A stretch of 64,000 nt of DNA from Flagellatimonas centrodinii (GTDB lineage: Bacteria; Pseudomonadota; Gammaproteobacteria; Nevskiales; Nevskiaceae). The stretch spans positions 1,488,001 through 1,552,000 of the forward strand of contig NZ_CP092104.1 of assembly GCF_016918765.2 (NCBI RefSeq). The letters are read 5' to 3'. Position numbers and translations under genes: made by a program. Below, in pieces: positions 1 to 64,000 of the stretch (positions are counted from its first letter, which is position 1; each line of letters starts with the position of its first letter). The notes under the pieces were generated by a model. The model was not told the origin of the DNA. It did no database searches and worked only from the letters and a program-made list of their open reading frames with translations.

Positions 1-985
1 TTTGCAGCGCGGTCGGCATTTCGCCGATCTCGTCCAGCAGCAGGGTGCCCCCCTGGGCGGCCTCGATGAGGCCGGCGCGGCCACCGCGACGGGCGCCGGT
101 AAAGGCACCTTCGTCGTGGCCGAACAGTTCGGCTTCGAGCAAGGTCTCGCTGAGCGCACCGCAGTTGACGGCAACGAACGGGCGCGCCGCGCGCGGGCTC
201 AGGGCATGGACGGCGCGCGCCGCACGCTCCTTGCCGGTGCCGCTCTCGCCGAGGATCAGCAGGGTGGCGTCGCTGGCGGCCAGCCGCGGCAGCTGGGCCC
301 GGACCGTCGCCGCCGCGGCGCTGTCGCCGATGAACGTCGGCCCCTCGTCGGTATCGCGGGGCCGACTCACGCGACGGCGGCTGGGAGCGGGGCGCTCGAG
401 CAGGGTGCAAAGGTCCAGGGCCTGCTCGAAGGCAGCGCGCGCGGAGGCAGCGGAGTAGAGCAGGATGCCGGCCATGCCGGCCTGCTCGGCCAGTTCCGTG
501 ACCAGCCCGGTGCCGACCAGGGCGCCGACCCCCTGGGCGCGCAGTTCCGAAACATGCAGCCGGGCATCTTCGGCGGTGGTGAAGGCGCGCTGCGACACAG
601 GAAGATCGAAGGCGCGGCAGAAGTCGGCGAAGGCGGGCATGTCGGCGGCGTGGGTGATGACGCCGATGTGGTCGGACACGGCGCGGGCGCGCGCCAGGGC
701 CTGCATCAGGTCGAAGCCACTGGGGCGGATCAGCACGCTGGGCACCGGCAGGCGGCTGCGCAGGTAGGCGCCGTTGGAGCCGGCTGCGATCAATACATCG
801 TAGGGCCGCTGGGCGTGCTGTCGCCGCAGGTGGCGCAGGGCCTCCTCGAAGCCCAGCGGCACCAGTTCGATTTCCGCGCGGTCGTCGAAGTCCGGGATCA
901 AATCTCCGAGCAGGGCAGACAGGCGGGTCACCGCGACTACGGCAATGCGGGGGCGATGACCGGCGGTTCGTGTTTCACGTTCCAT
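1..985 (-). CDS. prpR: Propionate catabolism sigma-54-dependent activator PrpR (C-terminus beyond window)
   Basis: An open frame reads leftward from ATG at 985 and leaves the window at base 1, so about 328 residues of a normally ~530-residue protein are visible. The N-terminal ~190 residues resemble the PrpR sensor domain. A sigma-54 AAA+ domain follows, with Walker A GESGTGKE (about residue 247), the sigma-54 contact motif GAFTGA (about 292) and Walker B LLLDEIGE (about 315). In known PrpR proteins 2-methylcitrate is the co-inducer and the target is prpBC. It is divergent from prpB, and the 145-bp gap carries operator-like repeats and a sigma-54 promoter. The AAA+ end and Fis-type HTH lie outside the window. 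Other sigma-54 activators are possible, but the neighbours fit PrpR well. Confidence 0.93.
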
Positions 986-1023
986 GTCGCATAATGAAAC
1001 ATGAAACTCCGAATATGAAACAT
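971..1023. promoter_or_regulatory. Putative PrpR operator: repeated ATGAAACAT boxes
   Basis: ATGAAACAT occurs at 994-1002 and again at 1015-1023, 21 bp apart (two helical turns). A partial copy (ATGAAACTC, 1001-1009) lies between them and an inverted TGTTTCAC lies at 971-978. They sit upstream of the sigma-54 promoter, as expected for an enhancer-binding protein. That PrpR binds here is inferred from position and repetition. Confidence 0.55.
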
Positions 1024-1082
1024 CGGCGACGCCAGTGCCTCCCAAGTAACTGATTTTAAGAGCTATCGATCAGAGCAATGGC

Positions 1083-1099
1083 TTGGCACGAGACTTGGT
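1083..1099 (+). promoter_or_regulatory. Sigma-54 (-24/-12) promoter of prpBC
   Basis: TTGGCACGAGACTTGGT matches the consensus YTGGCACG-N4-TTGCW with correct GG to G-position spacing. The only deviation is G instead of C in the -12 GC. It ends 32 bases before the prpB ATG, which fits transcription starting near 1110. The adjacent prpR gene encodes a GAFTGA-type activator. Confidence 0.75.
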
Positions 1100-1130
1100 A
1101 TAACAGCGTCCCCCCAACTGGAAGAGCCTG

Positions 1131-2024
1131 ATGACCACTCCCGCTTCCGCCGGCGCCCGGTTTCGCGCCGCCCTTGCCGAAGAGCAACCGCTGCAGGTGA
1201 TCGGCGCCATCAATGCCAACCACGCCCTGCTGGCCAAACGGGCCGGCTTCAAGGCGATCTACCTCTCCGGCGGCGGTGTCGCGGCGGGTTCGCTGGGGCT
1301 GCCGGATCTCGGCATCAGCGGACTCGAAGATGTCCTGATCGACGTCCGCCGCATTTCGGATGTCTGCGATACCCCGCTGTTGGTGGATGTGGACACCGGC
1401 TTCGGCAGCTCGGCTTTCAATGTGGCGCGTACGGTGAAAAGCCTGATCAAGGCTGGCGCGGGGGCCATGCATATCGAAGATCAGGTGGGCGCCAAGCGTT
1501 GCGGCCATCGCCCCAACAAGGAGATCGTCAGCCAGGGCGAGATGGTGGACCGGGTGCGTGCGGCGGTGGATGCCCGCACCGACGACCAGTTCGTCATCAT
1601 GGCCCGCACCGATGCGTTGGCGGTGGAAGGCCTGGAAAAAGCGGTGGAACGGGCGGTGGCCTGCGTCGAAGCGGGTGCCGACATGATCTTCCCCGAAGCC
1701 ATCACCAGCCTGGAGATGTACCGCCAGTTTGCCGACGCGGTGAAGGTGCCGATTCTCGCCAACATCACCGAATTCGGTGCCACGCCGCTGTTCACCGTTG
1801 ACGAGCTGCGGGATGCCGGTTGCGGCCTGGTGCTGTACCCGCTGAGCGCCTTCCGCGCCATGAACAAGGCGGCCGAGAACGTGTACAACGCGGTGCGCCG
1901 CGACGGGACACAGAAGAACGTGGTCGATACCATGCAGACCCGCATGGAGCTGTACGACGTGATCGGCTACCACGATTACGAGCAAAAGCTGGACGCGCTG
2001 TTCGCCCAGGCGAAGCAGAAATAA
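1131..2024 (+). CDS. prpB: 2-Methylisocitrate lyase PrpB
   Basis: A 297-residue protein of the isocitrate lyase/PEP mutase family, the usual length for PrpB. It cleaves 2-methylisocitrate to pyruvate and succinate, the last step of the cytosolic 2-methylcitrate cycle. The metal-binding stretch VDVDTGFG lies near residue 87, and the catalytic-cysteine loop KRCGHRPNK near residue 122 is diagnostic for methylisocitrate/isocitrate lyases. GGAAG about 7 bases upstream of ATG 1131 is a plausible ribosome site. prpC follows after 20 bases, so the two are an operon driven by the sigma-54 promoter. Confidence 0.96.
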
Positions 2025-2044
2025 GACCCCGCAGGAGAGTACTG

Positions 2045-3199
2045 ATGAGCGATACCCCCACCCCCGGTTTCAAGCCGAAGAAATCCGTTGCGTTGAGCGG
2101 CACCGCCGCCGGCAACACCGCCCTGTGCACTGTTGGTCGCACCGGCAACGACCTGCACTATCGTGGCTACGACATCCTCGATGTCGCCACTACCTGCGAG
2201 TTCGAAGAGATCGCCTATCTGCTGGTCCACGGCAAGCTGCCGACCCGTTCCGAGCTCAAGGGCTACAAGGCCAAGCTGAAGGCCCTGCGCGGTCTGCCCG
2301 CTGCGGTCAAGACGGCGCTGGAACAGCTGCCGCCGTCCGCGCACCCGATGGACGTGATGCGCACCGGCGTCTCGGTGTTGGGCTGTGTGCTGCCGGAAAA
2401 AGATGACCACAATCATCCGGGCGCCCGCGACATCGCTGACAAGCTGATGGCCTCGCTGGGGTCGATGCTGCTGTACTGGTATCACTACAGCCACAACGGC
2501 AACATCATCGACGTCGAGACGGATGACGATTCCATCGGCGGCCACTTCCTGCACCTGCTGCATCAGGAAAAGCCGCGGGATTCCTGGGTCAAGGCCATGC
2601 ACACCTCGCTGGTGCTGTACGCCGAACACGAGTTCAACGCCTCGACTTTCACCTCGCGGGTGGTGGCCGGGACCGGCTCCGACATGTACTCCGCCATCTG
2701 TGGTGGCATCGGCGCCCTGCGTGGCCCCAAGCATGGCGGCGCCAACGAAGTGGCCTTCGAGATCCAGAAGCGCTACGACAACCCCGATGAGGCCGAGGCC
2801 GACATCAAGGCACGGGTGGAGAAGAAGGAAGTGGTCATCGGCTTCGGCCATCCGGTCTACACGGTCAGCGATCCGCGCAACAAGGTGATCAAGGAAGTCG
2901 CCCGCGAGCTGTCGAAGGAAGAGCAGAGCATGAAGATGTTCGACATCGCCGAGCGGCTGGAAACGGTGATGTGGGACATCAAGAAGATGTTCCCCAACCT
3001 CGACTGGTTCAGTGCCGTCAGCTACCACATGATGGGCGTCCCGACAGCCATGTTCACGCCGCTGTTCGTGATTGCGCGCACCGCAGGCTGGAGCGCGCAT
3101 ATCATCGAGCAGCGCATCGACGGCAAGATCATCCGCCCGTCGGCCAACTACACCGGGCCGGAGAACCTCAAGTTCGTGCCGATCGACCAGCGGACGTGA
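2045..3199 (+). CDS. prpC: 2-Methylcitrate synthase PrpC
   Basis: A 384-residue citrate-synthase-fold protein that condenses propionyl-CoA with oxaloacetate to 2-methylcitrate. The start ATG 2045 follows GGAGAG and gives an N-terminus ([16 protein letters not shown]) typical of PrpC. The loop [13 protein letters not shown] near residue 265 carries an active-site His. It is shorter than the ~430-residue hexameric citrate synthase GltA, as expected for PrpC. The usual next genes (prpD or acnD/prpF) are absent; a MerR gene follows instead, so the dehydratase/isomerase steps must be encoded elsewhere. Confidence 0.95.
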
Positions 3200-3336
3200 G
3201 GGCAGCGTCCTGAGTGCCGAGGGGTGAGTGCTGAGTAGCCGCAACGGCGCGCGCTTGCATTGCATCGCAGGTTACAGTGGGCTCCCAGCCATCAGGGCCG
3301 CATAGACGTGCCCGATCACGAGGAGACCGACAGCGC

Positions 3337-4149
3337 ATGCCGCGCCAGCCACTCAAGCCCAGGACGGAGCCGCCGTACCGCATCAAGGACCTGGTCGAAC
3401 AGACCGGGGTGTCACGCGAGGCCATCCGCTTTTACATCAACGAAGGCCTGTTGCCGCCGGCGGAGAAGAGTGCGCGCAACATGGCCTGGTACTCGCAGCA
3501 GCATCTCGACCTGCTGCGGCAGGTGAAGCGGCTGCAGCGTGACCATTTCCTGTCGCTGAAGGCGATCCGCATGGTGCTGGGCGGCGGGCGCGACCCCGAC
3601 GACACCTTCTCGGCCAGCCAGATCGCTTCGCTGCAGCGGATCCGGCAGCGACTCAATGCCACCCAGGGGCGGTTGCCGATGTCGGCGCCGCCGGCGGAAC
3701 TGGCGCGCGATTTCGGGTTGTCACGGCTGGAGCGCAAGGAACTGCGGGACCTCGGGGTGGCGGCATCGGGGGTCGCGACCATCAGCGATGTGGAGATCGT
3801 GCGGCTGTGGATCGCCCTGCGCGATGCCGGTATGGCGCTGGAGCGGGGTTTCAGCCCGCGGGACATCCATTTCGTGCTGGAGGCGGCCCGCCATGTGCTC
3901 GACCACGAGCTGGAGATCTTCCGGGACCGCATGAAGACACTGAGCACCGACGAGCTGATCGCCATCATCGACACCGCCATCCCGGCGGTGAGCAAGCTGT
4001 TCGTGACCATGCACGAACGGGCGGTCTACCAGTTCATTGACGACTATCTTGGCCGTTCCGCACAAGTGAATGGCCGCGGAAGTGATAGCGAAGCGCCTAC
4101 AGACACGGGTAGGCTGGAGGTAGAACAATCCGGACATCCGGGGTCATAG
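3337..4149 (+). CDS. MerR-family transcriptional regulator
   Basis: A 270-residue DNA-binding protein. Residues ~14-80 form a MerR winged helix: YRIKDLVEQTGVSREAIRFY, then a NEGLLPPA wing-type stretch and a dimerisation helix. The long C-terminal part is helical and lacks a cysteine metal-binding loop, so a metal-sensor role is unlikely. ATG 3337 is chosen because AGGAGA lies 10 bases upstream; an in-frame ATG at 3277 is less likely. The gene sits between prpC and the RND exporter, in the same direction, and could control the transport cluster downstream. That link is inference. Confidence 0.85.
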   Translation: MPRQPLKPRTEPPYRIKDLVEQTGVSREAIRFYINEGLLPPAEKSARNMAWYSQQHLDLLRQVKRLQRDHFLSLKAIRMVLGGGRDPDDTFSASQIASLQRIRQRLNATQGRLPMSAPPAELARDFGLSRLERKELRDLGVAASGVATISDVEIVRLWIALRDAGMALERGFSPRDIHFVLEAARHVLDHELEIFRDRMKTLSTDELIAIIDTAIPAVSKLFVTMHERAVYQFIDDYLGRSAQVNGRGSDSEAPTDTGRLEVEQSGHPGS

Positions 4150-4185
4150 CGGCAGGCCTGCCGTTGACCACCGGGCGCCAGTAGG

Positions 4186-4216
4186 TTGACGCATTCCTGA
4201 TGCGCTTGGTTATACT
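4186..4216 (+). promoter_or_regulatory. Possible sigma-70 promoter of the transport cluster
   Basis: TTGACG at 4186-4191 and a TTATAC/TATACT element around 4210-4216 are separated by 18-19 bases, in the 149-bp gap before the exporter gene. A long spacer is a known feature of MerR-activated promoters, and a MerR gene lies just upstream. The assignment is by pattern only. Confidence 0.4.
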
Positions 4217-4298
4217 GCGTAGATAGACAACGTACTTTAGTATGGGTCGGTTTCGATGCGGCCCTGCTGGGTCTGGCGTTCCTGAGGAGAGCCCCTAG

Positions 4299-6890
4299 AT
4301 GCATGATTCGCGAGGCGCATTTGCGCAAGCCTTTGTCCGGCTGACCGAGCCGCTGATTTTCAGTCGGCGTTTTGTCACGCTCGGGTTCATGCTGGTGCTG
4401 ACGGTCATCCTCGGCTGGCAGGCGACCCATCTGAAAATCGATGCCGGGTTCGAGAAGCAGATTCCGCTTCAGCATCCCTACATCCAGATCTACAAGCAGT
4501 ATGAAAAGGAGTTCGGCGGCGCCAACACCACGCTGGTGGCGCTGAGTCAGAACGAGGGGGACATTTACACCCCGGAGTTCATGAAGACGCTACGGGCCCT
4601 CACCGATGCGGTGTACTTCACGCCGGGGATGGATCGCTCGCGGGTCAGCTCCATCTTCACTCCGGACGTGCGGTATCTGGAGGTGGTGGAAGGCGGCTTC
4701 CAGGGCGGCAACGTGGTGCCGGCGGACTTCACGCCGACCGACGCGATGCTGGCGCGGGTGCGTTCCAACGTCGAGAAAGCCGGCATCGTCGGCCGCCTGA
4801 TCGCCAACGACCACAGCGGCGCCATGGTGTTCTCCGAACTGCTGGAGCGCGACCCGGTCACCGGCGAGAAGCTGGACTACATCGAGACCGCGCACCGGCT
4901 GGAGGACATCCGCCGCCGGTTCACCGAAGAAACCCGCTACCAGTACACCCTGAAGGAAGACCTGCCGCCGCTCAAGGCCGGTGATGTCGTTCACACTACC
5001 TACACCGACGAGCGGGGTGTGCTGTTCGACTTCCGCGATATCAGCATTGTGGTGCCCGATCCCGAGGGGCGTGACGAAACCCGCGAGATCTCCGGTTCGA
5101 TGGTCGAGGTGGTGGAAGAGGCCAACCCCGACTACAACCCCAACATCGATATCCACATCATCGGCTTCACCAAGGCGGTCGGTGACATCGCCGACAGCGC
5201 CGTCGAGGTGTTCAGTTACTTCGGGCTGACCGTGTTCCTGGTGTGGATGCTGCTCGCCTGGTATTGCGGCTCGTTCAAGGTCGCGTTTCTGCCGACCGCC
5301 TGCGGCATTCTGGCGGTGGTCTGGGAACTGGGCATGCTGCATCTGTTCGGTTTCGGACTCGACCCGTTTGCCGTGCTCATGCCGTTCATCGTGCTGGCCA
5401 TCAGTACCAGTCACGGCATTCAGATCACCAACTTCTGGCTTAACGAAACCGCCGACCATGGGCTCAATGCCTTCGATGCCGCTGTGGCCACCTACCGGCG
5501 GCTGGTGATCCCCGGCATCTCGGCGTTGGCGACCAATTTCGTCGGCTTCGGCACCATCTTCCTGATTCCCATCGACATCATCCGCGAGATGGCGGCCAAC
5601 GCCATGTTCGGCCTGGTGGCGATCGTGCTCTGCAAGAAGGTGCTGCTGCCGTGTCTGCTGACCTTCGCCAACCTCAAGGACCCGGCCAAGTTCCGCGAGC
5701 ATCAGCACGCGCGCGACGCCAAGCTGGCACCCGTGTGGCGTGGCCTGTCCAACATCACCCGCAAGCCGGTGGCGGCGGTGGTGTTGCTGGCCGGTGCTGC
5801 CCTGTGGGGTGCAGGCCAATGGGTGGCGCAGGACCTGAAGATCGGCGAGCTGCATGACGGTGTGCCCGAGCTGCGCCCCGATGCCCGTTACAACCTCGAC
5901 TCCGCCAAGATCGTCAAAGACTTCGCGATTGGGGTCGACGTGCTCAAGGTGGTTGCTGAAGGCGAGGCCGATGGCTGCATCAACCACGGCATCGTGTCGC
6001 TGATGGACCGGTTCGCCTGGCGCATGGAGAACACCCCCGGCGTGCAGTCGACGCTGTCACTGCCGAAGCTGCAGAAACAGGTGTTCAGCAGTTATTCCGA
6101 GAGCAATCCGAAGTTCAATGCGCTGCCGCGCGAGAGTGGGGCATTGGTGGTGACGGTGCAGCCGTTCCCGAGCTCGACCGGCCTGCTCAACGAAGACTGC
6201 AGCGCGATGCCGGTCTTCATCTTCACCCAGGACCACAAGGCCGAGACCATCGACGTCATCATCGAGGCCATCAACGGCTTCCGCGATGAGCTGCCGGAAG
6301 ATGCACCGGTCACCTTCCAGCTGGCCACCGGCAACGTCGGGGTGATGGCAGCGGTCAACGACGTCATCAAGGACACCGAGCACACCGTGCTGCTCTGGCT
6401 GTTCCTCGGCATCGGCGTCTGCGTGGCGTTGTCGTTCCGCAGTATTGCCGGCTTGATCTGCGTGCTGGTGCCACTGGCATTGGTCCACGTGGTCAGCTAC
6501 GCGGTGATGGTGTATCTGCAGATCGGGGTCAAGTTCTCCAACATTGCGGTCGCCGCCTTCGCCGCCGGGATCGGGGTCGACTACGGCATCTACATCTACA
6601 GCGTGCTCGAAGAAAACGTGCTGCAGAAGCGGATGGCGCTGCGGGAGGCCTACGAAAACACCCTGCACCAGACCGGCAAGGCGGTGATCTTCACCGCGCT
6701 CACGCTGGGCGCCACCGTGTGCACCTGGCTGTTCTCCAACCTGCAGTTCCAGGTTGACATGGGCATTCTGCTGACGCTGATGTTCTTCGCCAACGCGGTC
6801 GCCGCCGCGGTGCTGCTGCCGGCCTTCGCCGCCTTCCTGCTGAAGGTGCCGAAGGACGACAGCGAATCCAAGACGGCAGCGACGGCGTAA
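4299..6890 (+). CDS. MmpL/RND-superfamily exporter
   Basis: An 863-residue inner-membrane protein with the doubled RND architecture: TM1 (about residues 25-42), a large periplasmic loop, a five-helix block (about 305-460), a second TM/loop pair, and a second helix block (about 700-850). It belongs with MmpL/COG1033 'predicted exporters' rather than the ~1030-residue drug pumps. The second half keeps the acidic proton-relay site (GVDYGIYIY, about residue 758). The equivalent place in the first half reads AISTSHGIQ, without an acid. GAGGAGA precedes ATG 4299. DUF1329, DUF1302 and YCF48 genes follow; such clusters are widespread in hydrocarbon- and steroid-degrading proteobacteria. The probable role is moving a hydrophobic molecule, substrate unknown. 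Confidence 0.88.
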   Translation: MHDSRGAFAQAFVRLTEPLIFSRRFVTLGFMLVLTVILGWQATHLKIDAGFEKQIPLQHPYIQIYKQYEKEFGGANTTLVALSQNEGDIYTPEFMKTLRALTDAVYFTPGMDRSRVSSIFTPDVRYLEVVEGGFQGGNVVPADFTPTDAMLARVRSNVEKAGIVGRLIANDHSGAMVFSELLERDPVTGEKLDYIETAHRLEDIRRRFTEETRYQYTLKEDLPPLKAGDVVHTTYTDERGVLFDFRDISIVVPDPEGRDETREISGSMVEVVEEANPDYNPNIDIHIIGFTKAVGDIADSAVEVFSYFGLTVFLVWMLLAWYCGSFKVAFLPTACGILAVVWELGMLHLFGFGLDPFAVLMPFIVLAISTSHGIQITNFWLNETADHGLNAFDAAVATYRRLVIPGISALATNFVGFGTIFLIPIDIIREMAANAMFGLVAIVLCKKVLLPCLLTFANLKDPAKFREHQHARDAKLAPVWRGLSNITRKPVAAVVLLAGAALWGAGQWVAQDLKIGELHDGVPELRPDARYNLDSAKIVKDFAIGVDVLKVVAEGEADGCINHGIVSLMDRFAWRMENTPGVQSTLSLPKLQKQVFSSYSESNPKFNALPRESGALVVTVQPFPSSTGLLNEDCSAMPVFIFTQDHKAETIDVIIEAINGFRDELPEDAPVTFQLATGNVGVMAAVNDVIKDTEHTVLLWLFLGIGVCVALSFRSIAGLICVLVPLALVHVVSYAVMVYLQIGVKFSNIAVAAFAAGIGVDYGIYIYSVLEENVLQKRMALREAYENTLHQTGKAVIFTALTLGATVCTWLFSNLQFQVDMGILLTLMFFANAVAAAVLLPAFAAFLLKVPKDDSESKTAATA

Positions 6891-6899
6891 GCTTTGAAA

Positions 6900-6926
6900 G
6901 GGGGTATGCCGGCAACGGCTGCCCCC
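6900..6926 (+). promoter_or_regulatory. Hairpin between exporter and DUF1329 gene
   Basis: GGGGG-tat-GCCG-GCAA-CGGC-tg-CCCCC can fold into an interrupted GC-rich stem with a GCAA tetraloop, ten bases after the exporter stop. No T-run follows directly (ATTTTT comes 11 bases later), so it may slow transcription or protect mRNA ends rather than terminate. Confidence 0.5.
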
Positions 6927-6999
6927 GATAGTTGCGATTTTTCAGACGGGAGCCGGCACGACACAGCCAGGTTTCGGTCCCACAAGGAGGATACGTGTC

Positions 7000-8361
7000 A
7001 TGAAACGATCAATGCTGAAGATGACCGCGGTTGCGGCCATGGTGATGGCGTCGAGTGCCACCTGGGCTGCGGTATCGGCCGAGGAGGCCGCCAAGCTGGG
7101 CAAGGAGCTGACCCCGGTCGGCGCCGAGCGTGCCGGCAACGCCGACGGCACCATCCCCGAATGGACCCCCGCCAAACAGCGTGGTGAGCTCAAGGGCATC
7201 TATCCCAACAACCCTGAGATTGACGGCGAATCGCCGATCTTCACCATCACCTCGAAGAACATGTCGGAGTACGCCGGCAAGCTCACCGAAGGTCACAAGG
7301 AACTGCTGACGCGCTTCCCGCAGACCTACAAGATGAACGTCTACAAGTCGCATCGCACGGTCAACTTCCCGCAGACCGTGCTCGACGAGACGATGAAGAA
7401 TGCGACCCGGACCACTCTGGAAGGGGTCGACAACCCGCAGGGCGGCCAGATTGGCTTCCCCTTCCCGATTCCGAAATCGGGAGCCGAGCCGATCTGGAAC
7501 CACCGCGTGAAGTGGCGTGGCGAAGATGTGCGTCGCTACAACAACCAGATGATCGTGCAGCAGGATGGCAACTTCTCGCTGACGAAGATCGTCGAAGACG
7601 TCACCTTCTTCTACGCCAACACCAAAGCGGAAAATCCGCCGGCGCTGAAGCCGGGCACCGACTTCCTGCGCTATCTGTCGGAAACCATCGCGCCGCCGCG
7701 CATTGCCGGGACCTACATCCTGGTGCATGAGAAGGCCGGTTTCGGGACCGACGGTCGTGCCGCCTGGTTGTATGCGCCGGCACTCAAGCGCATTCGCCGC
7801 GCACCGGCGGTGTGCTGCGACAACCCGTATGAAGGCACCGATGGTCATCAGTTCTACGACCAGGTCGACATGTACAACGGGGTGCTCGAGCGCTTTACCT
7901 GGAAGCTGGTGGGCAAGCGCGAAATGTACATTCCGTACAACTCCAATCGCATGGCCAGCCCGGAAACCAAGTACGACGATATCGCCGCGCCGAACCACGT
8001 CAATCCCGACCTGCCGCGCTATGAACTGCATCGCGTCTGGGTGGTCGAGGCTGAAAACAAGCCGGATCAGCGTCACACCTTCAAGACCCGTCGCTTCTAC
8101 ATCGACGAAGACAGCTGGAACGTGGTCGCCATCGACAACTACGACCAGCAGGGCAAGCTGATGCAGTTCCAGGAAGGGAACCTGGTGACCTACTACAACA
8201 TCCTGGCCACCACCACCCAGCCGGAAGTGATCTACCACCTGAACTCGGGCCGCTACTTCGTGACCGCCATGGGCAACGAAGATCAGCCGTACGACAACAC
8301 GGTGAGCTACCCCTCAAACTTCTTTGAAGCCAACACGATTCAGACCCGCGCTTCCAAGTAG
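7000..8361 (+). CDS. DUF1329 periplasmic protein (LolA/LolB-like fold family)
   Basis: A 453-residue secreted protein with a Sec signal peptide (MKRSMLK basic start, hydrophobic core, cleavage near ATWA-AVSA). The body matches DUF1329, including AAKLGKELTPVGAERAGNADG early and the WLYAPALKRIRRAP stretch near residue 255. That stretch is shared with outer-membrane lipoprotein-sorting folds. Vicinal cysteines (VCCDNPYEGTDG, about residue 270) stand out. AAGGAGG lies 8 bases before ATG 7000, the strongest ribosome site in the cluster. It lies between the inner-membrane exporter and the DUF1302 outer-membrane gene, fitting a periplasmic carrier of a hydrophobic cargo. The carrier role is inference; the family assignment is firm. 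Confidence 0.88.
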   Translation: MKRSMLKMTAVAAMVMASSATWAAVSAEEAAKLGKELTPVGAERAGNADGTIPEWTPAKQRGELKGIYPNNPEIDGESPIFTITSKNMSEYAGKLTEGHKELLTRFPQTYKMNVYKSHRTVNFPQTVLDETMKNATRTTLEGVDNPQGGQIGFPFPIPKSGAEPIWNHRVKWRGEDVRRYNNQMIVQQDGNFSLTKIVEDVTFFYANTKAENPPALKPGTDFLRYLSETIAPPRIAGTYILVHEKAGFGTDGRAAWLYAPALKRIRRAPAVCCDNPYEGTDGHQFYDQVDMYNGVLERFTWKLVGKREMYIPYNSNRMASPETKYDDIAAPNHVNPDLPRYELHRVWVVEAENKPDQRHTFKTRRFYIDEDSWNVVAIDNYDQQGKLMQFQEGNLVTYYNILATTTQPEVIYHLNSGRYFVTAMGNEDQPYDNTVSYPSNFFEANTIQTRASK

Positions 8362-8368
8362 TTTCGGT

Positions 8369-8405
8369 GACCCCTGGCCTCGCCTTCGGGCGAGTGCCAG
8401 GGGTC
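8369..8405 (+). terminator. Intrinsic terminator after DUF1329 gene
   Basis: A perfect 16-bp stem in two parts (GACCCCTGGC/GCCAGGGGTC and CTCGCC/GGCGAG) closes a TTCG tetraloop, with one bulged T, and a T-rich stretch follows (8406-8428). It begins 8 bases after the stop and lies inside the cluster, so expression of the DUF1302 gene may be lower or use its own promoter. Confidence 0.85.
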
Positions 8406-8439
8406 TCTTCTTGATCCCTTTTTCTTTCCAACGCGGGAC

Positions 8440-10965
8440 ATGATGCAGTCACTTTCCTTCATGACAGGCCGTCTGCGCGTCGTCCGCCTGTTGCTAGCAA
8501 GCGCACTGCTCGGTGCCAGTGGCGCCAGCCCGGCGCTCGAATTCAATATGGACGTTCTCGGTGAGAACGTGGGTGTTGTGCTCAACAACACCGTCACCTT
8601 CGGCGCTTCCTGGCGCCTGCAGGATCAGGCCAGTGACCTGATCAGCAAGGGAGCGATCAACCCGGAGCTATGCTCGGGTCAGTTCCAGACCTGTCAGGGT
8701 CTGTTTCGCAACCAGACGTTTCCGGCGGCGCGTCTCGCCGCCGCACCCGGCCAGGGGTCGATCAACTTCGACGATGGCAACCTGAACTATGACCGCGGCG
8801 ACATCACCCAGATGCCGTTCAAGTACAGCCATGATTTTCGCTTCAAGTGGAAAAACTACGGCATCTTCGTTCGCGGTATCGGCATCTACGATCATCACAA
8901 TTACGATGATTTCGAGACCTTCAGCCCCAACAAGATCACCTCGGCCAACGTCGGTCAGGTGGGGCGCACCGGTGATGCTGGCGTTTCCAACCGCTACTTC
9001 GACCAGGTATTCGGCCCTGGCGGTGTGGTGCGGGATATTCGCAACCGTGACGAAGCCAAAGAGATCGGCCTGCGGTACGACCTGCTGGATGCCAACTTCT
9101 TCGCCAACATTCCGCTTGATGACATCCGCACCCTGACCCTGCGGGTCGGGCGCCAGACGGTGAACTGGGGACAGAGCTCGGTGGCGGTGATCAACAGCGT
9201 CAATCAGGCGCAGCCGGTCAATACCAACTCGCTGTATCGTCTCGGCTTCGGCCTGCTCGAAGAGCTGTTCGTGCCGGTGAACATGGTGCGTGCCAGTACC
9301 GAAATCTTCGGCGGCATCACCATGGAGGCCTACTATCAGCTGGAGTGGCAGCCGATCGAGATTCCCACCGCCGGCAGCTTCATGTCGTTTGTCGATATCG
9401 GCACCGACAACCAGCGCGAGACCGTCAACCTCGCGTTCGGCCAGGCGCCGGATGACCCGGAGTTTCTCGGCAGCCCGCTGGACAACCCGCTGGCGCTGAT
9501 CACCGGCACCTCGCTTACCGCCGAGCGGCTGCCGGATCGTGATGCCCGCGACTCCGGCCAGTACGGCGTGTCGTTCAAGTACTACGCCGACAACATCAAC
9601 AACGGCACCGAGTTCGGCGCCTATTTCATGAACTACCACTCGAAGCTGCCGTATGTCAGCTTCTTCTCCACCGATGCCAGTTGCGCGCGTGCGGCCGGCA
9701 ACGCCATGGGGATGGATGCACGCAATACGAGCGAGCTTTTCGCGGCTTGCCCGAATTTGCCGACCTCGCAGCTCGACTTGCTTGGTGGCCAGGTGCCGCT
9801 GCTGGCCGATATCGGATCGTTGGCGTTGCAGCGCCCAGGCGTGTTGAGCGAATTCGGCCTGATCGATGGCAACCTGCCGGGCCTGCTGAACCTGCTGCTG
9901 CCGCGGCCGGGTGAGCCAGTCTCCAGCGTGGTGCCGTTCGACAGCGCCAAGCTGCAGTTGGAATACCCCGAAGACCTGAAGATGTTCGGAGTCGACTTCA
10001 CCACTACCTTCGGCGAGTACTCGTTCCAGGGGGAGCTGTCATACCGACCCAACGTGCCGCTGCAGGTGGCGTTGATCGACGTCGCCTTCTCGGCGTTCGG
10101 GCCGGTGTTGGGCAGTTGCCACAACGAAGAGGTGGGTTGTTTCGGCTCATCGGCCGGCCTCGGCTTCGATGAAACCGGCGACTTCGTGCTCTACGAGGGT
10201 AACGATTTCACCGATGCCGACGGCAATAACCCCTACGCCGACACCATCAACCTGGTGGTGGGCGCGGTGCCGGGCTCGGCACGCTCGTTCCCGAGCTTCC
10301 TCATTCCCTATCGCGGCGGTGCGGACGCCATCGGCAACAATGCGCCCAACAGCTACATCCAGGGCTGGATTCCGGGCAAGGTGGTGCAGTACAACCTCGG
10401 CGCCACGCGGGTGCTGGGCCCCAACGAAAACTGGATCGGCGCCGACCAGGTGATCCTGATCTACGAAGTTGCTGCCACCCACGTCACCAACATGCCGGAC
10501 TTCGACGAGCTGCAGATCGAAGGGCCGCTGACCGCCTACACCCACGCCAGCGCCGGCGCTGACGGCAGTGGTGCCGATGGCTCCCGGCTGGCGTGCTCGA
10601 CCAATCCCTCGTGCTCGATCGGTCCCGACGGTCTTCGCTTCAATCCCTATCAGACCCCCCGCAGTGCCTACGCCGATGCCTTCTCCTGGGGGTATCGCAT
10701 CGTCGGTCGTATCGGCTACGAGTCGGTGCTGCCGGGGATCAGTATCCAGCCGCTGTTCATCTGGGCGCATGACATCAACGGCAACTCGCCCGGGCCGGCC
10801 GGCAATTTCGTCGAGGGACGCAAGGCGCTCAACCTGCTGCTGGAAACCCGCTACGGGCCCTCTTATGCGTTCACCGTTGCCTACAACACCTTCTTTGGTG
10901 GCGGCAGCAACAACCTGTATCGCGACCGTGACAATCTCGGTTTCTTCTTCAAGTACCAGTTCTGA
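8440..10965 (+). CDS. DUF1302 outer-membrane beta-barrel protein (first paralogue)
   Basis: An 841-residue exported protein with a signal peptide (VRLLLASALLGASGASPAL, cleavage near residue 30-33). Its DUF1302 body has amphipathic beta-strands and ends in an aromatic residue (FFFKYQF), the outer-membrane barrel signature read by BAM. Conserved landmarks are TVTFGASWRLQDQ near the N-terminus and WGQSSVAVINSVNQAQPVN in the middle. Eight cysteines occur as four close pairs. The gene at 12205 encodes a paralogue similar over the full length except one segment (about residues 414-497 here). Probable role: outer-membrane channel or receptor of the transport cluster. The start could be either of two adjacent ATGs (8440/8443). 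Confidence 0.88.
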   Translation: MMQSLSFMTGRLRVVRLLLASALLGASGASPALEFNMDVLGENVGVVLNNTVTFGASWRLQDQASDLISKGAINPELCSGQFQTCQGLFRNQTFPAARLAAAPGQGSINFDDGNLNYDRGDITQMPFKYSHDFRFKWKNYGIFVRGIGIYDHHNYDDFETFSPNKITSANVGQVGRTGDAGVSNRYFDQVFGPGGVVRDIRNRDEAKEIGLRYDLLDANFFANIPLDDIRTLTLRVGRQTVNWGQSSVAVINSVNQAQPVNTNSLYRLGFGLLEELFVPVNMVRASTEIFGGITMEAYYQLEWQPIEIPTAGSFMSFVDIGTDNQRETVNLAFGQAPDDPEFLGSPLDNPLALITGTSLTAERLPDRDARDSGQYGVSFKYYADNINNGTEFGAYFMNYHSKLPYVSFFSTDASCARAAGNAMGMDARNTSELFAACPNLPTSQLDLLGGQVPLLADIGSLALQRPGVLSEFGLIDGNLPGLLNLLLPRPGEPVSSVVPFDSAKLQLEYPEDLKMFGVDFTTTFGEYSFQGELSYRPNVPLQVALIDVAFSAFGPVLGSCHNEEVGCFGSSAGLGFDETGDFVLYEGNDFTDADGNNPYADTINLVVGAVPGSARSFPSFLIPYRGGADAIGNNAPNSYIQGWIPGKVVQYNLGATRVLGPNENWIGADQVILIYEVAATHVTNMPDFDELQIEGPLTAYTHASAGADGSGADGSRLACSTNPSCSIGPDGLRFNPYQTPRSAYADAFSWGYRIVGRIGYESVLPGISIQPLFIWAHDINGNSPGPAGNFVEGRKALNLLLETRYGPSYAFTVAYNTFFGGGSNNLYRDRDNLGFFFKYQF

Positions 10966-10989
10966 CGGCCGCCCCTGCGAGAGTTCACG

Positions 10990-12042
10990 ATGATCACGAA
11001 CCCGATGCTCAGATCCTTCCGCCTCCCCTTGCTGCCGGCCGTGATGGTCGGTCTGGCCCTGTCGCCGACGGCGTGGGCGCAGGACGACACCATCACACCG
11101 AAAGTCGCGGAGATCGCACCCCGATCAGCGCAGGCGCTGCTCACGGCCATTGCAGTGGCAGGCGATCATCTGGTGGCCGTGGGGTCGCGGGGTCATATCC
11201 TGGTGGCCGAGGACGGCAGCGAGCGCTGGAAGCAGGTCGAAGTGCCGGTCCGCAGTCTGCTTACCGAAGTGCAGTTCGCCAACGCCACCACCGGCTGGGC
11301 AGTCGGCCATGACGCCACCATCCTCAAGACCGAGGATGGCGGTCAGACCTGGGCACTGCAGAACTTCGATGCCACGCAGGAGCCGCTGCTGTCCCTGTAT
11401 GCCGTTGATGCTCAGCACGTCTACGCCTTCGGCGCTTTCGGGCTGATGCTGGAAACGCACGACGGCGGCAGCACATGGGATGCCAAAACCTCCGAAGTGG
11501 CAGACGAGGGTGTCCACCTCAACTCGGTGACGGCACTGGCCGATGGCAGTCTGTTGCTGGCCGGCGAAATGGGCATGCTGGCGCTTTCGCAAGATCAGGG
11601 CGAGACCTGGCAGCGGTTGCCGTCGCCCTATGAGAGTTCGTTCTTCGCCGCCGCGCCACATGGCGAAAAAGGCGCAGTAGTGGCCGGGCTCCGCGGCAAC
11701 CTGTATCTGACCGATGACGTACTGGGGGGGGAGTGGACGGAAGTGGCCACCGGCTCGGTGCAGTCAATCTTCAGCATCGTCCCCGAGGCCGATGGCAGCT
11801 TCGTACTGGTCGGCCTCAACGCCACCCTGCAGCGCCTCGGTGCCGACGGCAGTGTCACCCCGTTGTCGCCACAGCGGCTGAAAGCCGCCGCCGCCCAGGA
11901 CATCGCGCTGCCCTACGTTGCCCTGCAGAACAATGGCGGCAACAACACCGAAGCCGGCGCCTATGCCGACGCGGTGGGCCTGGCCAACGGGGTGCTGGTG
12001 ACCGTGGGTGACACCGGCATTCGTCGCTGGCAGTTGAACTGA
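10990..12042 (+). CDS. YCF48/BNR-repeat exported beta-propeller protein
   Basis: A 350-residue protein with a Sec signal peptide ending near SPTAWAQ-DD (about residue 31). The body has repeated propeller blades of the photosystem II stability factor (YCF48) type: WAVGHDATILKTEDGG, then FGLMLETHDGGSTWD and LSQDQGETWQRL, each with the Asp-box-like DGG/DQGETW pattern. It lies 24 bases after the first DUF1302 gene and before the second. YCF48-like proteins recur next to DUF1302/DUF1329/RND genes. A periplasmic scaffold or assembly factor for the barrels is the likeliest role; no catalytic motif is visible. Confidence 0.85.
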   Translation: MITNPMLRSFRLPLLPAVMVGLALSPTAWAQDDTITPKVAEIAPRSAQALLTAIAVAGDHLVAVGSRGHILVAEDGSERWKQVEVPVRSLLTEVQFANATTGWAVGHDATILKTEDGGQTWALQNFDATQEPLLSLYAVDAQHVYAFGAFGLMLETHDGGSTWDAKTSEVADEGVHLNSVTALADGSLLLAGEMGMLALSQDQGETWQRLPSPYESSFFAAAPHGEKGAVVAGLRGNLYLTDDVLGGEWTEVATGSVQSIFSIVPEADGSFVLVGLNATLQRLGADGSVTPLSPQRLKAAAAQDIALPYVALQNNGGNNTEAGAYADAVGLANGVLVTVGDTGIRRWQLN

Positions 12043-12204
12043 AGCCGCGGGCTGCAGGCGTTTTTATGAACCGTTTTGAATACCGTCGGCAGGTTTGCGG
12101 GGTGACAGCGATTCGTTGACACTGCAGACCGTCGACATCCGGCCAAGATGCACCCCGATTCGAAAGAGGGTGGACTGGCCGTCAGTGACCATGAGGAGAG
12201 CATG

Positions 12205-14724
12205 ATGAGCAAGTTCGCGGAAACCCGGGTGGTGCGTGGTGTCCTGAAGTCTGCCGTGGGGGCCGTTCTGGTCGCCGGCAGTTTCAGCGCACACGCCTTG
12301 CAGTACCAGTTCAATCTGTTCGGCGAGAACGTCGACGCGGTGCTCAACAACACCGTGACCTTCGGCGCCTCGTGGCGCCTGCAGGATCAGGCCTCTGACC
12401 TGATCGGTAAAAGCAACCAGGATCCGGATCTGTGTCGTGGCGTGTTCCAGAGCTGCCAGGGGCTGCACCGACTGCAGAACTTCCCGGCCGAGCGGCTTGC
12501 CAATGCGCCGGGGCAGGGGTCGATCAACTTCGACGACGGCAACCTCAACTACGACCGCGGCGACATCACCCAGATGCCGCTCAAGTACAGCCACGATTTC
12601 CGCTTCAAGTGGAAGAACTACGGCATCTTCATTCGCGGCATCGGCATCTACGATCATCACAACTACGATGATTTCGAGACCTTCAGCCCCAACAAGATCA
12701 CCGCCGAGAATGCGGACGACGTGATCATCACCGGTGATGACCGCATCTCCAACCGCTACTTCGACGGGGTCTATCAGTCGGGCGGGGTGGTCCGCGACAT
12801 CCGCAGCCAGGAAGAAGCCGACGAAATCGGTCTGCGCTATGACCTGCTGGATGCCAACTTCTTCGCCAGCATTCCGCTGGATGACATTCGCTCGCTGACC
12901 CTGCGGATCGGCCGTCAGACCGTGAACTGGGGCCAGAGCACGGTGGCGGTGGTCAACAGCGTCAACCAGGCGCAACCGGTCAACGCCAACTCGCTGTACC
13001 GCCTCGGATTCGGTCTGCTCGAAGAGCTCTTCGTGCCGGTGAACATGGTGCGTGCCAGCACCGAGATCTTCGCCGGCATCACCATGGAGGCCTACTACCA
13101 GCTGGAATGGCAGCCGATCGAGATTCCCACCGCCGGCAGCTTCATGTCCTTCGTCGACATCGGCACTGACAACCAGCGGGACACCGTCAACCTCGCGTTC
13201 GGTGGTGCCGCCGATGACCCCGACTTCGTCGGCGCGCCGCTGGACAACCCGCTGACCGCGATCACCTACACCACGCTGTCGGCGCAGCGCCTGCCCGACC
13301 GCGATGCACGGGACTCCGGCCAGTACGGTGTGTCGTTCAAGTACTACGCGGAAAACATCAACAACGGCACCGAGTTTGGCGCCTACTTCATGAACTACCA
13401 CTCGAAGCTGCCGTATGTGAGCTTCTTCTCGACGGACCTCAGCTGCGCGCGGGTAGCCGGTGCGAACGGTCTGCCAGCCACCAATACCAGCGAGCTGCTG
13501 AACCGCTGCCCGAACATGCCGATCGCCGTCAGCTCATTGCGCGGACAGACCAACCTGTTGCTGGATGTGGTGAACCTGAGCGCGCAGCGGCCGGGGATTG
13601 CCCTCACCGAACTGGGGCTGGTTGATGGCAATCCGCTGAGCCTGGCCAACCTCTTGATTCCGCTGCCCAACCAACCCGAATCGAGTGTGGTCCCGTTCGA
13701 CTCGGCAAAGCTGTTGATCGAGTACCCCGAAGATCTGAAGATGTTCGGCGCCGACTTCACCACCACCTTTGGCGAGTACTCGTTTCAGGGCGAGGTGTCG
13801 TACCGGCCCAACGTGCCGCTGCAGGTGGCACTGGTGGATGTCGCGTTTGCCGCCTTCGGGCCCACTTTGACGAGCTGTCACAATGAGGAGGTCAACTGTG
13901 CGGGTTCCAGCGCCGGTCTCGGCTTCAACGAGGATGGCGATTATGTGCTCTATGACGGTAACGACTTCACAGATGCCGACGGCAACAATCCCTATGCCGA
14001 TACCGTCAATCTGGTTATCGGGGCCGCACCCGGCTCGGCACGTTCCTTCCCCAGCTTCCTCATTCCCTATCGCTACGGCGCCGACGCCATCGGCAACAAC
14101 GCGCCCAACAGCTACATTCAGGGCTGGATTCCCGGGCGCGTGGCGCAGTACAACCTCGGTGCCACCCGGGTGCTGGGGCTGTCGGAGAACTGGATCGGCG
14201 CCGACCAGGTGATTCTGCTGTACGAACTGGCCGCCACCCATGTGCTCAACATGCCGGACTTCGATGAGTTGCAGATCGAAGGCCCGCTGACCGCCTACAC
14301 CCATGCCAGCGCCGGTGCCGATGGCAGCGGTGCCGATGGGTCGAAGCTGGCCTGCTCCACCAACCCCAGCTGCACCGTCGGCCCCGATGGTCTGCGATTC
14401 AATCCGTATCAGACCCCGCGCAGCGCCTATGCCGACGCCTTCTCCTGGGGATATCGCATCGTCGGCCGCATCGGCTACGAGTCGGTACTTCCGGGCATCA
14501 GCATCCAGCCGCTGTTCATCTGGGCGCACGACATCAACGGCAACTCGCCAGGGCCCGCCGGCAACTTCGTCGAGGGCCGCAAGAGCCTCAACCTGCTGCT
14601 GGAGACCCGCTACGGGCCGTCGGTTGCCTTCACCGTGTCGTACAACACCTTCTTCGGCGGCGGCAGCAACAACCTGTACCGCGACCGCGACAATATCGGC
14701 GCCTTCTTCAAGTATCAGTTTTAG
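12205..14724 (+). CDS. DUF1302 outer-membrane beta-barrel protein (second paralogue)
   Basis: An 839-residue exported protein starting MSKFAETRV. ATG 12205 is preferred because AGGAG lies 6 bases upstream; ATG 12202 is too close to it and ATG 12148 lacks a site. The signal peptide ends near FSAHA-LQY. Architecture, the four cysteine pairs and the C-terminal aromatic (FFKYQF) match the paralogue at 8440. The proteins are near-identical in long blocks but diverge in the segment at residues ~412-493. A terminator follows, so this closes the cluster. Both paralogues are kept in one operon-like array, suggesting two channels with different external loops. Confidence 0.88.
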   Translation: MSKFAETRVVRGVLKSAVGAVLVAGSFSAHALQYQFNLFGENVDAVLNNTVTFGASWRLQDQASDLIGKSNQDPDLCRGVFQSCQGLHRLQNFPAERLANAPGQGSINFDDGNLNYDRGDITQMPLKYSHDFRFKWKNYGIFIRGIGIYDHHNYDDFETFSPNKITAENADDVIITGDDRISNRYFDGVYQSGGVVRDIRSQEEADEIGLRYDLLDANFFASIPLDDIRSLTLRIGRQTVNWGQSTVAVVNSVNQAQPVNANSLYRLGFGLLEELFVPVNMVRASTEIFAGITMEAYYQLEWQPIEIPTAGSFMSFVDIGTDNQRDTVNLAFGGAADDPDFVGAPLDNPLTAITYTTLSAQRLPDRDARDSGQYGVSFKYYAENINNGTEFGAYFMNYHSKLPYVSFFSTDLSCARVAGANGLPATNTSELLNRCPNMPIAVSSLRGQTNLLLDVVNLSAQRPGIALTELGLVDGNPLSLANLLIPLPNQPESSVVPFDSAKLLIEYPEDLKMFGADFTTTFGEYSFQGEVSYRPNVPLQVALVDVAFAAFGPTLTSCHNEEVNCAGSSAGLGFNEDGDYVLYDGNDFTDADGNNPYADTVNLVIGAAPGSARSFPSFLIPYRYGADAIGNNAPNSYIQGWIPGRVAQYNLGATRVLGLSENWIGADQVILLYELAATHVLNMPDFDELQIEGPLTAYTHASAGADGSGADGSKLACSTNPSCTVGPDGLRFNPYQTPRSAYADAFSWGYRIVGRIGYESVLPGISIQPLFIWAHDINGNSPGPAGNFVEGRKSLNLLLETRYGPSVAFTVSYNTFFGGGSNNLYRDRDNIGAFFKYQF

Positions 14725-14744
14725 GGAATCCGCTGGATGTCCCT

Positions 14745-14771
14745 TGCCCCGCTCCGGCGGGGCATTTTTTT
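14745..14771 (+). terminator. Intrinsic terminator ending the transport cluster
   Basis: TGCCCCGC/GCGGGGCA stem with a TCCG loop followed by seven T (14765-14771), 20 bases after the second DUF1302 stop. Confidence 0.92.
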
Positions 14772-14919
14772 GGGCGCCAGCCCGCTGTACGGGGCCCCTG
14801 CGGTGCCCGTGTCCCCGGTGTAGGAATAATCTGACGTTACGCCGTAATATGAACCTTGTACTTGACGTGAACATGATTCAGAATGCGCGCCTCTTTCGAG
14901 CTGCAGGGTCTGAAGTTCA

Positions 14920-15648
14920 ATGGGAACGCGGGAGCGCCGCCAGCGGGAATTCGGGGAACGCGAGCAGCAGTTCCTCGCGGCTGCGCGTGAGCTGATCGCT
15001 GAAAGCGGTCTGTTGAGCCTGCAGATGTCGAAGGTCGCCGAACGCTGCGAATACGCGGTCGGCACGCTGTATCAGCACTTCACCTCGAAAGAGGACCTGC
15101 TGCTGGGCGTGCTGATCGAGGACGTTCGTGAGCATACCGCGCTGTTCCAGCGGGTGGCCGACTGGCAGGCGCCGACGCGGGATCGCATGTTCGCCATCGG
15201 GGTGGCAGACATGATCTTCGTCAACCGTCATCCGGACTTCTTCCGCCTCTCGCAATATTCCCTGTGCGAGGTGGTCTGGAAGGCGGCATCGGCCGAGCGT
15301 CGGCAGGACTTTCTCGATATCACCAAGCCGATTGGTGAAGTGGTGGTGGCGATTGTCGAGGACGCGGTGGCCCAGGGGGACCTGACCCTGACGCACCAGA
15401 CACCACAGGAGCTGGCCGCCGGTATGTGGGCCCTCTGCGCCGGCTTCCACCAGTTGGTTCACGCCGAAGGGGTGCTCGACGACTTTTCGGTCCGTGCCCC
15501 GTACCGGGCGATGTCGCAGCACATTCAGCACCTGCTCAATGGCGTCGGCTGGCGCCCACTGCAGGCCGACACGTCGCCCGCCGGGCTGGACGTGTTGATC
15601 AAACGCATTTGCAAAGAGGTTTTCGATGAATCGATCTGTGCAGGTTAA
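14920..15648 (+). CDS. TetR-family repressor of the adjacent efflux operon
   Basis: A 242-residue regulator. Residues ~15-65 form the TetR HTH (FLAAARELIAESGLL, then MSKVAERCEYAVGTLYQHF and SKEDLL); the rest is a helical ligand-binding domain. Its 3' end overlaps the start of the tolC-like gene by 23 bases, so it is transcribed and probably translationally coupled with the pump. Autoregulation through the 195-bp upstream region is likely but no clean palindrome is seen. AcrR-like repressors of RND pumps respond to the pump's substrates. Confidence 0.88.
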   Translation: MGTRERRQREFGEREQQFLAAARELIAESGLLSLQMSKVAERCEYAVGTLYQHFTSKEDLLLGVLIEDVREHTALFQRVADWQAPTRDRMFAIGVADMIFVNRHPDFFRLSQYSLCEVVWKAASAERRQDFLDITKPIGEVVVAIVEDAVAQGDLTLTHQTPQELAAGMWALCAGFHQLVHAEGVLDDFSVRAPYRAMSQHIQHLLNGVGWRPLQADTSPAGLDVLIKRICKEVFDESICAG

Positions 15649-16984
15649 GCACGCAACCGCGCTTCTTGTGCTGTCTCTGGTCGCACTTCCGGCCAGCGCC
15701 GGAATGTTGATTTCCGAGGCCCTGAGCCGCGCGGTCGAAGCGGATCCGCAGTTCGCCGCCGCCGCTGCCACGCAGCGCGCCAACCGCGAGCTGGGCGAGC
15801 AGGAACGCGCCGCCCTGCGCCCGAGCGTGGCCCTGCGTGCCAACGCCGACTACGCCTATACCGACGCCGACTTCGCCTTTGGCGCCTCGGACGAGGACTA
15901 TGCGGCATGGTCCGCCGTGCTGGAAGTCCGGCAGCCACTGTTGCGTCTGGACTGGGGCGCACGCCTTGACCGTGCCGAGGCACGGGATGCACTGGCCGAA
16001 GTCGAGTACCGCGCCGCCGAAATCGACTTCATCGCGCGGGTGTCGGAGCGCTATCTCAACGCTTTGCTGGCCGAAGACCAGTTGCGACAGACCGAGGCCG
16101 AGGCTCGCGCGATTCGCGAGTCGCTCGACGATACCCAGAAGCGGTATGACGTCGAGCTGGTGCCCGGCACCGATCTCAAGGAAGCGCAGGCGCGTGATGA
16201 CCTGATCCAGGCGCAATTGATCGCGGCGCGCGGTCAGGTGGAGGAAACCCGCGACGCCTTGGAAGAGATCACCGGTTACGCCCGTGGCCCGCTGCCGCGC
16301 TTGCGCGAGACGCTGGACCTGCCGCCGCTGACCGACAGTGATGTTGATACCTGGTACCGCACGGCGCAGGACAGCAACGTCGATCTACTGCGGGCGCGCC
16401 TGCAGACCGAACTGGCCCGCACCAACCGCCAGAGCCGCAAGGCCGAAGCGCTGCCGAGCCTCGATGTGGTGGCCAGCGCCGGCCGCAATGACTCGCAGGA
16501 CTACACCCTCGGACAACTGCAGGACGAGGCCCGTATCGGCGTTGAATTGACGGTGCCGCTCTATGCCGGCGGCATCAACCACAGCCGGGTACGCGAGGCT
16601 GAAGCCCGCATTGACGAAGCCGACCTGGCCCTGACCCGGGCGCAGCGCGAGGTGCGTAGTGCCATTCGCAAAGCCTACCGGGACGTGGTGTCGGCACTGA
16701 CGGCCGACAAGGCCTATTCGCAGGTGCTGGCATCGGCCGAAGCCGCCGAGCGGGCGGTGCAGGCCGGCTACGATGCCGGCACCCGCACCATCGCTGATGT
16801 GCTGGATGCCCAGAGTCGGGTGGTGCAGGCACAGCGCGACCGCAACGAAGTCCGCTACGACCTCTTGATCAAGGCGCTGATCCTGCAGGCCACCGCCGGC
16901 ACGCTCAGTGTCGACATGGTGGCCGCCATGGACCGCCTGTTCGAGCAGCCCGACGCCGCCGAACCACCCGCCGCAGCGCCGTGA
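15626..16984 (+). CDS. TolC-family outer membrane efflux protein
   Basis: A 452-residue exported protein with a signal peptide (LLVLSLVALPASA-GM). It has two OEP halves of long coiled-coil helices: ALSRAVEADPQF near the start and the second-repeat motif VREAEARIDEADLALTRAQREV near residue 330. The C-terminal part has the usual GYDAGTRTIADVLDAQ element. It forms the trimeric outer-membrane duct of a tripartite pump. Its ATG 15626 lies inside the TetR gene, with GAGG upstream. The adaptor gene follows after 43 bases. Confidence 0.93.
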   Translation: MNRSVQVKHATALLVLSLVALPASAGMLISEALSRAVEADPQFAAAAATQRANRELGEQERAALRPSVALRANADYAYTDADFAFGASDEDYAAWSAVLEVRQPLLRLDWGARLDRAEARDALAEVEYRAAEIDFIARVSERYLNALLAEDQLRQTEAEARAIRESLDDTQKRYDVELVPGTDLKEAQARDDLIQAQLIAARGQVEETRDALEEITGYARGPLPRLRETLDLPPLTDSDVDTWYRTAQDSNVDLLRARLQTELARTNRQSRKAEALPSLDVVASAGRNDSQDYTLGQLQDEARIGVELTVPLYAGGINHSRVREAEARIDEADLALTRAQREVRSAIRKAYRDVVSALTADKAYSQVLASAEAAERAVQAGYDAGTRTIADVLDAQSRVVQAQRDRNEVRYDLLIKALILQATAGTLSVDMVAAMDRLFEQPDAAEPPAAAP

Positions 16985-17027
16985 AGTTCCGCTCTCCTTT
17001 TTTCGCATTTCGCAGCAGAGACCCGTC

Positions 17028-18164
17028 ATGACCAAACGTATGATCATCATGCTCATCCTCGCCGGTGTCGTTTTCGGCGCCGTGTTCGGCATGAAGTGGA
17101 TCGGCAACAAGATGATGGTGGACTACATCGAGACCATGCCCATCCCGCCGGTCACGATCTCCACCACCACCGGCAAATCGTTCACCTGGGAAAATCAGGT
17201 GGAGGCGATCGGCAATCTGGTGCCGGTACAGGGTGCGGACATCAGCACCGATGTCGGCGGCATCATCACCGAGCTGCATTTCGAATCCGGCGATCGGGTC
17301 GAAAAGGGTGCACCGCTGGTGACCCTCGACAGCGATACCGAACGGGGTGAACTGCGGCGGCTGCAGGCGCAGGCCGAACTGGCCAAGCTCAACCTTGAGC
17401 GCCGCCAGAAGTTGTACAAACTGGAAGCCATTTCGAAGTCGGATCTGGATGCGGTCCAGGCGGAAGCCGATGCGGCACAGGCGGCCATGCAGTCGCAGGC
17501 GGCGCGCATCGCGCAGAAGGCCATCCGCGCGCCGTTTGCCGGCCAGTTGGGCATCCGCCAGGTCAGCACCGGCCAGTTTGTCGCGGCGGGCACCCCGCTG
17601 GTGACGCTGCAATCGCTGGACCCGATCGACGTCGACTTCTCGCTGCCCGAGCAGTACCTGGCGGATATCAGCGCCGGCCTGCCGGTGACCGTGACGGTGG
17701 AAGCCTACCCGGGCGACGTGTTCGAAGGCACCGTGCTGGCAGTGGAGCCGCGGGTCGATGAGGCCACCCGCAACGTCCGCCTGCGGGCGCGCCTGGCCAA
17801 TGCCGATCTCAAGCTGCGGGCCGGCCAGTTCGGGCAGGTACAGCTGCGGCTGCCGGGTGAGCAGAACGTGCTGGCGGTGCCGCGTACCGCTATCAACTAC
17901 AGCTCTTACGGCGCGTCCGTGTTTGTCGTCACCGGCGACCGCGAAGCCGCGCAGCAGGAAGGTGGTGAGCCGCTCACGGTGACCCAGCGCTTTGTCCGTC
18001 TGGGCCCGGCGCGGGGCGATTTCGTCGCCGTCACCGAAGGGCTGGAGGCCGACGATGAAGTCGCTTCCAGTGGCCTGCTGAAGCTGCGCAACGACCAGCC
18101 GGTGGTCATCAACAACGAGATCCAGCCCGACGCGGAACTCGCCCCGACCCCCGCCAACACCTGA
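17028..18164 (+). CDS. RND efflux periplasmic adaptor (membrane fusion protein)
   Basis: A 378-residue HlyD/AcrA-like adaptor. An N-terminal membrane anchor (residues 4-22) lacks a lipobox, so it is a signal-anchor type. The lipoyl half-motif GDRVEKGAPLVTLDSD is near residue 90, a short coiled-coil hairpin at ~105-165, and the second lipoyl half and beta-barrel (RAPFAGQLGIRQVSTGQFV) follow. ATG 17028 is chosen because it begins the anchor; upstream in-frame sequence overlaps the previous gene. It links the TolC duct to the RND permease encoded next. Confidence 0.93.
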   Translation: MTKRMIIMLILAGVVFGAVFGMKWIGNKMMVDYIETMPIPPVTISTTTGKSFTWENQVEAIGNLVPVQGADISTDVGGIITELHFESGDRVEKGAPLVTLDSDTERGELRRLQAQAELAKLNLERRQKLYKLEAISKSDLDAVQAEADAAQAAMQSQAARIAQKAIRAPFAGQLGIRQVSTGQFVAAGTPLVTLQSLDPIDVDFSLPEQYLADISAGLPVTVTVEAYPGDVFEGTVLAVEPRVDEATRNVRLRARLANADLKLRAGQFGQVQLRLPGEQNVLAVPRTAINYSSYGASVFVVTGDREAAQQEGGEPLTVTQRFVRLGPARGDFVAVTEGLEADDEVASSGLLKLRNDQPVVINNEIQPDAELAPTPANT

Positions 18165-18205
18165 TGCCGCGCCCGCGCGGCACGCCCTGATACGCAAGGT
18201 CTCCC

Positions 18206-21200
18206 ATGCATTTCACCGACATCTTCATCAAGCGGCCGGTTCTGGCAACGGTGATCAGTCTGATCATCCTGTTGCTGGGCCTGCGTGCCGGGCTCGACCT
18301 CACGGTTCGCGAGTACCCGGAACTGCAGAACGCGCAGATCACCGTCTCGGTGGCCTATCCGGGCGCCGACCCGGCGCTGATCGAGGGCTTCATCACCACC
18401 CCGCTGGAACGCGAGATCGCCACCGCCGACGGTATCGACTACCTCACCTCCAGTTCGGTACAGAACGCCAGCACCATCACCGCCAACCTGCGTCTCACCA
18501 AGGACCCCAACGAGGCCCTGACCGAGATCGCCGCCAAGGTGAACAAGCTGCGCAGTCAGTTGCCCGAAGGTTCGGAAGACCCGGTGATCCAGATCGCCGA
18601 GGGCGGCGGGACCGCGGCGATGTACCTGTCGTTCTACTCCGAGGTGCTCGACCAGAGCCAGATCACCGACTACCTGTCGCGGGTGGTAGAGCCACAGCTG
18701 TCAGCCATCGAGGGCATGGAGAAGGCCGAGATCATCGGTGCCCGGACCTATGCCATGCGCGTGTGGCTCAAGCCCGAGCGGATGGCGGCACACAACATCA
18801 CCGCCAGTGAAGTCTATTCCCGCCTGCGCAGCCAGAACGTGCTGTCGGCCGTCGGCGAAACCAAGGGCAACTACGTTCGTATCGGCCTGTCGGCCGGCAC
18901 CGATGTCAGCGATGCCGAGGCGTTCCGCCAGATCGTGGTGAAAGCCGAGGGCGAGCAAGTGGTGCGCCTGGGCGACGTGGCGGATGTGCAGCTCGGCGCG
19001 GAAGTCTACGAGGGCGATGCGGGCTGGGATGGCACGCCGGCGCTGTTCATCGGCGTGCAGGTGCGACCCGAGGCCAACGTGCTCGACGTGATCGACGATG
19101 TCATGGCGCTCTGGCCCGATATCGTCCAGCGGTTGCCGGAAGGGCTCAATGCCGAAGTCGGCTACGACAGCACCGTGTATATCCGTGATGCCATCAGTGA
19201 GGTCCGCGCGACGCTGATCGAGGCGCTGTTGATCGTGATCGTGGTCATCTACCTGTTCCTCGGCTCGCTGCGGAATTCCTTCATCCCGGCCGTCACCGTG
19301 CCGCTGTCGCTGGTGGGCGCGCTGTTCCTGATGATGGCGCTGGGCTTCACCATCAACCTGCTGACGCTGCTGGCGATGGTGTTGGCGATCGGCATGGTGG
19401 TGGACGATGCCATCATCGTGATGGAGAACATCCACCGTCACATCGAAGACGGCATGAAACCGCACGATGCGGCGATCCAGGGTGCGCGCGAACTGGTGGG
19501 CCCGGTGATCGCCATGACCATCACCCTGGTGGCGGTGTATGCGCCGATCGGCTTCCTCGGCGGTATCACCGGCAAGCTGTTCACCGAGTTCGCCTTCACC
19601 CTCGCCGGAGCGGTGCTGATTTCCGGCGTGGTGGCGCTGACGCTGACGCCGATGATGTGTGCCCGCATCCTCAAGTCGTCGCATGACAACGGCGGCAACC
19701 GGCTGGCCGAGTTCCTCGATCGCCAGTTCGAGAAGTGGCGCAACAAGTACAAGGCGCGGCTGCATGGCGCGCTCGACACCGTGCACGTGATTGGCGTGTT
19801 CGGATTGGTCGTGCTGGTGTCCTGCTACTTCCTGTTTGTCTCCACCCCGGCCGAGCTGGCGCCGGCGGAAGACCCCGGGTTTGCCTTCTCGGTGAACGAG
19901 TCGGATGGCTACTCCACCCAGGAATACCTTAACCAGTATTTCGACAAGGCCAAACAGGTGGCGCTGGATGACCCGGATGTCGATCACATCTTCACCTTCG
20001 GCTTCCCCGGCAACAGCTCGCAGGCGTTCATGGGCTTCATCATGAAGCCCTGGAGCCAGCGCGAGCGCAGCGCGCAGGAGATCATCGAGTCGGTCGGTCA
20101 GGGCCTCAACGACATCGCCGGCCTGCGCTCCGCCGCCATCCTGCCGCCGGCACTGCCGACACCGGGGCAGGGCTATCCGGTGGAGTTCGTCATCAAGGCC
20201 ACCGCCTCACCGGAAGACATCGCCGCCACCAGTGACGAGATCGTGGCGCGGGCGCAGGCGTCGAAGAAGTTCTTCTTCGTCGCCCCGCGCCTGCGCATCG
20301 ACCGGCCGGAAACCCGACTGGTGGTCGATCGTGACCGGGCCGCCCTGCTGGGCGTCGACATGCAGCAGCTGTCGGCCGATCTGGCGGCGCTGCTGGCCGG
20401 GGGCGAGGTCAACCGCTTTTCGTATGACAGTCGCTCGTACAAGGTGATCCAGCAGGTGGAACGCGGCGACCGGCTCAACCCGGCGCAGCTTGCGAACTAT
20501 CACACGCGGGCCGCCAACGGACAGCTGGTGCCGCTGTCGTCGCTGGTGAGGCTGGAAGAACGCACCGTGGCGCGTTCCATCGAGCACGTGCAGCAGCTCA
20601 ACGCCGACACCATCATCGCCGTGCCCCGGCCCGACGTGCCGCAGGGTGAAGCGCTGAAGACCCTCGAGGACATCACCCAGGAAGTGGCGCCCCCGGGCTT
20701 CCGCATCGACTACGGCGGCGCCTCGCGCCAGTTCAAGCAGGAAGGCTCGGCGCTGATGGCCACCTTCGGCTTCGCCCTGGTGATCATCTACCTGGTGCTG
20801 GCGGCGCAGTTCGAGTCGTTCCGCGATCCGCTGATCATTCTGGTGACGGTGCCGATGTCGATCTGCGGCGCGTTGCTGTTGATCAACATCCTCGGCATCA
20901 CCAACGGCATGCAGCTCAGCAACTTCCCGGGGATGACCCTCAATATCTACACCCAGGTGGGCCTGATCACCCTGATCGGGGTGATCTCCAAGCACGGCAT
21001 CCTGATGGTGGAGTTCGCCAACAAGCTGCAGGAGCAGGGCTTCGGCAAGCGCGAGGCGATCGAGGAAGCCGCCAGCATCCGCATGCGGCCGATCCTGATG
21101 ACCACTGCGGCACTGGTGGTCGCCATGTTCCCGCTGCTGTTCGCCAGCGGCCCCGGCGCCTCGGCGCGCTTCTCCCTGGGCCTGGTGATCGCCGCCGGCA

Positions 21201-21301
21201 TGACCATCGGCACCCTGTTCACCCTTTACGTGGTGCCTGCGGCTTACCTCTATATCGGGCGCGATCACGGGCATCAGGGGGTGCCTGCCGCAGCAGCATG
21301 A
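18206..21301 (+). CDS. HAE1-type RND multidrug efflux permease
   Basis: A 1031-residue proton-driven inner-membrane pump, normal AcrB/MdtB-type length. It starts FTDIFIKRPVLATVIS, the standard RND TM1. The paired proton-relay aspartates are in TM4 (GMVVDDAIIVMENI, about residue 400), and the matching lysine is in TM10 (SKHGILMVEFAN, about residue 930). It is the third gene of the TolC-adaptor-permease operon under the overlapping TetR gene. Lipophilic drugs, bile-like compounds or solvents are possible substrates; sequence alone does not decide. Confidence 0.94.
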   Translation: MHFTDIFIKRPVLATVISLIILLLGLRAGLDLTVREYPELQNAQITVSVAYPGADPALIEGFITTPLEREIATADGIDYLTSSSVQNASTITANLRLTKDPNEALTEIAAKVNKLRSQLPEGSEDPVIQIAEGGGTAAMYLSFYSEVLDQSQITDYLSRVVEPQLSAIEGMEKAEIIGARTYAMRVWLKPERMAAHNITASEVYSRLRSQNVLSAVGETKGNYVRIGLSAGTDVSDAEAFRQIVVKAEGEQVVRLGDVADVQLGAEVYEGDAGWDGTPALFIGVQVRPEANVLDVIDDVMALWPDIVQRLPEGLNAEVGYDSTVYIRDAISEVRATLIEALLIVIVVIYLFLGSLRNSFIPAVTVPLSLVGALFLMMALGFTINLLTLLAMVLAIGMVVDDAIIVMENIHRHIEDGMKPHDAAIQGARELVGPVIAMTITLVAVYAPIGFLGGITGKLFTEFAFTLAGAVLISGVVALTLTPMMCARILKSSHDNGGNRLAEFLDRQFEKWRNKYKARLHGALDTVHVIGVFGLVVLVSCYFLFVSTPAELAPAEDPGFAFSVNESDGYSTQEYLNQYFDKAKQVALDDPDVDHIFTFGFPGNSSQAFMGFIMKPWSQRERSAQEIIESVGQGLNDIAGLRSAAILPPALPTPGQGYPVEFVIKATASPEDIAATSDEIVARAQASKKFFFVAPRLRIDRPETRLVVDRDRAALLGVDMQQLSADLAALLAGGEVNRFSYDSRSYKVIQQVERGDRLNPAQLANYHTRAANGQLVPLSSLVRLEERTVARSIEHVQQLNADTIIAVPRPDVPQGEALKTLEDITQEVAPPGFRIDYGGASRQFKQEGSALMATFGFALVIIYLVLAAQFESFRDPLIILVTVPMSICGALLLINILGITNGMQLSNFPGMTLNIYTQVGLITLIGVISKHGILMVEFANKLQEQGFGKREAIEEAASIRMRPILMTTAALVVAMFPLLFASGPGASARFSLGLVIAAGMTIGTLFTLYVVPAAYLYIGRDHGHQGVPAAAA

Positions 21302-21319
21302 CGGCTTGCGCGTGATGGG

Positions 21320-21357
21320 AGCGGAGCCGCCGAAGCCTTAGCGGTGGTTTCCGCTCT
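21320..21357 (+). terminator. Possible terminator after the RND permease
   Basis: GAGCGGA (from 21320) can pair with TTCCGCTC (to 21357) around an inner CCGCC/GGTGG stem with mismatches. No T-run follows, so factor-independent termination is uncertain. Confidence 0.35.
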
Positions 21358-21400
21358 CAATACCGCGCTTGGATCTCGGCGCCCCGGTTCGGCCTATCAT

Positions 21401-21420
21401 CGGGACAAGCCCTTGTCCCG
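21401..21420. promoter_or_regulatory. Perfect inverted repeat before PhyH gene
   Basis: CGGGACAAG-CC-CTTGTCCCG is a perfect 9-bp inverted repeat ending 10 bases before ATG 21431. It could be a repressor operator or an mRNA hairpin covering the ribosome site. Confidence 0.5.
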
Positions 21421-21430
21421 TCGGTATGCC

Positions 21431-22270
21431 ATGACGACTGCTGCCAGCGCCTTCGATTCCTTGCCGCACCTGCAGCGCCTGCGCACGCAGGGCTACACGA
21501 TCATCGAGGACTTTCTGAGTGCCGATGATCTCGCCGCCGTCCGTGCTGGTCTGGCCCCGTTTCTTCAGCAGTACGCGGGTCGCAACAATTTCGAGGGCTT
21601 TCAAACCGAGCGGGTTTACACGCTGGTGGCGCGGGGCGCGATCTTTGAGCGCATCACCGAGGATGCGCGGGTGCTGGCCCTGCTGGATGCCTTGCTGCAA
21701 CCGGGCTATCTGCTCACCGCCAGCCAGGCGATCAACATCGGACCCGGTGAGACGCCGCAGCCGATCCATTTCGATGACCAGTTCTACACGATTCCCCGCC
21801 CGCGGCCGGCCATCAGCGTTTCGACCATTGTAGCGGTGGATGCCTTCACTGCAGCCAACGGCGGCACGGAACTGCTGCCGGGCTCTCACGGCTGGAGTGA
21901 TGCCGAGATCGCCGGGATCTACGATGGTCACGATGCCGATGCCGCCGTCCGTGAAGATCTCGAGCGTCAACTGGTGCCCACCGAGATGCCGGCCGGTGCC
22001 TGTGTGGTGTTTCTCGGTACGCTGCTGCACCGCGGCGGGGGTAATCACAGTGGCGCACCGCGGCTGGCGTTTTCCAACCAGTATTGCGAGCCCTGGGCGC
22101 GCACCCAGGAAAACTACTTTCTCGGCGTGCCACCGGAGCGTGTGCGGGCGATGTCGCCGCGGCTGCAACAGTTACTCGGTTACCACATCTGGCCGCCATT
22201 CATGGGTCATGTGACGGCGCATCACCCCTTGAAAACGCTGGAGGGTGGGTGGGTGAACCCCCTCGTTTAG
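21431..22270 (+). CDS. Phytanoyl-CoA dioxygenase (PhyH) family protein
   Basis: A 279-residue Fe(II)/2-oxoglutarate-dependent oxygenase of the PhyH family. The iron-binding HxD is in PIHFDDQFYTI (about residue 113) and the distal His in LLHRGGGNHSG (about residue 198). A downstream Arg (PRLAFSNQY) can bind 2-oxoglutarate. ATG 21431 is chosen over upstream starts because the conserved region begins soon after it. The last codons and the stop (TAG 22268-22270) lie inside a 135-bp dispersed repeat, so the natural C-terminus may have been altered by insertion. The substrate is unknown; hydroxylation of a lipid or alkyl compound is plausible. Confidence 0.85.
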   Translation: MTTAASAFDSLPHLQRLRTQGYTIIEDFLSADDLAAVRAGLAPFLQQYAGRNNFEGFQTERVYTLVARGAIFERITEDARVLALLDALLQPGYLLTASQAINIGPGETPQPIHFDDQFYTIPRPRPAISVSTIVAVDAFTAANGGTELLPGSHGWSDAEIAGIYDGHDADAAVREDLERQLVPTEMPAGACVVFLGTLLHRGGGNHSGAPRLAFSNQYCEPWARTQENYFLGVPPERVRAMSPRLQQLLGYHIWPPFMGHVTAHHPLKTLEGGWVNPLV

Positions 22271-22385
22271 CGAGCACTGCTCGCTGACGGGGTTCACGAC
22301 CCGGCATGGATGCCGGGGCCGGAGTGAATTAGAAAAGTGACGGCTCGCCACGATGGCCAGCGCTGAGGTGCATTCGCGGCACAAC
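22251..22385 (-). repeat. 135-bp dispersed palindromic element, copy R1
   Basis: On the minus strand it reads from GTTGTGCCGCGAATGCACC to GGGGGTTCACCC. Internal inverted repeats include GGCCCCGG...CCGGG and CGAGCAGTGCTCG. The same 135-bp unit recurs at 26872-27006. The GGGTGAACCC end overlaps the 3' end of the PhyH gene. Confidence 0.85.
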
Positions 22386-22416
22386 AGCTGCTTAGCGAGC
22401 GCGGTATCCTGATGAT

Positions 22417-22998
22417 GTGAACTTCCTCGCGCACCTCTGGCTGGCCGACCGCACGAGCACCTCTTTGGCGGGTGCGGTGCTGGGGGACGTGGTGCGGGGG
22501 TCGGATCTTTCGGCATACCCGCCGGACATTGCCGAGGGCATTCGTTTGCATCGCCGCGTCGATGCCGCCACCGATCGCCACCCGCTGATGCGCGAGGCGC
22601 GCCAGCTATGGCCAGACGGCGAGCGCCGCTATGCCGGCATCCTGCTCGATCTGGCCAGTGACTTCGCGCTGTCGCACGACTGGCCGGCGTTTGCTGCCGA
22701 GCCATTGTCGATGTTTCAACAGCGTGCCGCGGAGGCCATGGCGGCCGCGGCCTCATGGTTTCTGCTGGCCGGGGGGCGTGCCACCACCGCGCCTGCCTTT
22801 GCCACCTTGCTGGCGTCCTATGCCACGGAGGCCGGTATCGACGAAGCGATTCGCCGGACCGCCACTCGACTGAAGCAGCCGGCGCCGTTGTTGCAGGCGG
22901 GGACGCGTTGGCGCCTGGCCGTGCCGGTGTTGCGCGCCGGTTTGCCGGGGCTACTCGACGATCTGACAGCAGTCGCCGGGCACTCCCGCGCTCACTGA
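22417..22998 (+). CDS. acpH: Acyl carrier protein phosphodiesterase
   Basis: A 193-residue AcpH. The start GTG 22417 gives MNFLAHLWLAD, the family N-terminus. The GAVLGDVVRG stretch and IRLHRRVDAATDRHPL (about residues 45-60) carry the metal-binding residues of this HD-like fold. AcpH removes the 4'-phosphopantetheine arm from ACP in the cytosol. The last 7 bases overlap the 3' end of the convergent esterase gene. A dispersed repeat separates it from the PhyH gene. Confidence 0.88.
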   Translation: MNFLAHLWLADRTSTSLAGAVLGDVVRGSDLSAYPPDIAEGIRLHRRVDAATDRHPLMREARQLWPDGERRYAGILLDLASDFALSHDWPAFAAEPLSMFQQRAAEAMAAAASWFLLAGGRATTAPAFATLLASYATEAGIDEAIRRTATRLKQPAPLLQAGTRWRLAVPVLRAGLPGLLDDLTAVAGHSRAH

Positions 22999-23996
22999 GG
23001 GGTGATCGCCGCCATCAGCTGCGGCAGGGCCCAAGCAAAGGCATCGCGGTAATAGGGCCAGTCGTGGAAGCCCGGGCCGTAGAACCAGGTGGCGTGATCG
23101 ATGCCTGCAGCGTCGAGGGTGCTGGCGAAGCTCTGGTTCATCAGTAGCAACAGCGGCTCGATGGCATAGAGCTGTGGGCTGCCGAGCTGCTCGTGCGGGC
23201 CGCCAGGGAGACCGTTGCCGGAGGTCAGCAACAGGGTCATGCCGTGCAGGGCATCGACGTGGCGCCCGGGGTTGTGGTCTTCCCAGATGTCGTAGTTCAG
23301 CACCGGATCGCCCCAGATCGGGCCGTTGGGCGTACCGGCGATCGGATTGGCCAGGAAGCCGTAGAGGGCGCTGACGCGGCCGAGGTGGAGAAAGTCGACG
23401 GCACCGGAAAACCCCGCTGCGGCCCGGAACAGACCCGGATGCCGAGCCGAATAGCTCATCGCGCCGTGACCGCCCATCGACGGGCCGGCGATGGCCCGGT
23501 GACCATCGCCGAGACCGCGCAGGTGCCGCTCCAGCCAGGGGATCATCACGTCGATGTGATAGGTCTCCCACTGAAAGCTGCCGTCACGCCAGTCGCTGTA
23601 CCAGCCCGGGTTGCCGCCGCCGCCGTCGGGCATGATGACGATGACGTCGAGGTTCTCGGTGAATGCCTGGGCATCGCCCAGTCGGGTCCAGCTACTGACA
23701 TCGCCGGGCGCATCGTGCAACAGGTAGAGCAACGGATAACGTTTGTCGGTACTGCCGTAATCGGCCGGCAACAGCAGGCGCACGCGATTGTCGGTGACCG
23801 TCACGCCCTCGGGCAGCGGAACTGCCACCTCCAGGCAGCGCGGCGGTGTGCAGGCCGGGTCATCGCTGATGGCACGTGCGCCCGGCGGCAGGCCGGCGCC
23901 CATCGGCATGGCATCGCCGCCACAGCCAGCCATCGTCACCGAGAACAGGATGACGAGCGCACCGCTCGCCGCGCGACATTGGCTGAAAGGCATCAT
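22992..23996 (-). CDS. Lipoprotein esterase, alpha/beta-hydrolase (esterase D/Ag85-like)
   Basis: A 334-residue serine hydrolase. ATG 23996 follows GGGGGAAC and starts a lipoprotein signal peptide with lipobox VTMAGC, so it is membrane-anchored. The core matches the esterase-D/antigen-85 family: LLYLLHDAPGD (oxyanion region, about residue 95), nucleophile elbow AGPSMGGHG (about residue 170), and a late His in GPGFHDWPYY. A much longer open frame continues upstream to 24770 but only antisense to the acyl-CoA dehydrogenase. It converges on acpH with a 7-bp overlap. A short-chain ester, polyester or acyl-transfer substrate is possible. Confidence 0.85.
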   Translation of the reverse strand: MMPFSQCRAASGALVILFSVTMAGCGGDAMPMGAGLPPGARAISDDPACTPPRCLEVAVPLPEGVTVTDNRVRLLLPADYGSTDKRYPLLYLLHDAPGDVSSWTRLGDAQAFTENLDVIVIMPDGGGGNPGWYSDWRDGSFQWETYHIDVMIPWLERHLRGLGDGHRAIAGPSMGGHGAMSYSARHPGLFRAAAGFSGAVDFLHLGRVSALYGFLANPIAGTPNGPIWGDPVLNYDIWEDHNPGRHVDALHGMTLLLTSGNGLPGGPHEQLGSPQLYAIEPLLLLMNQSFASTLDAAGIDHATWFYGPGFHDWPYYRDAFAWALPQLMAAITPQ

Positions 23997-24155
23997 GTTC
24001 CCCCGGGTCTCAGGGCCCGATGGTAAGGCCTTGCCGGCCCCGATTGGCGCGTAAATTCGGCCCCGCCGGCCGGGCGACCTCACCACATTGGACGAAGCCA
24101 CTCGGGGGGTGGAGCCGCTACGGTGGTAAGTCAGACTCACCAGCCGGAAACCCCA

Positions 24156-25367
24156 ATGCCCGATACCGCACCGATGAACGACCGCCCGTCCGTGATGCAG
24201 GCCTTTACTGGCCTTTCCACTGATGAGATCGAAATTCTCGCCCAGGCCGACCGCTTCGCCCAGAACGAGGTGTATCCGCTGGCCCCGCGGATGGACAATG
24301 AAGAATGGTGGCCCACCGAGATCTTCCCGAAGATCGGCGAGACCGGCTTCTTCGGCGTCACCGCGCCGCCGGAACTGGGCGGGGCGGGGATGGACGTGTT
24401 CACGTCCGGTCTCATCCTCCAGGCGCTGGGCCGCTGGAACCACGCGCTGGCGCTGGCCTGGGTGGCGCATGAGAATCTCTGCCTGCACAACATTCTGCGC
24501 AACGCCAACGAAGAGCAGAAGAAGAAGTACGTGCCGGGCATGTGCAAGGGCACGTTGATCGGCGCGCTGGGGCTCACCGAACCCGGCGCCGGGTCGGATG
24601 CGCTGGGCTCGATGCGCACCACCGCTCGCCGCGAGGGCGACCACTACGTGCTCAATGGCAGCAAGATCTACATCACCAACGGTCCGGTGGCCGACGTGCT
24701 GCTGGTCTATGCCAAGACTGACAAGGAGAAGGGCGCGCAGGGTATTTCCGCCTTTATTGTCGAAAAGCATTTCCCGGGGTTCCGCGTTGCGCAGAAGCTG
24801 ATCAAGATGGGCTTTCGCGGCAGCCAGACCGCCGAGCTGGTGTTCGAGGACTGCAAGGTGCCGGTCGAGAACCTGGTCGGCGGTGAGAATCGTGGGGTCA
24901 AGGTGGTGATGTCGGGGCTCGACCTGGAGCGCGCGATGATCTCCCCGATCTGCCTCGGCATTGCCGAGCGGGCGTTGTCGCTGTCGGTGGACTACGCGCG
25001 GCAGCGCAAGCAGTTCGGCCGCCCGATTGCCGACTTCCAGATGATCCAGTCGAAGCTGGCGCAGATGTATACCTGGGTGGAGGCGATGCGCCTATTCACC
25101 TACCAGACGCTGCGCGCCGCCAACGTCATCGGTGAAGACGACGGCGGTCGTGGTGAGATCCACAAGCTCACCGCTGCCGGCGTGATGTTTGTCGCCGACA
25201 CCATGAATCAGGTGCTCAATGAGGCGGTACAGGTACACGGTGGCAGTGGCTATATCTGGGAGAGCGAGATCAACCGGCTCTATCGGGCCATCAAGCTTTT
25301 GGAGATCGGCGCGGGTACCACCGAGGTGCGCAAGATGATCATCAGCAAGGAACTGTTGTCCTCGTGA
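24156..25367 (+). CDS. Acyl-CoA dehydrogenase, isovaleryl-CoA-dehydrogenase type
   Basis: A 403-residue FAD enzyme that makes the 2,3-double bond in an acyl-CoA and passes electrons to ETF. Family motifs include LGLTEPGAGSDALG (about residue 135) and QVHGGSGYIWE near the end. The usual catalytic Glu of the medium-chain enzyme is replaced here (EIGAGTTE). Instead the helix-G motif SGLDLER (about residue 254) carries the Glu used by isovaleryl-CoA-type enzymes, so a branched or long substrate is likely. ATG 24156 has GGAAA upstream. The SDR 33 bases downstream is dienoyl-CoA-reductase-like, making a beta-oxidation pair. Confidence 0.9.
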   Translation: MPDTAPMNDRPSVMQAFTGLSTDEIEILAQADRFAQNEVYPLAPRMDNEEWWPTEIFPKIGETGFFGVTAPPELGGAGMDVFTSGLILQALGRWNHALALAWVAHENLCLHNILRNANEEQKKKYVPGMCKGTLIGALGLTEPGAGSDALGSMRTTARREGDHYVLNGSKIYITNGPVADVLLVYAKTDKEKGAQGISAFIVEKHFPGFRVAQKLIKMGFRGSQTAELVFEDCKVPVENLVGGENRGVKVVMSGLDLERAMISPICLGIAERALSLSVDYARQRKQFGRPIADFQMIQSKLAQMYTWVEAMRLFTYQTLRAANVIGEDDGGRGEIHKLTAAGVMFVADTMNQVLNEAVQVHGGSGYIWESEINRLYRAIKLLEIGAGTTEVRKMIISKELLSS

Positions 25368-25400
25368 GGGATGAGGGGTGAGACACAGCAGGCGTGAAAA

Positions 25401-26261
25401 ATGAAGATTGATGTCGATGCGTTGAATGCGCCGGAAACCCTGTGGGCGGTCGAGACGGTTTATCGGTCCGACCTGTTCAAGGGGCGCGTGGCACTGGTGT
25501 CGGGCGCCGGCAGTGGTATTGGCCGGGCGACCGCGCTGCTGTTCGCCCGTCTCGGCGCCAGCGTGGTGCTGTGCGGGCGTACATTGGACAAGCTCGACGT
25601 AGTGGCCGACTTCATCCGCAGCAAGGGTGGCACCGTGATGTGCCAGTCGGTCAACGTGCGCGAGCCGGAGCAGGTAGACGCGCTGTACCAGGCGATTCAC
25701 CAGCAGTTCGGCCGTCTCGATTACGTGGTCAACAACGCCGGTGGGCAGTTTCCCCAGCACGCCATCGACTATGCCCCCAAGGGCTGGATGGCGGTGATCA
25801 ACAACAACCTCAACGGCACCTGGCTGATGATGCAGCGCGCTGCCCAGTATTGGCGCGATCAGCCGGTGGGCGAGATGACCCGCTCCATCGTCAACATCGT
25901 GGTGGTTACCGAGCGCGGCATGCCCGGTGTCGCCCATACGGTGGCGGCACGCGCCGGGGTTATCGGCGCCAGCCGCACGGTGGCGGTGGAATGGGCGCCG
26001 CTCGGCATCCGCGTCAACTGCGTTGCGCCCGGGCTGACTGCCACCGAAGGGTTGAAGGTGTATCCACCGGAGGCCCAGAAGGAGTTTCCCCTGGCCAACC
26101 CGCTGAAGCGTCCGGGCACGCCGATGGAGATCGCCGAAGCCTGCATTTATCTGAGCGCCGGCAGTGGCAGCTTCATCACCGGCGAGGTGTTGACGGTGGA
26201 CGGGGGCGGCAAGCTCTGGGGTGAGCTGTGGTGTGCCGGACGGCCGGACTATTACGCGTGA
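25401..26261 (+). CDS. Short-chain dehydrogenase/reductase, 2,4-dienoyl-CoA reductase-like
   Basis: A 286-residue Rossmann enzyme with NAD(P) motif GAGSGIG (about residue 35) and NNAGG (about residue 112). The normal catalytic YxxxK is not present: the aligned place reads HTVAARAGV (about residue 179), with Arg where Lys is expected. The region resembles peroxisomal 2,4-dienoyl-CoA reductases, which also lack the Tyr and share VEW.P.GIRVN.VAPG and the TEGL tail. Those still keep the Lys. It follows an acyl-CoA dehydrogenase in the same direction, suggesting a role in unsaturated or branched fatty acid oxidation. Activity is uncertain because of the Arg. Confidence 0.82.
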   Translation: MKIDVDALNAPETLWAVETVYRSDLFKGRVALVSGAGSGIGRATALLFARLGASVVLCGRTLDKLDVVADFIRSKGGTVMCQSVNVREPEQVDALYQAIHQQFGRLDYVVNNAGGQFPQHAIDYAPKGWMAVINNNLNGTWLMMQRAAQYWRDQPVGEMTRSIVNIVVVTERGMPGVAHTVAARAGVIGASRTVAVEWAPLGIRVNCVAPGLTATEGLKVYPPEAQKEFPLANPLKRPGTPMEIAEACIYLSAGSGSFITGEVLTVDGGGKLWGELWCAGRPDYYA

Positions 26262-26271
26262 GGCGTAGGCG

Positions 26272-26736
26272 CTAGAACGCGTTGAGGCTGAGGCCGGTGG
26301 CCAGTGCCAGGCCGAGGTCGTGCGCCTCGGTCAGCTGCGCTGGCGAGGGCGCGCCGATGACCCGTAGCGGTGGCGCCACCGCTTTCCAGCGATAGCCGGC
26401 CACAATCCGCTCGACGGCGCTGACAGTGCCGCGGCCGTCGTTGCCGCAACTCACCATCAAGGCGTAGGGCAGGCCCACCGTGCGGCCCTCGACCGGGTAA
26501 TAGGTGCGATCGAAGAAGTCCTTGAGTTTGCCGGCCATGTAGCCGAAGTGCTCGGGTGTCACCAGCAGCAGGCCGCTGCAGGCGAGCAGGTCGTCCGGGC
26601 CGGCCGCATCGGCACGCAGAATCACCGTGTCGACGCCGGGCTCCTCGCGGGCGCCGGCCGCGGCGGCGTCGACCAGCGTCCGGGCGCGTCCGGTTTCGGT
26701 CTGGCTGGCGTAGACGATCAGTAGGCGGGTGGCCAC
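26272..26736 (-). CDS. Flavodoxin-like/NADPH-dependent FMN reductase family protein
   Basis: A 154-residue single-domain flavoprotein. The N-terminal strand LLIVYASQTETGRA gives the flavodoxin phosphate-binding loop, and VTPEHFGYMAGKLKDFFDR (about residue 68) is the typical second flavin loop of WrbA/FMN-reductase folds. GTG 26736 is preferred: AAGG lies 7 bases upstream, whereas ATG 26769 falls inside a dispersed repeat. It converges on the SDR gene with 10 bases between stops. The redox partner is unknown. Confidence 0.8.
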   Translation of the reverse strand: MATRLLIVYASQTETGRARTLVDAAAAGAREEPGVDTVILRADAAGPDDLLACSGLLLVTPEHFGYMAGKLKDFFDRTYYPVEGRTVGLPYALMVSCGNDGRGTVSAVERIVAGYRWKAVAPPLRVIGAPSPAQLTEAHDLGLALATGLSLNAF

Positions 26737-26768
26737 AACAATACCTTGGGGTGTGCCGCTAACAAGCA

Positions 26769-26871
26769 TTGGCGCTGGCCATCGTGGCGAACCGTCATCT
26801 TGCTGTCACTCCGGCCCCGGCTTCCATGCCGGGTCGTGAACCCGTCAGCGAGCCGTGCTGGCTAAACGACG
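26769..26871 (+). repeat. Truncated copy R2 of the 135-bp element
   Basis: Begins within the element (GGCGCTGGCCATCGTGGCGA) and stops at GACGG, exactly where copy R3 begins. Both outer ends are missing. About 100 bp are clearly homologous to R1 and R3. Confidence 0.8.
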
Positions 26872-27006
26872 GTTGTGCCGCGAATGCACCTTGGCGTTGG
26901 CCATCGTGGCGACACGTCAGTTCGCTAATGCACTCCGGCCCCGGCTTCCATGCCGGGTCGTGAACCCCGTCAGCGAGCCGTGCTCGCAAAGCGACGGGGT
27001 TCACCC
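26872..27006 (+). repeat. 135-bp dispersed element, copy R3
   Basis: A full copy from GTTGTGCCGCGAATGCACC to GACGGGGTTCACCC, the same length as R1 and directly abutting R2. Its last six bases encode the final codon and stop of the thioesterase gene (minus strand GGG TGA). Confidence 0.87.
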
Positions 27007-27798
27007 AAACACCACCACGGTTTGCCGGCTGTAGGCTGCGGCCTCGCCCGCCGGGTTGAACAGGGTGGCGGTCTGGTTGAGATAGCCGTCGCCACCGGCG
27101 GTGACCTCGGCATCCATCAGCCAGTCGGCCTGCGGGTCGAAATCGCAGCGGGGGTTGATCAGCTCCAGCGTCCAGGTCAGGGAGCTGGCCATCGCCGGCT
27201 TCTTCAGCATCGACAGGGCCGGCGAGGGGATGGTGTCCGCCGTGGCGATGAGGTGGGCGAGTGAGGTCGGGGCAGGGTCCGTGTGCCGGACCCAGGTGCG
27301 GGTTCGGGGCTCAGGCGCGCTCATGAACGGATACTGTCCCTCGGCCAGCGCCATCTGGAAGTAGCGGGTGAACTTGGGCGTCAGCCCCTCGATGTACGGG
27401 AATCGGTTGGACTCGGCAGCGGGCCTTACGGCGGGCGCGGTCGGATGAAAGGCCAGCGATGAGGGCCGCGCCTTGCCGAATACGGCCAGGACCAGGCATT
27501 GGGTGTTGCCGTCGGCATCACAGAGGCGCGCCTCCCCCTGCATGGCTGAACTGCCACGCCTCAGGATGCGCGTTGAGACGCGCACTTCGCCGGGTGGCAC
27601 CGGCCCGATGAAGGTGGCCTGCAGCACCCGCAGCGGGGCGTCATCCGGCACCTGGGGGCGTAGCGCCTCGACGGCAATCGCTGTCTGCAGGCCGCCGAAC
27701 AGGGTGCGACCCTGGCCCCAGTCGTCGCCAACGCGGATGCGGGCGTCACCGCTGGGCATGTCGAGTTCAAGCCCCGCGAGCAGTTCGGCATAGTTCAT
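27001..27798 (-). CDS. Double-hotdog acyl-CoA thioesterase family protein
   Basis: A 265-residue protein with two hotdog folds, as in the TesB-related 4HBT_3 family. The N-terminal half has GRTLFGGLQTAIAVEAL (about residue 30) and the second half has PTSLAHLIATADTIPSPAL (about residue 178). Members hydrolyse acyl-CoA thioesters; the chain length is not readable from sequence. It overlaps the CAP-protein gene by 4 bases (ATGA), so translation is coupled. Its stop TGA is supplied by repeat R3. Confidence 0.85.
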   Translation of the reverse strand: MNYAELLAGLELDMPSGDARIRVGDDWGQGRTLFGGLQTAIAVEALRPQVPDDAPLRVLQATFIGPVPPGEVRVSTRILRRGSSAMQGEARLCDADGNTQCLVLAVFGKARPSSLAFHPTAPAVRPAAESNRFPYIEGLTPKFTRYFQMALAEGQYPFMSAPEPRTRTWVRHTDPAPTSLAHLIATADTIPSPALSMLKKPAMASSLTWTLELINPRCDFDPQADWLMDAEVTAGGDGYLNQTATLFNPAGEAAAYSRQTVVVFG

Positions 27799-28484
27799 GG
27801 CGTTGTCGCTCCTGCGGGCGCTTCCGGGACAGGCGGGCTGTCGGCCAGCGCGGCATCGAGGGCGGCTTCGAAATCGAAGTCACCGGCCGATTCGCAGCTC
27901 TGTGCCACCGGCGCCGGCGCCGGCGCCGGCACCGGTGTCGGCAGCGGTTCGGCATTGCCGTAGGGCTTGCGGTCGGCCTGGCCGCCGCGCGGTGTGTAGT
28001 TGCAGACCCAGACCTCCGACGCCGGGCAGCGGGCGAAGCCGCAGCCGACGACTTCGGTGGTCTCCCAGATCAGCTGCAGATACTGCCCGCATTGGGTGCC
28101 TTGCGTGGTCTTGCAGCGGTGCGCAACGTGATCGTACTGCGCCCCCTCTGCGGCCCAGCGGGCGACCACCTCGGCCGGTTGGCGCAGGGTGCCGTCATAG
28201 GGTTCGGCGGCATAGGCGCGCAGCACGTTCTCGCCATACTGCTGACGGCGGACGGGGTCCGGGTTGTAGCGGGCCGCGCAGCCCTGTGCTGCCAGCATGT
28301 CGGCCCAGCCCTGGGCCTGCGCTGCCGCCACCGGCGACCATGACAGCGGGGGCAGGCCGAGCGGTGTCCGCACCGCGTTGTGGGCGGCCAGCATGCCGTT
28401 GAACCGCGGCGGCTCGGCGGCGCCGGCGGTGGTCGAGAACAGCGTGAGGGCAGCGATGCCGGCGAGGAAGCGGAACAGGTTCAT
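27795..28484 (-). CDS. CAP/SCP-domain secreted protein
   Basis: A 229-residue exported protein with signal peptide MNLFRFLAGIAALTLFSTTAGA. The CAP domain shows the family blocks: FNGMLAAHNAVR (about residue 28), YGENVLRAYA, WAAEGAQYDH (signature His), GQYLQLIWETTEVVGCGFARC and VWVCNYTPRGG. The C-terminal ~55 residues are a low-complexity Pro-Ala tail. Bacterial CAP proteins are extracytoplasmic; some bind lipids or sterols and functions vary. It sits 18 bases after the alpha-E gene and overlaps the thioesterase, so it is part of one operon. Confidence 0.88.
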   Translation of the reverse strand: MNLFRFLAGIAALTLFSTTAGAAEPPRFNGMLAAHNAVRTPLGLPPLSWSPVAAAQAQGWADMLAAQGCAARYNPDPVRRQQYGENVLRAYAAEPYDGTLRQPAEVVARWAAEGAQYDHVAHRCKTTQGTQCGQYLQLIWETTEVVGCGFARCPASEVWVCNYTPRGGQADRKPYGNAEPLPTPVPAPAPAPVAQSCESAGDFDFEAALDAALADSPPVPEAPAGATTP

Positions 28485-28502
28485 GGCCCGCAGGATAGCG
28501 GC

Positions 28503-29432
28503 TCAGGTGCGGTTGAAGTAAGCCTCGGCCAGCACTTCGTGCAAGTCCGCCAGCCCCAGCTGGATCTCGTCCATCAGTTCGTGGATGCCGGCTTGCAGCA
28601 GCTGTTCGACGTCGGCATCGATCACCAGCGCACGTAGTCTTTCGATCTGGCGTTCGACCGCCCGGTTGTGCGGCAGGTAGGGCTGGGTGGCGCGCAGCAT
28701 CTGCAGGCAGAACATCACGCTGCGGGGAAAATCACGGCTCTGCAGCAGGAACCGCAGGACGTTGCTGCCGTTGACGCGGGTGCGCATCTGCCGGCGGAAC
28801 ATCTGGTATGCCGCCAGTGATCGCAGCACCCCCATCCACTGGATGCTCTGGAACGGTGCGAGCTCGGGTGTGATCGGCTTGATCAGGTTGGAGGAACGCA
28901 CATCAATGATGCGCGTGGTCATGTCGGCCTGCTCCAGATTGGTGCCAAGCCGCAGGAACTGGAAGCCGACATCACGGTTCATGTTGCTGGCCAGCACGCC
29001 ATACATCTGCAGCGCGCCGTCGGTGACGCGGGTCAGCAGCTCCTGCCGTTTGCCGCGCGGGAGCTGGCGCTCGCCGCGCTCCTGCACGTAGTAGAAGAGG
29101 TCGTTGTAGCGCTCCCACAGATCGCGCGGCATGCTCTCGCGAATGGTGCGGAGAATTTCGCGGGCACTGTGCAGCGAGCTGAGGATGGAGCCGGGGTTCT
29201 CACGATCGGTGATCAGGAAGCGGACGACATTGGCCTCGCTGGTGTCCGGGTAGCGGGCGTGGAAGGTGCTGTCGGCGCCGAGGATTTCCACCAGCGGTGA
29301 CCAGCCGAACTCGACGGTCCGCGGCAGGTCCAGCAACAGGAACTGGTGGACGCTGACGATACGGGCAGTGTTCTCGGCCCGCTGCAGGTAGCGTCCGAAC
29401 CAGTAGAGATTGTCGGCGGCGCGCGAGAGCAT
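28503..29432 (-). CDS. Alpha-E domain (DUF403) protein
   Basis: A 309-residue all-helical protein starting MLSRAADNLYWFGRYLQRAEN, the exact alpha-E family start. The helical repeats end FNRT. Its ATG 29432 overlaps the stop of the ATP-grasp gene (TGATG), so the pair is translationally coupled. In genome comparisons these two families almost always occur together, often with a transglutaminase-like protein and an Anbu-type peptidase, in a predicted peptide-synthesis or protein-modification system. The transglutaminase and peptidase are not seen here. Confidence 0.92.
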   Translation of the reverse strand: MLSRAADNLYWFGRYLQRAENTARIVSVHQFLLLDLPRTVEFGWSPLVEILGADSTFHARYPDTSEANVVRFLITDRENPGSILSSLHSAREILRTIRESMPRDLWERYNDLFYYVQERGERQLPRGKRQELLTRVTDGALQMYGVLASNMNRDVGFQFLRLGTNLEQADMTTRIIDVRSSNLIKPITPELAPFQSIQWMGVLRSLAAYQMFRRQMRTRVNGSNVLRFLLQSRDFPRSVMFCLQMLRATQPYLPHNRAVERQIERLRALVIDADVEQLLQAGIHELMDEIQLGLADLHEVLAEAYFNRT

Positions 29433-30898
29433 CAGCCGGCCTCCCCGTCGAGATCGACGATCCAGGTGTCCTTGGCGCCCCCGCCCTGGCTGGAGTTGAC
29501 CACCAGGGAGTCCTTCACCATCGCCACCCGGGTCAGGCCGCCGGTGGTGACGTAGACATCGTCGCCGCGCGACAGGATGAACGGACGCAGGTCGAGGTGG
29601 CGCGGCTCGACGACGCCGTTGTCGAGCAGGATGGGCGCTGTCGACAGCGACAGCGTCGGTTGGGCCATGTAGTTGCGGGGGTTGGCCTCGATCAGCTTGC
29701 GGAAGCGTTCGCGTTCCTTGCGGGTGGCGCGCGGGCCGATCAGCATCCCGTAGCCGCCGGATTCGTTGGCGGGCTTGACCACCAGTTCGTCCAGATGGTC
29801 GAGCACGTAGGCGCGGTCTGCGCGGTCCATGCACAGATAGCTGGGCACGTTGGGCAGGATCGCGTCCTCGTCGAGGTAGTAGCGGATCATCTTCGGGACG
29901 AAGGCGTAGACCACCTTGTCGTCGGCGACGCCCGCGCCGGGCGCATTGGCCAGTGCGACGGTGCCCTTGAGCCAGGCGCGCATCAGGCCCGGCACCCCGA
30001 GCGCGGAATCCGGCCGGAAGGCCTCGGGGTCGAGAAACAGGTCATCGATGCGGCGGTAGATCACGTCCACCCGCTGGCGGCCGTAGACGGTGCGCATGTA
30101 GACGCAGTCGTCCTCGGCGTCGACCATCAGGTCCGGCCCCTCCACCAGTTCGATGCCCATCTGCTGGGCCAGCCACGAGTGCTCGAAATAGGCGCTGTTG
30201 TAGATCCCCGGCGTCAGCAGCACCACCACCGGCACTTCCGCCTGACGGGGGCTCATGGCGTTGAGGGTGTCCAGCAGCTGCGTCGGGTAATCGTCCACCG
30301 GCAGGATGTTGGTGTGCTCGAACAGTTCCGGGAACACCCGCTTGGTCACCATGCGGTTTTCCACCATGTAGCTGACGCCGGAGGGCACCCGCAGGTTGTC
30401 CTCCAGCACATACAGGGTGCCGTCGCCGCCGCGGACCAGGTCCGAGCCACAGATGTGCGCCCAGACCCCATGCGGCGGGCGCATCCCCTTGCACTGCGGG
30501 CGGAAGTTCACCGATTCCGACAGCAGCTCGGCCGGAAACACGCCGTCCTTGATGATCTTCTGGTCGCCGTAGATATCCTGGATGAAGTGGTTGAGTGCGC
30601 GCACGCGCTGCTTCAGGCCGGCCTCGGTACGCGCCCACTCGCGACGCTCGATGATCCGCGGAATGATGTCGAACGGCCAGGCGCGGTCGACGTTCTGGCC
30701 TTCCGAGTAGACCGTGAAGCTGATGCCCATCACCTTGATCGCCAGCTCCGCCGCCAGCCGCCGCTCGGCCAGCTCGGCATCGGTCAGGTCGTCGAGATAG
30801 TCCGCGAGCATGCGTGCCGCCGGGCGCGGTTGGCCGGGCGCTTCGAACAGCTCATCGTGAAATGCGGTGCAAGCGTAGCGGTGCCAGTCGAGCGCCAT
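29432..30898 (-). CDS. Circularly permuted ATP-grasp type 2 protein (DUF404/DUF407)
   Basis: About 488 residues with the permuted ATP-grasp fold: GVWAHICGSDLVRGGDG (about residue 150), YVLEDNLRVPSGVSYM, the lysine strand ELVVKPANESGGYGMLIG (about residue 380), and the closing GLTRVAMV...SSQGGGAKDTW. ATP-grasp enzymes join a carboxylate to an amine; the substrate here is unknown, probably a peptide. ATG 30898 (MALDWHRY) begins the conserved region; ATG 30934 is an alternative and neither has a clear ribosome site. First gene of a four-gene minus-strand operon with alpha-E, CAP and thioesterase. Confidence 0.9.
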   Translation of the reverse strand: MALDWHRYACTAFHDELFEAPGQPRPAARMLADYLDDLTDAELAERRLAAELAIKVMGISFTVYSEGQNVDRAWPFDIIPRIIERREWARTEAGLKQRVRALNHFIQDIYGDQKIIKDGVFPAELLSESVNFRPQCKGMRPPHGVWAHICGSDLVRGGDGTLYVLEDNLRVPSGVSYMVENRMVTKRVFPELFEHTNILPVDDYPTQLLDTLNAMSPRQAEVPVVVLLTPGIYNSAYFEHSWLAQQMGIELVEGPDLMVDAEDDCVYMRTVYGRQRVDVIYRRIDDLFLDPEAFRPDSALGVPGLMRAWLKGTVALANAPGAGVADDKVVYAFVPKMIRYYLDEDAILPNVPSYLCMDRADRAYVLDHLDELVVKPANESGGYGMLIGPRATRKERERFRKLIEANPRNYMAQPTLSLSTAPILLDNGVVEPRHLDLRPFILSRGDDVYVTTGGLTRVAMVKDSLVVNSSQGGGAKDTWIVDLDGEAG

Positions 30899-31118
30899 GG
30901 AACGGAACGGTGCGAGGTGTGGGTGGTTTCCCACAGCGTTGCACGTTCAGTGCCAGTTTGGAAACGCGCCGGCGTCCCCGCGCTCGGCCCACAAGCCGCG
31001 CATTCGCCCCTACACTGCGGCGACGGCGACATCGTTGCGGCTGGATCTTCTGCGGAATGCGTCCGGCGACTGTGATATTATGTTGCAAATTAGAACTCAA
31101 TATGAATAATCGACACCT

Positions 31119-31829
31119 GTGAACGCGCTTGAACTGAAGGGGCGGATGCTGTCCACCACACGGGTGCGCGTGGTGACCGCCGACCTCCCCGCCATCGCCG
31201 ACCAGCTGGCCCGCATGGCGCGACAGATGCCACAAGCCGTCATGGGCATGCCGGTGATTCTGGAAACCGCTGCCGACATCGATCTCGGGGCACTGATCGC
31301 CACCGTGCGCGACGTCGGCATGCAGCCGATCGGGGTGTCCGGGGATCATCTCGCCGAGGCCGCGCGGAACTGGGGCTTGGCGGTATTGCCGGCCGATGCG
31401 GGCCAGCGGACGCCACGGTCGGCCGCTGCCGAACCCGCGCCGGAACCCACTGCCACCCCCAGCCCGGCACCGGCCGCGGCACCCGCCCCGGCGCCGCGCG
31501 CGCCAGCGCGCGTGGTGGTGGAACCGGTGCGCGGCGGGCAACAGCTCTATGTGCCGGACGGCGATCTGGTGGTCACCCACCAGGTGGCGGCCGGCGCCGA
31601 AGCCATTGCCGATGGCTGTGTGCACATCTATGGCCGCCTGGCCGGGCGGGCCATCGCCGGTGCTCGCGGCGATACCAACGCCCGCATCTTCTGCCGTCGG
31701 TTCGAGCCCGAACTGGTCGCCATTGCCGGCGTCTACGCGGTGGCCGAGCAGTTGCAGGGCGAGCACCACGGCAAGCCCGCGCAGGTATTTCTGCAAGACG
31801 GCAAACTGCGCGTTGAGCGCATCGACTGA
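31119..31829 (+). CDS. minC: Septum site-determining protein MinC
   Basis: A 236-residue cell-division inhibitor with GTG start 31119. The N-terminal domain (residues 1-100, LELKGRMLSTTRVRV) blocks FtsZ assembly. A Pro/Ala-rich linker (about 105-130) leads to the C-terminal beta-helix domain with the MinD-binding GDTNARIFC (about residue 188). It is first of minCDE, 21 bases before minD. ATGAATAAT just upstream is out of frame and ends at once. Confidence 0.95.
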   Translation: MNALELKGRMLSTTRVRVVTADLPAIADQLARMARQMPQAVMGMPVILETAADIDLGALIATVRDVGMQPIGVSGDHLAEAARNWGLAVLPADAGQRTPRSAAAEPAPEPTATPSPAPAAAPAPAPRAPARVVVEPVRGGQQLYVPDGDLVVTHQVAAGAEAIADGCVHIYGRLAGRAIAGARGDTNARIFCRRFEPELVAIAGVYAVAEQLQGEHHGKPAQVFLQDGKLRVERID

Positions 31830-31850
31830 CTTTTTGAGGATGGATCTCCC

Positions 31851-32663
31851 GTGACCAAGATCGTTGTAGTGACCTCCGGCAAGGGTGGGGTCGGCAAGAC
31901 CACCACCAGTGCCTCGTTTGCCACCGGGCTGGCCCAGCGCGGCAAGAAGACGGTGGTGATCGACTTCGATGTCGGCCTGCGCAATCTCGACCTGATCATG
32001 GGCTGCGAGCGGCGCGTGGTGTTCGATTTCGTCAATGTCATCCAGGGCGAGGCAACCCTTCGCCAGGCCATGATCAAGGACAAGCAGAACCCCAACCTCT
32101 ACATCCTCGCGGCCAGTCAGACCCGCGACAAGGATGCGTTGACGGTTGAGGGTGTCGAGAAAGTGCTCAACGACCTGCGCTCGGAAGGGTTCGACTATGT
32201 CGTCTGTGATTCGCCGGCCGGCATCGAGCGCGGCGCCCATCTGGCGATGTACTTCGCCGACGAGGCGTTGGTGGTGACCAACCCCGAAGTGTCGTCGGTC
32301 CGCGATTCCGATCGCGTGCTCGGGCTGCTGGCCAGCAAGACGCGTCTGGTCGAGAAGGGCAATGGACGGGTCAAGGAGCATCTGGTGCTCACCCGTTACA
32401 ACCCGGTGCGGGTGGCGAAAGGGGAGATGCTCTCGGTGGAGGACGTCAAGGAAATCCTCGCCATCCCCCTGCTCGGCGTGGTCCCGGAGTCGCAAGCGGT
32501 GTTGACCTCCTCCAACGCCGGTACGCCGGTGATCTCGCAGCTGGAGAGCGATGCCGGCCAAGCCTATGACGACATCATCGCGCGCTTCCTCGGAGAAGAG
32601 CGGCCGATGCGTTTCATCAATGCCGAGAAGAAAGGTTTCCTCGGCAAGCTGTTTGGAGGTTGA
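31851..32663 (+). CDS. minD: Septum site-determining ATPase MinD
   Basis: A 270-residue deviant-Walker ATPase with GTG start. The P-loop SGKGGVGKTT (residues 9-18) includes the signature Lys, and the C-terminal amphipathic helix (KKGFLGKLFGG) binds the membrane. It recruits MinC and is released by MinE, giving pole-to-pole oscillation that places the division site at mid-cell. It is separated from minE by 3 bases. Confidence 0.97.
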   Translation: MTKIVVVTSGKGGVGKTTTSASFATGLAQRGKKTVVIDFDVGLRNLDLIMGCERRVVFDFVNVIQGEATLRQAMIKDKQNPNLYILAASQTRDKDALTVEGVEKVLNDLRSEGFDYVVCDSPAGIERGAHLAMYFADEALVVTNPEVSSVRDSDRVLGLLASKTRLVEKGNGRVKEHLVLTRYNPVRVAKGEMLSVEDVKEILAIPLLGVVPESQAVLTSSNAGTPVISQLESDAGQAYDDIIARFLGEERPMRFINAEKKGFLGKLFGG

Positions 32664-32666
32664 TCG

Positions 32667-32921
32667 ATGGACTGGCTCAAACTGTTCCGCGTTGAACCGA
32701 AGAACACGGCGAACCTTGCCAAGGAACGCCTCAAGGTGGTCGTCGCCCATCAGCGCGATGGCCGTGCCAATGGCCCCGCCTACCTGCCGCGCCTGCGGCA
32801 GGAAATTCTCGACGTGGTGCGCAAATATGTGCAGGTGCCCGATTCTGCCGTGCAGGTGAACGTGCAGAATGAAGACGGGCTGGAAGTGCTGGAAATGAAC
32901 ATCGCCCTGCCGGAGGCCTGA
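32667..32921 (+). CDS. minE: Cell division topological specificity factor MinE
   Basis: An 84-residue protein with the MinD-activating helix (ANLAKERLKVVVAHQR, residues 14-29) and a C-terminal topological domain ending in a VNVQNEDGLEVLEMNIALP strand. It stimulates MinD ATPase activity. Normal length and position at the end of minCDE. Confidence 0.96.
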   Translation: MDWLKLFRVEPKNTANLAKERLKVVVAHQRDGRANGPAYLPRLRQEILDVVRKYVQVPDSAVQVNVQNEDGLEVLEMNIALPEA

Positions 32922-32952
32922 ACGGGGGGGCGCCACAGCGCCCGCCTCGGGC

Positions 32953-32979
32953 AAAAAAATCCCCCGGTCACCGGGGGAT
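32953..32979 (-). terminator. Terminator of the flavin monooxygenase gene
   Basis: ATCCCCCGG-TCA-CCGGGGGAT is a perfect 9-bp stem. On the minus strand it is followed by seven T (the A-run 32953-32959), so it ends leftward transcripts from the monooxygenase. No T-run follows on the plus strand, so minE relies on something else. Confidence 0.85.
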
Positions 32980-33032
32980 AACAGGGAGGCTGGATGGATC
33001 TCGGCAGCCGTAGCGACGCAGCCGCGGCGGGT

Positions 33033-34529
33033 TCAGGCGGCGAGTGCCGCAGTAGGGCGGCTCTGACCGGCGCCGGCCGGGGTGAGCTCCAGCAGGCCGT
33101 CTTCGATGGGTTGTTCGACCAGCATCTGGGTATCGCGTTCGTAGTGATGCAGCACCCGCCACGGCAAGTCCCGGCCCTGTTTGGGCAGGGTGTTCCGGGC
33201 CCGCTGCACGTAACCGGAACCGAGTGCGCCAAAGATGTTCTCGTCCGTCATGCTGTCATCGCTGGCGCGCGGGGTGGCGACGGCGATACCGTTCTGGTCC
33301 ATATGGTTGAGCAGCCGACAGACATAGCGTGAAGCGATGTCGGCCTTCAGGGTCCATGGTGCATTGGTGTACCCGAAAATCCAGGCCATGTTGGGCACGT
33401 TCTGCATCAGCACGCCCTTGTAGGTCATCAGGTCGCTGACGGCGCGTGTCTCGCCATCCACCCGCAGTTCGGTGCCGCCCAGCACCTGGATCTGCAGGCC
33501 GGTGGCGGTGACGATGATGTCGGCGTCCAGGTGCTCGCCGGACTTCAGGCGAATGCCGGTTTCGGTGAAGGTGTCGATGTGGTCGGTGACCACCGAGGCC
33601 TTGCCACTGCGGAGCGCCTTGAACAGGTCGGCATCGGGGACCGCACACAGGCGCTCGTCCCAAGGCATGTAACTCGGCGTGAAATGCTTCATGTCGACCT
33701 TGTCGCCGATCTGCTTTTTCACGTTCGACAACAGCCAGCTGCGCACCTTGTCCGGCCAGCGCTTGGAGGCGATATAGAGCCAGCGCTGGATCAGGATGTT
33801 GCGCTTGCGCGCCATCGCGTAGACCCATTTTTCTGGCAGCACCTTGCGCAGCACCGCCGACAGTTTGTCGAAGCCGGGCACCGAGAAGATGTAGGACGGC
33901 GAGCGTTGCAGCATGGTGACGTGGGCGGCATCGTCGGCCATGGCCGGCACCAGGGTGACGGCGGTGGCACCGCTACCGATGACGACCACGCGCTTGCCGC
34001 GGTAGTCGAGCCCCTCCGGCCAGTGTTGCGGATGGATGCACTGGCCCTTGAACTGCTCGACCCCCGGGAAATGCGGCAGAAAGCCCTGGTCGTAGTTGTA
34101 GTAGCCGGTGGCTCCGACGAGGTATCGGGCGCGGAACGTCCGTGTTTCACCGCTGGCCTCATGCAGGGCGGTGACGGTCCAGCATCCAAGGTCGCTCGAC
34201 CATTCGGCGCTGGTGGTCTTGAGCCCGAACTGGATCTTCTTGTCGATGCCGTATTCGCGCGCCGTATCGGTCACGTACCGACGGATCGACGGCCCGTCAG
34301 CCAGCACTTTCAGTTCGTTCCAGGGGCGGAAATTGAAACCGAAACTGAACATGTCGGAATCGGAGCGGATGCCCGGGTAGCGGAACAGGTCCCACGTACC
34401 GCCGATGGCGTCGCGACGCTCCAGGATCACCACCTGCTTGCCAGGACAGTCCCGCGCCAGGTGACAGGCGGTGCCAATGCCGGACAGACCGGCACCGATG
34501 ATCAGCACATCGAATGTGGGGGTGTTCAT
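33033..34529 (-). CDS. Flavin-containing/Baeyer-Villiger-type monooxygenase (AlmA/EthA clade)
   Basis: A 498-residue FAD/NADPH enzyme that puts one oxygen atom into a ketone, sulphide or alkyl substrate. It has the FAD motif GAGLSGIGTA (residues 12-21), the Baeyer-Villiger fingerprint FKGQCIHPQHWP (about residue 157), NADPH motif GSGATAVTL (about 183) and late ATGLQIQVLGG (about 350). GTWDLFRYPGIRSDSD and the overall length fit the AlmA (long-chain alkane) and EthA clade. ATG 34529 follows AGGAG at 6 bases. It is divergent from an AraC regulator, with a terminator behind it. AlmA and EthA cannot be told apart here, so no symbol is given. Confidence 0.88.
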   Translation of the reverse strand: MNTPTFDVLIIGAGLSGIGTACHLARDCPGKQVVILERRDAIGGTWDLFRYPGIRSDSDMFSFGFNFRPWNELKVLADGPSIRRYVTDTAREYGIDKKIQFGLKTTSAEWSSDLGCWTVTALHEASGETRTFRARYLVGATGYYNYDQGFLPHFPGVEQFKGQCIHPQHWPEGLDYRGKRVVVIGSGATAVTLVPAMADDAAHVTMLQRSPSYIFSVPGFDKLSAVLRKVLPEKWVYAMARKRNILIQRWLYIASKRWPDKVRSWLLSNVKKQIGDKVDMKHFTPSYMPWDERLCAVPDADLFKALRSGKASVVTDHIDTFTETGIRLKSGEHLDADIIVTATGLQIQVLGGTELRVDGETRAVSDLMTYKGVLMQNVPNMAWIFGYTNAPWTLKADIASRYVCRLLNHMDQNGIAVATPRASDDSMTDENIFGALGSGYVQRARNTLPKQGRDLPWRVLHHYERDTQMLVEQPIEDGLLELTPAGAGQSRPTAALAA

Positions 34530-34630
34530 GTTGCGCTCCTCGAATAGGCCGCCCCGGTCGTGTCGCCGGGCGGGTGAAACGGGTTTCACTCAAGCCTAGC
34601 AGTCTGCCGGGTGAGCACAGGCGAAACTTG

Positions 34631-34663
34631 ACTTTAAAAGACAAAGATTAGACTTTACGAGAC
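34631..34663. promoter_or_regulatory. Direct repeat, candidate AraC-type operator
   Basis: ACTTTAAAAGAC (34631-34642) and ACTTTACGAGAC (34652-34663) match at 10 of 12 bases and are spaced 21 bp, two helical turns. This is the geometry of AraC-family half-sites. They lie between the divergent monooxygenase and AraC genes; the second copy abuts the regulator ATG, so binding would block its own transcription. Confidence 0.6.
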
Positions 34664-35671
34664 ATGTCGACCATGGTGCGTGCCAGCGGTTTGCGGGGCT
34701 ATGAGACCCAGATGTGGCAGCTCGGGGTTGACCCTGCGTCGCTGCTGCAACGGTATCGAATTGCCCCCGGCACACTCGATGACGATGACGCCCTGCTGCC
34801 GCTGCGCTCGGTGTTGCACCTGCTGGAGGCGAGCGCCGCAACCACCGGCTGTGGAGATTTCGGCCTGCGGTTGTCGCATAACCAGGACATCACCGTGCTC
34901 GGCCCGGTGGCCATCGCCATGCAACATGCGCCCACCGTGGCCAGCGCGCTCGACACCGCCTCGCGATACCTGTTCGTGCACAGCCCCGGCATGGTGATGA
35001 CCGTGTTGCCGGTCAGCAGCTGGCTGCCAGGAGCGGCCGAGATGCGTTTCGAAATCCGTGCGCCGGGGCAGGGTGGGCAACGGCAGGCGCTGGATATCTG
35101 TCTGGGGGATGTCCACCACATGCTCGAATTCCTCGCCGGCGGGGAATACGGCCTGAAGGCCGTGACCCTGCCACACACGCCGGTGGCATCGCTGTCGCAT
35201 TACACCCGTTTCTTTGGAGTGCCGGTGCATCCGGCACAGGCATTCGGTGGTTTGCATTTCGCGCGGGAAACACTGGCCATCAACCTGCAGGCGGCGAATG
35301 TCGCGCTGCGTCGCATCGCCGAGGCTTACCTGGCGACCCACTTCGGCGATCCGGAACAGTCGGTGGCGGCGCGGGTGCGCCAGGCCCTGCAGCGTACCCT
35401 CAGCACAGCCGGCGGCAGCAAGGCGGCGGTGGCGAATCTGCTGGGGATGCACCCGCGCACCCTGCAGCGGCATCTCGCGGCGGAGCGGGTCAGCTTCGAG
35501 GCACTACGCGATGATCTGCGCCGCGACACCGCCCTGCGCTATCTGCGTGAGACGCGGATGCCGTTGGCGCAGCTGTCCGGGGTGCTGGGGCTGTCGGAGC
35601 AGTCTGCGCTGACACGCGCCTGTCGTCGATGGTTCGGTCGGCCGCCGTCGGCCGTGCGGCGTGGCGCGTGA
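34664..35671 (+). CDS. AraC-family regulator (arabinose-binding-like N-terminus)
   Basis: A 335-residue regulator of the OruR/ArgR-like AraC group. Residues ~20-205 form the ligand-sensing domain, and the C-terminal ~90 residues the double HTH (AVANLLGMHPRTLQRHLAAERVS, then MPLAQLSGVLGLSEQSALTRACRRWFG). It is divergent from the flavin monooxygenase with 134 bases between; such pairs usually mean activation of the oxygenase by its substrate. Confidence 0.9.
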   Translation: MSTMVRASGLRGYETQMWQLGVDPASLLQRYRIAPGTLDDDDALLPLRSVLHLLEASAATTGCGDFGLRLSHNQDITVLGPVAIAMQHAPTVASALDTASRYLFVHSPGMVMTVLPVSSWLPGAAEMRFEIRAPGQGGQRQALDICLGDVHHMLEFLAGGEYGLKAVTLPHTPVASLSHYTRFFGVPVHPAQAFGGLHFARETLAINLQAANVALRRIAEAYLATHFGDPEQSVAARVRQALQRTLSTAGGSKAAVANLLGMHPRTLQRHLAAERVSFEALRDDLRRDTALRYLRETRMPLAQLSGVLGLSEQSALTRACRRWFGRPPSAVRRGA

Positions 35672-35677
35672 GCGGGT

Positions 35678-36736
35678 TCAGCCGCCTGTTGCAAGGCGGA
35701 TGATTCCGGCGGCGATCTCGGGCCCCTTCACCTCTTCGACGAAGTGGCCGACATCGGGGTAGCGGTGGACCGTCATTTGCGGCAGCGCCGACTGCCATTG
35801 GGCGATCACGCTGTCCTTGCCACAGGGATCCCATCCGCCAAAGAAACCGGCGACGCCGATGGACTGCCCGGCCGGCCCCCAGACCGTTCCGATGCGGTCC
35901 TGGATATTGCGGTAGAACGCATGGTTGTCCTGCACGCCCAATGACGGCACGTGATAGCGGTAGCCATGTCCCCAGACCGGCGTTTGTCGAACGTGACGCT
36001 GGCTGGCGCGTTGATTGATGCGACTGCCGAACTGGGCACACCAGACCGCTTCGGGGCTGTCGATTTCCCGCGTCAGGGAGCCGTTGAGCGCACGCCCCAG
36101 CATGCGGCCGAAACCGGTGATAAAGCGTTGCATCGGCTGTGGCCGTGCATGGGACACCACATACGCCGCGACCGCGCCCCACCAGGCAGCGGGGATCAGC
36201 GTTGCCGTATGACACCAGGGCAGCAGCCGGTAGGGGTAGTTGCGGTAGGTGTAACCATCGCCAGGCATCGGAAAGACGGTACTGTTGCCCACGACCAGGT
36301 GGCGGACCCGTTCCGGCATGTCGATCAGCGCACCAATACCGATCGGTCCTCCCCAGTCATGCACGACCAGGGTGATGTCCTGCAGGTCGAGATGTCGCAC
36401 CAGTTGGGCCAGCTGATCGGCATGGTGCATGTCGACCATCTCGAAGCGGGCCTGGTCCGACAGGCCGAAGCCCTGATGATCGACCGCGATGATGCGGCAC
36501 GGCAGTTGGCGGTCAACCAGCGTGTCGCGGACGTGGCGCCAGGTGTAGGAGCACTCGGGGTTGCCATGCACCAGCAGTACCGTGGTGACCGGTGGCGTGT
36601 TGCCGATCGTGACGTCGTAGTAAAACAGGGTGGCGCCGGCATTCGGCCCCGATGGCAGGGTGAACCAGCGGTCACTGCCGGCCGGGAAGTAATCGTCAGG
36701 GACCTGACGCATCGGGGTGTTGGTGGGGAACGGCAT
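35678..36736 (-). CDS. Haloalkane dehalogenase-like alpha/beta hydrolase
   Basis: About 352 residues. The oxyanion segment LLVHGNPECSYTWRHV (about residue 58) and the nucleophile strand LVVHDWGGPIG (about residue 125) match haloalkane dehalogenases: an Asp nucleophile followed by the halide-holding Trp. The base His is in DVGHFVEE (about residue 332). Non-dehalogenating relatives share these, so an ester or epoxide substrate is possible. It converges on the AraC gene (6 bases). ATG 36736 or GTG 36742 may be the start. Confidence 0.82.
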   Translation of the reverse strand: MPFPTNTPMRQVPDDYFPAGSDRWFTLPSGPNAGATLFYYDVTIGNTPPVTTVLLVHGNPECSYTWRHVRDTLVDRQLPCRIIAVDHQGFGLSDQARFEMVDMHHADQLAQLVRHLDLQDITLVVHDWGGPIGIGALIDMPERVRHLVVGNSTVFPMPGDGYTYRNYPYRLLPWCHTATLIPAAWWGAVAAYVVSHARPQPMQRFITGFGRMLGRALNGSLTREIDSPEAVWCAQFGSRINQRASQRHVRQTPVWGHGYRYHVPSLGVQDNHAFYRNIQDRIGTVWGPAGQSIGVAGFFGGWDPCGKDSVIAQWQSALPQMTVHRYPDVGHFVEEVKGPEIAAGIIRLATGG

Positions 36737-36840
36737 CGGCACGTCCGGCGTGGGTGAGCGACCATGGTAAGTCAGGACGGTCGCCTTGACGGCGCCGGGG
36801 TTTCGCGTTGACCTGTTCGCCCGTTTCCGACGAGCGCACC

Positions 36841-37170
36841 ATGAAATATATCTTTGAGGTTCGCGTGATTCCGCCGTACACGGTGGCCGAGTATGCCGAG
36901 GCCTGGATCGAAGCCAGCCGCATCATTCAGCAGACGCCAGGCGCGCTGGGGACCGAGCTGCACCGCAAGATTGGCAGCGACGACACCCTGCTGGCGATCG
37001 CCCACTGGCAGTCCAAGGCGCACCGCGATGCCAAGGACGATGGCCGCGACGCGCGCGTGCGCAGCATTCTCGAGCGCCACGCACGTACCTGCGAGATTCG
37101 TCTGATTGGCGAGTTCGAGGCGCCGGAGTGGCGCGTCATGCCGCCCGGGGATGACGACGTCGGAGGCTGA
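36841..37170 (+). CDS. Small ABM-like (antibiotic biosynthesis monooxygenase) protein
   Basis: A 109-residue protein whose middle (TPGALGTELHRKIGSDDTLLAIAHWQS, read as two short strands) looks like the dimeric alpha+beta barrel of ABM-domain proteins. These include cofactor-free oxygenases and many of unknown role. Residues before ATG 36841 are not conserved-looking. It is divergent from the hydrolase gene. Confidence 0.65.
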   Translation: MKYIFEVRVIPPYTVAEYAEAWIEASRIIQQTPGALGTELHRKIGSDDTLLAIAHWQSKAHRDAKDDGRDARVRSILERHARTCEIRLIGEFEAPEWRVMPPGDDDVGG

Positions 37171-37226
37171 ACTGCAGCAGCCGGCGCCCCACCGGTGACG
37201 GTCGCCGGGACCGGATTGCGTCCAGG

Positions 37227-37799
37227 TCAGCGACCAGCGATCGCCCCGGCGAGGTCGACATGGACCGGGCGTCCATTCAGGTAAAGCATCTCGATCACGG
37301 CATGACCGTCGCGGACACGAACCATCACATAGGTGGCGTCGGCCCGACTGGCGGGGCCTTGGTCGGCTTCGCGATAGCGTCGCTCGGCTTCCGGGGCCAG
37401 CGCTTCATCGAGGTAGAAACGATCGAAGGGCAGCTGTAGCCGGACCCGGCCCTCGCCCTGCCAGGTAACCCTGACCGGAAGCCAATCACCCTGCGCGGGC
37501 GGCGTGGACGCAGGTTCGCCCAGCTGGGCAAACCCCTGGGCATCCACCGTTATGGCGGCATACAGGGGCACGTCGTGCGGCAAGGGAGCGGTCGACGTGG
37601 CCGCCCGCTCCGCAGCGGCGAAATCCAGTGCCACGTACCGGCCTCGAAACGGATCCTCGGGGTCGACCGGCGCGGTGCGAAAGGCGTATGCCGTGCCGTC
37701 CGACAACGTCCGTTGGTGTTTCAGGATCAAGGCGCCCGGGACCGACCATTGGCCGATGCAGAGCAGGCCGAGCAGCACCAGCAGCCATCGTGTTCTCAT
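37227..37799 (-). CDS. GDYXXLXY-domain membrane-anchored protein
   Basis: A 190-residue protein with one N-terminal membrane segment (WLLVLLGLLCIGQWSVPG). The family motif is in variant form (FRGRYVALDFA, about residue 54), and a second YVMVRVRDGHAVIEML strand pair lies near the end. It overlaps the upstream DUF2157 gene by 4 bases (ATGA). Families DUF2157 and GDYXXLXY commonly travel together; the role is unknown. Confidence 0.82.
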   Translation of the reverse strand: MRTRWLLVLLGLLCIGQWSVPGALILKHQRTLSDGTAYAFRTAPVDPEDPFRGRYVALDFAAAERAATSTAPLPHDVPLYAAITVDAQGFAQLGEPASTPPAQGDWLPVRVTWQGEGRVRLQLPFDRFYLDEALAPEAERRYREADQGPASRADATYVMVRVRDGHAVIEMLYLNGRPVHVDLAGAIAGR

Positions 37800-39067
37800 G
37801 GGGTTGTAACCCGCTGCCGCAGCCACCGGCTGATCGCCAGGCAGCCAGCGCCGATAACCATGAAGGCGATTCCCCGGATCGTGAATGACCAGTCGCTGTC
37901 GAAGAAGCGTGCGAGGATCAGCGCCGCCAACAGCAGCAGGCCGGCGTGTGCCGTTCGCAACCGCTGGGTCTGTACCCCATGGCGGATCAACGCGATGCCG
38001 AGGACTGCCAGGTAGAGATTCGACAGCAGCGCCAACGGGCCGGCATAGGGAGCAGGGTCAAACATCAGGGTCAGCCACAGCAGCAGGGCGGGCAGGCCGC
38101 CGCCGGCGCGCAGCCATTGGTCGGCGCGCAGGGCGCGTTGCATCAGCCACAGCAGCAAGGCGAGCACGGCACCGAGCAGCAGCCAGCTCTCGCCCGCGGC
38201 ATCTCCCACCGGCGGCAGGCGTGACGGTTGCCAGAAATCGGTGAAGCCGGCACTCAGGGCGACGGTGGCCAGCCCCAACAGTCCGTAGCTGGGCAGCGGA
38301 CGTCGCCACCCGGGCGGCTCGTCATGCAGGTTGATCAGCCAGAGCAGGGCCGAGAATTCGGCCAGCCACAGCCAGCTCAAACGCCCCGGGTCGTGCAGGC
38401 ACGCGAGGATGGCGACAAAGCCGAGCGGGACCGTGATGCCCAGCAGGATCAGGCTGCGCGGCGCTCCGCGATCACGGCGCCAGGCCAGCACCACGTGCGG
38501 TGCCAGCGTCGACAGCAACAGCAGCACGGTCAGCGGCGAAGCCGCGGGTGCACGCGCTGCCCAGACAGTAATCGCGGCCGCGCACAGCACCGCAACCGTG
38601 CTTGCATTGAGGAGATAGACCAGTGGCAGTGCAGCCAGCGTACAGGTCAGCAGGTAACGGTCGAGATCACCCGGAAAGTGATAGAGCTGGCCCACCAGCG
38701 CCAGCGCGGCGGCAAAGGCGGTGGCGGTGAACGCTGCCGCACCCTCCTGCCACCCGACGTCGCCGCGCGCCCGGGTAAGGGCCCAGATGCAGGCCAGTTG
38801 ACCGGCCAGCAGCGGCGCGAGGCTGACGGTGACCCGCAGGGCCCGTGGCCAGCTGTCCCAGTTGTGGGCCACCAGAAGAATCACGCCCAGGCCAATCAGC
38901 AGGCCGCCCAGGGTGGCACTGAGGACCCGGCCCCAGCTGGACGTTTGCGTGGCCGCAGCCGCAGTCGCGTAGTGTGCCCGCAGCCGCTGGGCCGTCTCGG
39001 CGTTGACGATGCCGTCTCGCTGCAGCGTCGGCAGCTGTTCAAGCAACCATTGTGGCCCCGTGCTCAT
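37796..39067 (-). CDS. DUF2157 multi-spanning membrane protein
   Basis: A 423-residue inner-membrane protein. A short cytosolic N-terminal domain (LLEQLPTLQRDGIVN) matches DUF2157. About twelve hydrophobic segments follow (e.g. VLSATLGGLLIGLGVILLVA), rich in Leu/Trp/Arg. It is translationally coupled to the GDYXXLXY gene; function unknown. Confidence 0.85.
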   Translation of the reverse strand: MSTGPQWLLEQLPTLQRDGIVNAETAQRLRAHYATAAAATQTSSWGRVLSATLGGLLIGLGVILLVAHNWDSWPRALRVTVSLAPLLAGQLACIWALTRARGDVGWQEGAAAFTATAFAAALALVGQLYHFPGDLDRYLLTCTLAALPLVYLLNASTVAVLCAAAITVWAARAPAASPLTVLLLLSTLAPHVVLAWRRDRGAPRSLILLGITVPLGFVAILACLHDPGRLSWLWLAEFSALLWLINLHDEPPGWRRPLPSYGLLGLATVALSAGFTDFWQPSRLPPVGDAAGESWLLLGAVLALLLWLMQRALRADQWLRAGGGLPALLLWLTLMFDPAPYAGPLALLSNLYLAVLGIALIRHGVQTQRLRTAHAGLLLLAALILARFFDSDWSFTIRGIAFMVIGAGCLAISRWLRQRVTTP

Positions 39068-39126
39068 CGTGGTGCCTCCCCCATGACCGTCAGCCTAAGC
39101 CCTTGGCAACAGCGGCACAACGTCCG

Positions 39127-40074
39127 TTATCTGACGACGGTCGGTCGCGCTGTCGACGTCGCCACCGGACGCCTCAGGCCCATCAGCACGATGCCACCAA
39201 TCACCAGCGCCGAGCCTGCCAGTTGCAGCCCTGAGATCGGCTCTCCCAGCAGCCAGGCGCCGAGAAACAGGGTGGAAACCGGGCCGACCATGCCGGTCTG
39301 GGCGGCGGTACCGGCGCCGATGCGGGCGACCGCCATCATGGTCAGGAACACGGGCAATACCGTACACAGCGTCGCGTTCAGTAGCGACAGTCGCCAAATG
39401 GGAAGGCTTTGTTCGAACAGACTCGGGAACGGCCGCAGCAGCGCATATTGCACCAGTGCCGCGATGCTGGAGGCCGTCATCGCCAGCGCCACCAGCCGCA
39501 AGGTGCCGACCCGTTGGAGCAGTTCGCCGGACAGCAGCAGGTAGATCGCATAGGTAAACGCGCTACACAGCACCAGTGCCGCGCCCAACGCAACCTGATC
39601 CCCGCCCAGTGCCACATCGTGCTGGAACACCAGCACGATGCCGGTATAGGCCAGCCCCAGCGAGGCCCACTGGCTGCTGCTGACACGGCGCTTGAAGACC
39701 AGTCGATTGAGCAGGAGCACGAAGCTCGGCGTGAGAAACAGAATCAGGCGCTCCAGGCCGGCGGTAATGTACTGCAGGCCCATGAAATCGAGCATGCTGG
39801 AGGCGTAGTAACCGATCAGGCCCAGGCCGAGGCAGCGCCACAGGTCACCGGCCCGCAAGCGGGGGGTCCGCTGCCAGGTCCAGATCGCGACGACGATGAA
39901 GAACGGTGCGGCCAGCAGCATGCGCAGCCCAAGGACCGCGACCGCATCCAGCCCCTCGAGGTACAGCAGCTTGGCAACGATCGCCTTGGCAGAAAAGCAG
40001 ACCGCGCCGACGATGGCCAGCATCAGGCCTTCGGCAACATGGCGCTGCGTTGAAACGGGGCGGGGTGTCGGCAT
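39127..40074 (-). CDS. EamA/DMT-family transporter
   Basis: A 315-residue inner-membrane protein with two EamA repeats (about residues 14-145 and 160-295), ten predicted membrane helices. The first repeat begins GLMLAIVGAVCFSAKAIVAK and the second ends LAGSALVIGGIVLMG. The family exports metabolites such as amino acids or nucleosides; substrate unknown. It stands alone, leftward. Confidence 0.88.
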   Translation of the reverse strand: MPTPRPVSTQRHVAEGLMLAIVGAVCFSAKAIVAKLLYLEGLDAVAVLGLRMLLAAPFFIVVAIWTWQRTPRLRAGDLWRCLGLGLIGYYASSMLDFMGLQYITAGLERLILFLTPSFVLLLNRLVFKRRVSSSQWASLGLAYTGIVLVFQHDVALGGDQVALGAALVLCSAFTYAIYLLLSGELLQRVGTLRLVALAMTASSIAALVQYALLRPFPSLFEQSLPIWRLSLLNATLCTVLPVFLTMMAVARIGAGTAAQTGMVGPVSTLFLGAWLLGEPISGLQLAGSALVIGGIVLMGLRRPVATSTARPTVVR

Positions 40075-40128
40075 CCCCGATTATCGCCGAAGCGGAGACG
40101 GGGCCTGTTCCGGATGCCAGCCGCGGAC

Positions 40129-41055
40129 TCAGCGGGGGGGCTCGGCCCACTGTATCCGCACGACCTCCCCGCGATCGCGGGTCAGCACCAGCACCATGCC
40201 CTCACCCAGCGCCTGGTCATCGCCGACCCCGACCACCACCCAGTAGTTGTTCTTGCGGAACGCGCGATAGGGCGCCTGCCGTCGGGTCGCGTCGTCACCA
40301 TAGGAGGCGGCCCACAGATCCCGTGCGATGGCGATGGCGGTTTTGCCCCCCGCGATGGACCCGCGCGGGGCCACGCCGTCGACCCGCTCGTCGTGGCCGA
40401 CCCCGGACAGGTAATCGGTGACCCAGGGCAGCCACGCCTCCTCCGGAATGACGGCGGGTACGGGACGATCCATGACGTCCTTGGCCGATTTCAGGTGCAG
40501 GTCATAGGGGGGCGGATAGCGGGTCGGCAGCGGCACCGCGTGGTCGGGCCCCAGCAGGTCGTTGAGTGTGCGCCGTACCGCCTTGGCAACATCGATCGGG
40601 GTCGGCGGATTGGCGGGGCGGGTATAGACGATGCGGTTGTCACCATCGACCACCACCAGCCACGGGGTACGTTCAATGCCGTAGGGGTGCATCAAGGCAT
40701 CGGCTTTCAGCAGCAGCGGAAAACTCAGACCGCGTTCGCGCAGGGTTTCCACCGGGTCGGCCACTTCCTTGATGTTGAGGGTCCAGACATTGACGCCCTG
40801 ATCGCGGTAGTCCTCCCAGATGCGCTGCACGTAAGGCTGCAGGGCGCGGCTGTACGGACACCAGGACGGCCAGAACATCAGGACGCTGGGGCGACCACCG
40901 GCATCTTCGGGAAAGCGGACGGTTTCGCCCGCCGGTGTCTGCAGCGACCAGGCGGGCGCGACGGCAGGGCTGTCAGCGTGGGCTGGGGCGGCCATGCCGA
41001 CGAGGAGCAGACAACACAGGATGCCGCGTGCGATACGGGGGTGGAACCGATTCAT
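40129..41055 (-). CDS. Secreted thioredoxin-like protein with NTF2-like C-terminal domain
   Basis: A 308-residue exported protein (signal peptide ILCCLLLVGMAAPAHA). Residues ~30-160 are a TlpA/thioredoxin fold (PSVLMFWPSWCPYSRAL, later GIERTPWLVVVDGD with the cis-Pro). The active site is CPYS, not CxxC, so only one thiol remains. The last ~100 residues (AIAIARDLWAASYGDD, then KNNYWVVVG) resemble NTF2-fold immunity-type domains; this second assignment is from pattern memory and less certain. A redox role or thiol-dependent binding in the periplasm is possible. Confidence 0.8.
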   Translation of the reverse strand: MNRFHPRIARGILCCLLLVGMAAPAHADSPAVAPAWSLQTPAGETVRFPEDAGGRPSVLMFWPSWCPYSRALQPYVQRIWEDYRDQGVNVWTLNIKEVADPVETLRERGLSFPLLLKADALMHPYGIERTPWLVVVDGDNRIVYTRPANPPTPIDVAKAVRRTLNDLLGPDHAVPLPTRYPPPYDLHLKSAKDVMDRPVPAVIPEEAWLPWVTDYLSGVGHDERVDGVAPRGSIAGGKTAIAIARDLWAASYGDDATRRQAPYRAFRKNNYWVVVGVGDDQALGEGMVLVLTRDRGEVVRIQWAEPPR

Positions 41056-41096
41056 GCCTGCATCCTAGCCTACCGTTGAGCGGGGGCGACGGGCAT

Positions 41097-41128
41097 AAAA
41101 AAACCGCGACCCGAAGGCCGCGGTTTTT
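41097..41128 (-). terminator. Terminator of the cspA-like gene (bidirectional)
   Basis: AAAAACCGCG (41099-41108) pairs with CGCGGTTTTT (41119-41128) around a 10-base loop. On the minus strand the stem is followed by T from the A-run 41097-41103, 16 bases after the cold-shock stop. Confidence 0.88.
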
Positions 41129-41144
41129 GATACGTCAGGACAGC

Positions 41145-41357
41145 TTAGAGCGGGCGAATCTGCGTCGCCTGCATGCCCTTCGGGCCACGGGCGGCTTTGT
41201 ATTCCACCTTCTGGCCTTCGGTCAGGCTCTTGAAGCCCGTGCCCTGGATTTCCTTGAAATGCGCGAAAAGGTCTTCGCCGCCTTCGGACGGGGTGATGAA
41301 CCCGAAGCCCTTGGCGTCATTGAACCACTTCACGGTACCGGTCGAAACTGTGCTCAT
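41145..41357 (-). CDS. Cold shock domain protein (CspA family)
   Basis: A 70-residue single OB-fold RNA/DNA chaperone. RNP1 (KGFGFIT) and RNP2 (DLFAHF; classic DVFVHF) lie at residues ~16 and ~30, and the protein ends ATQIRPL. ATG 41357 gives the standard [14 protein letters not shown] start; AGGA lies 9 bases upstream. The 261-bp region upstream is long enough for a cold-shock leader, with a small hairpin at 41384-41398 just before the gene. Confidence 0.95.
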
Positions 41358-41383
41358 TGGATACATTCCTAAAACGATTAAAA

Positions 41384-41398
41384 CGGGCAACCCGCCCG
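41384..41398 (-). promoter_or_regulatory. Small leader hairpin before cspA-like gene
   Basis: CGGGC/GCCCG with a five-base loop, followed on the minus strand by TTTT and then the ribosome site. A leader structure or weak attenuator is possible. The rest of 41399-41618 shows nothing else clear. Confidence 0.35.
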
Positions 41399-41618
41399 AG
41401 GGATTTGCAAGCGATCAAGGAACGCATCACGGGTATAGCTCGCCGGGTTGATAGGTCCGGTGATCACACGGATAACACTGCTTGAAACAACTGCGCGCAC
41501 GACGGTACGCGAAGCCTGCACGTTTGTCCACCCCGGCGGTCGACATTCGCCTGGCCCTTGTACGGCCGCCGGGTCGGAGGACAATAGTGGGCGATCCCGC
41601 TGCCACGTAAGGACCGTC

Positions 41619-41804
41619 ATGGCCGATCTGCTCAATTTCAACCGGGCCCGGAAACGGAAGGCCCGCGCCACCGCCGAGCGGCAGGCGGCGGAAAACCGTA
41701 TCCGCTTCGGCCGCACGCCAGCCGAGAAGCAACGCGAAGAGGACGCGCAGGCGCTCGCCGAGCGACAACTGCAGCAGCATCGACGCGAGCCGGACGACCG
41801 CTGA
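41619..41804 (+). CDS. DUF4169 small charged protein
   Basis: A 61-residue highly basic/acidic helical protein (LNFNRARKRKARATAER) matching DUF4169. TAAGGA 5 bases before ATG 41619 is a good ribosome site. Its stop overlaps the next start (TGATG), so the two are translated together. Function unknown. Confidence 0.82.
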   Translation: MADLLNFNRARKRKARATAERQAAENRIRFGRTPAEKQREEDAQALAERQLQQHRREPDDR

Positions 41805-42403
41805 TGGATGACACGGTTCGCCGGGCACTCGCGCGCTGGCCGAATGTCCCGGATCTCTATGGATGGCTGTCGCTGGACCGGCGGGGGCGGTGGCGCATCC
41901 AGGGCGAGCTGATCAGCCGACCGCAGATCCTCGACCTGTTCGACCGTCGTTACCAATGTGATGCGCGCGGTGCCTGGTTCATCCAGAACGGCCCGCAACG
42001 AGGTTTCGTCGACCTGGAGGCAACCCCCTTCATCCTGACGGTGGCTGCAGAGGGTGGGTGGGTTGCGCACACCGGGCAGGCGGCCGGCATGGTGCGTGCC
42101 GTCTACCTCGATGACGAAGGGGCGGTGGTACTGGATACCGCCTTGGGTGCCGGGCTGGTCGCCGAGAGCGACCTGCCGTCGGCATTGGAATGTCTGGTGG
42201 ATGCCGATGGCGCGCCGATCAACGAGGCGGCGCTGGAGGATGCGTTGCGGGTTCCCAGCGGACAGCCCACCACGCTGCGGTGGCGTCAGGCGGGGGAGGA
42301 GTGGGCGGTCAGGCGCATTGACCGCCAGGACCTGCCGACCGCACTGGGGTTCATCCAGTCCCCGGCGCCGGCCACCGCCAAACCCGGAAAATCACACCAC
42401 TGA
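41804..42403 (+). CDS. Conserved hypothetical protein (RWPNVPDLYGWLSLDRRGRW family)
   Basis: A 199-residue soluble protein without signal peptide or membrane segment. The N-terminal block WPNVPDLYGWLSLDRRGRW and the middle GAWFIQNGPQRGFVDLE look like a family I associate with Xanthomonadales; I do not give a family number. It is coupled to the DUF4169 gene by a one-base stop/start overlap. No catalytic pattern is visible. Confidence 0.75.
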   Translation: MDDTVRRALARWPNVPDLYGWLSLDRRGRWRIQGELISRPQILDLFDRRYQCDARGAWFIQNGPQRGFVDLEATPFILTVAAEGGWVAHTGQAAGMVRAVYLDDEGAVVLDTALGAGLVAESDLPSALECLVDADGAPINEAALEDALRVPSGQPTTLRWRQAGEEWAVRRIDRQDLPTALGFIQSPAPATAKPGKSHH

Positions 42404-42501
42404 AACTACCGGGGGCTGGTATCGCTGCCCGCCTTTGGTGATGATGCGGGGAGAATAGTTGACGCTTCCCTGGCGTCATTCATGTGCCCTGGAGAGCCTG
42501 C

Positions 42502-43728
42502 ATGTCCCTGTCACTGCGCCTGATGGGCGCCCTTACCGGCCCCCTGTGTCTGGCCGCCTGCGTCTCGCTGCCGCTCGCCGCGCCTTCAGCCGACGTGCCG
42601 CGCGGTCAGGACTTCCGCAGCCGTTCGGCCGCGGTCCTGACCGATGCCTGCGCATTGCAGCAGGACGGTGACAGCGCGACCGTGTATCGCCGGGTCAGCG
42701 TTTCGCTGGCGGGGTCGGCTGCGGTGGCCATGGCCAGCCGACTGAAGCAGGAGGGATACAGTGTCCGTGGCACCCACAGCCCTGCGGCTTGTGCCGCGCT
42801 CGGCCGTGAGCTCGGCGAGGCTCTGATTGCCGATGAGCGTGATCAGATCGGTGCGCCCGGATTTCTGCCGATTCCCCACAGTGCCGAGGCTCTGGCGGAC
42901 GATGCGCTGGCACCTGCGGTCAGTGCCTTCCTGCGCGCCGCGCTGGCGGAGGCCCCGCAGTCCGCGCTTGAGGCGTTGCCGGTCGCGACGCTGGATCGGG
43001 TGCGGTCGCTGGTCGGTGCCGACTACCTTTGGGTTGCCGTACTGACCGCGCGAGACGATGCGGGCGGCGGTGTGCTGGGGCAGATGCTGCGCGGCAATCC
43101 GCCCTATGCGCGCGACGGCACGGCCGTGGCTTTCGTCGATCTTGCCGCGCGACAGGTGGTCTGGCATGACCACAAGCGGTGGACGCAGACCGACGGCGGT
43201 CCGGCGGAATCGGCCTGGGCCGGCAAGCTCTTGTCGCCCTTCGTGGCGCCCCTGCAGATCGCCCTCGAAGCCGCCGTGCCGGTGGAGAACACGAACTTCA
43301 CACCAGTGGCGGCGCCATCAGCGATCGCCCACGCCACCATCCCGGTAGCGTTGGAATCCGGCGCCTTGCCGCCGCCCGGCCCGGCCATCGCGCCGCGCGC
43401 ACGCACGCCCAAGCCGACCGTCGCTCCGCCGCCGCCGCAGGCTCCGTTTCCCGAGCGGATGCGCGAGCGCCCGACGGCCGATTCGGCTGCGAGTGCGGAC
43501 CGATCCAGTGCAGACACCGCAGTTGGAAAAGCCCTGCGGGAAGTCGTCGACTTCCGTACCTCGCCCACCAACAACAGCGCCGTGATCCGCCAGTTGCCCA
43601 AAGGACTGCGGGTGGTGGTGGAGTCGTCCTTCCAGAACCGTTTCGGCAAATGGCTGTTCGTCAGTATCGGCAACGAACGTGGCTGGATTCAGGCGCGCGG
43701 CGTCGAACGCGAGGACGCCAGTTGGTAG
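42502..43728 (+). CDS. Lipoprotein with C-terminal SH3-like domain
   Basis: A 408-residue exported lipoprotein. ATG 42502 has GGAGAG 5 bases upstream; the lipobox is CLAAC at residue ~19. The N-terminal ~270 residues are an unrecognised alpha/beta domain. A long Pro/Ala linker (about 275-330) leads to a C-terminal bacterial SH3 domain (VVDFRTSPTNNSAVIRQLPKG, then GNERGWIQARGV). SH3b domains often bind peptidoglycan, so this may tether the outer membrane to the wall. Confidence 0.8.
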   Translation: MSLSLRLMGALTGPLCLAACVSLPLAAPSADVPRGQDFRSRSAAVLTDACALQQDGDSATVYRRVSVSLAGSAAVAMASRLKQEGYSVRGTHSPAACAALGRELGEALIADERDQIGAPGFLPIPHSAEALADDALAPAVSAFLRAALAEAPQSALEALPVATLDRVRSLVGADYLWVAVLTARDDAGGGVLGQMLRGNPPYARDGTAVAFVDLAARQVVWHDHKRWTQTDGGPAESAWAGKLLSPFVAPLQIALEAAVPVENTNFTPVAAPSAIAHATIPVALESGALPPPGPAIAPRARTPKPTVAPPPPQAPFPERMRERPTADSAASADRSSADTAVGKALREVVDFRTSPTNNSAVIRQLPKGLRVVVESSFQNRFGKWLFVSIGNERGWIQARGVEREDASW

Positions 43729-43741
43729 CGGTCAGCGCGTA

Positions 43742-44197
43742 TCAGGTGCCTTGCAAGGCGGTGGCGATCGCCGCCGCCTGAGCGTCGAGCCGCTGCCGCG
43801 GGATGATCCGCTCGGGCCGTGGCAGCGTCAGCGTGGTGACATGCCACAGCATGCGCCCGAGCGTGCGCAGGGTGTCACCGCGGTATCGCGGCACCACATG
43901 AATATGCACATGCGGCACGCTCTGGCTGGCAGCCTTGCCGTCGTTGATCAGCAGATGCTGGGCGGCGCTACCGAGGCCGATGCGTTGCGCTGCCCCGATC
44001 CGCTGGGCGGTTCGCCAGAGGTGTGCACAGATCTCGGGGGGCAGGGCATCCAGCGTGGCGACCGACAGCCGAGGCACCACCAGCACATGGCCGGACGAGA
44101 TCGGGTTGATGTCCATGAACGACACGCAATGCGAATCCTGATGGACGAAGCTGGCCGGCAGGTCTCCGCTGATGATGCGGTCGAATATGGTCAGCAT
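43742..44197 (-). CDS. HIT-family nucleotide-binding hydrolase
   Basis: A 151-residue HIT protein. ATG 44197 gives MLTIFDRIISGDLP, the typical Hint-like start. The signature HVHIHVVPR (about residue 96) holds the nucleophilic His triad. Family enzymes hydrolyse AMP-linked compounds. The N-terminal extension to 44362 looks non-coding and antisense to the next gene. It converges on the SH3 lipoprotein (13 bases). Confidence 0.9.
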   Translation of the reverse strand: MLTIFDRIISGDLPASFVHQDSHCVSFMDINPISSGHVLVVPRLSVATLDALPPEICAHLWRTAQRIGAAQRIGLGSAAQHLLINDGKAASQSVPHVHIHVVPRYRGDTLRTLGRMLWHVTTLTLPRPERIIPRQRLDAQAAAIATALQGT

Positions 44198-44229
44198 CGG
44201 ATGGCGACCGCGGTCACTTGCGCCATCCC

Positions 44230-45087
44230 TCAGGGAAGGGGCCCGAGCGGGCCCTCCGGGCGCGGCATCTGTTGCACCAGGGCCGCGCGCACGCTGCGCA
44301 GCCGGGCCTTCACCACACGCTGATGCTCCACGCCCATGCGGATCAGCGTTTTCTGGCCCCATGATCGCGCCTCGGTGTCGGGGTCCGCGTACCGATACAA
44401 CACCTTGGGGCGAACCAGCGGCAGGGGGCCCGGCATCTCCGGGGTTTCCAGCAGATGGTCGATCACGTCCACCAGCCGGTCGTTGAAGTGCCGGCCGGGG
44501 AAGCCCAGTTCCTCGTAGGCGGACTGAAACAAGGGGTAGTAGCGTAGATACAGAGCCACCAGGCGAGTCTCGTCAACGTCGGCGGCCAGCTGCACGTAAG
44601 GCGCGTAGCGCTTGGTGTTGTCGTCGTTGGTGGTGAGCGTGTCGTTGCCGCCAATGACCTGGAACAGGCCGGGTACATGCGCCAGGGGCCGCAGCCGTAA
44701 TGCCACCGGAGTGGTCTGGTCGAGGCTGTTGATGGTGACGACGATGCGCTGGATCAGCGCGGAGGGCGCCAGCCAGCGGTCCAACGGACTGTCACCGAAG
44801 CGTTCCAGCAGCGCCTGGCGGAAGGGGCCGTCGCTCTCGCCAAGTGGTGGCAAGGGTTCGCGGGCGGCGCTGTCCTGGTCGTCATCGGGTGCGCCGATGT
44901 CTCCCGCATCCGGCACTGGGTAGCGGATGTCGGGCTCCATCGTCGGGGTCGGCTCCGGCACCGGTTGCAAGCTCGGCGGCAGAGCCGGAATCTCGCTGGT
45001 ATCGGGGCGGTCGCTCCAGAACAGCAGCCACACCACAGCCGCCACCACCAGCGCAACCGCGATCAGGAACCAGGTTGGAGTTTTCAT
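44230..45087 (-). CDS. DUF3014 membrane-anchored protein
   Basis: A 285-residue protein with one N-terminal membrane helix (WFLIAVALVVAAVVWLLFW), a Pro-rich periplasmic linker, and the DUF3014 domain (LIQRIVVTINSLDQTT, then FPGRHFNDRLVDVIDHLLETP near residue 200). Function unknown. It lies 32 bases ahead of the HIT gene, same strand. Confidence 0.85.
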   Translation of the reverse strand: MKTPTWFLIAVALVVAAVVWLLFWSDRPDTSEIPALPPSLQPVPEPTPTMEPDIRYPVPDAGDIGAPDDDQDSAAREPLPPLGESDGPFRQALLERFGDSPLDRWLAPSALIQRIVVTINSLDQTTPVALRLRPLAHVPGLFQVIGGNDTLTTNDDNTKRYAPYVQLAADVDETRLVALYLRYYPLFQSAYEELGFPGRHFNDRLVDVIDHLLETPEMPGPLPLVRPKVLYRYADPDTEARSWGQKTLIRMGVEHQRVVKARLRSVRAALVQQMPRPEGPLGPLP

Positions 45088-45248
45088 CGTTCAATCAGCC
45101 TCATCCGTCACGCATCCTGTCATCGCGACACAACCAGTGCCGGGTCCCGCGACTTCGCGCCGGAACGGGCACTGCATGAAGCGTCAAGTCTCGCATACTC
45201 GGGCCCTGGCTCGAGCCTCTTTTTGTCACCCGTGCGCTTGGCTGGCGA

Positions 45249-45455
45249 TCAGTAATGGGGCGGGACTTCGTCGCGGGCGCTGGCCTTCTCGGCGCCGTCG
45301 CCGGCGGTCGGCAGCCGGTCGAGCAGGTGCCGACAGGTGCGCTCGAGGCGCTCAATGCGCGCATGCTGCGCAGCCAAGGTGTCGCTCAGGGAATGCAACG
45401 CGGCCTCCTGGTAGGCGAAGCGGGTTTCCAGTTCGATCAGGCGGTCTTCGGACAT
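45249..45455 (-). CDS. slyX: SlyX protein
   Basis: A 68-residue coiled-coil protein: IELETRFAYQEAALHSLSDTL, then IERLERTCRHLLDRL, and the hallmark C-terminal PPHY. ATG 45455 (MSEDRLIELE) is the family start; the open frame runs further upstream but that part is not SlyX-like. Role unclear in the family. Confidence 0.93.
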   Translation of the reverse strand: MSEDRLIELETRFAYQEAALHSLSDTLAAQHARIERLERTCRHLLDRLPTAGDGAEKASARDEVPPHY

Positions 45456-45620
45456 CGGCGAGGGCAGCTCGGGGGAATTGAGTTGCCAAGCATGCCGAAA
45501 ACCGGTCACGGTTGTGACTGACGACCCCGAATTTGCCGCAGCGCGCTTGAGATTGTCGCGGCGACCGGTTAAGACAGCCGCCCGGACCGCTTTCAACCGC
45601 CTCTACCTGTGACCTCCACC

Positions 45621-46694
45621 ATGATCCTCGACATCACGCTGCTGGACAATCCGCTGCGCGACTGGCTGACTGTCTTCGCGGTCGCATTGACCATCAACGT
45701 CGCCATCGGCGCGATCAAATGGGTGATCCTCAACCGACTCAGCCGGCTTGCCCGGAACACCCAGTCGCGGGTCGACGATTCGCTGGTCTTTGTCGCCCGG
45801 GCAACACGTCAATGGCTGGTGCTGGGCGTCACGCTGTCGGTGGCGACGCGACTCCTGAACCTGCCCGAGCGGGTGGTCGACGTCTTTACCATCACCGCCA
45901 CCGTGGCCCTGTTCCTGCAGATCGGCATGTGGCTGAACGCCGGTATCGGGTTCTGGCTGGAACGCTACAAGTCACGCACGCTGGCGACCGACGCGGGCGC
46001 CGCCACCAGCCTGGCAGCCCTGGGGTTTGTCAGCCGCATCGTGTTGTGGTCGGCCCTGGTGCTGGTCACGCTGGACAACCTCGGGGTCGACGTAACGGCG
46101 CTGGTGGCGGGCCTGGGGGTCGGCGGCATCGCGGTGGCGCTGGCCGTGCAGAACATCCTCGGCGATCTGTTCGCCTCCTTGTCCATCGTGATCGACAAGC
46201 CCTTCGTGCTCGGCGATTTTGTGGTGGTCGACACCTTGTCGGGAACCGTCGAGCATGTCGGCTTGAAGACCACCCGCATCCGCAGCCTCAGTGGCGAGCA
46301 GATCATTTTTTCCAACTCGGACCTGCTGAAAACGCGGATCCGCAACTACAAGCGGATGTATGAGCGGCGCATACCGTTCACCTTCGGTGTGTTGTACCAG
46401 ACCACACCCGCCCAGCTTGAGGCGATCCCGGCGATGGTGCGCGAAGTCATCGACGCCACCCCGAACACCCGGTTCGATCGCGCCCATTTCCTCAAATTCG
46501 GGGATTCCTCGCTGGATTTCGAGGTCATCTATTGGGTGACGTCGTCTGACTACACCGACTACATGGATGCGCAGCAGGCCATCAACCTTGCACTGGTGCG
46601 GCGCTTTGCCGCCGCCGGTATCGACTTCGCCTACCCGACGCGCACGCTGTTCATCGAGCACGGTGGCGCGGTGCCGGGGCCCGAGGCGGCCTGA
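45621..46694 (+). CDS. MscS-family mechanosensitive channel
   Basis: A 357-residue inner-membrane channel. Four to five TM helices end in the pore helix GLGVGGIAVALAVQNILGDLFAS (about residues 164-186), the MscS TM3 motif, then the beta domain (IDKPFVLGDFVVV). It opens under membrane tension. ATG 45621 is used; GTG 45609 is an alternative. The L,D-transpeptidase ATG follows one base after its stop. Confidence 0.92.
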   Translation: MILDITLLDNPLRDWLTVFAVALTINVAIGAIKWVILNRLSRLARNTQSRVDDSLVFVARATRQWLVLGVTLSVATRLLNLPERVVDVFTITATVALFLQIGMWLNAGIGFWLERYKSRTLATDAGAATSLAALGFVSRIVLWSALVLVTLDNLGVDVTALVAGLGVGGIAVALAVQNILGDLFASLSIVIDKPFVLGDFVVVDTLSGTVEHVGLKTTRIRSLSGEQIIFSNSDLLKTRIRNYKRMYERRIPFTFGVLYQTTPAQLEAIPAMVREVIDATPNTRFDRAHFLKFGDSSLDFEVIYWVTSSDYTDYMDAQQAINLALVRRFAAAGIDFAYPTRTLFIEHGGAVPGPEAA

Positions 46695-46695
46695 G

Positions 46696-47688
46696 ATGCG
46701 GGCCGGGATGGGCGGCATTGCCTTGTCGCTGCTGCTGGCAGTGATGCCGGCGGCGGCACAGTCTTACCGGCTCGACGCGGCCCAAGGGTTGGTGGGCGAA
46801 CTGCAGACGGTACGCACGGCGCACGAAGACACGTTGCCCGATCTGGCGCGTCGGTTCGGGCTCGGGCACGACGAGATTCGCGCTGCCAACCCCGACGTCG
46901 ATACCTGGTTGCCGGGCGAAGGCACGGTGGTGCGACTGCCGACCCGGTGGATCCTGCCGGATGCCCCGCGGGAGGGCATCGTCATCAACCTGCCGGAGCA
47001 ACGGATGTATGTGTTCTCGGACGGCGGGCAGCGGCTGGAGACGTATCCGGTGAGCATCGGTCGGGAACATCTGGAGACGCCCCGAGGCCGGATGCGGGTG
47101 ACCACCAAGGTGGCGCACCCCACCTGGTATCCACCGGTGTCGATGCGGCAGGAGGCCGCCGCCCGCGGCGAACCGCCGCCCAGGCCGGTGCCGGCAGGAC
47201 CCGACAATCCGCTGGGCGAGTACGCGCTGAAACTGGATCGACCCGGCTACCTCATCCACGGGACCAACCGGCCTTACGGGATCGGCATGGCGGTGACGCG
47301 CGGCTGCGTTCGCCTGTATCCGGAACACATCGAAACCCTGTTCCGCGCCACCCCGGTCGGTACCGCCGTGCGGATCGTCAACCAACCGGTGAAGCTCACC
47401 GAGGTCGATGGCGCATTGTGGCTGGAAATTCACCGCCCGCGTGACACGCCGATTCCCGATACCGGTGTCGGGGCCTGGCCGGCGGTGCTGACGGCGGTTC
47501 AACGTTGGGCCGGGGATGACCCGGCACGCCAGTCGCAGATCGACACGGCCCGGCTGCGCGACCTCTTCGAGCAGGCCGACGGCTTGCCGCAACCGTTGCA
47601 GGCGCAACCTCAATCGCTGCAATCGCCGACCCTCGCGGACATAAAAAAAGCGCCCGTCGTCATGACGGGCGCCGCATCACGCGGTTGA
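46696..47688 (+). CDS. L,D-transpeptidase (YkuD) with LysM-like domain
   Basis: A 330-residue periplasmic cell-wall enzyme. The signal peptide ends near MPAAA-QS. A LysM-like wall-binding region (HEDTLPDLARRFGLGHDEIRAANP read in two parts, about residues 42-66) precedes the YkuD domain. Catalytic motif TRGCVRLYP (Cys about residue 204) and the HGTNRPYGIG His are present. Such ErfK/YbiS-type enzymes attach Braun-type lipoproteins to peptidoglycan or form 3-3 cross-links. The convergent neighbour is an Lpp-like lipoprotein ending in Lys, a likely substrate. The last ~16 codons carry that neighbour's terminator. Confidence 0.92.
   Translation: MRAGMGGIALSLLLAVMPAAAQSYRLDAAQGLVGELQTVRTAHEDTLPDLARRFGLGHDEIRAANPDVDTWLPGEGTVVRLPTRWILPDAPREGIVINLPEQRMYVFSDGGQRLETYPVSIGREHLETPRGRMRVTTKVAHPTWYPPVSMRQEAAARGEPPPRPVPAGPDNPLGEYALKLDRPGYLIHGTNRPYGIGMAVTRGCVRLYPEHIETLFRATPVGTAVRIVNQPVKLTEVDGALWLEIHRPRDTPIPDTGVGAWPAVLTAVQRWAGDDPARQSQIDTARLRDLFEQADGLPQPLQAQPQSLQSPTLADIKKAPVVMTGAASRG
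47643..47672 (-). terminator. Terminator of the alanine-zipper lipoprotein gene
   Basis: GCGCCCGTC (47650-47658) and GACGGGCGC (47664-47672) form a perfect 9-bp stem; on the minus strand seven T follow (47649-47643). It lies inside the coding 3' end of the L,D-transpeptidase gene. Confidence 0.9.
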
Positions 47689-47691
47689 AAC

Positions 47692-48006
47692 CTACTTCTG
47701 CATCGACTGCTTGAAAGCGCGGTCCATTTTGGTTTCCAGCTCGGCGGTCTTCGCCAGGGCGGCATCGGCGCTGCGCTTGGCTTCGTCGGCAGTGCCCTGC
47801 GCGGACTGCGCGGCCTGGTTGGCCGTCTGGGCCGTCTTCGACGCTGCCTCGGCAGTGCGCTGCGCTTCCTGTGCGACCCGCATGGCTTCGTCGGCGCGGG
47901 CCTGGGCCTGCTCGACGGCTGCGGTGGTGGCACAGCCACTGGCCAGGGTGACGGCGGCGGCCAGGGCAACCATCTTCAGGCCCGATGCAAGGGTACGGTT
48001 GTTCAT
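47692..48006 (-). CDS. Lpp/OprI-like alanine-zipper outer-membrane lipoprotein
   Basis: A 104-residue lipoprotein. The signal peptide ends in lipobox LASGC (Cys about residue 25); the rest is an Ala-rich heptad coiled coil (ADEAMRVAQEAQRTAEAASK and following repeats), as in OprI and Braun's lipoprotein. The last residue is Lys, the position cross-linked to peptidoglycan by L,D-transpeptidases in E. coli Lpp. A convergent L,D-transpeptidase gene ends 3 bases away. It is longer than E. coli Lpp (58 mature residues). The 151-bp region upstream holds no other gene. Confidence 0.88.
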   Translation of the reverse strand: MNNRTLASGLKMVALAAAVTLASGCATTAAVEQAQARADEAMRVAQEAQRTAEAASKTAQTANQAAQSAQGTADEAKRSADAALAKTAELETKMDRAFKQSMQK

Positions 48007-48157
48007 GTGTAAATCCTCTTGTGCTCAGTCGGATGAAGGTCAAAACAGCACGCGCGCCGTGGCGCCGGCCCGCGACGGGGTCATCCTGCACGCCGTCGCC
48101 ACGGGCCGCAACCCATCACACCGCATTCACATGACCATTGCCTGACGCTGCGCCGGT

Positions 48158-51943
<3,786 letters not shown>

Positions 51944-51971
51944 CGAATCGGCAAAGGGAGAATTATATCCT

Positions 51972-52001
51972 CTTATACGGATAAGCGGATAAGCGGATAA
52001 G
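51972..52001. repeat. Triple CGGATAAG tandem repeat upstream of metH
   Basis: Perfect 8-bp repeats at 51978-51985, 51986-51993 and 51994-52001. CTTAT (51972-51976) makes an inverted partner (CTTAT-ACGG-ATAAG). TATAAT on the minus strand lies just downstream (around 51963-51968), so this may be the upstream part of the metH promoter or a replication-slippage tract. Confidence 0.55.
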
Positions 52002-52232
52002 CGCATGCGCCATGCGCAGGCGGCGCGCCACAGGGTAGCGCGGGCGACCTTCTATCGGCCTCACTGCGCCGGTGACGGTGATTCGCCACCGTTCGTCTGC
52101 GTGACACTGCCCTGCATCATCCAGACCCCCCAAAGGGATCCCGGTAGGCCTAAGGTGGCGTCACGGATTGAGGACGCCACTCCCAATCCGCTCTCCCCCA
52201 CCCGGTTCTCCCCCTAGCGGACCGGGCAAACT

Positions 52233-52265
52233 GGCCGGAGGTCTCGACGACCTTCGGCCTTTTTT
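52233..52265 (+). terminator. Orphan intrinsic terminator
   Basis: GGCCGGAGGTC (52233-52243) pairs with GACCTTCGGCC (52249-52259, one G-T pair), then six T (52260-52265). No plus-strand gene lies upstream within 250 bases, since metH reads leftward. The stretch 52002-52232 has no convincing protein gene, so a small RNA is possible. Confidence 0.75.
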
Positions 52266-52298
52266 ATGGGCATTCGTGGCACTCAGCGCTCCGCTATT

Positions 52299-52396
52299 TG
52301 TCATTGCGAGCCTGCGCAGCAGGCGTGGCAATCTCGTCCGGCTGGCAGTGCCCGTGGCCATGAGATCGCCACGCCGCTTCGCGGCTCGCGATGACA
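52299..52396 (+). mobile_element. 98-bp MITE-like element, copy A
   Basis: Bounded by TGTCATTGCGAGC and GCTCGCGATGACA, imperfect 13-bp terminal inverted repeats, with an inner GGCGTGGCAATCTC/GAGATCGCCACGCC pairing. It encodes nothing. The same 98-bp length as copies B, C and D. Confidence 0.85.
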
Positions 52397-52406
52397 GTCC
52401 GTTCCT

Positions 52407-52504
52407 TGTCATTGCGAGCCAGCGCAGCAGGCGTGGCAATCTTGTCCGGCTGGCAGTGCCCGCGGCCATGAGATCGCCACGCCGCTTCGCGGCTCGCGAT
52501 GACA
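52407..52504 (+). mobile_element. 98-bp MITE-like element, copy B
   Basis: A tandem neighbour of copy A in the same orientation, 10 bases away, with almost identical sequence and the same inverted termini. A partial right end (GCTCGCGATGACA) follows at 52520-52532. The rest of 52533-52655 shows only the region before the sigma-factor gene. Confidence 0.85.
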
Positions 52505-52655
52505 GTCAAGGGGCTCGCGGCTCGCGATGACAGATGGCCTCGCGATGTCAAAGACGCCGTACCGGATTTCCGCTTCCCGCGTGTCTGCACTAGATTGAAG
52601 CCAGCACCGGCGTGCGACCGGGGCGGCGAAGGCCAGCAGGGCCCGCGGAGGAGCG

Positions 52656-53243
52656 ATGGCGAACGTGGACGTGGATGCGCACGAGATCGATCGATGGTTC
52701 ACCCAGGATGTCTTGCCCCTGGAGCCCGCCCTCATGCGCTTTCTGCGGCGCAACTGGCGCAACGAGTCAGACCTCGCCGATCTGCGGCAGGAGCTCTATG
52801 TGCGCCTTTACGAATCCGCCCGTACCGGGCTGCCCGCGCAAACCCAGGCCTTCGTCTTCCGTGCCGCCCGCAACCTGCTGATCAACCATGTGCGGCGCAG
52901 CCGCATCGTCTCCATTGAAGCCGTGGCCGACCTCGACGCCCTCAACGTTGCGATCGACACCATCACCCCGGAACAGGAAGCCAGTGCCCGCGACGACATC
53001 CGCCAACTGCAGGAAGGCCTCGACCGCCTGCCGCCCCGCTGCCGCGAGGCCGTGGTGCTGCGCCGCATCGAGGGCCTGTCCCAGCGCGATTGCGCCGCCC
53101 GCATGGGCGTGGCGGAAGACACCGTCGAAAAACACATGATGTACGGCATGAAAGCGCTCATCGATTACATGCTCGGCGGCAGCGGCCGTATCCAGCGCGG
53201 CGCCGCCGTGCAGGGCAAGCGCCAGGGGCTGCCCCGTGACTGA
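52656..53243 (+). CDS. FecI-type ECF RNA polymerase sigma factor
   Basis: A 195-residue group IV sigma factor. Region 2 (LMRFLRRNWRNESDLADLRQ, then TQAFVFRAARNLLINHVRR) and region 4 (LDRLPPRCREAVVLRR, QRDCAARMGVAEDTVEKHM) are clear. GGAGGAG precedes ATG 52656. It overlaps the FecR gene by 8 bases and heads a FecI-FecR-TonB receptor unit in which substrate binding outside the cell activates the sigma factor. Substrate unknown. Confidence 0.92.
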   Translation: MANVDVDAHEIDRWFTQDVLPLEPALMRFLRRNWRNESDLADLRQELYVRLYESARTGLPAQTQAFVFRAARNLLINHVRRSRIVSIEAVADLDALNVAIDTITPEQEASARDDIRQLQEGLDRLPPRCREAVVLRRIEGLSQRDCAARMGVAEDTVEKHMMYGMKALIDYMLGGSGRIQRGAAVQGKRQGLPRD

Positions 53244-54231
53244 CCATCGCGACATCGAACAGCGCGCCCTGCAGTGGCGCCTGCGGGCCGAAGGCCCCGG
53301 CTGGTCGGCCGATGACCAGGTCGCGCTCGACCTGTGGCTGGCCGAGGCCACCGCCCACCGGGTCGCCTGGTTGCGGGCGGGGGCCGGCCTGCAGCGGCTC
53401 GATCACCTGCAGCAACTGCAGCCAGCGACGCTGGCGCAACAGCTGCCGCGCCGCCCGCATCAGGCCGAATGGCAGCCCGAAGGCCTGGGCTGGAAAGGCT
53501 GGGCGCTGGCCGCCACCGTCATCCTCAGTGTGGCGGTCGGCCTGCTCGGCTGGCAGCAATGGCAGGCCCGCGGCGTGCAGATGTACGCCACTGCCGTCGG
53601 CGGCAAGGAGATCGTGCCGCTGCGCGATGGCTCGCGGCTGGAACTGAACACCGACACCCAACTGCGGGCCGAAGTCGATGACCAGAAACGGGTGGTGTGG
53701 CTGCAGAAGGGCGAAGCCTTCTTCGACATCGCCCATGACGAAAGTCGCCCCTTCACCGTTTTTGCAGGCGACCGCCGCATCACCGTGTTGGGCACCCGCT
53801 TTTCGGTGCGGCAGGACGGCCGCCGCGTCGAGGTGATGGTGGAAGAGGGGCGGGTCAAGGTCGAGGCCCTGCAGCCCAAGGTGGATGCCCCCCCCACCAT
53901 CGCCACCCGCGGCAAGCGCGTCATCGCCGAGGCCAACAACACCCTCATGGCCGACGCCGCCCCGCCGGTGCTGCAACGCGAGCTGGCCTGGCGCCGCGGT
54001 CTGCTGATCTTCGACAACACGCCGCTGGTCGACGCCGCCCGCGAGTTCAACCGCTACAACACGCAGCAACTGCAGGTCGAAGGCCCCGGTGCCAGCACCA
54101 CCCGCATCAGCGGCAGCTTCGAAGCCACCAACCTCGATGCCTTCGCCCGCCTGCTGCAACGCGCCTACGGTCTTCAACTGGAACCCCAGGGCGCCGCCAT
54201 CCGCGTCACCGCCGCGGGGGAAGCGGCTTAG
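53236..54231 (+). CDS. FecR-family transmembrane regulator
   Basis: A 331-residue sigma-factor regulator with GTG start 53236 (MTDHRDIEQRALQWRLRAE). Residues 1-85 are the cytosolic sigma-binding domain (FecR_N, WLAEATAHRVAWLRAGAGLQRL). One membrane helix follows (ALAATVILSVAVGLLGW, about 92-108), then the periplasmic FecR domain (GKEIVPLRDGSRLELNTDTQ, then ITVLGTRFSVRQDG). The C-terminal part (ISGSFEATNLDAFARLLQRAYG) is the receptor-contacting region. It relays the signal from the TonB receptor encoded downstream. Confidence 0.93.
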   Translation: MTDHRDIEQRALQWRLRAEGPGWSADDQVALDLWLAEATAHRVAWLRAGAGLQRLDHLQQLQPATLAQQLPRRPHQAEWQPEGLGWKGWALAATVILSVAVGLLGWQQWQARGVQMYATAVGGKEIVPLRDGSRLELNTDTQLRAEVDDQKRVVWLQKGEAFFDIAHDESRPFTVFAGDRRITVLGTRFSVRQDGRRVEVMVEEGRVKVEALQPKVDAPPTIATRGKRVIAEANNTLMADAAPPVLQRELAWRRGLLIFDNTPLVDAAREFNRYNTQQLQVEGPGASTTRISGSFEATNLDAFARLLQRAYGLQLEPQGAAIRVTAAGEAA

Positions 54232-54237
54232 GCCGCC

Positions 54238-54335
54238 TGTCATTGCGAGCCTGCGAAGCAGGCGCGGCAATCTCGTCCGGTTAGCAGTGCCCGTGATCAC
54301 GAGATCGCCACGCCGCACCGCCGCTCGCGATGACA
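54238..54335 (+). mobile_element. 98-bp MITE-like element, copy C
   Basis: The same boundaries and length as copies A and B, starting 7 bases after the FecR stop, in the gap before the TonB receptor. The rest of the gap (54336-54592) has a small hairpin AGAAGCG/CGCTTCT (54422-54442) and no gene. Confidence 0.85.
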
Positions 54336-54592
54336 ACGAAGGCCGCGTAGCCTTCACCCCACCCGCGCACTTCCCGGATGCCGTTGCTTCCCCCGGGGCT
54401 GCCCCCGTTTTCCGCGGGCTCAGAAGCGTCACTGGCGCTTCTGATAGCGTGCCCGCTACAAACTCCGGATTCCCAGCGCCGCAGGCGCTCACCATTCCCG
54501 GCGCCCCAGCGCCCCCATGTTCCGGAACCTCCCCGCTGACGTGTCCTAACCCTTACGCGGCCCATCACGAAGCCGCTCAGAGGAGATCACAC

Positions 54593-57500
54593 ATGATGCG
54601 TGCACCCATTCTGAAATCCGCCATCGCGGGTTTCAGCCTGATGTTCTTCGCGCCCCTGGCCATTGCCCAAGACGGCACCGGCGCGGCCACCGAGCAGACT
54701 CAAGCCCTCAACATCCCCGCCGGCCCCATGGCCGACGCACTGGATGCACTGGTGCAACAGAGCGGAATCCAGCTCATCTATCGGGATGCCGATGTCGCCG
54801 GGATCACCACCGCCGGCGTGCGTGGTGAAACCACCGTCGATGCCGCGCTGGATGTGCTGCTGCAGGGCACCGAGCTGGTCGTTACCCGCGATGCCACTGG
54901 CGCCATGGCCATCGGCACACCCAACTCCCTCGCCGATACCGGAGCGGATGCTGGCCCTTTCGCTGAGGGCAGCGCCAGCGCCAATGTGGCCGCGGCGCGT
55001 CGTGCCGGTGTTGAAGAAATCATCGTCACCGGGCAGAAGAAGGAAGAGCGACTGCAGGATGTGCCGATTGCCATCTCCGCGTTCTCGGCCGAGGACCTCA
55101 ACGCCTACAAGATCGAAGGTGGCTTCGACCTACTGAAGGCCATCCCCAACGTCAGCTTCACCAAGACCAACTTTACCGGCTACAACTTCCAGATCCGGGG
55201 CGTGGGGACGCAGTCGATATCCGCCACCTCCGATCCAGGCGTGGCCGTGTCCTTCAATGGCACGGCGATTATCCAGAACCGCCTGTTTGAACAGGAGTAC
55301 CTGGACATCGAGCGGGTGGAAGTGCTGCGCGGCCCCCAGGGCACCCTGTACGGGCGCAATTCCACCGGTGGCGTGGTCAACGTCATCTCCGCCAGGCCGG
55401 ACCTGAACGCCTTTAGCACTCAACTGAAGTCCGAAGTGGGCAACTACAATACGCGGCGCGGTTCGGCAGTGATCAACATTCCCGTGGTTGAAGGGATGCT
55501 GGGGCTACGCGTGGCCGGGGCCTACACCAGCCGCGATGGCTACGACTTCAACACCATCACCGGCAACAGCATCAACGGTCGTGATCTCTGGACGGGTCGT
55601 GTGACGCTCGGCTTCCAGCCCACTGACTGGATGCGGGGCAGTCTGATCTGGGAACACTTCAACGAAGACGACAATCGTTCGCGGACGGGCAAGCAGCTTT
55701 GTCATCGGGACGATGGTCCCACGCATGTGGGCGCGCAACCCACGTCCGACCCCAATTTCCCGCGCTATGACCTGCTCCTGCCGGCCGTTTTCTCCACCGG
55801 CTGCAAAGCGGGGAGTCTGTATGACGACGCGGCTTTCGGCACGCCGAACGGTCTCGCGATCAACTTCGTGCTGGGCATGTTGGCGCTGAGTGACGTCTTT
55901 CACATCGGCTTCGACGAGAACGGTCAGCCGACGGCGCCCATCCGCTTCCAGGATCCCTACGACGGTCAGATGCAGTCGCGCGATCTGCGAACGATTGCGT
56001 CGTTCCGTGATCCGGTCTACCGGGCCGAGGCTGACCTGCTCAATCTGAACCTGGAGTTCGATCTTGGTCGGGGCCTTTCGTTGCACTCTCAGACGGCGTA
56101 CGTCGACGACCAAACCTACTCGTTTCAGGACTACAACCGATTCAATACGGTGCCGATTTTCACGGATACCAGTTCGCTCCTGTGGGAGCCTGATCCTTTC
56201 AACCAGCCAGGCGTCATGGAGCCCAGTCCCTTTCGGCACCTGGCACCGGGTGGCCAGTTCTGCGATCCGCAGTTGGGCTGTTCCAACACGATTGCGGGCT
56301 TCGATATCGCCAGCGCCAGCGCTGAGCAGTTCAGTCAGGAGCTACGCCTCCAATCGGCCTGGGACGGGCCGTTCAATTTCAGCTTTGGCGCGAACTACAC
56401 AACGTTTGACGTGTTGGCCGACTACTACGTGATGTACAACCTGCTGACCGCTTACGCAATGATGCCGCCGTTCAACACGGGCCGCGGGAGCGGCGATATC
56501 AGTCAATGTTTCGCTTCAGGGTTCACAGCCGAGGGACCGGCCGTTCCCACCGATGCGCCGAACTCGGCCTGCCCGTACATTGACCCCAACCCTGTCGATC
56601 AGATTGATGGCAACGGGCACAATTACTTCCGCTCCAAGAACCCCTACAAGCTCAACTCCTACGCCGCCTTCGGCGAGGCCTATTGGCAGTTCAACGATGC
56701 CGGGAAGCTGACGGTCGGATTGCGCTATACCCGTGACAAGAAGCGGTTTACTCCGGTGCCTAGCCAGGTCCTTCTTGCGCCGACAACCCTGGCGGGCGGC
56801 TATGTCAGTCACGGGTATCCGGAGCTGCCCGACATCGTTCAGACCTGGGGCGAGATGAGCGGTCGCATCGGTGTTGACTGGAAGATGGATGCCGCCTTCA
56901 CGGACGAAACCCTCCTGTACGCCTTTTTCTCTCGGGGCTACAAGGGCGGCGGTGCGAATCCCCCCAGTCCCGGCTTCGCCGTATGGGACGACCTGCTCTC
57001 CCGCGGGGTCATCACCGACGATGAGCGCAACGTCTATCAGAACTTTCTGGCCGGTGGTGCCGATGGGTTCCTGGTACTCAACGCTGTTGAGTACGGGCCG
57101 ACGTTCGAGCCCGAGTTCGTCAACGCGTTCGAGGTGGGCGCTAAGAACACGCTGTTCGGTGGCGCCATGGTGCTCAATGCCACCGCGTTCTTCTACGACT
57201 ACAAGGACTACCAGGTATCCCAGATCCGTGACCGGACTGCGGTCAACGAGAATTTTGATACCACGGTGTGGGGTGCTGAGCTGGAAGCGGTTTTTGCGCC
57301 AACAGTGGATTTTCAGGTTGTGGCCAACCTGGGGCTGCTGAAGACGCGGGTGGACGACGGAGAGCAGTCGATCGACATCATGAATCGAACGCAGAGCAAT
57401 TCCGATTACATCGTCGTGAAGCCCTGGGTGCAGTTGCCATCCAACTGTGTCGTGCCTACGGATGTTGCTGAATACCGTTTGGCGACCGAGGGGGCGGTGC

Positions 57501-57997
57501 AGTATTTTCGCTTGTGTGGTGGGTACAACGGTTTGGGCTCCCAGCGTGCGATTGACCCTGCGACCGGGGAGCAGTATGACCCGGCCAACTACCCCGAGCT
57601 CAACGGCGGCGCCGGCCTCCTGGCCGACCTCGGCGGCAACGAGCTGCCGAACTCCCCCCGCTTGACCGCCAACCTCGGGGCCCAGTACGGCATCGACATG
57701 TTCAAGCACGAGTGGCGGGCGACGCTGCGCGGGGATGTGTACTGGCAGGATGAGTCCTACCATCGTGTCTACAACTTCGAGCCCTATGACCGGCTGAAGT
57801 CCTGGCACAACGTCAACCTGGCGATCCGGATGGAGCATCCGCGCTCGGCGCTGGCGATGGAGCTCTATGTGAAGAATGTGCTGAATGACACGCCGATTAC
57901 CGGGGCCTTTCTCAATTCGGACGACACCGGCCTGACCACCAACGTCTTTACGCTGGACCCACGGCTGGTCGGCTTCAGTATTTCCAAGACTTTCTGA
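54593..57997 (+). CDS. TonB-dependent receptor with STN signalling domain
   Basis: A 1134-residue outer-membrane receptor. ATG 54593 follows AGGAG (7 bases). The signal peptide ends LAIA-QDG. An STN domain (LNIPAGPMADALDALVQQSG, residues ~40-105) contacts FecR. A TonB box-like IIVTGQKKEE (about 145), a plug (QDVPIAISAFS, RGPQGTLYGRNSTGG) and a 22-strand barrel ending FSISKTF follow. It takes up a ligand with TonB energy and signals through FecR to the sigma factor. It looks most like large, non-siderophore receptors of the IroN/CirA-like Sphingomonad type; the ligand is unknown. Confidence 0.93.
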   Translation: MMRAPILKSAIAGFSLMFFAPLAIAQDGTGAATEQTQALNIPAGPMADALDALVQQSGIQLIYRDADVAGITTAGVRGETTVDAALDVLLQGTELVVTRDATGAMAIGTPNSLADTGADAGPFAEGSASANVAAARRAGVEEIIVTGQKKEERLQDVPIAISAFSAEDLNAYKIEGGFDLLKAIPNVSFTKTNFTGYNFQIRGVGTQSISATSDPGVAVSFNGTAIIQNRLFEQEYLDIERVEVLRGPQGTLYGRNSTGGVVNVISARPDLNAFSTQLKSEVGNYNTRRGSAVINIPVVEGMLGLRVAGAYTSRDGYDFNTITGNSINGRDLWTGRVTLGFQPTDWMRGSLIWEHFNEDDNRSRTGKQLCHRDDGPTHVGAQPTSDPNFPRYDLLLPAVFSTGCKAGSLYDDAAFGTPNGLAINFVLGMLALSDVFHIGFDENGQPTAPIRFQDPYDGQMQSRDLRTIASFRDPVYRAEADLLNLNLEFDLGRGLSLHSQTAYVDDQTYSFQDYNRFNTVPIFTDTSSLLWEPDPFNQPGVMEPSPFRHLAPGGQFCDPQLGCSNTIAGFDIASASAEQFSQELRLQSAWDGPFNFSFGANYTTFDVLADYYVMYNLLTAYAMMPPFNTGRGSGDISQCFASGFTAEGPAVPTDAPNSACPYIDPNPVDQIDGNGHNYFRSKNPYKLNSYAAFGEAYWQFNDAGKLTVGLRYTRDKKRFTPVPSQVLLAPTTLAGGYVSHGYPELPDIVQTWGEMSGRIGVDWKMDAAFTDETLLYAFFSRGYKGGGANPPSPGFAVWDDLLSRGVITDDERNVYQNFLAGGADGFLVLNAVEYGPTFEPEFVNAFEVGAKNTLFGGAMVLNATAFFYDYKDYQVSQIRDRTAVNENFDTTVWGAELEAVFAPTVDFQVVANLGLLKTRVDDGEQSIDIMNRTQSNSDYIVVKPWVQLPSNCVVPTDVAEYRLATEGAVQYFRLCGGYNGLGSQRAIDPATGEQYDPANYPELNGGAGLLADLGGNELPNSPRLTANLGAQYGIDMFKHEWRATLRGDVYWQDESYHRVYNFEPYDRLKSWHNVNLAIRMEHPRSALAMELYVKNVLNDTPITGAFLNSDDTGLTTNVFTLDPRLVGFSISKTF

Positions 57998-58023
57998 TAG
58001 TCGGAAGGGCTGCAGCGCTGTGG

Positions 58024-58046
58024 GGGCGGCCCTCGGGCCGCCCTTT
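58024..58046 (+). terminator. Terminator after the TonB receptor
   Basis: GGGCGGCCC (58024-58032) and GGGCCGCCC (58035-58043) form a GC stem with a tight loop, followed by only TTT. A short T-run makes it weaker than the others in the window. Confidence 0.6.
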
Positions 58047-58144
58047 GTGCTTGACGGTGCGGATTCGCCCTGCTCATGCGTCTTAACAAGTAGACGCACG
58101 TTTACAAGGCGCCGCCGTCGACGCCAACCATCCTGGAGGTTGTC

Positions 58145-58633
58145 ATGCGCCCATCCCTGCTAAGTGCCGTATCGGCACTGTCGTTTCTGGCCCTGTCCAC
58201 CGGCGTCCGGGCGGACTACGAGCAATCCACCATCGAGATGCACATCGGCCCGGTGACGTCGGTGGGCTTTGCCACCGTTGAAGAAGCCTACGAAAAGCTT
58301 TCCAACCGGGCGAGTGCGCAGGTGCGCACCAACCGTGAGGGCTGGACCGAGATCGAGGACACCGCCAAGAACGTGCTGTGGTCCTTCGTGCCGGAAGACC
58401 ATCCGGCGTATCCGACGGTGATCAGGCGCACCGTCACCGGCCGTGGCTACGCCATGCAGATCGACATGGACGGCCTGTGTGAAGCCCAGCGCAAGGACTG
58501 CGAGAAGCTGATGCGGCAATTGAAGAAGGACAACCAGATCGCCCGCACCCAATTCATCCGCAAACCGCCGCGCGGCGCGGCGGCCAAGGCAGATGTAACG
58601 CCGATCGGCAGCCTGATGTCGGCGGCGCCTTAG
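58145..58633 (+). CDS. Secreted hypothetical protein
   Basis: A 162-residue protein with a signal peptide (LLSAVSALSFLALSTGVRA-DY). GGAGG lies upstream of ATG 58145. The mature part has no membrane segment or known motif; DYEQSTIEMHIGPVTSVGFATVEEA begins it as two short blocks, and two cysteines (CEAQRKDC) may pair. Its last 4 bases overlap the convergent AraC gene. I do not recognise a family. Confidence 0.75.
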   Translation: MRPSLLSAVSALSFLALSTGVRADYEQSTIEMHIGPVTSVGFATVEEAYEKLSNRASAQVRTNREGWTEIEDTAKNVLWSFVPEDHPAYPTVIRRTVTGRGYAMQIDMDGLCEAQRKDCEKLMRQLKKDNQIARTQFIRKPPRGAAAKADVTPIGSLMSAAP

Positions 58634-59625
58634 CGCCTCCGCGCTTGTGCTGGCGCCATCCCGGTCCACCGTTTGAACGCCCGGGTGAAGCTGCTGGCGT
58701 CTGAAAAGCCCAGCAGGTAGGCGATTTCGCTGACCGAATGGCGGCCGTCCTGCAGGTATTGGCGGGCCAGGGATTCGCGAGTGTCGCGCAGCAGCGCGGC
58801 GTAGCCGGTGCCCTGTTCAGCCAGTTTGCGGTGCAGGCTGCGGCTGGACAGGTTCAGGGCGGTGGCGATGGCGGCCTCGCCGGGGTCGCCGTGGGGCAGC
58901 CGTTCGATCAACAGGGTGCGTACACGGCTGACCAGGTCCCCTTTTTGCCGGGTCTCCAGCAACCGCTGCACCACCGCCTCGTTGTGGGCGGCCAGCTCCG
59001 GGCTGGCGCTGTCCAGGGGTTGGTCCAAGGTGGCGCGTTCGATCAACAGGTGGTGGGTGGGCTGAGCAAACCGCACCGGGCAGCGGAAGCACTGCTGCCA
59101 GGGACTGTCATCCTGCGGTGCCGGTCGTTGCAGGGCCACTTCCAACGGGGCGAACCGCCGTCCCAGGCGGGCACGGCACATAAAAACGAAGACGGCGGCG
59201 AAGGCATCCAGCGCCTCCGGTGCTGGGGCGGCATCGCCGTCGCGGGGTTCAATCAGGACGGCGGTGGTAGTGCCGCGGTCTTCCAGCCGCAGGGCGGCGG
59301 CATCCGACACCACCGACAGATAGCGCGCGCAGCGTTCAAAGGCGTCGCGCAGGCTGTCGCTGGCCATCACCGCAAAGCCGAGGGCATGGAAGCTGGTCAC
59401 CGGCGCCCGTTTGGCCGCGGCCAGGCCGAAGGCCGGGTTGCCGGTGGCAGCCACCGCCAGCGCCCACAAGCGGCTGGAGCGGACGATGGGGTAGCGCGCC
59501 TGCGGGTCCTGCAGCCAGGTCGGGTCGAGGCCGGCCTGCCGGAACAAGGCCTCGGCATCGCAGCCGGCGTCCTCCAGCGCGCGGCGCACGGCACGGGCCC
59601 AACTGGTGAGGGTGGAGGCACTCAT
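58630..59625 (-). CDS. AraC-family regulator next to a desaturase
   Basis: A 331-residue AraC regulator. The N-terminal arabinose-binding-like domain (residues ~20-205) precedes the double HTH (AIATALNLSSRSLHRKLAEQG, HSVSEIAYLLGFSDASSFTRAFKRW). It is divergent from the desaturase gene with 94 bases between, so it likely controls it in response to a lipid signal. Confidence 0.9.
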   Translation of the reverse strand: MSASTLTSWARAVRRALEDAGCDAEALFRQAGLDPTWLQDPQARYPIVRSSRLWALAVAATGNPAFGLAAAKRAPVTSFHALGFAVMASDSLRDAFERCARYLSVVSDAAALRLEDRGTTTAVLIEPRDGDAAPAPEALDAFAAVFVFMCRARLGRRFAPLEVALQRPAPQDDSPWQQCFRCPVRFAQPTHHLLIERATLDQPLDSASPELAAHNEAVVQRLLETRQKGDLVSRVRTLLIERLPHGDPGEAAIATALNLSSRSLHRKLAEQGTGYAALLRDTRESLARQYLQDGRHSVSEIAYLLGFSDASSFTRAFKRWTGMAPAQARRR

Positions 59626-59719
59626 CTGGCGGCAACGGTCAAGCGATTGGCGGGCAGGGCCATGCGGAAGGGCGCGGATACAAGGATGCTAGTGGTCTTC
59701 ACGATACCGGAGTTTCACC

Positions 59720-60751
59720 ATGACCCATGCCGCGCCGCAGATCCTCACGGATGCCGACAAGACGGCCCGCATCAAACAGGTGGTACTCGCCGAGGGCCAG
59801 CGCCTGCGCGAGGTGCACCCCTGGCTGAAACGGCAGGACTTGCTGGGTGCCCTGATCATGGCCGCATCCATCGCGGGCATGGTGGGCAGCGGCTGGCTGT
59901 ACTGGATGGGCGCCATCCCCTGGTGGGTCTGTGTGCCGGTGACGGCCATCTTCGCCAGCTTCATCCATGAGCTGGAGCATGACCTCATCCACTGGATGTA
60001 CTTCCGCAAGAACAAGGTGGCGCATCACCTGATGATGGCGCTGTGCTGGCTGACGCGGCCGGGCACCATCAACCCCTGGATCCGCCGCAAGCTGCACTTC
60101 CAGCACCACAAGCATTCGGGCACCGAAAAAGATCTTGAGGAGCGGGGCATCACCAACGGCCAGCCCTACAGCCTGAAGCGGCTCATCATGATGAGCGACT
60201 GGCTGCTGGCGCTGTGGCTGCGCGTGCCGATGATGCCCACCCGCAAGCGCAAGCTGCTGCTGGCCTTCGCCGCGCCGCTGGGCTACTTCCCGATGGGCTG
60301 GATTCATCTGGCCATCTGGTACAGCTTCCTGGGGTTCTACCTGGGCAACGGGGCTGCGGCGCTGATGGGCACCGAAATCGCCTGGAGCGCCAGCACGCTC
60401 GCCGCCATGCCGTGGATCACGCTGGCCACCGTGGTGTGGGTGGCCCCCAACCAGCTGCGCATGTTCTGCCTGCACTTCGTCAGCTCGTCCATGCACTACT
60501 ACGGTGACGTCGAGGACGAGAACGTGATGCAGCAGACCCAGGTGCTGACGCCGCGCTGGATGCTGCCGTTCCAGCTGTTCTGCTTCAACTTCGGCGCCAC
60601 CCACGCCATTCATCACTTTGTGGTGAAAGAGCCGTTCTACATCCGTCAGTGGACGGCGCCGGTGGCGCACCGGGTGATGCGCGAGATGGGCGTGCGCTTC
60701 AACGATACCGCCACCTTCGGCCGGGCCAACCGGTTCCAGACCGCGGGGTGA
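59720..60751 (+). CDS. Membrane fatty acid desaturase family protein
   Basis: A 343-residue di-iron membrane enzyme. Three His boxes: HELEHDLIH (about residue 83), HFQHHKH (about 125) and HAIHHF (about 295). Membrane segments (LLGALIMAASIAGMVGSGWLY and WVCVPVTAIFASFI) flank them. It inserts a double bond or oxidises an acyl chain. ATG 59720 lacks a strong ribosome site. It is divergent from an AraC regulator; a repeat array follows its stop. Confidence 0.87.
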   Translation: MTHAAPQILTDADKTARIKQVVLAEGQRLREVHPWLKRQDLLGALIMAASIAGMVGSGWLYWMGAIPWWVCVPVTAIFASFIHELEHDLIHWMYFRKNKVAHHLMMALCWLTRPGTINPWIRRKLHFQHHKHSGTEKDLEERGITNGQPYSLKRLIMMSDWLLALWLRVPMMPTRKRKLLLAFAAPLGYFPMGWIHLAIWYSFLGFYLGNGAAALMGTEIAWSASTLAAMPWITLATVVWVAPNQLRMFCLHFVSSSMHYYGDVEDENVMQQTQVLTPRWMLPFQLFCFNFGATHAIHHFVVKEPFYIRQWTAPVAHRVMREMGVRFNDTATFGRANRFQTAG

Positions 60752-60802
60752 GATTGCCGCATGACGCGCCACGCGTTGACATGGCGAGTGGCGCAGCCCA
60801 AC

Positions 60803-60884
60803 TGTCATCGCGACAGATGCAGCCCATCTGTCATCGGGAGAGACGCAGCCCATATCTGTCATCGCGAGGGGCGAAGCCCATACC
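60803..60884 (+). repeat. Tandem left-end repeats beside element copy D
   Basis: Three units beginning TGTCATCG at 60803, 60829 and 60857 (periods 26, 28, 28 to the full element at 60885). Each looks like the element's left end plus GCAGCCCAT or GAAGCCCAT. Confidence 0.75.
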
Positions 60885-60982
60885 TGTCATCGCGAGGGGC
60901 GCAGCCCCGTGGCGATCTCGCTGTGGAGGGCACGGCCGGCCGGACGAGATTGCCACGCCCGCTGCGCGGGCTCGCAATGACA
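60885..60982 (+). mobile_element. 98-bp MITE-like element, copy D
   Basis: Bounded by TGTCATCGCGAG and GGCTCGCAATGACA, and again exactly 98 bp, with an inner GGCGATCTCG/CGAGATTGCC pairing. It reads like an inverted version of copies A-C inside. It lies between the desaturase and pntA. Confidence 0.8.
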
Positions 60983-61087
60983 GGGAAGGTTGCGGGCTCG
61001 CAATGACAGGAGAGGTTGCGGGCTTCGCAATGACCAGTGAGGTTGCGGGCTCGCAACGACCAGTGAGGTTGCGGGCGCGTAAGGACA
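60983..61087 (+). repeat. Tandem right-end repeats beside element copy D
   Basis: Four units of GGTTGCGGGCTCGCAATGACA type, ending at 61008, 61035, 61061 and 61087 (periods 26-27) and decaying away from the element. The array extends the non-coding gap 60752-61231, which holds no gene. Confidence 0.75.
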
Positions 61088-61231
61088 TTTCGGCGGCGCG
61101 GGGGCGCGCCATAGTCTCAAGCTATCGTGGCTGTCATAAACGGCTCGGCATCCGGTCAAAACCCCGCTAGACTGTCGCCCCTCAGCGCACCGGGGGTGCG
61201 GCTGGATGGCACACAACCAACAGGGAACCTC

Positions 61232-62359
61232 ATGGCATTCAATATCGCCGTGCTCAAGGAAACGCGGGCCAACGAGCGCCGCGTGGCACTCGTCCCCGTC
61301 GTCGCCGACAAACTGACCAAACTCGGCGCCAAGCTGGCGCTGCAGTCCGGTGCGGGTGACGCGGTCAAGCTGCCCGACAGCGCGTTCAAGAACGTCCATT
61401 GCGCCGCCAACCCGCAGGGTCTGGTCAGCGATGCCGACATCGTGCTGGCGGTGCAGCCGCCGTCAGTCGAGGCGGTGGAGGCGATGAAGGAAGGATCGGT
61501 GTTGATCTCCTTTATCTACGCCCACAAGGAAATCGAACTGGTCAAGAAGCTCCGTGACAAGAAGATCACCTGCTTCGCCATGGAACTGGTGCCGCGGATT
61601 ACCCGCGCCCAGGCCATGGATGCCCTGTCCAGCCAGGCGGCGCTGGCCGGTTACTACGGCGCGCTGCTGGGCGCCACCAGCATTGCCCGCATGATGCCGA
61701 TGACCACCTTCGCCACCGGCTCGATCCGCCCGGGCACGGTGCTGGTGATGGGGGTTGGTGTCGCTGGCCTGTCGGCCATCGCCACCGCACGCCGGATCGG
61801 CGCCAAGGTCGAAGGCTATGACGTGCGCCCGGAAGTGAAGGAGCAGGTCGAATCGCTGGGCGCAAAGTTCATTGACACGGGCGTCGATGCCCGCGGTGAA
61901 GGCGGTTACGCCCGCGAGCTGACGGCGGAAGAAAAGGACAAGATCGCCGCTGTGGTAACCAAGCACATCCAGGCCGCCGACATCATCATCACCACCGCCG
62001 CCATTCCCGGCCGCCCGTCGCCCAAGCTGATCTCGAAGGCACAGATCGACGGCATGAAGGGTGGCAGCGTGATCGTCGACCTCGCGGCCGAGGGCGGTGG
62101 CAACACCGAGTACACCCAGCCGGGCGAGACCGTCGTTGTAGGCCAGACCACCATCGTCGCGCCGCTCAACGTGCCGTCTCTGCTGGGCGAGCACGCCTCC
62201 GAGCTGTATGCCAAGAACCAGTTCAACCTGGTCGAGCTGATGATCAAGGACGGCGCGCTCGCCATCGACTGGGAAGACGAAGTCCTCGCCAAGGCGTGCC
62301 TCACGCACGACGGCGAGATCAAGAACGAAGCGGCCGCCAAGGCCGTTGAAGCGGCCTAA
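61232..62359 (+). CDS. pntA1: NAD(P) transhydrogenase subunit alpha, part 1 (NAD-binding)
   Basis: A 375-residue soluble NAD(H)-binding domain I. ATG 61232 gives MAFNIAVLKET; AGGGAA is upstream. The Rossmann motif VLVMGVGVAGLSAIATARR (about residue 170) and the mobile-loop region (ELTAEEKD, about 230) are present. Together with pntA2 and pntB it forms the proton-pumping transhydrogenase that makes NADPH from NADH. The alpha subunit is split in two genes, as in many proteobacteria. Confidence 0.95.
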   Translation: MAFNIAVLKETRANERRVALVPVVADKLTKLGAKLALQSGAGDAVKLPDSAFKNVHCAANPQGLVSDADIVLAVQPPSVEAVEAMKEGSVLISFIYAHKEIELVKKLRDKKITCFAMELVPRITRAQAMDALSSQAALAGYYGALLGATSIARMMPMTTFATGSIRPGTVLVMGVGVAGLSAIATARRIGAKVEGYDVRPEVKEQVESLGAKFIDTGVDARGEGGYARELTAEEKDKIAAVVTKHIQAADIIITTAAIPGRPSPKLISKAQIDGMKGGSVIVDLAAEGGGNTEYTQPGETVVVGQTTIVAPLNVPSLLGEHASELYAKNQFNLVELMIKDGALAIDWEDEVLAKACLTHDGEIKNEAAAKAVEAA

Positions 62360-62373
62360 TTCAGGAGCATCCC

Positions 62374-62682
62374 ATGGACGCCACTACGGCCATCACGGGC
62401 TTTGTCGCCCTCTATATCTTCATGCTTGCCGCCTTCACCGGCTACGAGATCATCGGCCGCGTGCCGTCGATCCTGCATACGCCGCTGATGTCGGGTTCCA
62501 ACTTCATCCACGGCATCGTCGTGGTCGGTGCCTTGTGGGCGCTGGTCAACGCCAGCTCCACGCTGGAGCAGGCCATCGGTTTCTTCGGCGTACTGCTGGG
62601 CGCTGGCAACGCCGCGGGTGGCTATGTGGTCACCGAGCGCATGCTTGAAATGTTCAAGCCGTCCGACAAGAAGAAGGGCTGA
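62374..62682 (+). CDS. pntA2: NAD(P) transhydrogenase subunit alpha, part 2 (membrane)
   Basis: A 102-residue membrane piece with three hydrophobic segments (TGFVALYIFMLAAFTGYEI, FIHGIVVVGALWAL, IGFFGVLLGAGNAAGG). It supplies the alpha part of the proton channel. It lies 14 bases after pntA1, with AGGAGC upstream, and 5 bases before pntB. Confidence 0.95.
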   Translation: MDATTAITGFVALYIFMLAAFTGYEIIGRVPSILHTPLMSGSNFIHGIVVVGALWALVNASSTLEQAIGFFGVLLGAGNAAGGYVVTERMLEMFKPSDKKKG

Positions 62683-62687
62683 TCGTC

Positions 62688-64000
62688 ATGAATGCTCAAT
62701 TCATCATTGATGCGTCGTTCATCGTCGCAACGCTGCTGTTCGTCTACGGCCTGAAGCGCATGAGTTCGCCGGTGACGGCGCGCTCGGGCATCGTCGTGGC
62801 CGGGGTCGGCATGGTCATCGCCGTGCTGGCGAGCTTCCTCTACATCGCCGACGTCAACCCCAAGGCTGAACCCTTCCTCACCACCAACGTCATTCTGGCA
62901 CTGGTGGCGCTGGTGATCGGCCTCGGCTGGGCCTGGTGGAGTGGCAAGAAGGTCGAAATGACCGCCATGCCGCAGATGGTGGCGCTCTACAACGGCATGG
63001 GTGGCGGCGCGGCTGCGGCCATCGCGGCGATCGAGCTGTTCGGCCACAAGGCGCACGGCAACATCATCCTTTCGATGGCAGTGCTGGGCGGCATCATCGG
63101 TGCGGTGTCGCTGTCGGGCTCGCTGGTGGCCTGGGCCAAGCTGGATGGCCGGGTCAACGGCACCTGGCGGTTCCCCGGCCTGCAGGCGGTGAACGGCCTG
63201 ATCGTGCTGACCATCCTCGGCATCGGTGCCTGGACCGTCTACCAGGGCGGCAATGTCGGCCCCGAGCTGATCGCTGCCTTCTTCGTCCTGTCGCTGGTCT
63301 ACGGCGTGATGATGGCCATGCCCATCGGCGGCGCCGACATGCCGGTGGTGATCTCCCTGTTCAACGCCTTCACCGGACTTGCCGTGGGCTTTGAAGGGTA
63401 TGTGATCGGCAACCCGGCGCTGATGGTGGCCGGCATGGTGGTGGGCTCCGCCGGCACCCTGCTGACGCTGCTCATGGCCAAGGCGATGAACCGCTCGGTG
63501 AGCAACGTGCTGTTCTCCAACTTCGGCGCCAGCGGCGGTGACGAACAGGGCGAGATCACCGGCAGCATGAAGCCGATCGAGGCCGGCGATGCCGGCATCA
63601 ACATGCGCTACGCCTCCAAGGTCATCATCGCGCCCGGCTACGGTCTGGCGGTGGCACAGGCGCAGCACAAGCTGTTCGAGTTCGTGAAGCTGCTGCAGGA
63701 TGCCGATGTCGAGGTGAAGTTCGCCATCCATCCGGTGGCCGGTCGCATGCCCGGGCACATGAACGTGCTGCTCGCCGAAGCCGGCGTGCCCTACGACATC
63801 ATTTACGACATGGAAGACATCAACAACGAGTTCAAGGAAGCCGATGTCGCCATCGTCATCGGGGCCAACGACACCGTGAACCCGGCAGCCCGCACCAACA
63901 AGAGCAGCCCGATCTACGGCATGCCCATCCTCAACGTCGACCAGGCCAAGCAGGCCTACGTGGTCAAGCGCGGGCAGGGCAAGGGCTACTCGGGCGTCGA
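62688..64000 (+). CDS. pntB: NAD(P) transhydrogenase subunit beta (C-terminus beyond window)
   Basis: ATG 62688 opens a frame (MNAQFIIDASFIVATLLFVYG) that runs off the window; about 437 of ~460-480 residues are visible. The membrane part has eight to nine helices, including MGGGAAAAIAAIELFGH. The NADP-binding domain III begins about residue 300 (VIIAPGYGLAVAQAQH, then IGANDTVNPAAR). Third gene of the transhydrogenase operon. Confidence 0.95.
   Translation, partial: MNAQFIIDASFIVATLLFVYGLKRMSSPVTARSGIVVAGVGMVIAVLASFLYIADVNPKAEPFLTTNVILALVALVIGLGWAWWSGKKVEMTAMPQMVALYNGMGGGAAAAIAAIELFGHKAHGNIILSMAVLGGIIGAVSLSGSLVAWAKLDGRVNGTWRFPGLQAVNGLIVLTILGIGAWTVYQGGNVGPELIAAFFVLSLVYGVMMAMPIGGADMPVVISLFNAFTGLAVGFEGYVIGNPALMVAGMVVGSAGTLLTLLMAKAMNRSVSNVLFSNFGASGGDEQGEITGSMKPIEAGDAGINMRYASKVIIAPGYGLAVAQAQHKLFEFVKLLQDADVEVKFAIHPVAGRMPGHMNVLLAEAGVPYDIIYDMEDINNEFKEADVAIVIGANDTVNPAARTNKSSPIYGMPILNVDQAKQAYVVKRGQGKGYSGV

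Follow-up and report, generated by a model that had tools for sequence, protein, structure and literature searches.

The five genes at positions 4299-14724 of the window, by which we mean the whole 64,000-nucleotide stretch of Flagellatimonas centrodinii DNA that was analysed, form a cassette that, judged by gene content and homology, belongs with the HAE3 RND systems of the AmeABCD type, a kind already described, if in few studies. We lean towards the view that it represents this type in an alkane-specialised clade, where it would serve as a proton-driven shuttle for alkanes between the outer and the inner membrane. A trans-envelope route for a hydrophobic substrate, as proposed in the first-pass annotation, remains the best reading of these genes. 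All five open reading frames named there are present on the plus strand and score above the curated cut-offs for the Pfam families in question, and the MerR gene in front and the good intrinsic terminator behind are where they had been placed (Table 1).

Table 1. Features of the cassette and its borders, in window positions.
Feature	Positions	Strand	Evidence
MerR-family regulator, exact start uncertain	3277-4149	+	Pfam MerR_1, E 2.2e-19
AmeD-like HAE3/MMPL RND inner-membrane transporter, 863 aa	4299-6890	+	Pfam MMPL, E 2.4e-16
AmeB-like DUF1329 periplasmic carrier (predicted), 453 aa	7000-8361	+	Pfam DUF1329, E 8.4e-121
Intercistronic hairpin, followed by a pyrimidine-rich stretch	8369-8405	+	fold z -4.9
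AmeA-like DUF1302 outer-membrane barrel a, 841 aa	8440-10965	+	Pfam DUF1302, E 5.5e-152
AmeC-like YCF48/BNR beta-propeller, 350 aa	10990-12042	+	Pfam PSII_BNR, E 3.4e-24
DUF1302 outer-membrane barrel b, 840 aa	12202-14724 (ORF opens 12148)	+	Pfam, E 5.1e-153
Intrinsic terminator, stem then T run	14745-14764	+	TGCCCCGCTCCGGCGGGGCA-TTTTTTT

Signal sequences, judged by eye, begin both the DUF1329 protein and the YCF48 protein, the latter with cleavage near AWA-QDD; the YCF48 protein also matches solved Ycf48 proteins at E 1e-17, and barrel a ends in ...KYQF. Read from its first possible start, the frame of barrel b would encode 858 aa, but the later start is probably the correct one, since the site GAGGAGAG stands before ATGATGAGC. 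The MerR gene is a possible regulator of the cassette, and homologues of its product with 36-47% identity adjoin three other cassettes of the same type (L180, L183 and L188). Window 2-3199, upstream of the MerR gene, holds prpR, which the window start truncates, together with prpB and prpC. A link to propionate metabolism through prpB-prpC was considered and set aside: the cassettes of the relatives examined do not have these genes alongside, and the prp neighbourhood is therefore treated as local. Downstream, at 14920-21301, genes for a TetR protein, a TolC-type OEP, an RND adaptor and an HAE1 permease make up a complete multidrug-type efflux pump, with the adaptor, OEP and permease genes spanning 15626-21301.

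The strong hairpin between the DUF1329 gene and the first DUF1302 gene, a stretch that folds at -37.2 kcal/mol, implies that the cassette may not be one uniform transcript. Nearly all of the related loci tested also have a strong hairpin in the same gap, with an unrelated sequence; compared with 77 other gaps from the same loci, this gap folds more stably (p 0.0004). The conservation of the hairpin points to differential expression inside the cassette that may itself be conserved.

The AmeABCD system of Castellaniella defragrans consists of AmeA (DUF1302), AmeB (DUF1329), AmeC (COG4447) and the HAE3 RND protein AmeD (PMC6394551). The window shares with it the same four protein families, adjacent and on one strand, the HAE3 type of RND protein and a hydrocarbon-degrading host (PMC6394551). 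The two differ in gene order: AmeABCD runs A-B-C-D, whereas in the window an HAE3/MMPL-type RND gene is followed by DUF1329, DUF1302, YCF48 and a further DUF1302 gene (D-B-A-C-A in Ame letters). Because gene content and homology are those of AmeABCD, we treat the order in the window as a clade variant. In addition, the barrels of the window have about 840 aa as opposed to 605 in AmeABCD, the window has a second barrel and an insert of about 70 aa in the RND protein, and its relatives are linked to alkane hydroxylases whereas AmeABCD is linked to monoterpene genes.

Several other described systems combine related parts. The Pseudomonas putida set PP_0765/PP_0766/PP_2018/PP_2019 resembles the window in having a DUF1302 protein, a DUF1329 protein, a periplasmic protein and an RND transporter, but is divided over two loci; a contact map predicted for these homologues shows contacts between the components that range from weak to strong (PMC10866462). 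The COG4447-COG1033-PF07044-DUF1302 operons of Betaproteobacteria that are regulated by AphR, AphS or AphT likewise place the same four families beside a catabolic pathway, although the substrates are aromatic and the regulators are different (PMC6449761). The benzene "nanopod" cluster of ORM2a, which contains DUF1329, YCF48, MMPL and a porin-like protein and is highly expressed on the hydrocarbon, comes from a benzene-degrading culture and differs in belonging to Desulfobacterota and in including a universal stress protein; its authors commit to neither direction of transport (PMC13101534). In Thalassolituus, TOL_3187/TOL_3188 join MMPL and LolA-like domains with a porin and are induced on n-C28, but here the MMPL and LolA-like parts lie in one protein, and YCF48 or DUF1302 are not reported (PMC6304351). 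The earlier statement that no settled mechanism joins these families had overlooked AmeABCD together with the P. putida, aromatic-regulon and benzene clusters. Two other kinds of transporter find no counterpart in the Pfam matches of the five proteins, among which there is neither an HlyD/RND_mfp adaptor nor a TolC-type channel, as in an HAE1 tripartite pump, and neither an MCE domain nor an ABC transporter, as regards Mla/MCE lipid transport.

The association of the families was expected to exceed chance, and it does. We drew 185 unselected genomes evenly across the class and set score thresholds by inspection, at the gap in the score lists. Strong matches to the RND protein occurred in 27 genomes, full-length DUF1329 in 29 and YCF48 in 26; all 27 genomes with the RND protein also have full-length DUF1329, and 26 of them have YCF48, while YCF48 of this type without the RND protein was found in none of the 185 (Fisher about 1e-30, with related genomes not being independent). 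The genes also adjoin: 30 of 32 YCF48 matches lie less than 2 kb from an RND gene, and the remaining two have the order of the window, at a distance of about 4 kb.

In the RND phylogeny the window groups with Sinimarinibacterium, Fontimonas, Solimonas, G025 and Hydrocarboniphaga, and its RND gene shares a supported group with those from cassettes of canonical order; AmeD of C. defragrans is absent from this tree, and the placements of some long branches that it joins (L017, L018 and L075) were not used. The named proteins most similar to the RND protein come from Sinimarinibacterium flocculans (82%), Fontimonas thermophila (80%) and Solimonas variicoloris (76%). Most members of the clade, including Fontimonas, Solimonas and Sinimarinibacterium, have the order RND-DUF1329-DUF1302-YCF48, without the last DUF1302 gene of the window, and Hydrocarboniphaga has only RND-YCF48 at this locus; in most other bacteria the order is DUF1302-DUF1329-YCF48-RND. 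The clade to which the window belongs, a group of Nevskiales, has a gene order of its own. Residues S371-H372 in TM4 and D761-Y762 in TM10 of the RND protein form a motif whose histidine is kept in 105 and whose aspartate is kept in all of the 109 aligned proteins, and the other RND proteins of the window's genome that have no YCF48 carry S-D or S-Y in TM4. The pairs S-H and D-Y mark the family in this alignment. The insert, at residues ~212-280, occurs in the window's clade and in a few other Nevskiales groups and is missing in most homologues.

The link to alkane hydroxylases was found in a sample of 61 genomes of the order. We counted as window-type those RND proteins that match over their full length at 57% identity or more, a definition that also includes a subclade whose genes run DUF1302-DUF1329-RND-YCF48. 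At 12 of 33 window-type loci an AlkB gene precedes the RND gene on the same strand at a distance of no more than 4.3 kb, and in ten of them of no more than 413 bp, as against none of the 85 other AmeD-type RND copies in the same genomes. At the other 21 loci of the clade there is no AlkB within 5 kb. One of the 12 AlkB-linked loci (L171) comes from a congener of F. centrodinii. Fontimonas and Sinimarinibacterium have, immediately ahead of the RND gene, a gene for AlkB fused to rubredoxin, accompanied by a divergent AraC gene; a close homologue of this AlkB is 8F6T, the structure of Fontimonas AlkB-AlkG. The possibility that the cassette-side AlkB of Fontimonas is the 8F6T enzyme itself was rejected. 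Since its alignment to 8F6T is gapped and scores lower than identity would give, it is probably a paralogue. Genes for a CYP153-type P450 and a ferredoxin flank other copies of the system (L060, L173 and L201). AlkB is the first enzyme of alkane degradation, and its position beside the cassette in close relatives points to oil hydrocarbons as the substrate.

In the window itself the cassette adjoins prpBC and the MerR gene, not AlkB, which, like the lack of AlkB near those 21 loci, counts against the alkane reading. The window's genome does have an intact AraC-AlkB-rubredoxin locus (1471162-1473719), 18.6 kb upstream of the RND gene. Its AlkB-rubredoxin reads through 494 aa, and the suspicion that it is a pseudogene was dropped once the supposed stop proved to be the normal end of the gene; two CYP153 genes are located elsewhere in the genome. 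The suggested steroid substrate is not borne out, the neighbours in the clade being alkane hydroxylases: among the annotated loci no steroid-specific neighbours were found, and the hits to models with steroid names were weak and fell in large enzyme families. To our knowledge the link between this cassette and AlkB is undescribed; we found no account of it in open-licence papers.

Searches of the 3.6 Mb genome that contains the window returned 16 DUF1329 matches, 14 DUF1302 matches, five YCF48 genes and several MMPL-type RND genes, with all five YCF48 genes sitting in loci that hold an MMPL gene. Another copy of the system (L022) is flanked by acyl-CoA dehydrogenase, MaoC and thiolase-like genes. 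A divergent copy of the gene set (L017, 1192251-1198634 of G000:C1) lies beside genes for a Rieske ring-hydroxylating dioxygenase, GST and FAA-hydrolase, and a second one (L018, 3251192-3259736) has two DUF1329 genes. A Pseudomonas-like YCF48-RND pair at 1126-1130 kb belongs to a different clade of the RND tree. Since the copies adjoin different catabolic genes, this suggests that one type of transporter was recruited to several oily substrates. At a further locus (L010, 2784711-2787556) two DUF1329 genes overlap head to tail, with no RND or YCF48 gene nearby.

The predicted structures agree with the folds expected for the carrier and the barrels. The model of the DUF1329 protein (pLDDT 92.7) shows a LolA-superfamily fold, as the lipoprotein-sorting-like fold claimed for it implied: residues 157-451, the C-terminal two thirds, match LolA3 (9tp6, Z 21.4) and the DUF1329 crystal structure 4z48 (Z 19.2), and the match to classical LolA (Z 8-8.5) and to LolB is weaker. 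A LolA-type fold, as modelled, says nothing on lipoprotein carriage. The DUF1302 protein of barrel a, described as an outer-membrane barrel, is modelled as a porin-type barrel of about 18 strands (pLDDT 82.5) with long loops on one side, of which loops 545-640 and 705-731 have low confidence. It matches OccK/OprD porins with Z about 21 over about 300 residues at 7-11% identity, so that in this model the likeness to OprD/Occ porins is one of shared fold only.

The two DUF1302 proteins of the window are 81-83% identical to each other and form a pair that excludes all relatives, with full tree support. Judged by this tree, the second is a lineage-specific duplicate and not an unrelated barrel. 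Identity between barrels a and b is 92% across the strands and falls to 64% in the longest surface loop (residues 400-512), where they differ most. The layout DUF1302-YCF48-DUF1302 recurs in two further genomes, G221 and G211 (L175 and L176), in each of which the two barrels are again each other's sisters. The paired barrels would reflect either repeated duplication or one old duplication homogenised by gene conversion.

The analysis shows the gene content, the conserved adjacency, the modelled folds, the motif and the AlkB linkage of the clade; for the substrate, the roles of the parts, the proton coupling and the direction of transport we infer the following. The oily substrate would cross the outer membrane by way of the DUF1302 barrel or barrels, the DUF1329 protein would carry it across the periplasm in a putative LolA-type cavity, and the YCF48 propeller may dock this carrier onto the RND protein. 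The RND protein would exchange the substrate with the inner membrane, driven by the proton gradient, with the histidine of TM4 and the Asp-Tyr pair of TM10 as the putative proton relay. The inner membrane is where AlkB takes up alkanes laterally, and the net flow would be toward AlkB.

We favour net import toward AlkB over export by a modest margin, as a matter of judgement and not as a result, because of what growth and induction experiments showed with substrates of low toxicity and because of the route by which alkanes enter AlkB. All four genes of the P. putida set are needed for growth on Tween 20 (PMC10866462), the MMPL and LolA-like protein of Thalassolituus is up 42-fold on n-C28 (PMC6304351), and deletion of a DUF1329 gene impairs growth of Delftia on phenanthrene, as cited in PMC13101534. 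All three substrates stand out for low solubility more than for toxicity. The alkane entry tunnel of AlkB lies in its membrane domain (PMC10113152). The full version of this reading, a complete proton-driven alkane importer that leads from the porin to the periplasmic carrier, through an inward-working RND protein and on to AlkB, with a second, loop-altered barrel in some species, we regard as rather doubtful.

The same chain could also run outward, as a tolerance exporter that clears excess alkane, alkanol or another lipophilic toxicant from the inner membrane, and we take this to be a real possibility, if short of likely. RND pumps are mostly exporters, a precedent that also weighs against alkane import, and the sole deletion study read its system as one: without AmeABCD, tolerance to high limonene went down and accumulation of Nile Red went up (PMC6394551). 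The authors who described the aromatic regulons also proposed a role in coping with solvent stress (PMC6449761). However, the difference in Nile Red came from cells treated with CCCP, in which a proton-driven pump should idle, and the effects observed with Tween 20, n-C28 and phenanthrene, all compounds of low toxicity, concern growth or induction. The window, moreover, already has the separate HAE1 pump with its adaptor and TolC-type protein adjacent.

A role in lipid or outer-membrane biogenesis, in which the RND protein would move an endogenous lipid (hopanoid, wax ester) outward like HpnN/MmpL or help barrel placement, appears quite improbable. The hopanoid transporter HpnN (PDB 5khn) is the best solved relative of the RND protein by sequence and shares its HAE3-type fold, and authors have given a related porin/MMPL pair such a role. 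According to PMC6394551, HpnN works without partner genes. Its motif, however, is V-D-F in TM4 and V-A-F in TM10, a pattern that the alignment did not find in TM4 and TM10 of the window's protein. Against biogenesis there is also the fact that genomes hold several copies, whose catabolic neighbours differ from one copy to the next (acyl-CoA genes, Rieske dioxygenase, AlkB). That the genes are chance neighbours and form no functional unit would fit the internal hairpin and the gaps of 78-160 bases between some of them, but we give this practically no credence; it is refuted by the adjacency, which most of about 130 gammaproteobacterial loci preserve and which occurs in Alphaproteobacteria too.

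The passage of alkanes and other very insoluble hydrocarbons through the bacterial envelope is poorly understood, and few parts have been characterised (AlkL, FadL-like proteins and AupAB). As a defined set of four components tied to AlkB by gene order, the cassette is a direct target for work on alkane uptake. Its function would give roles to two Pfam families of unknown function, and would test whether an RND protein can work inward.
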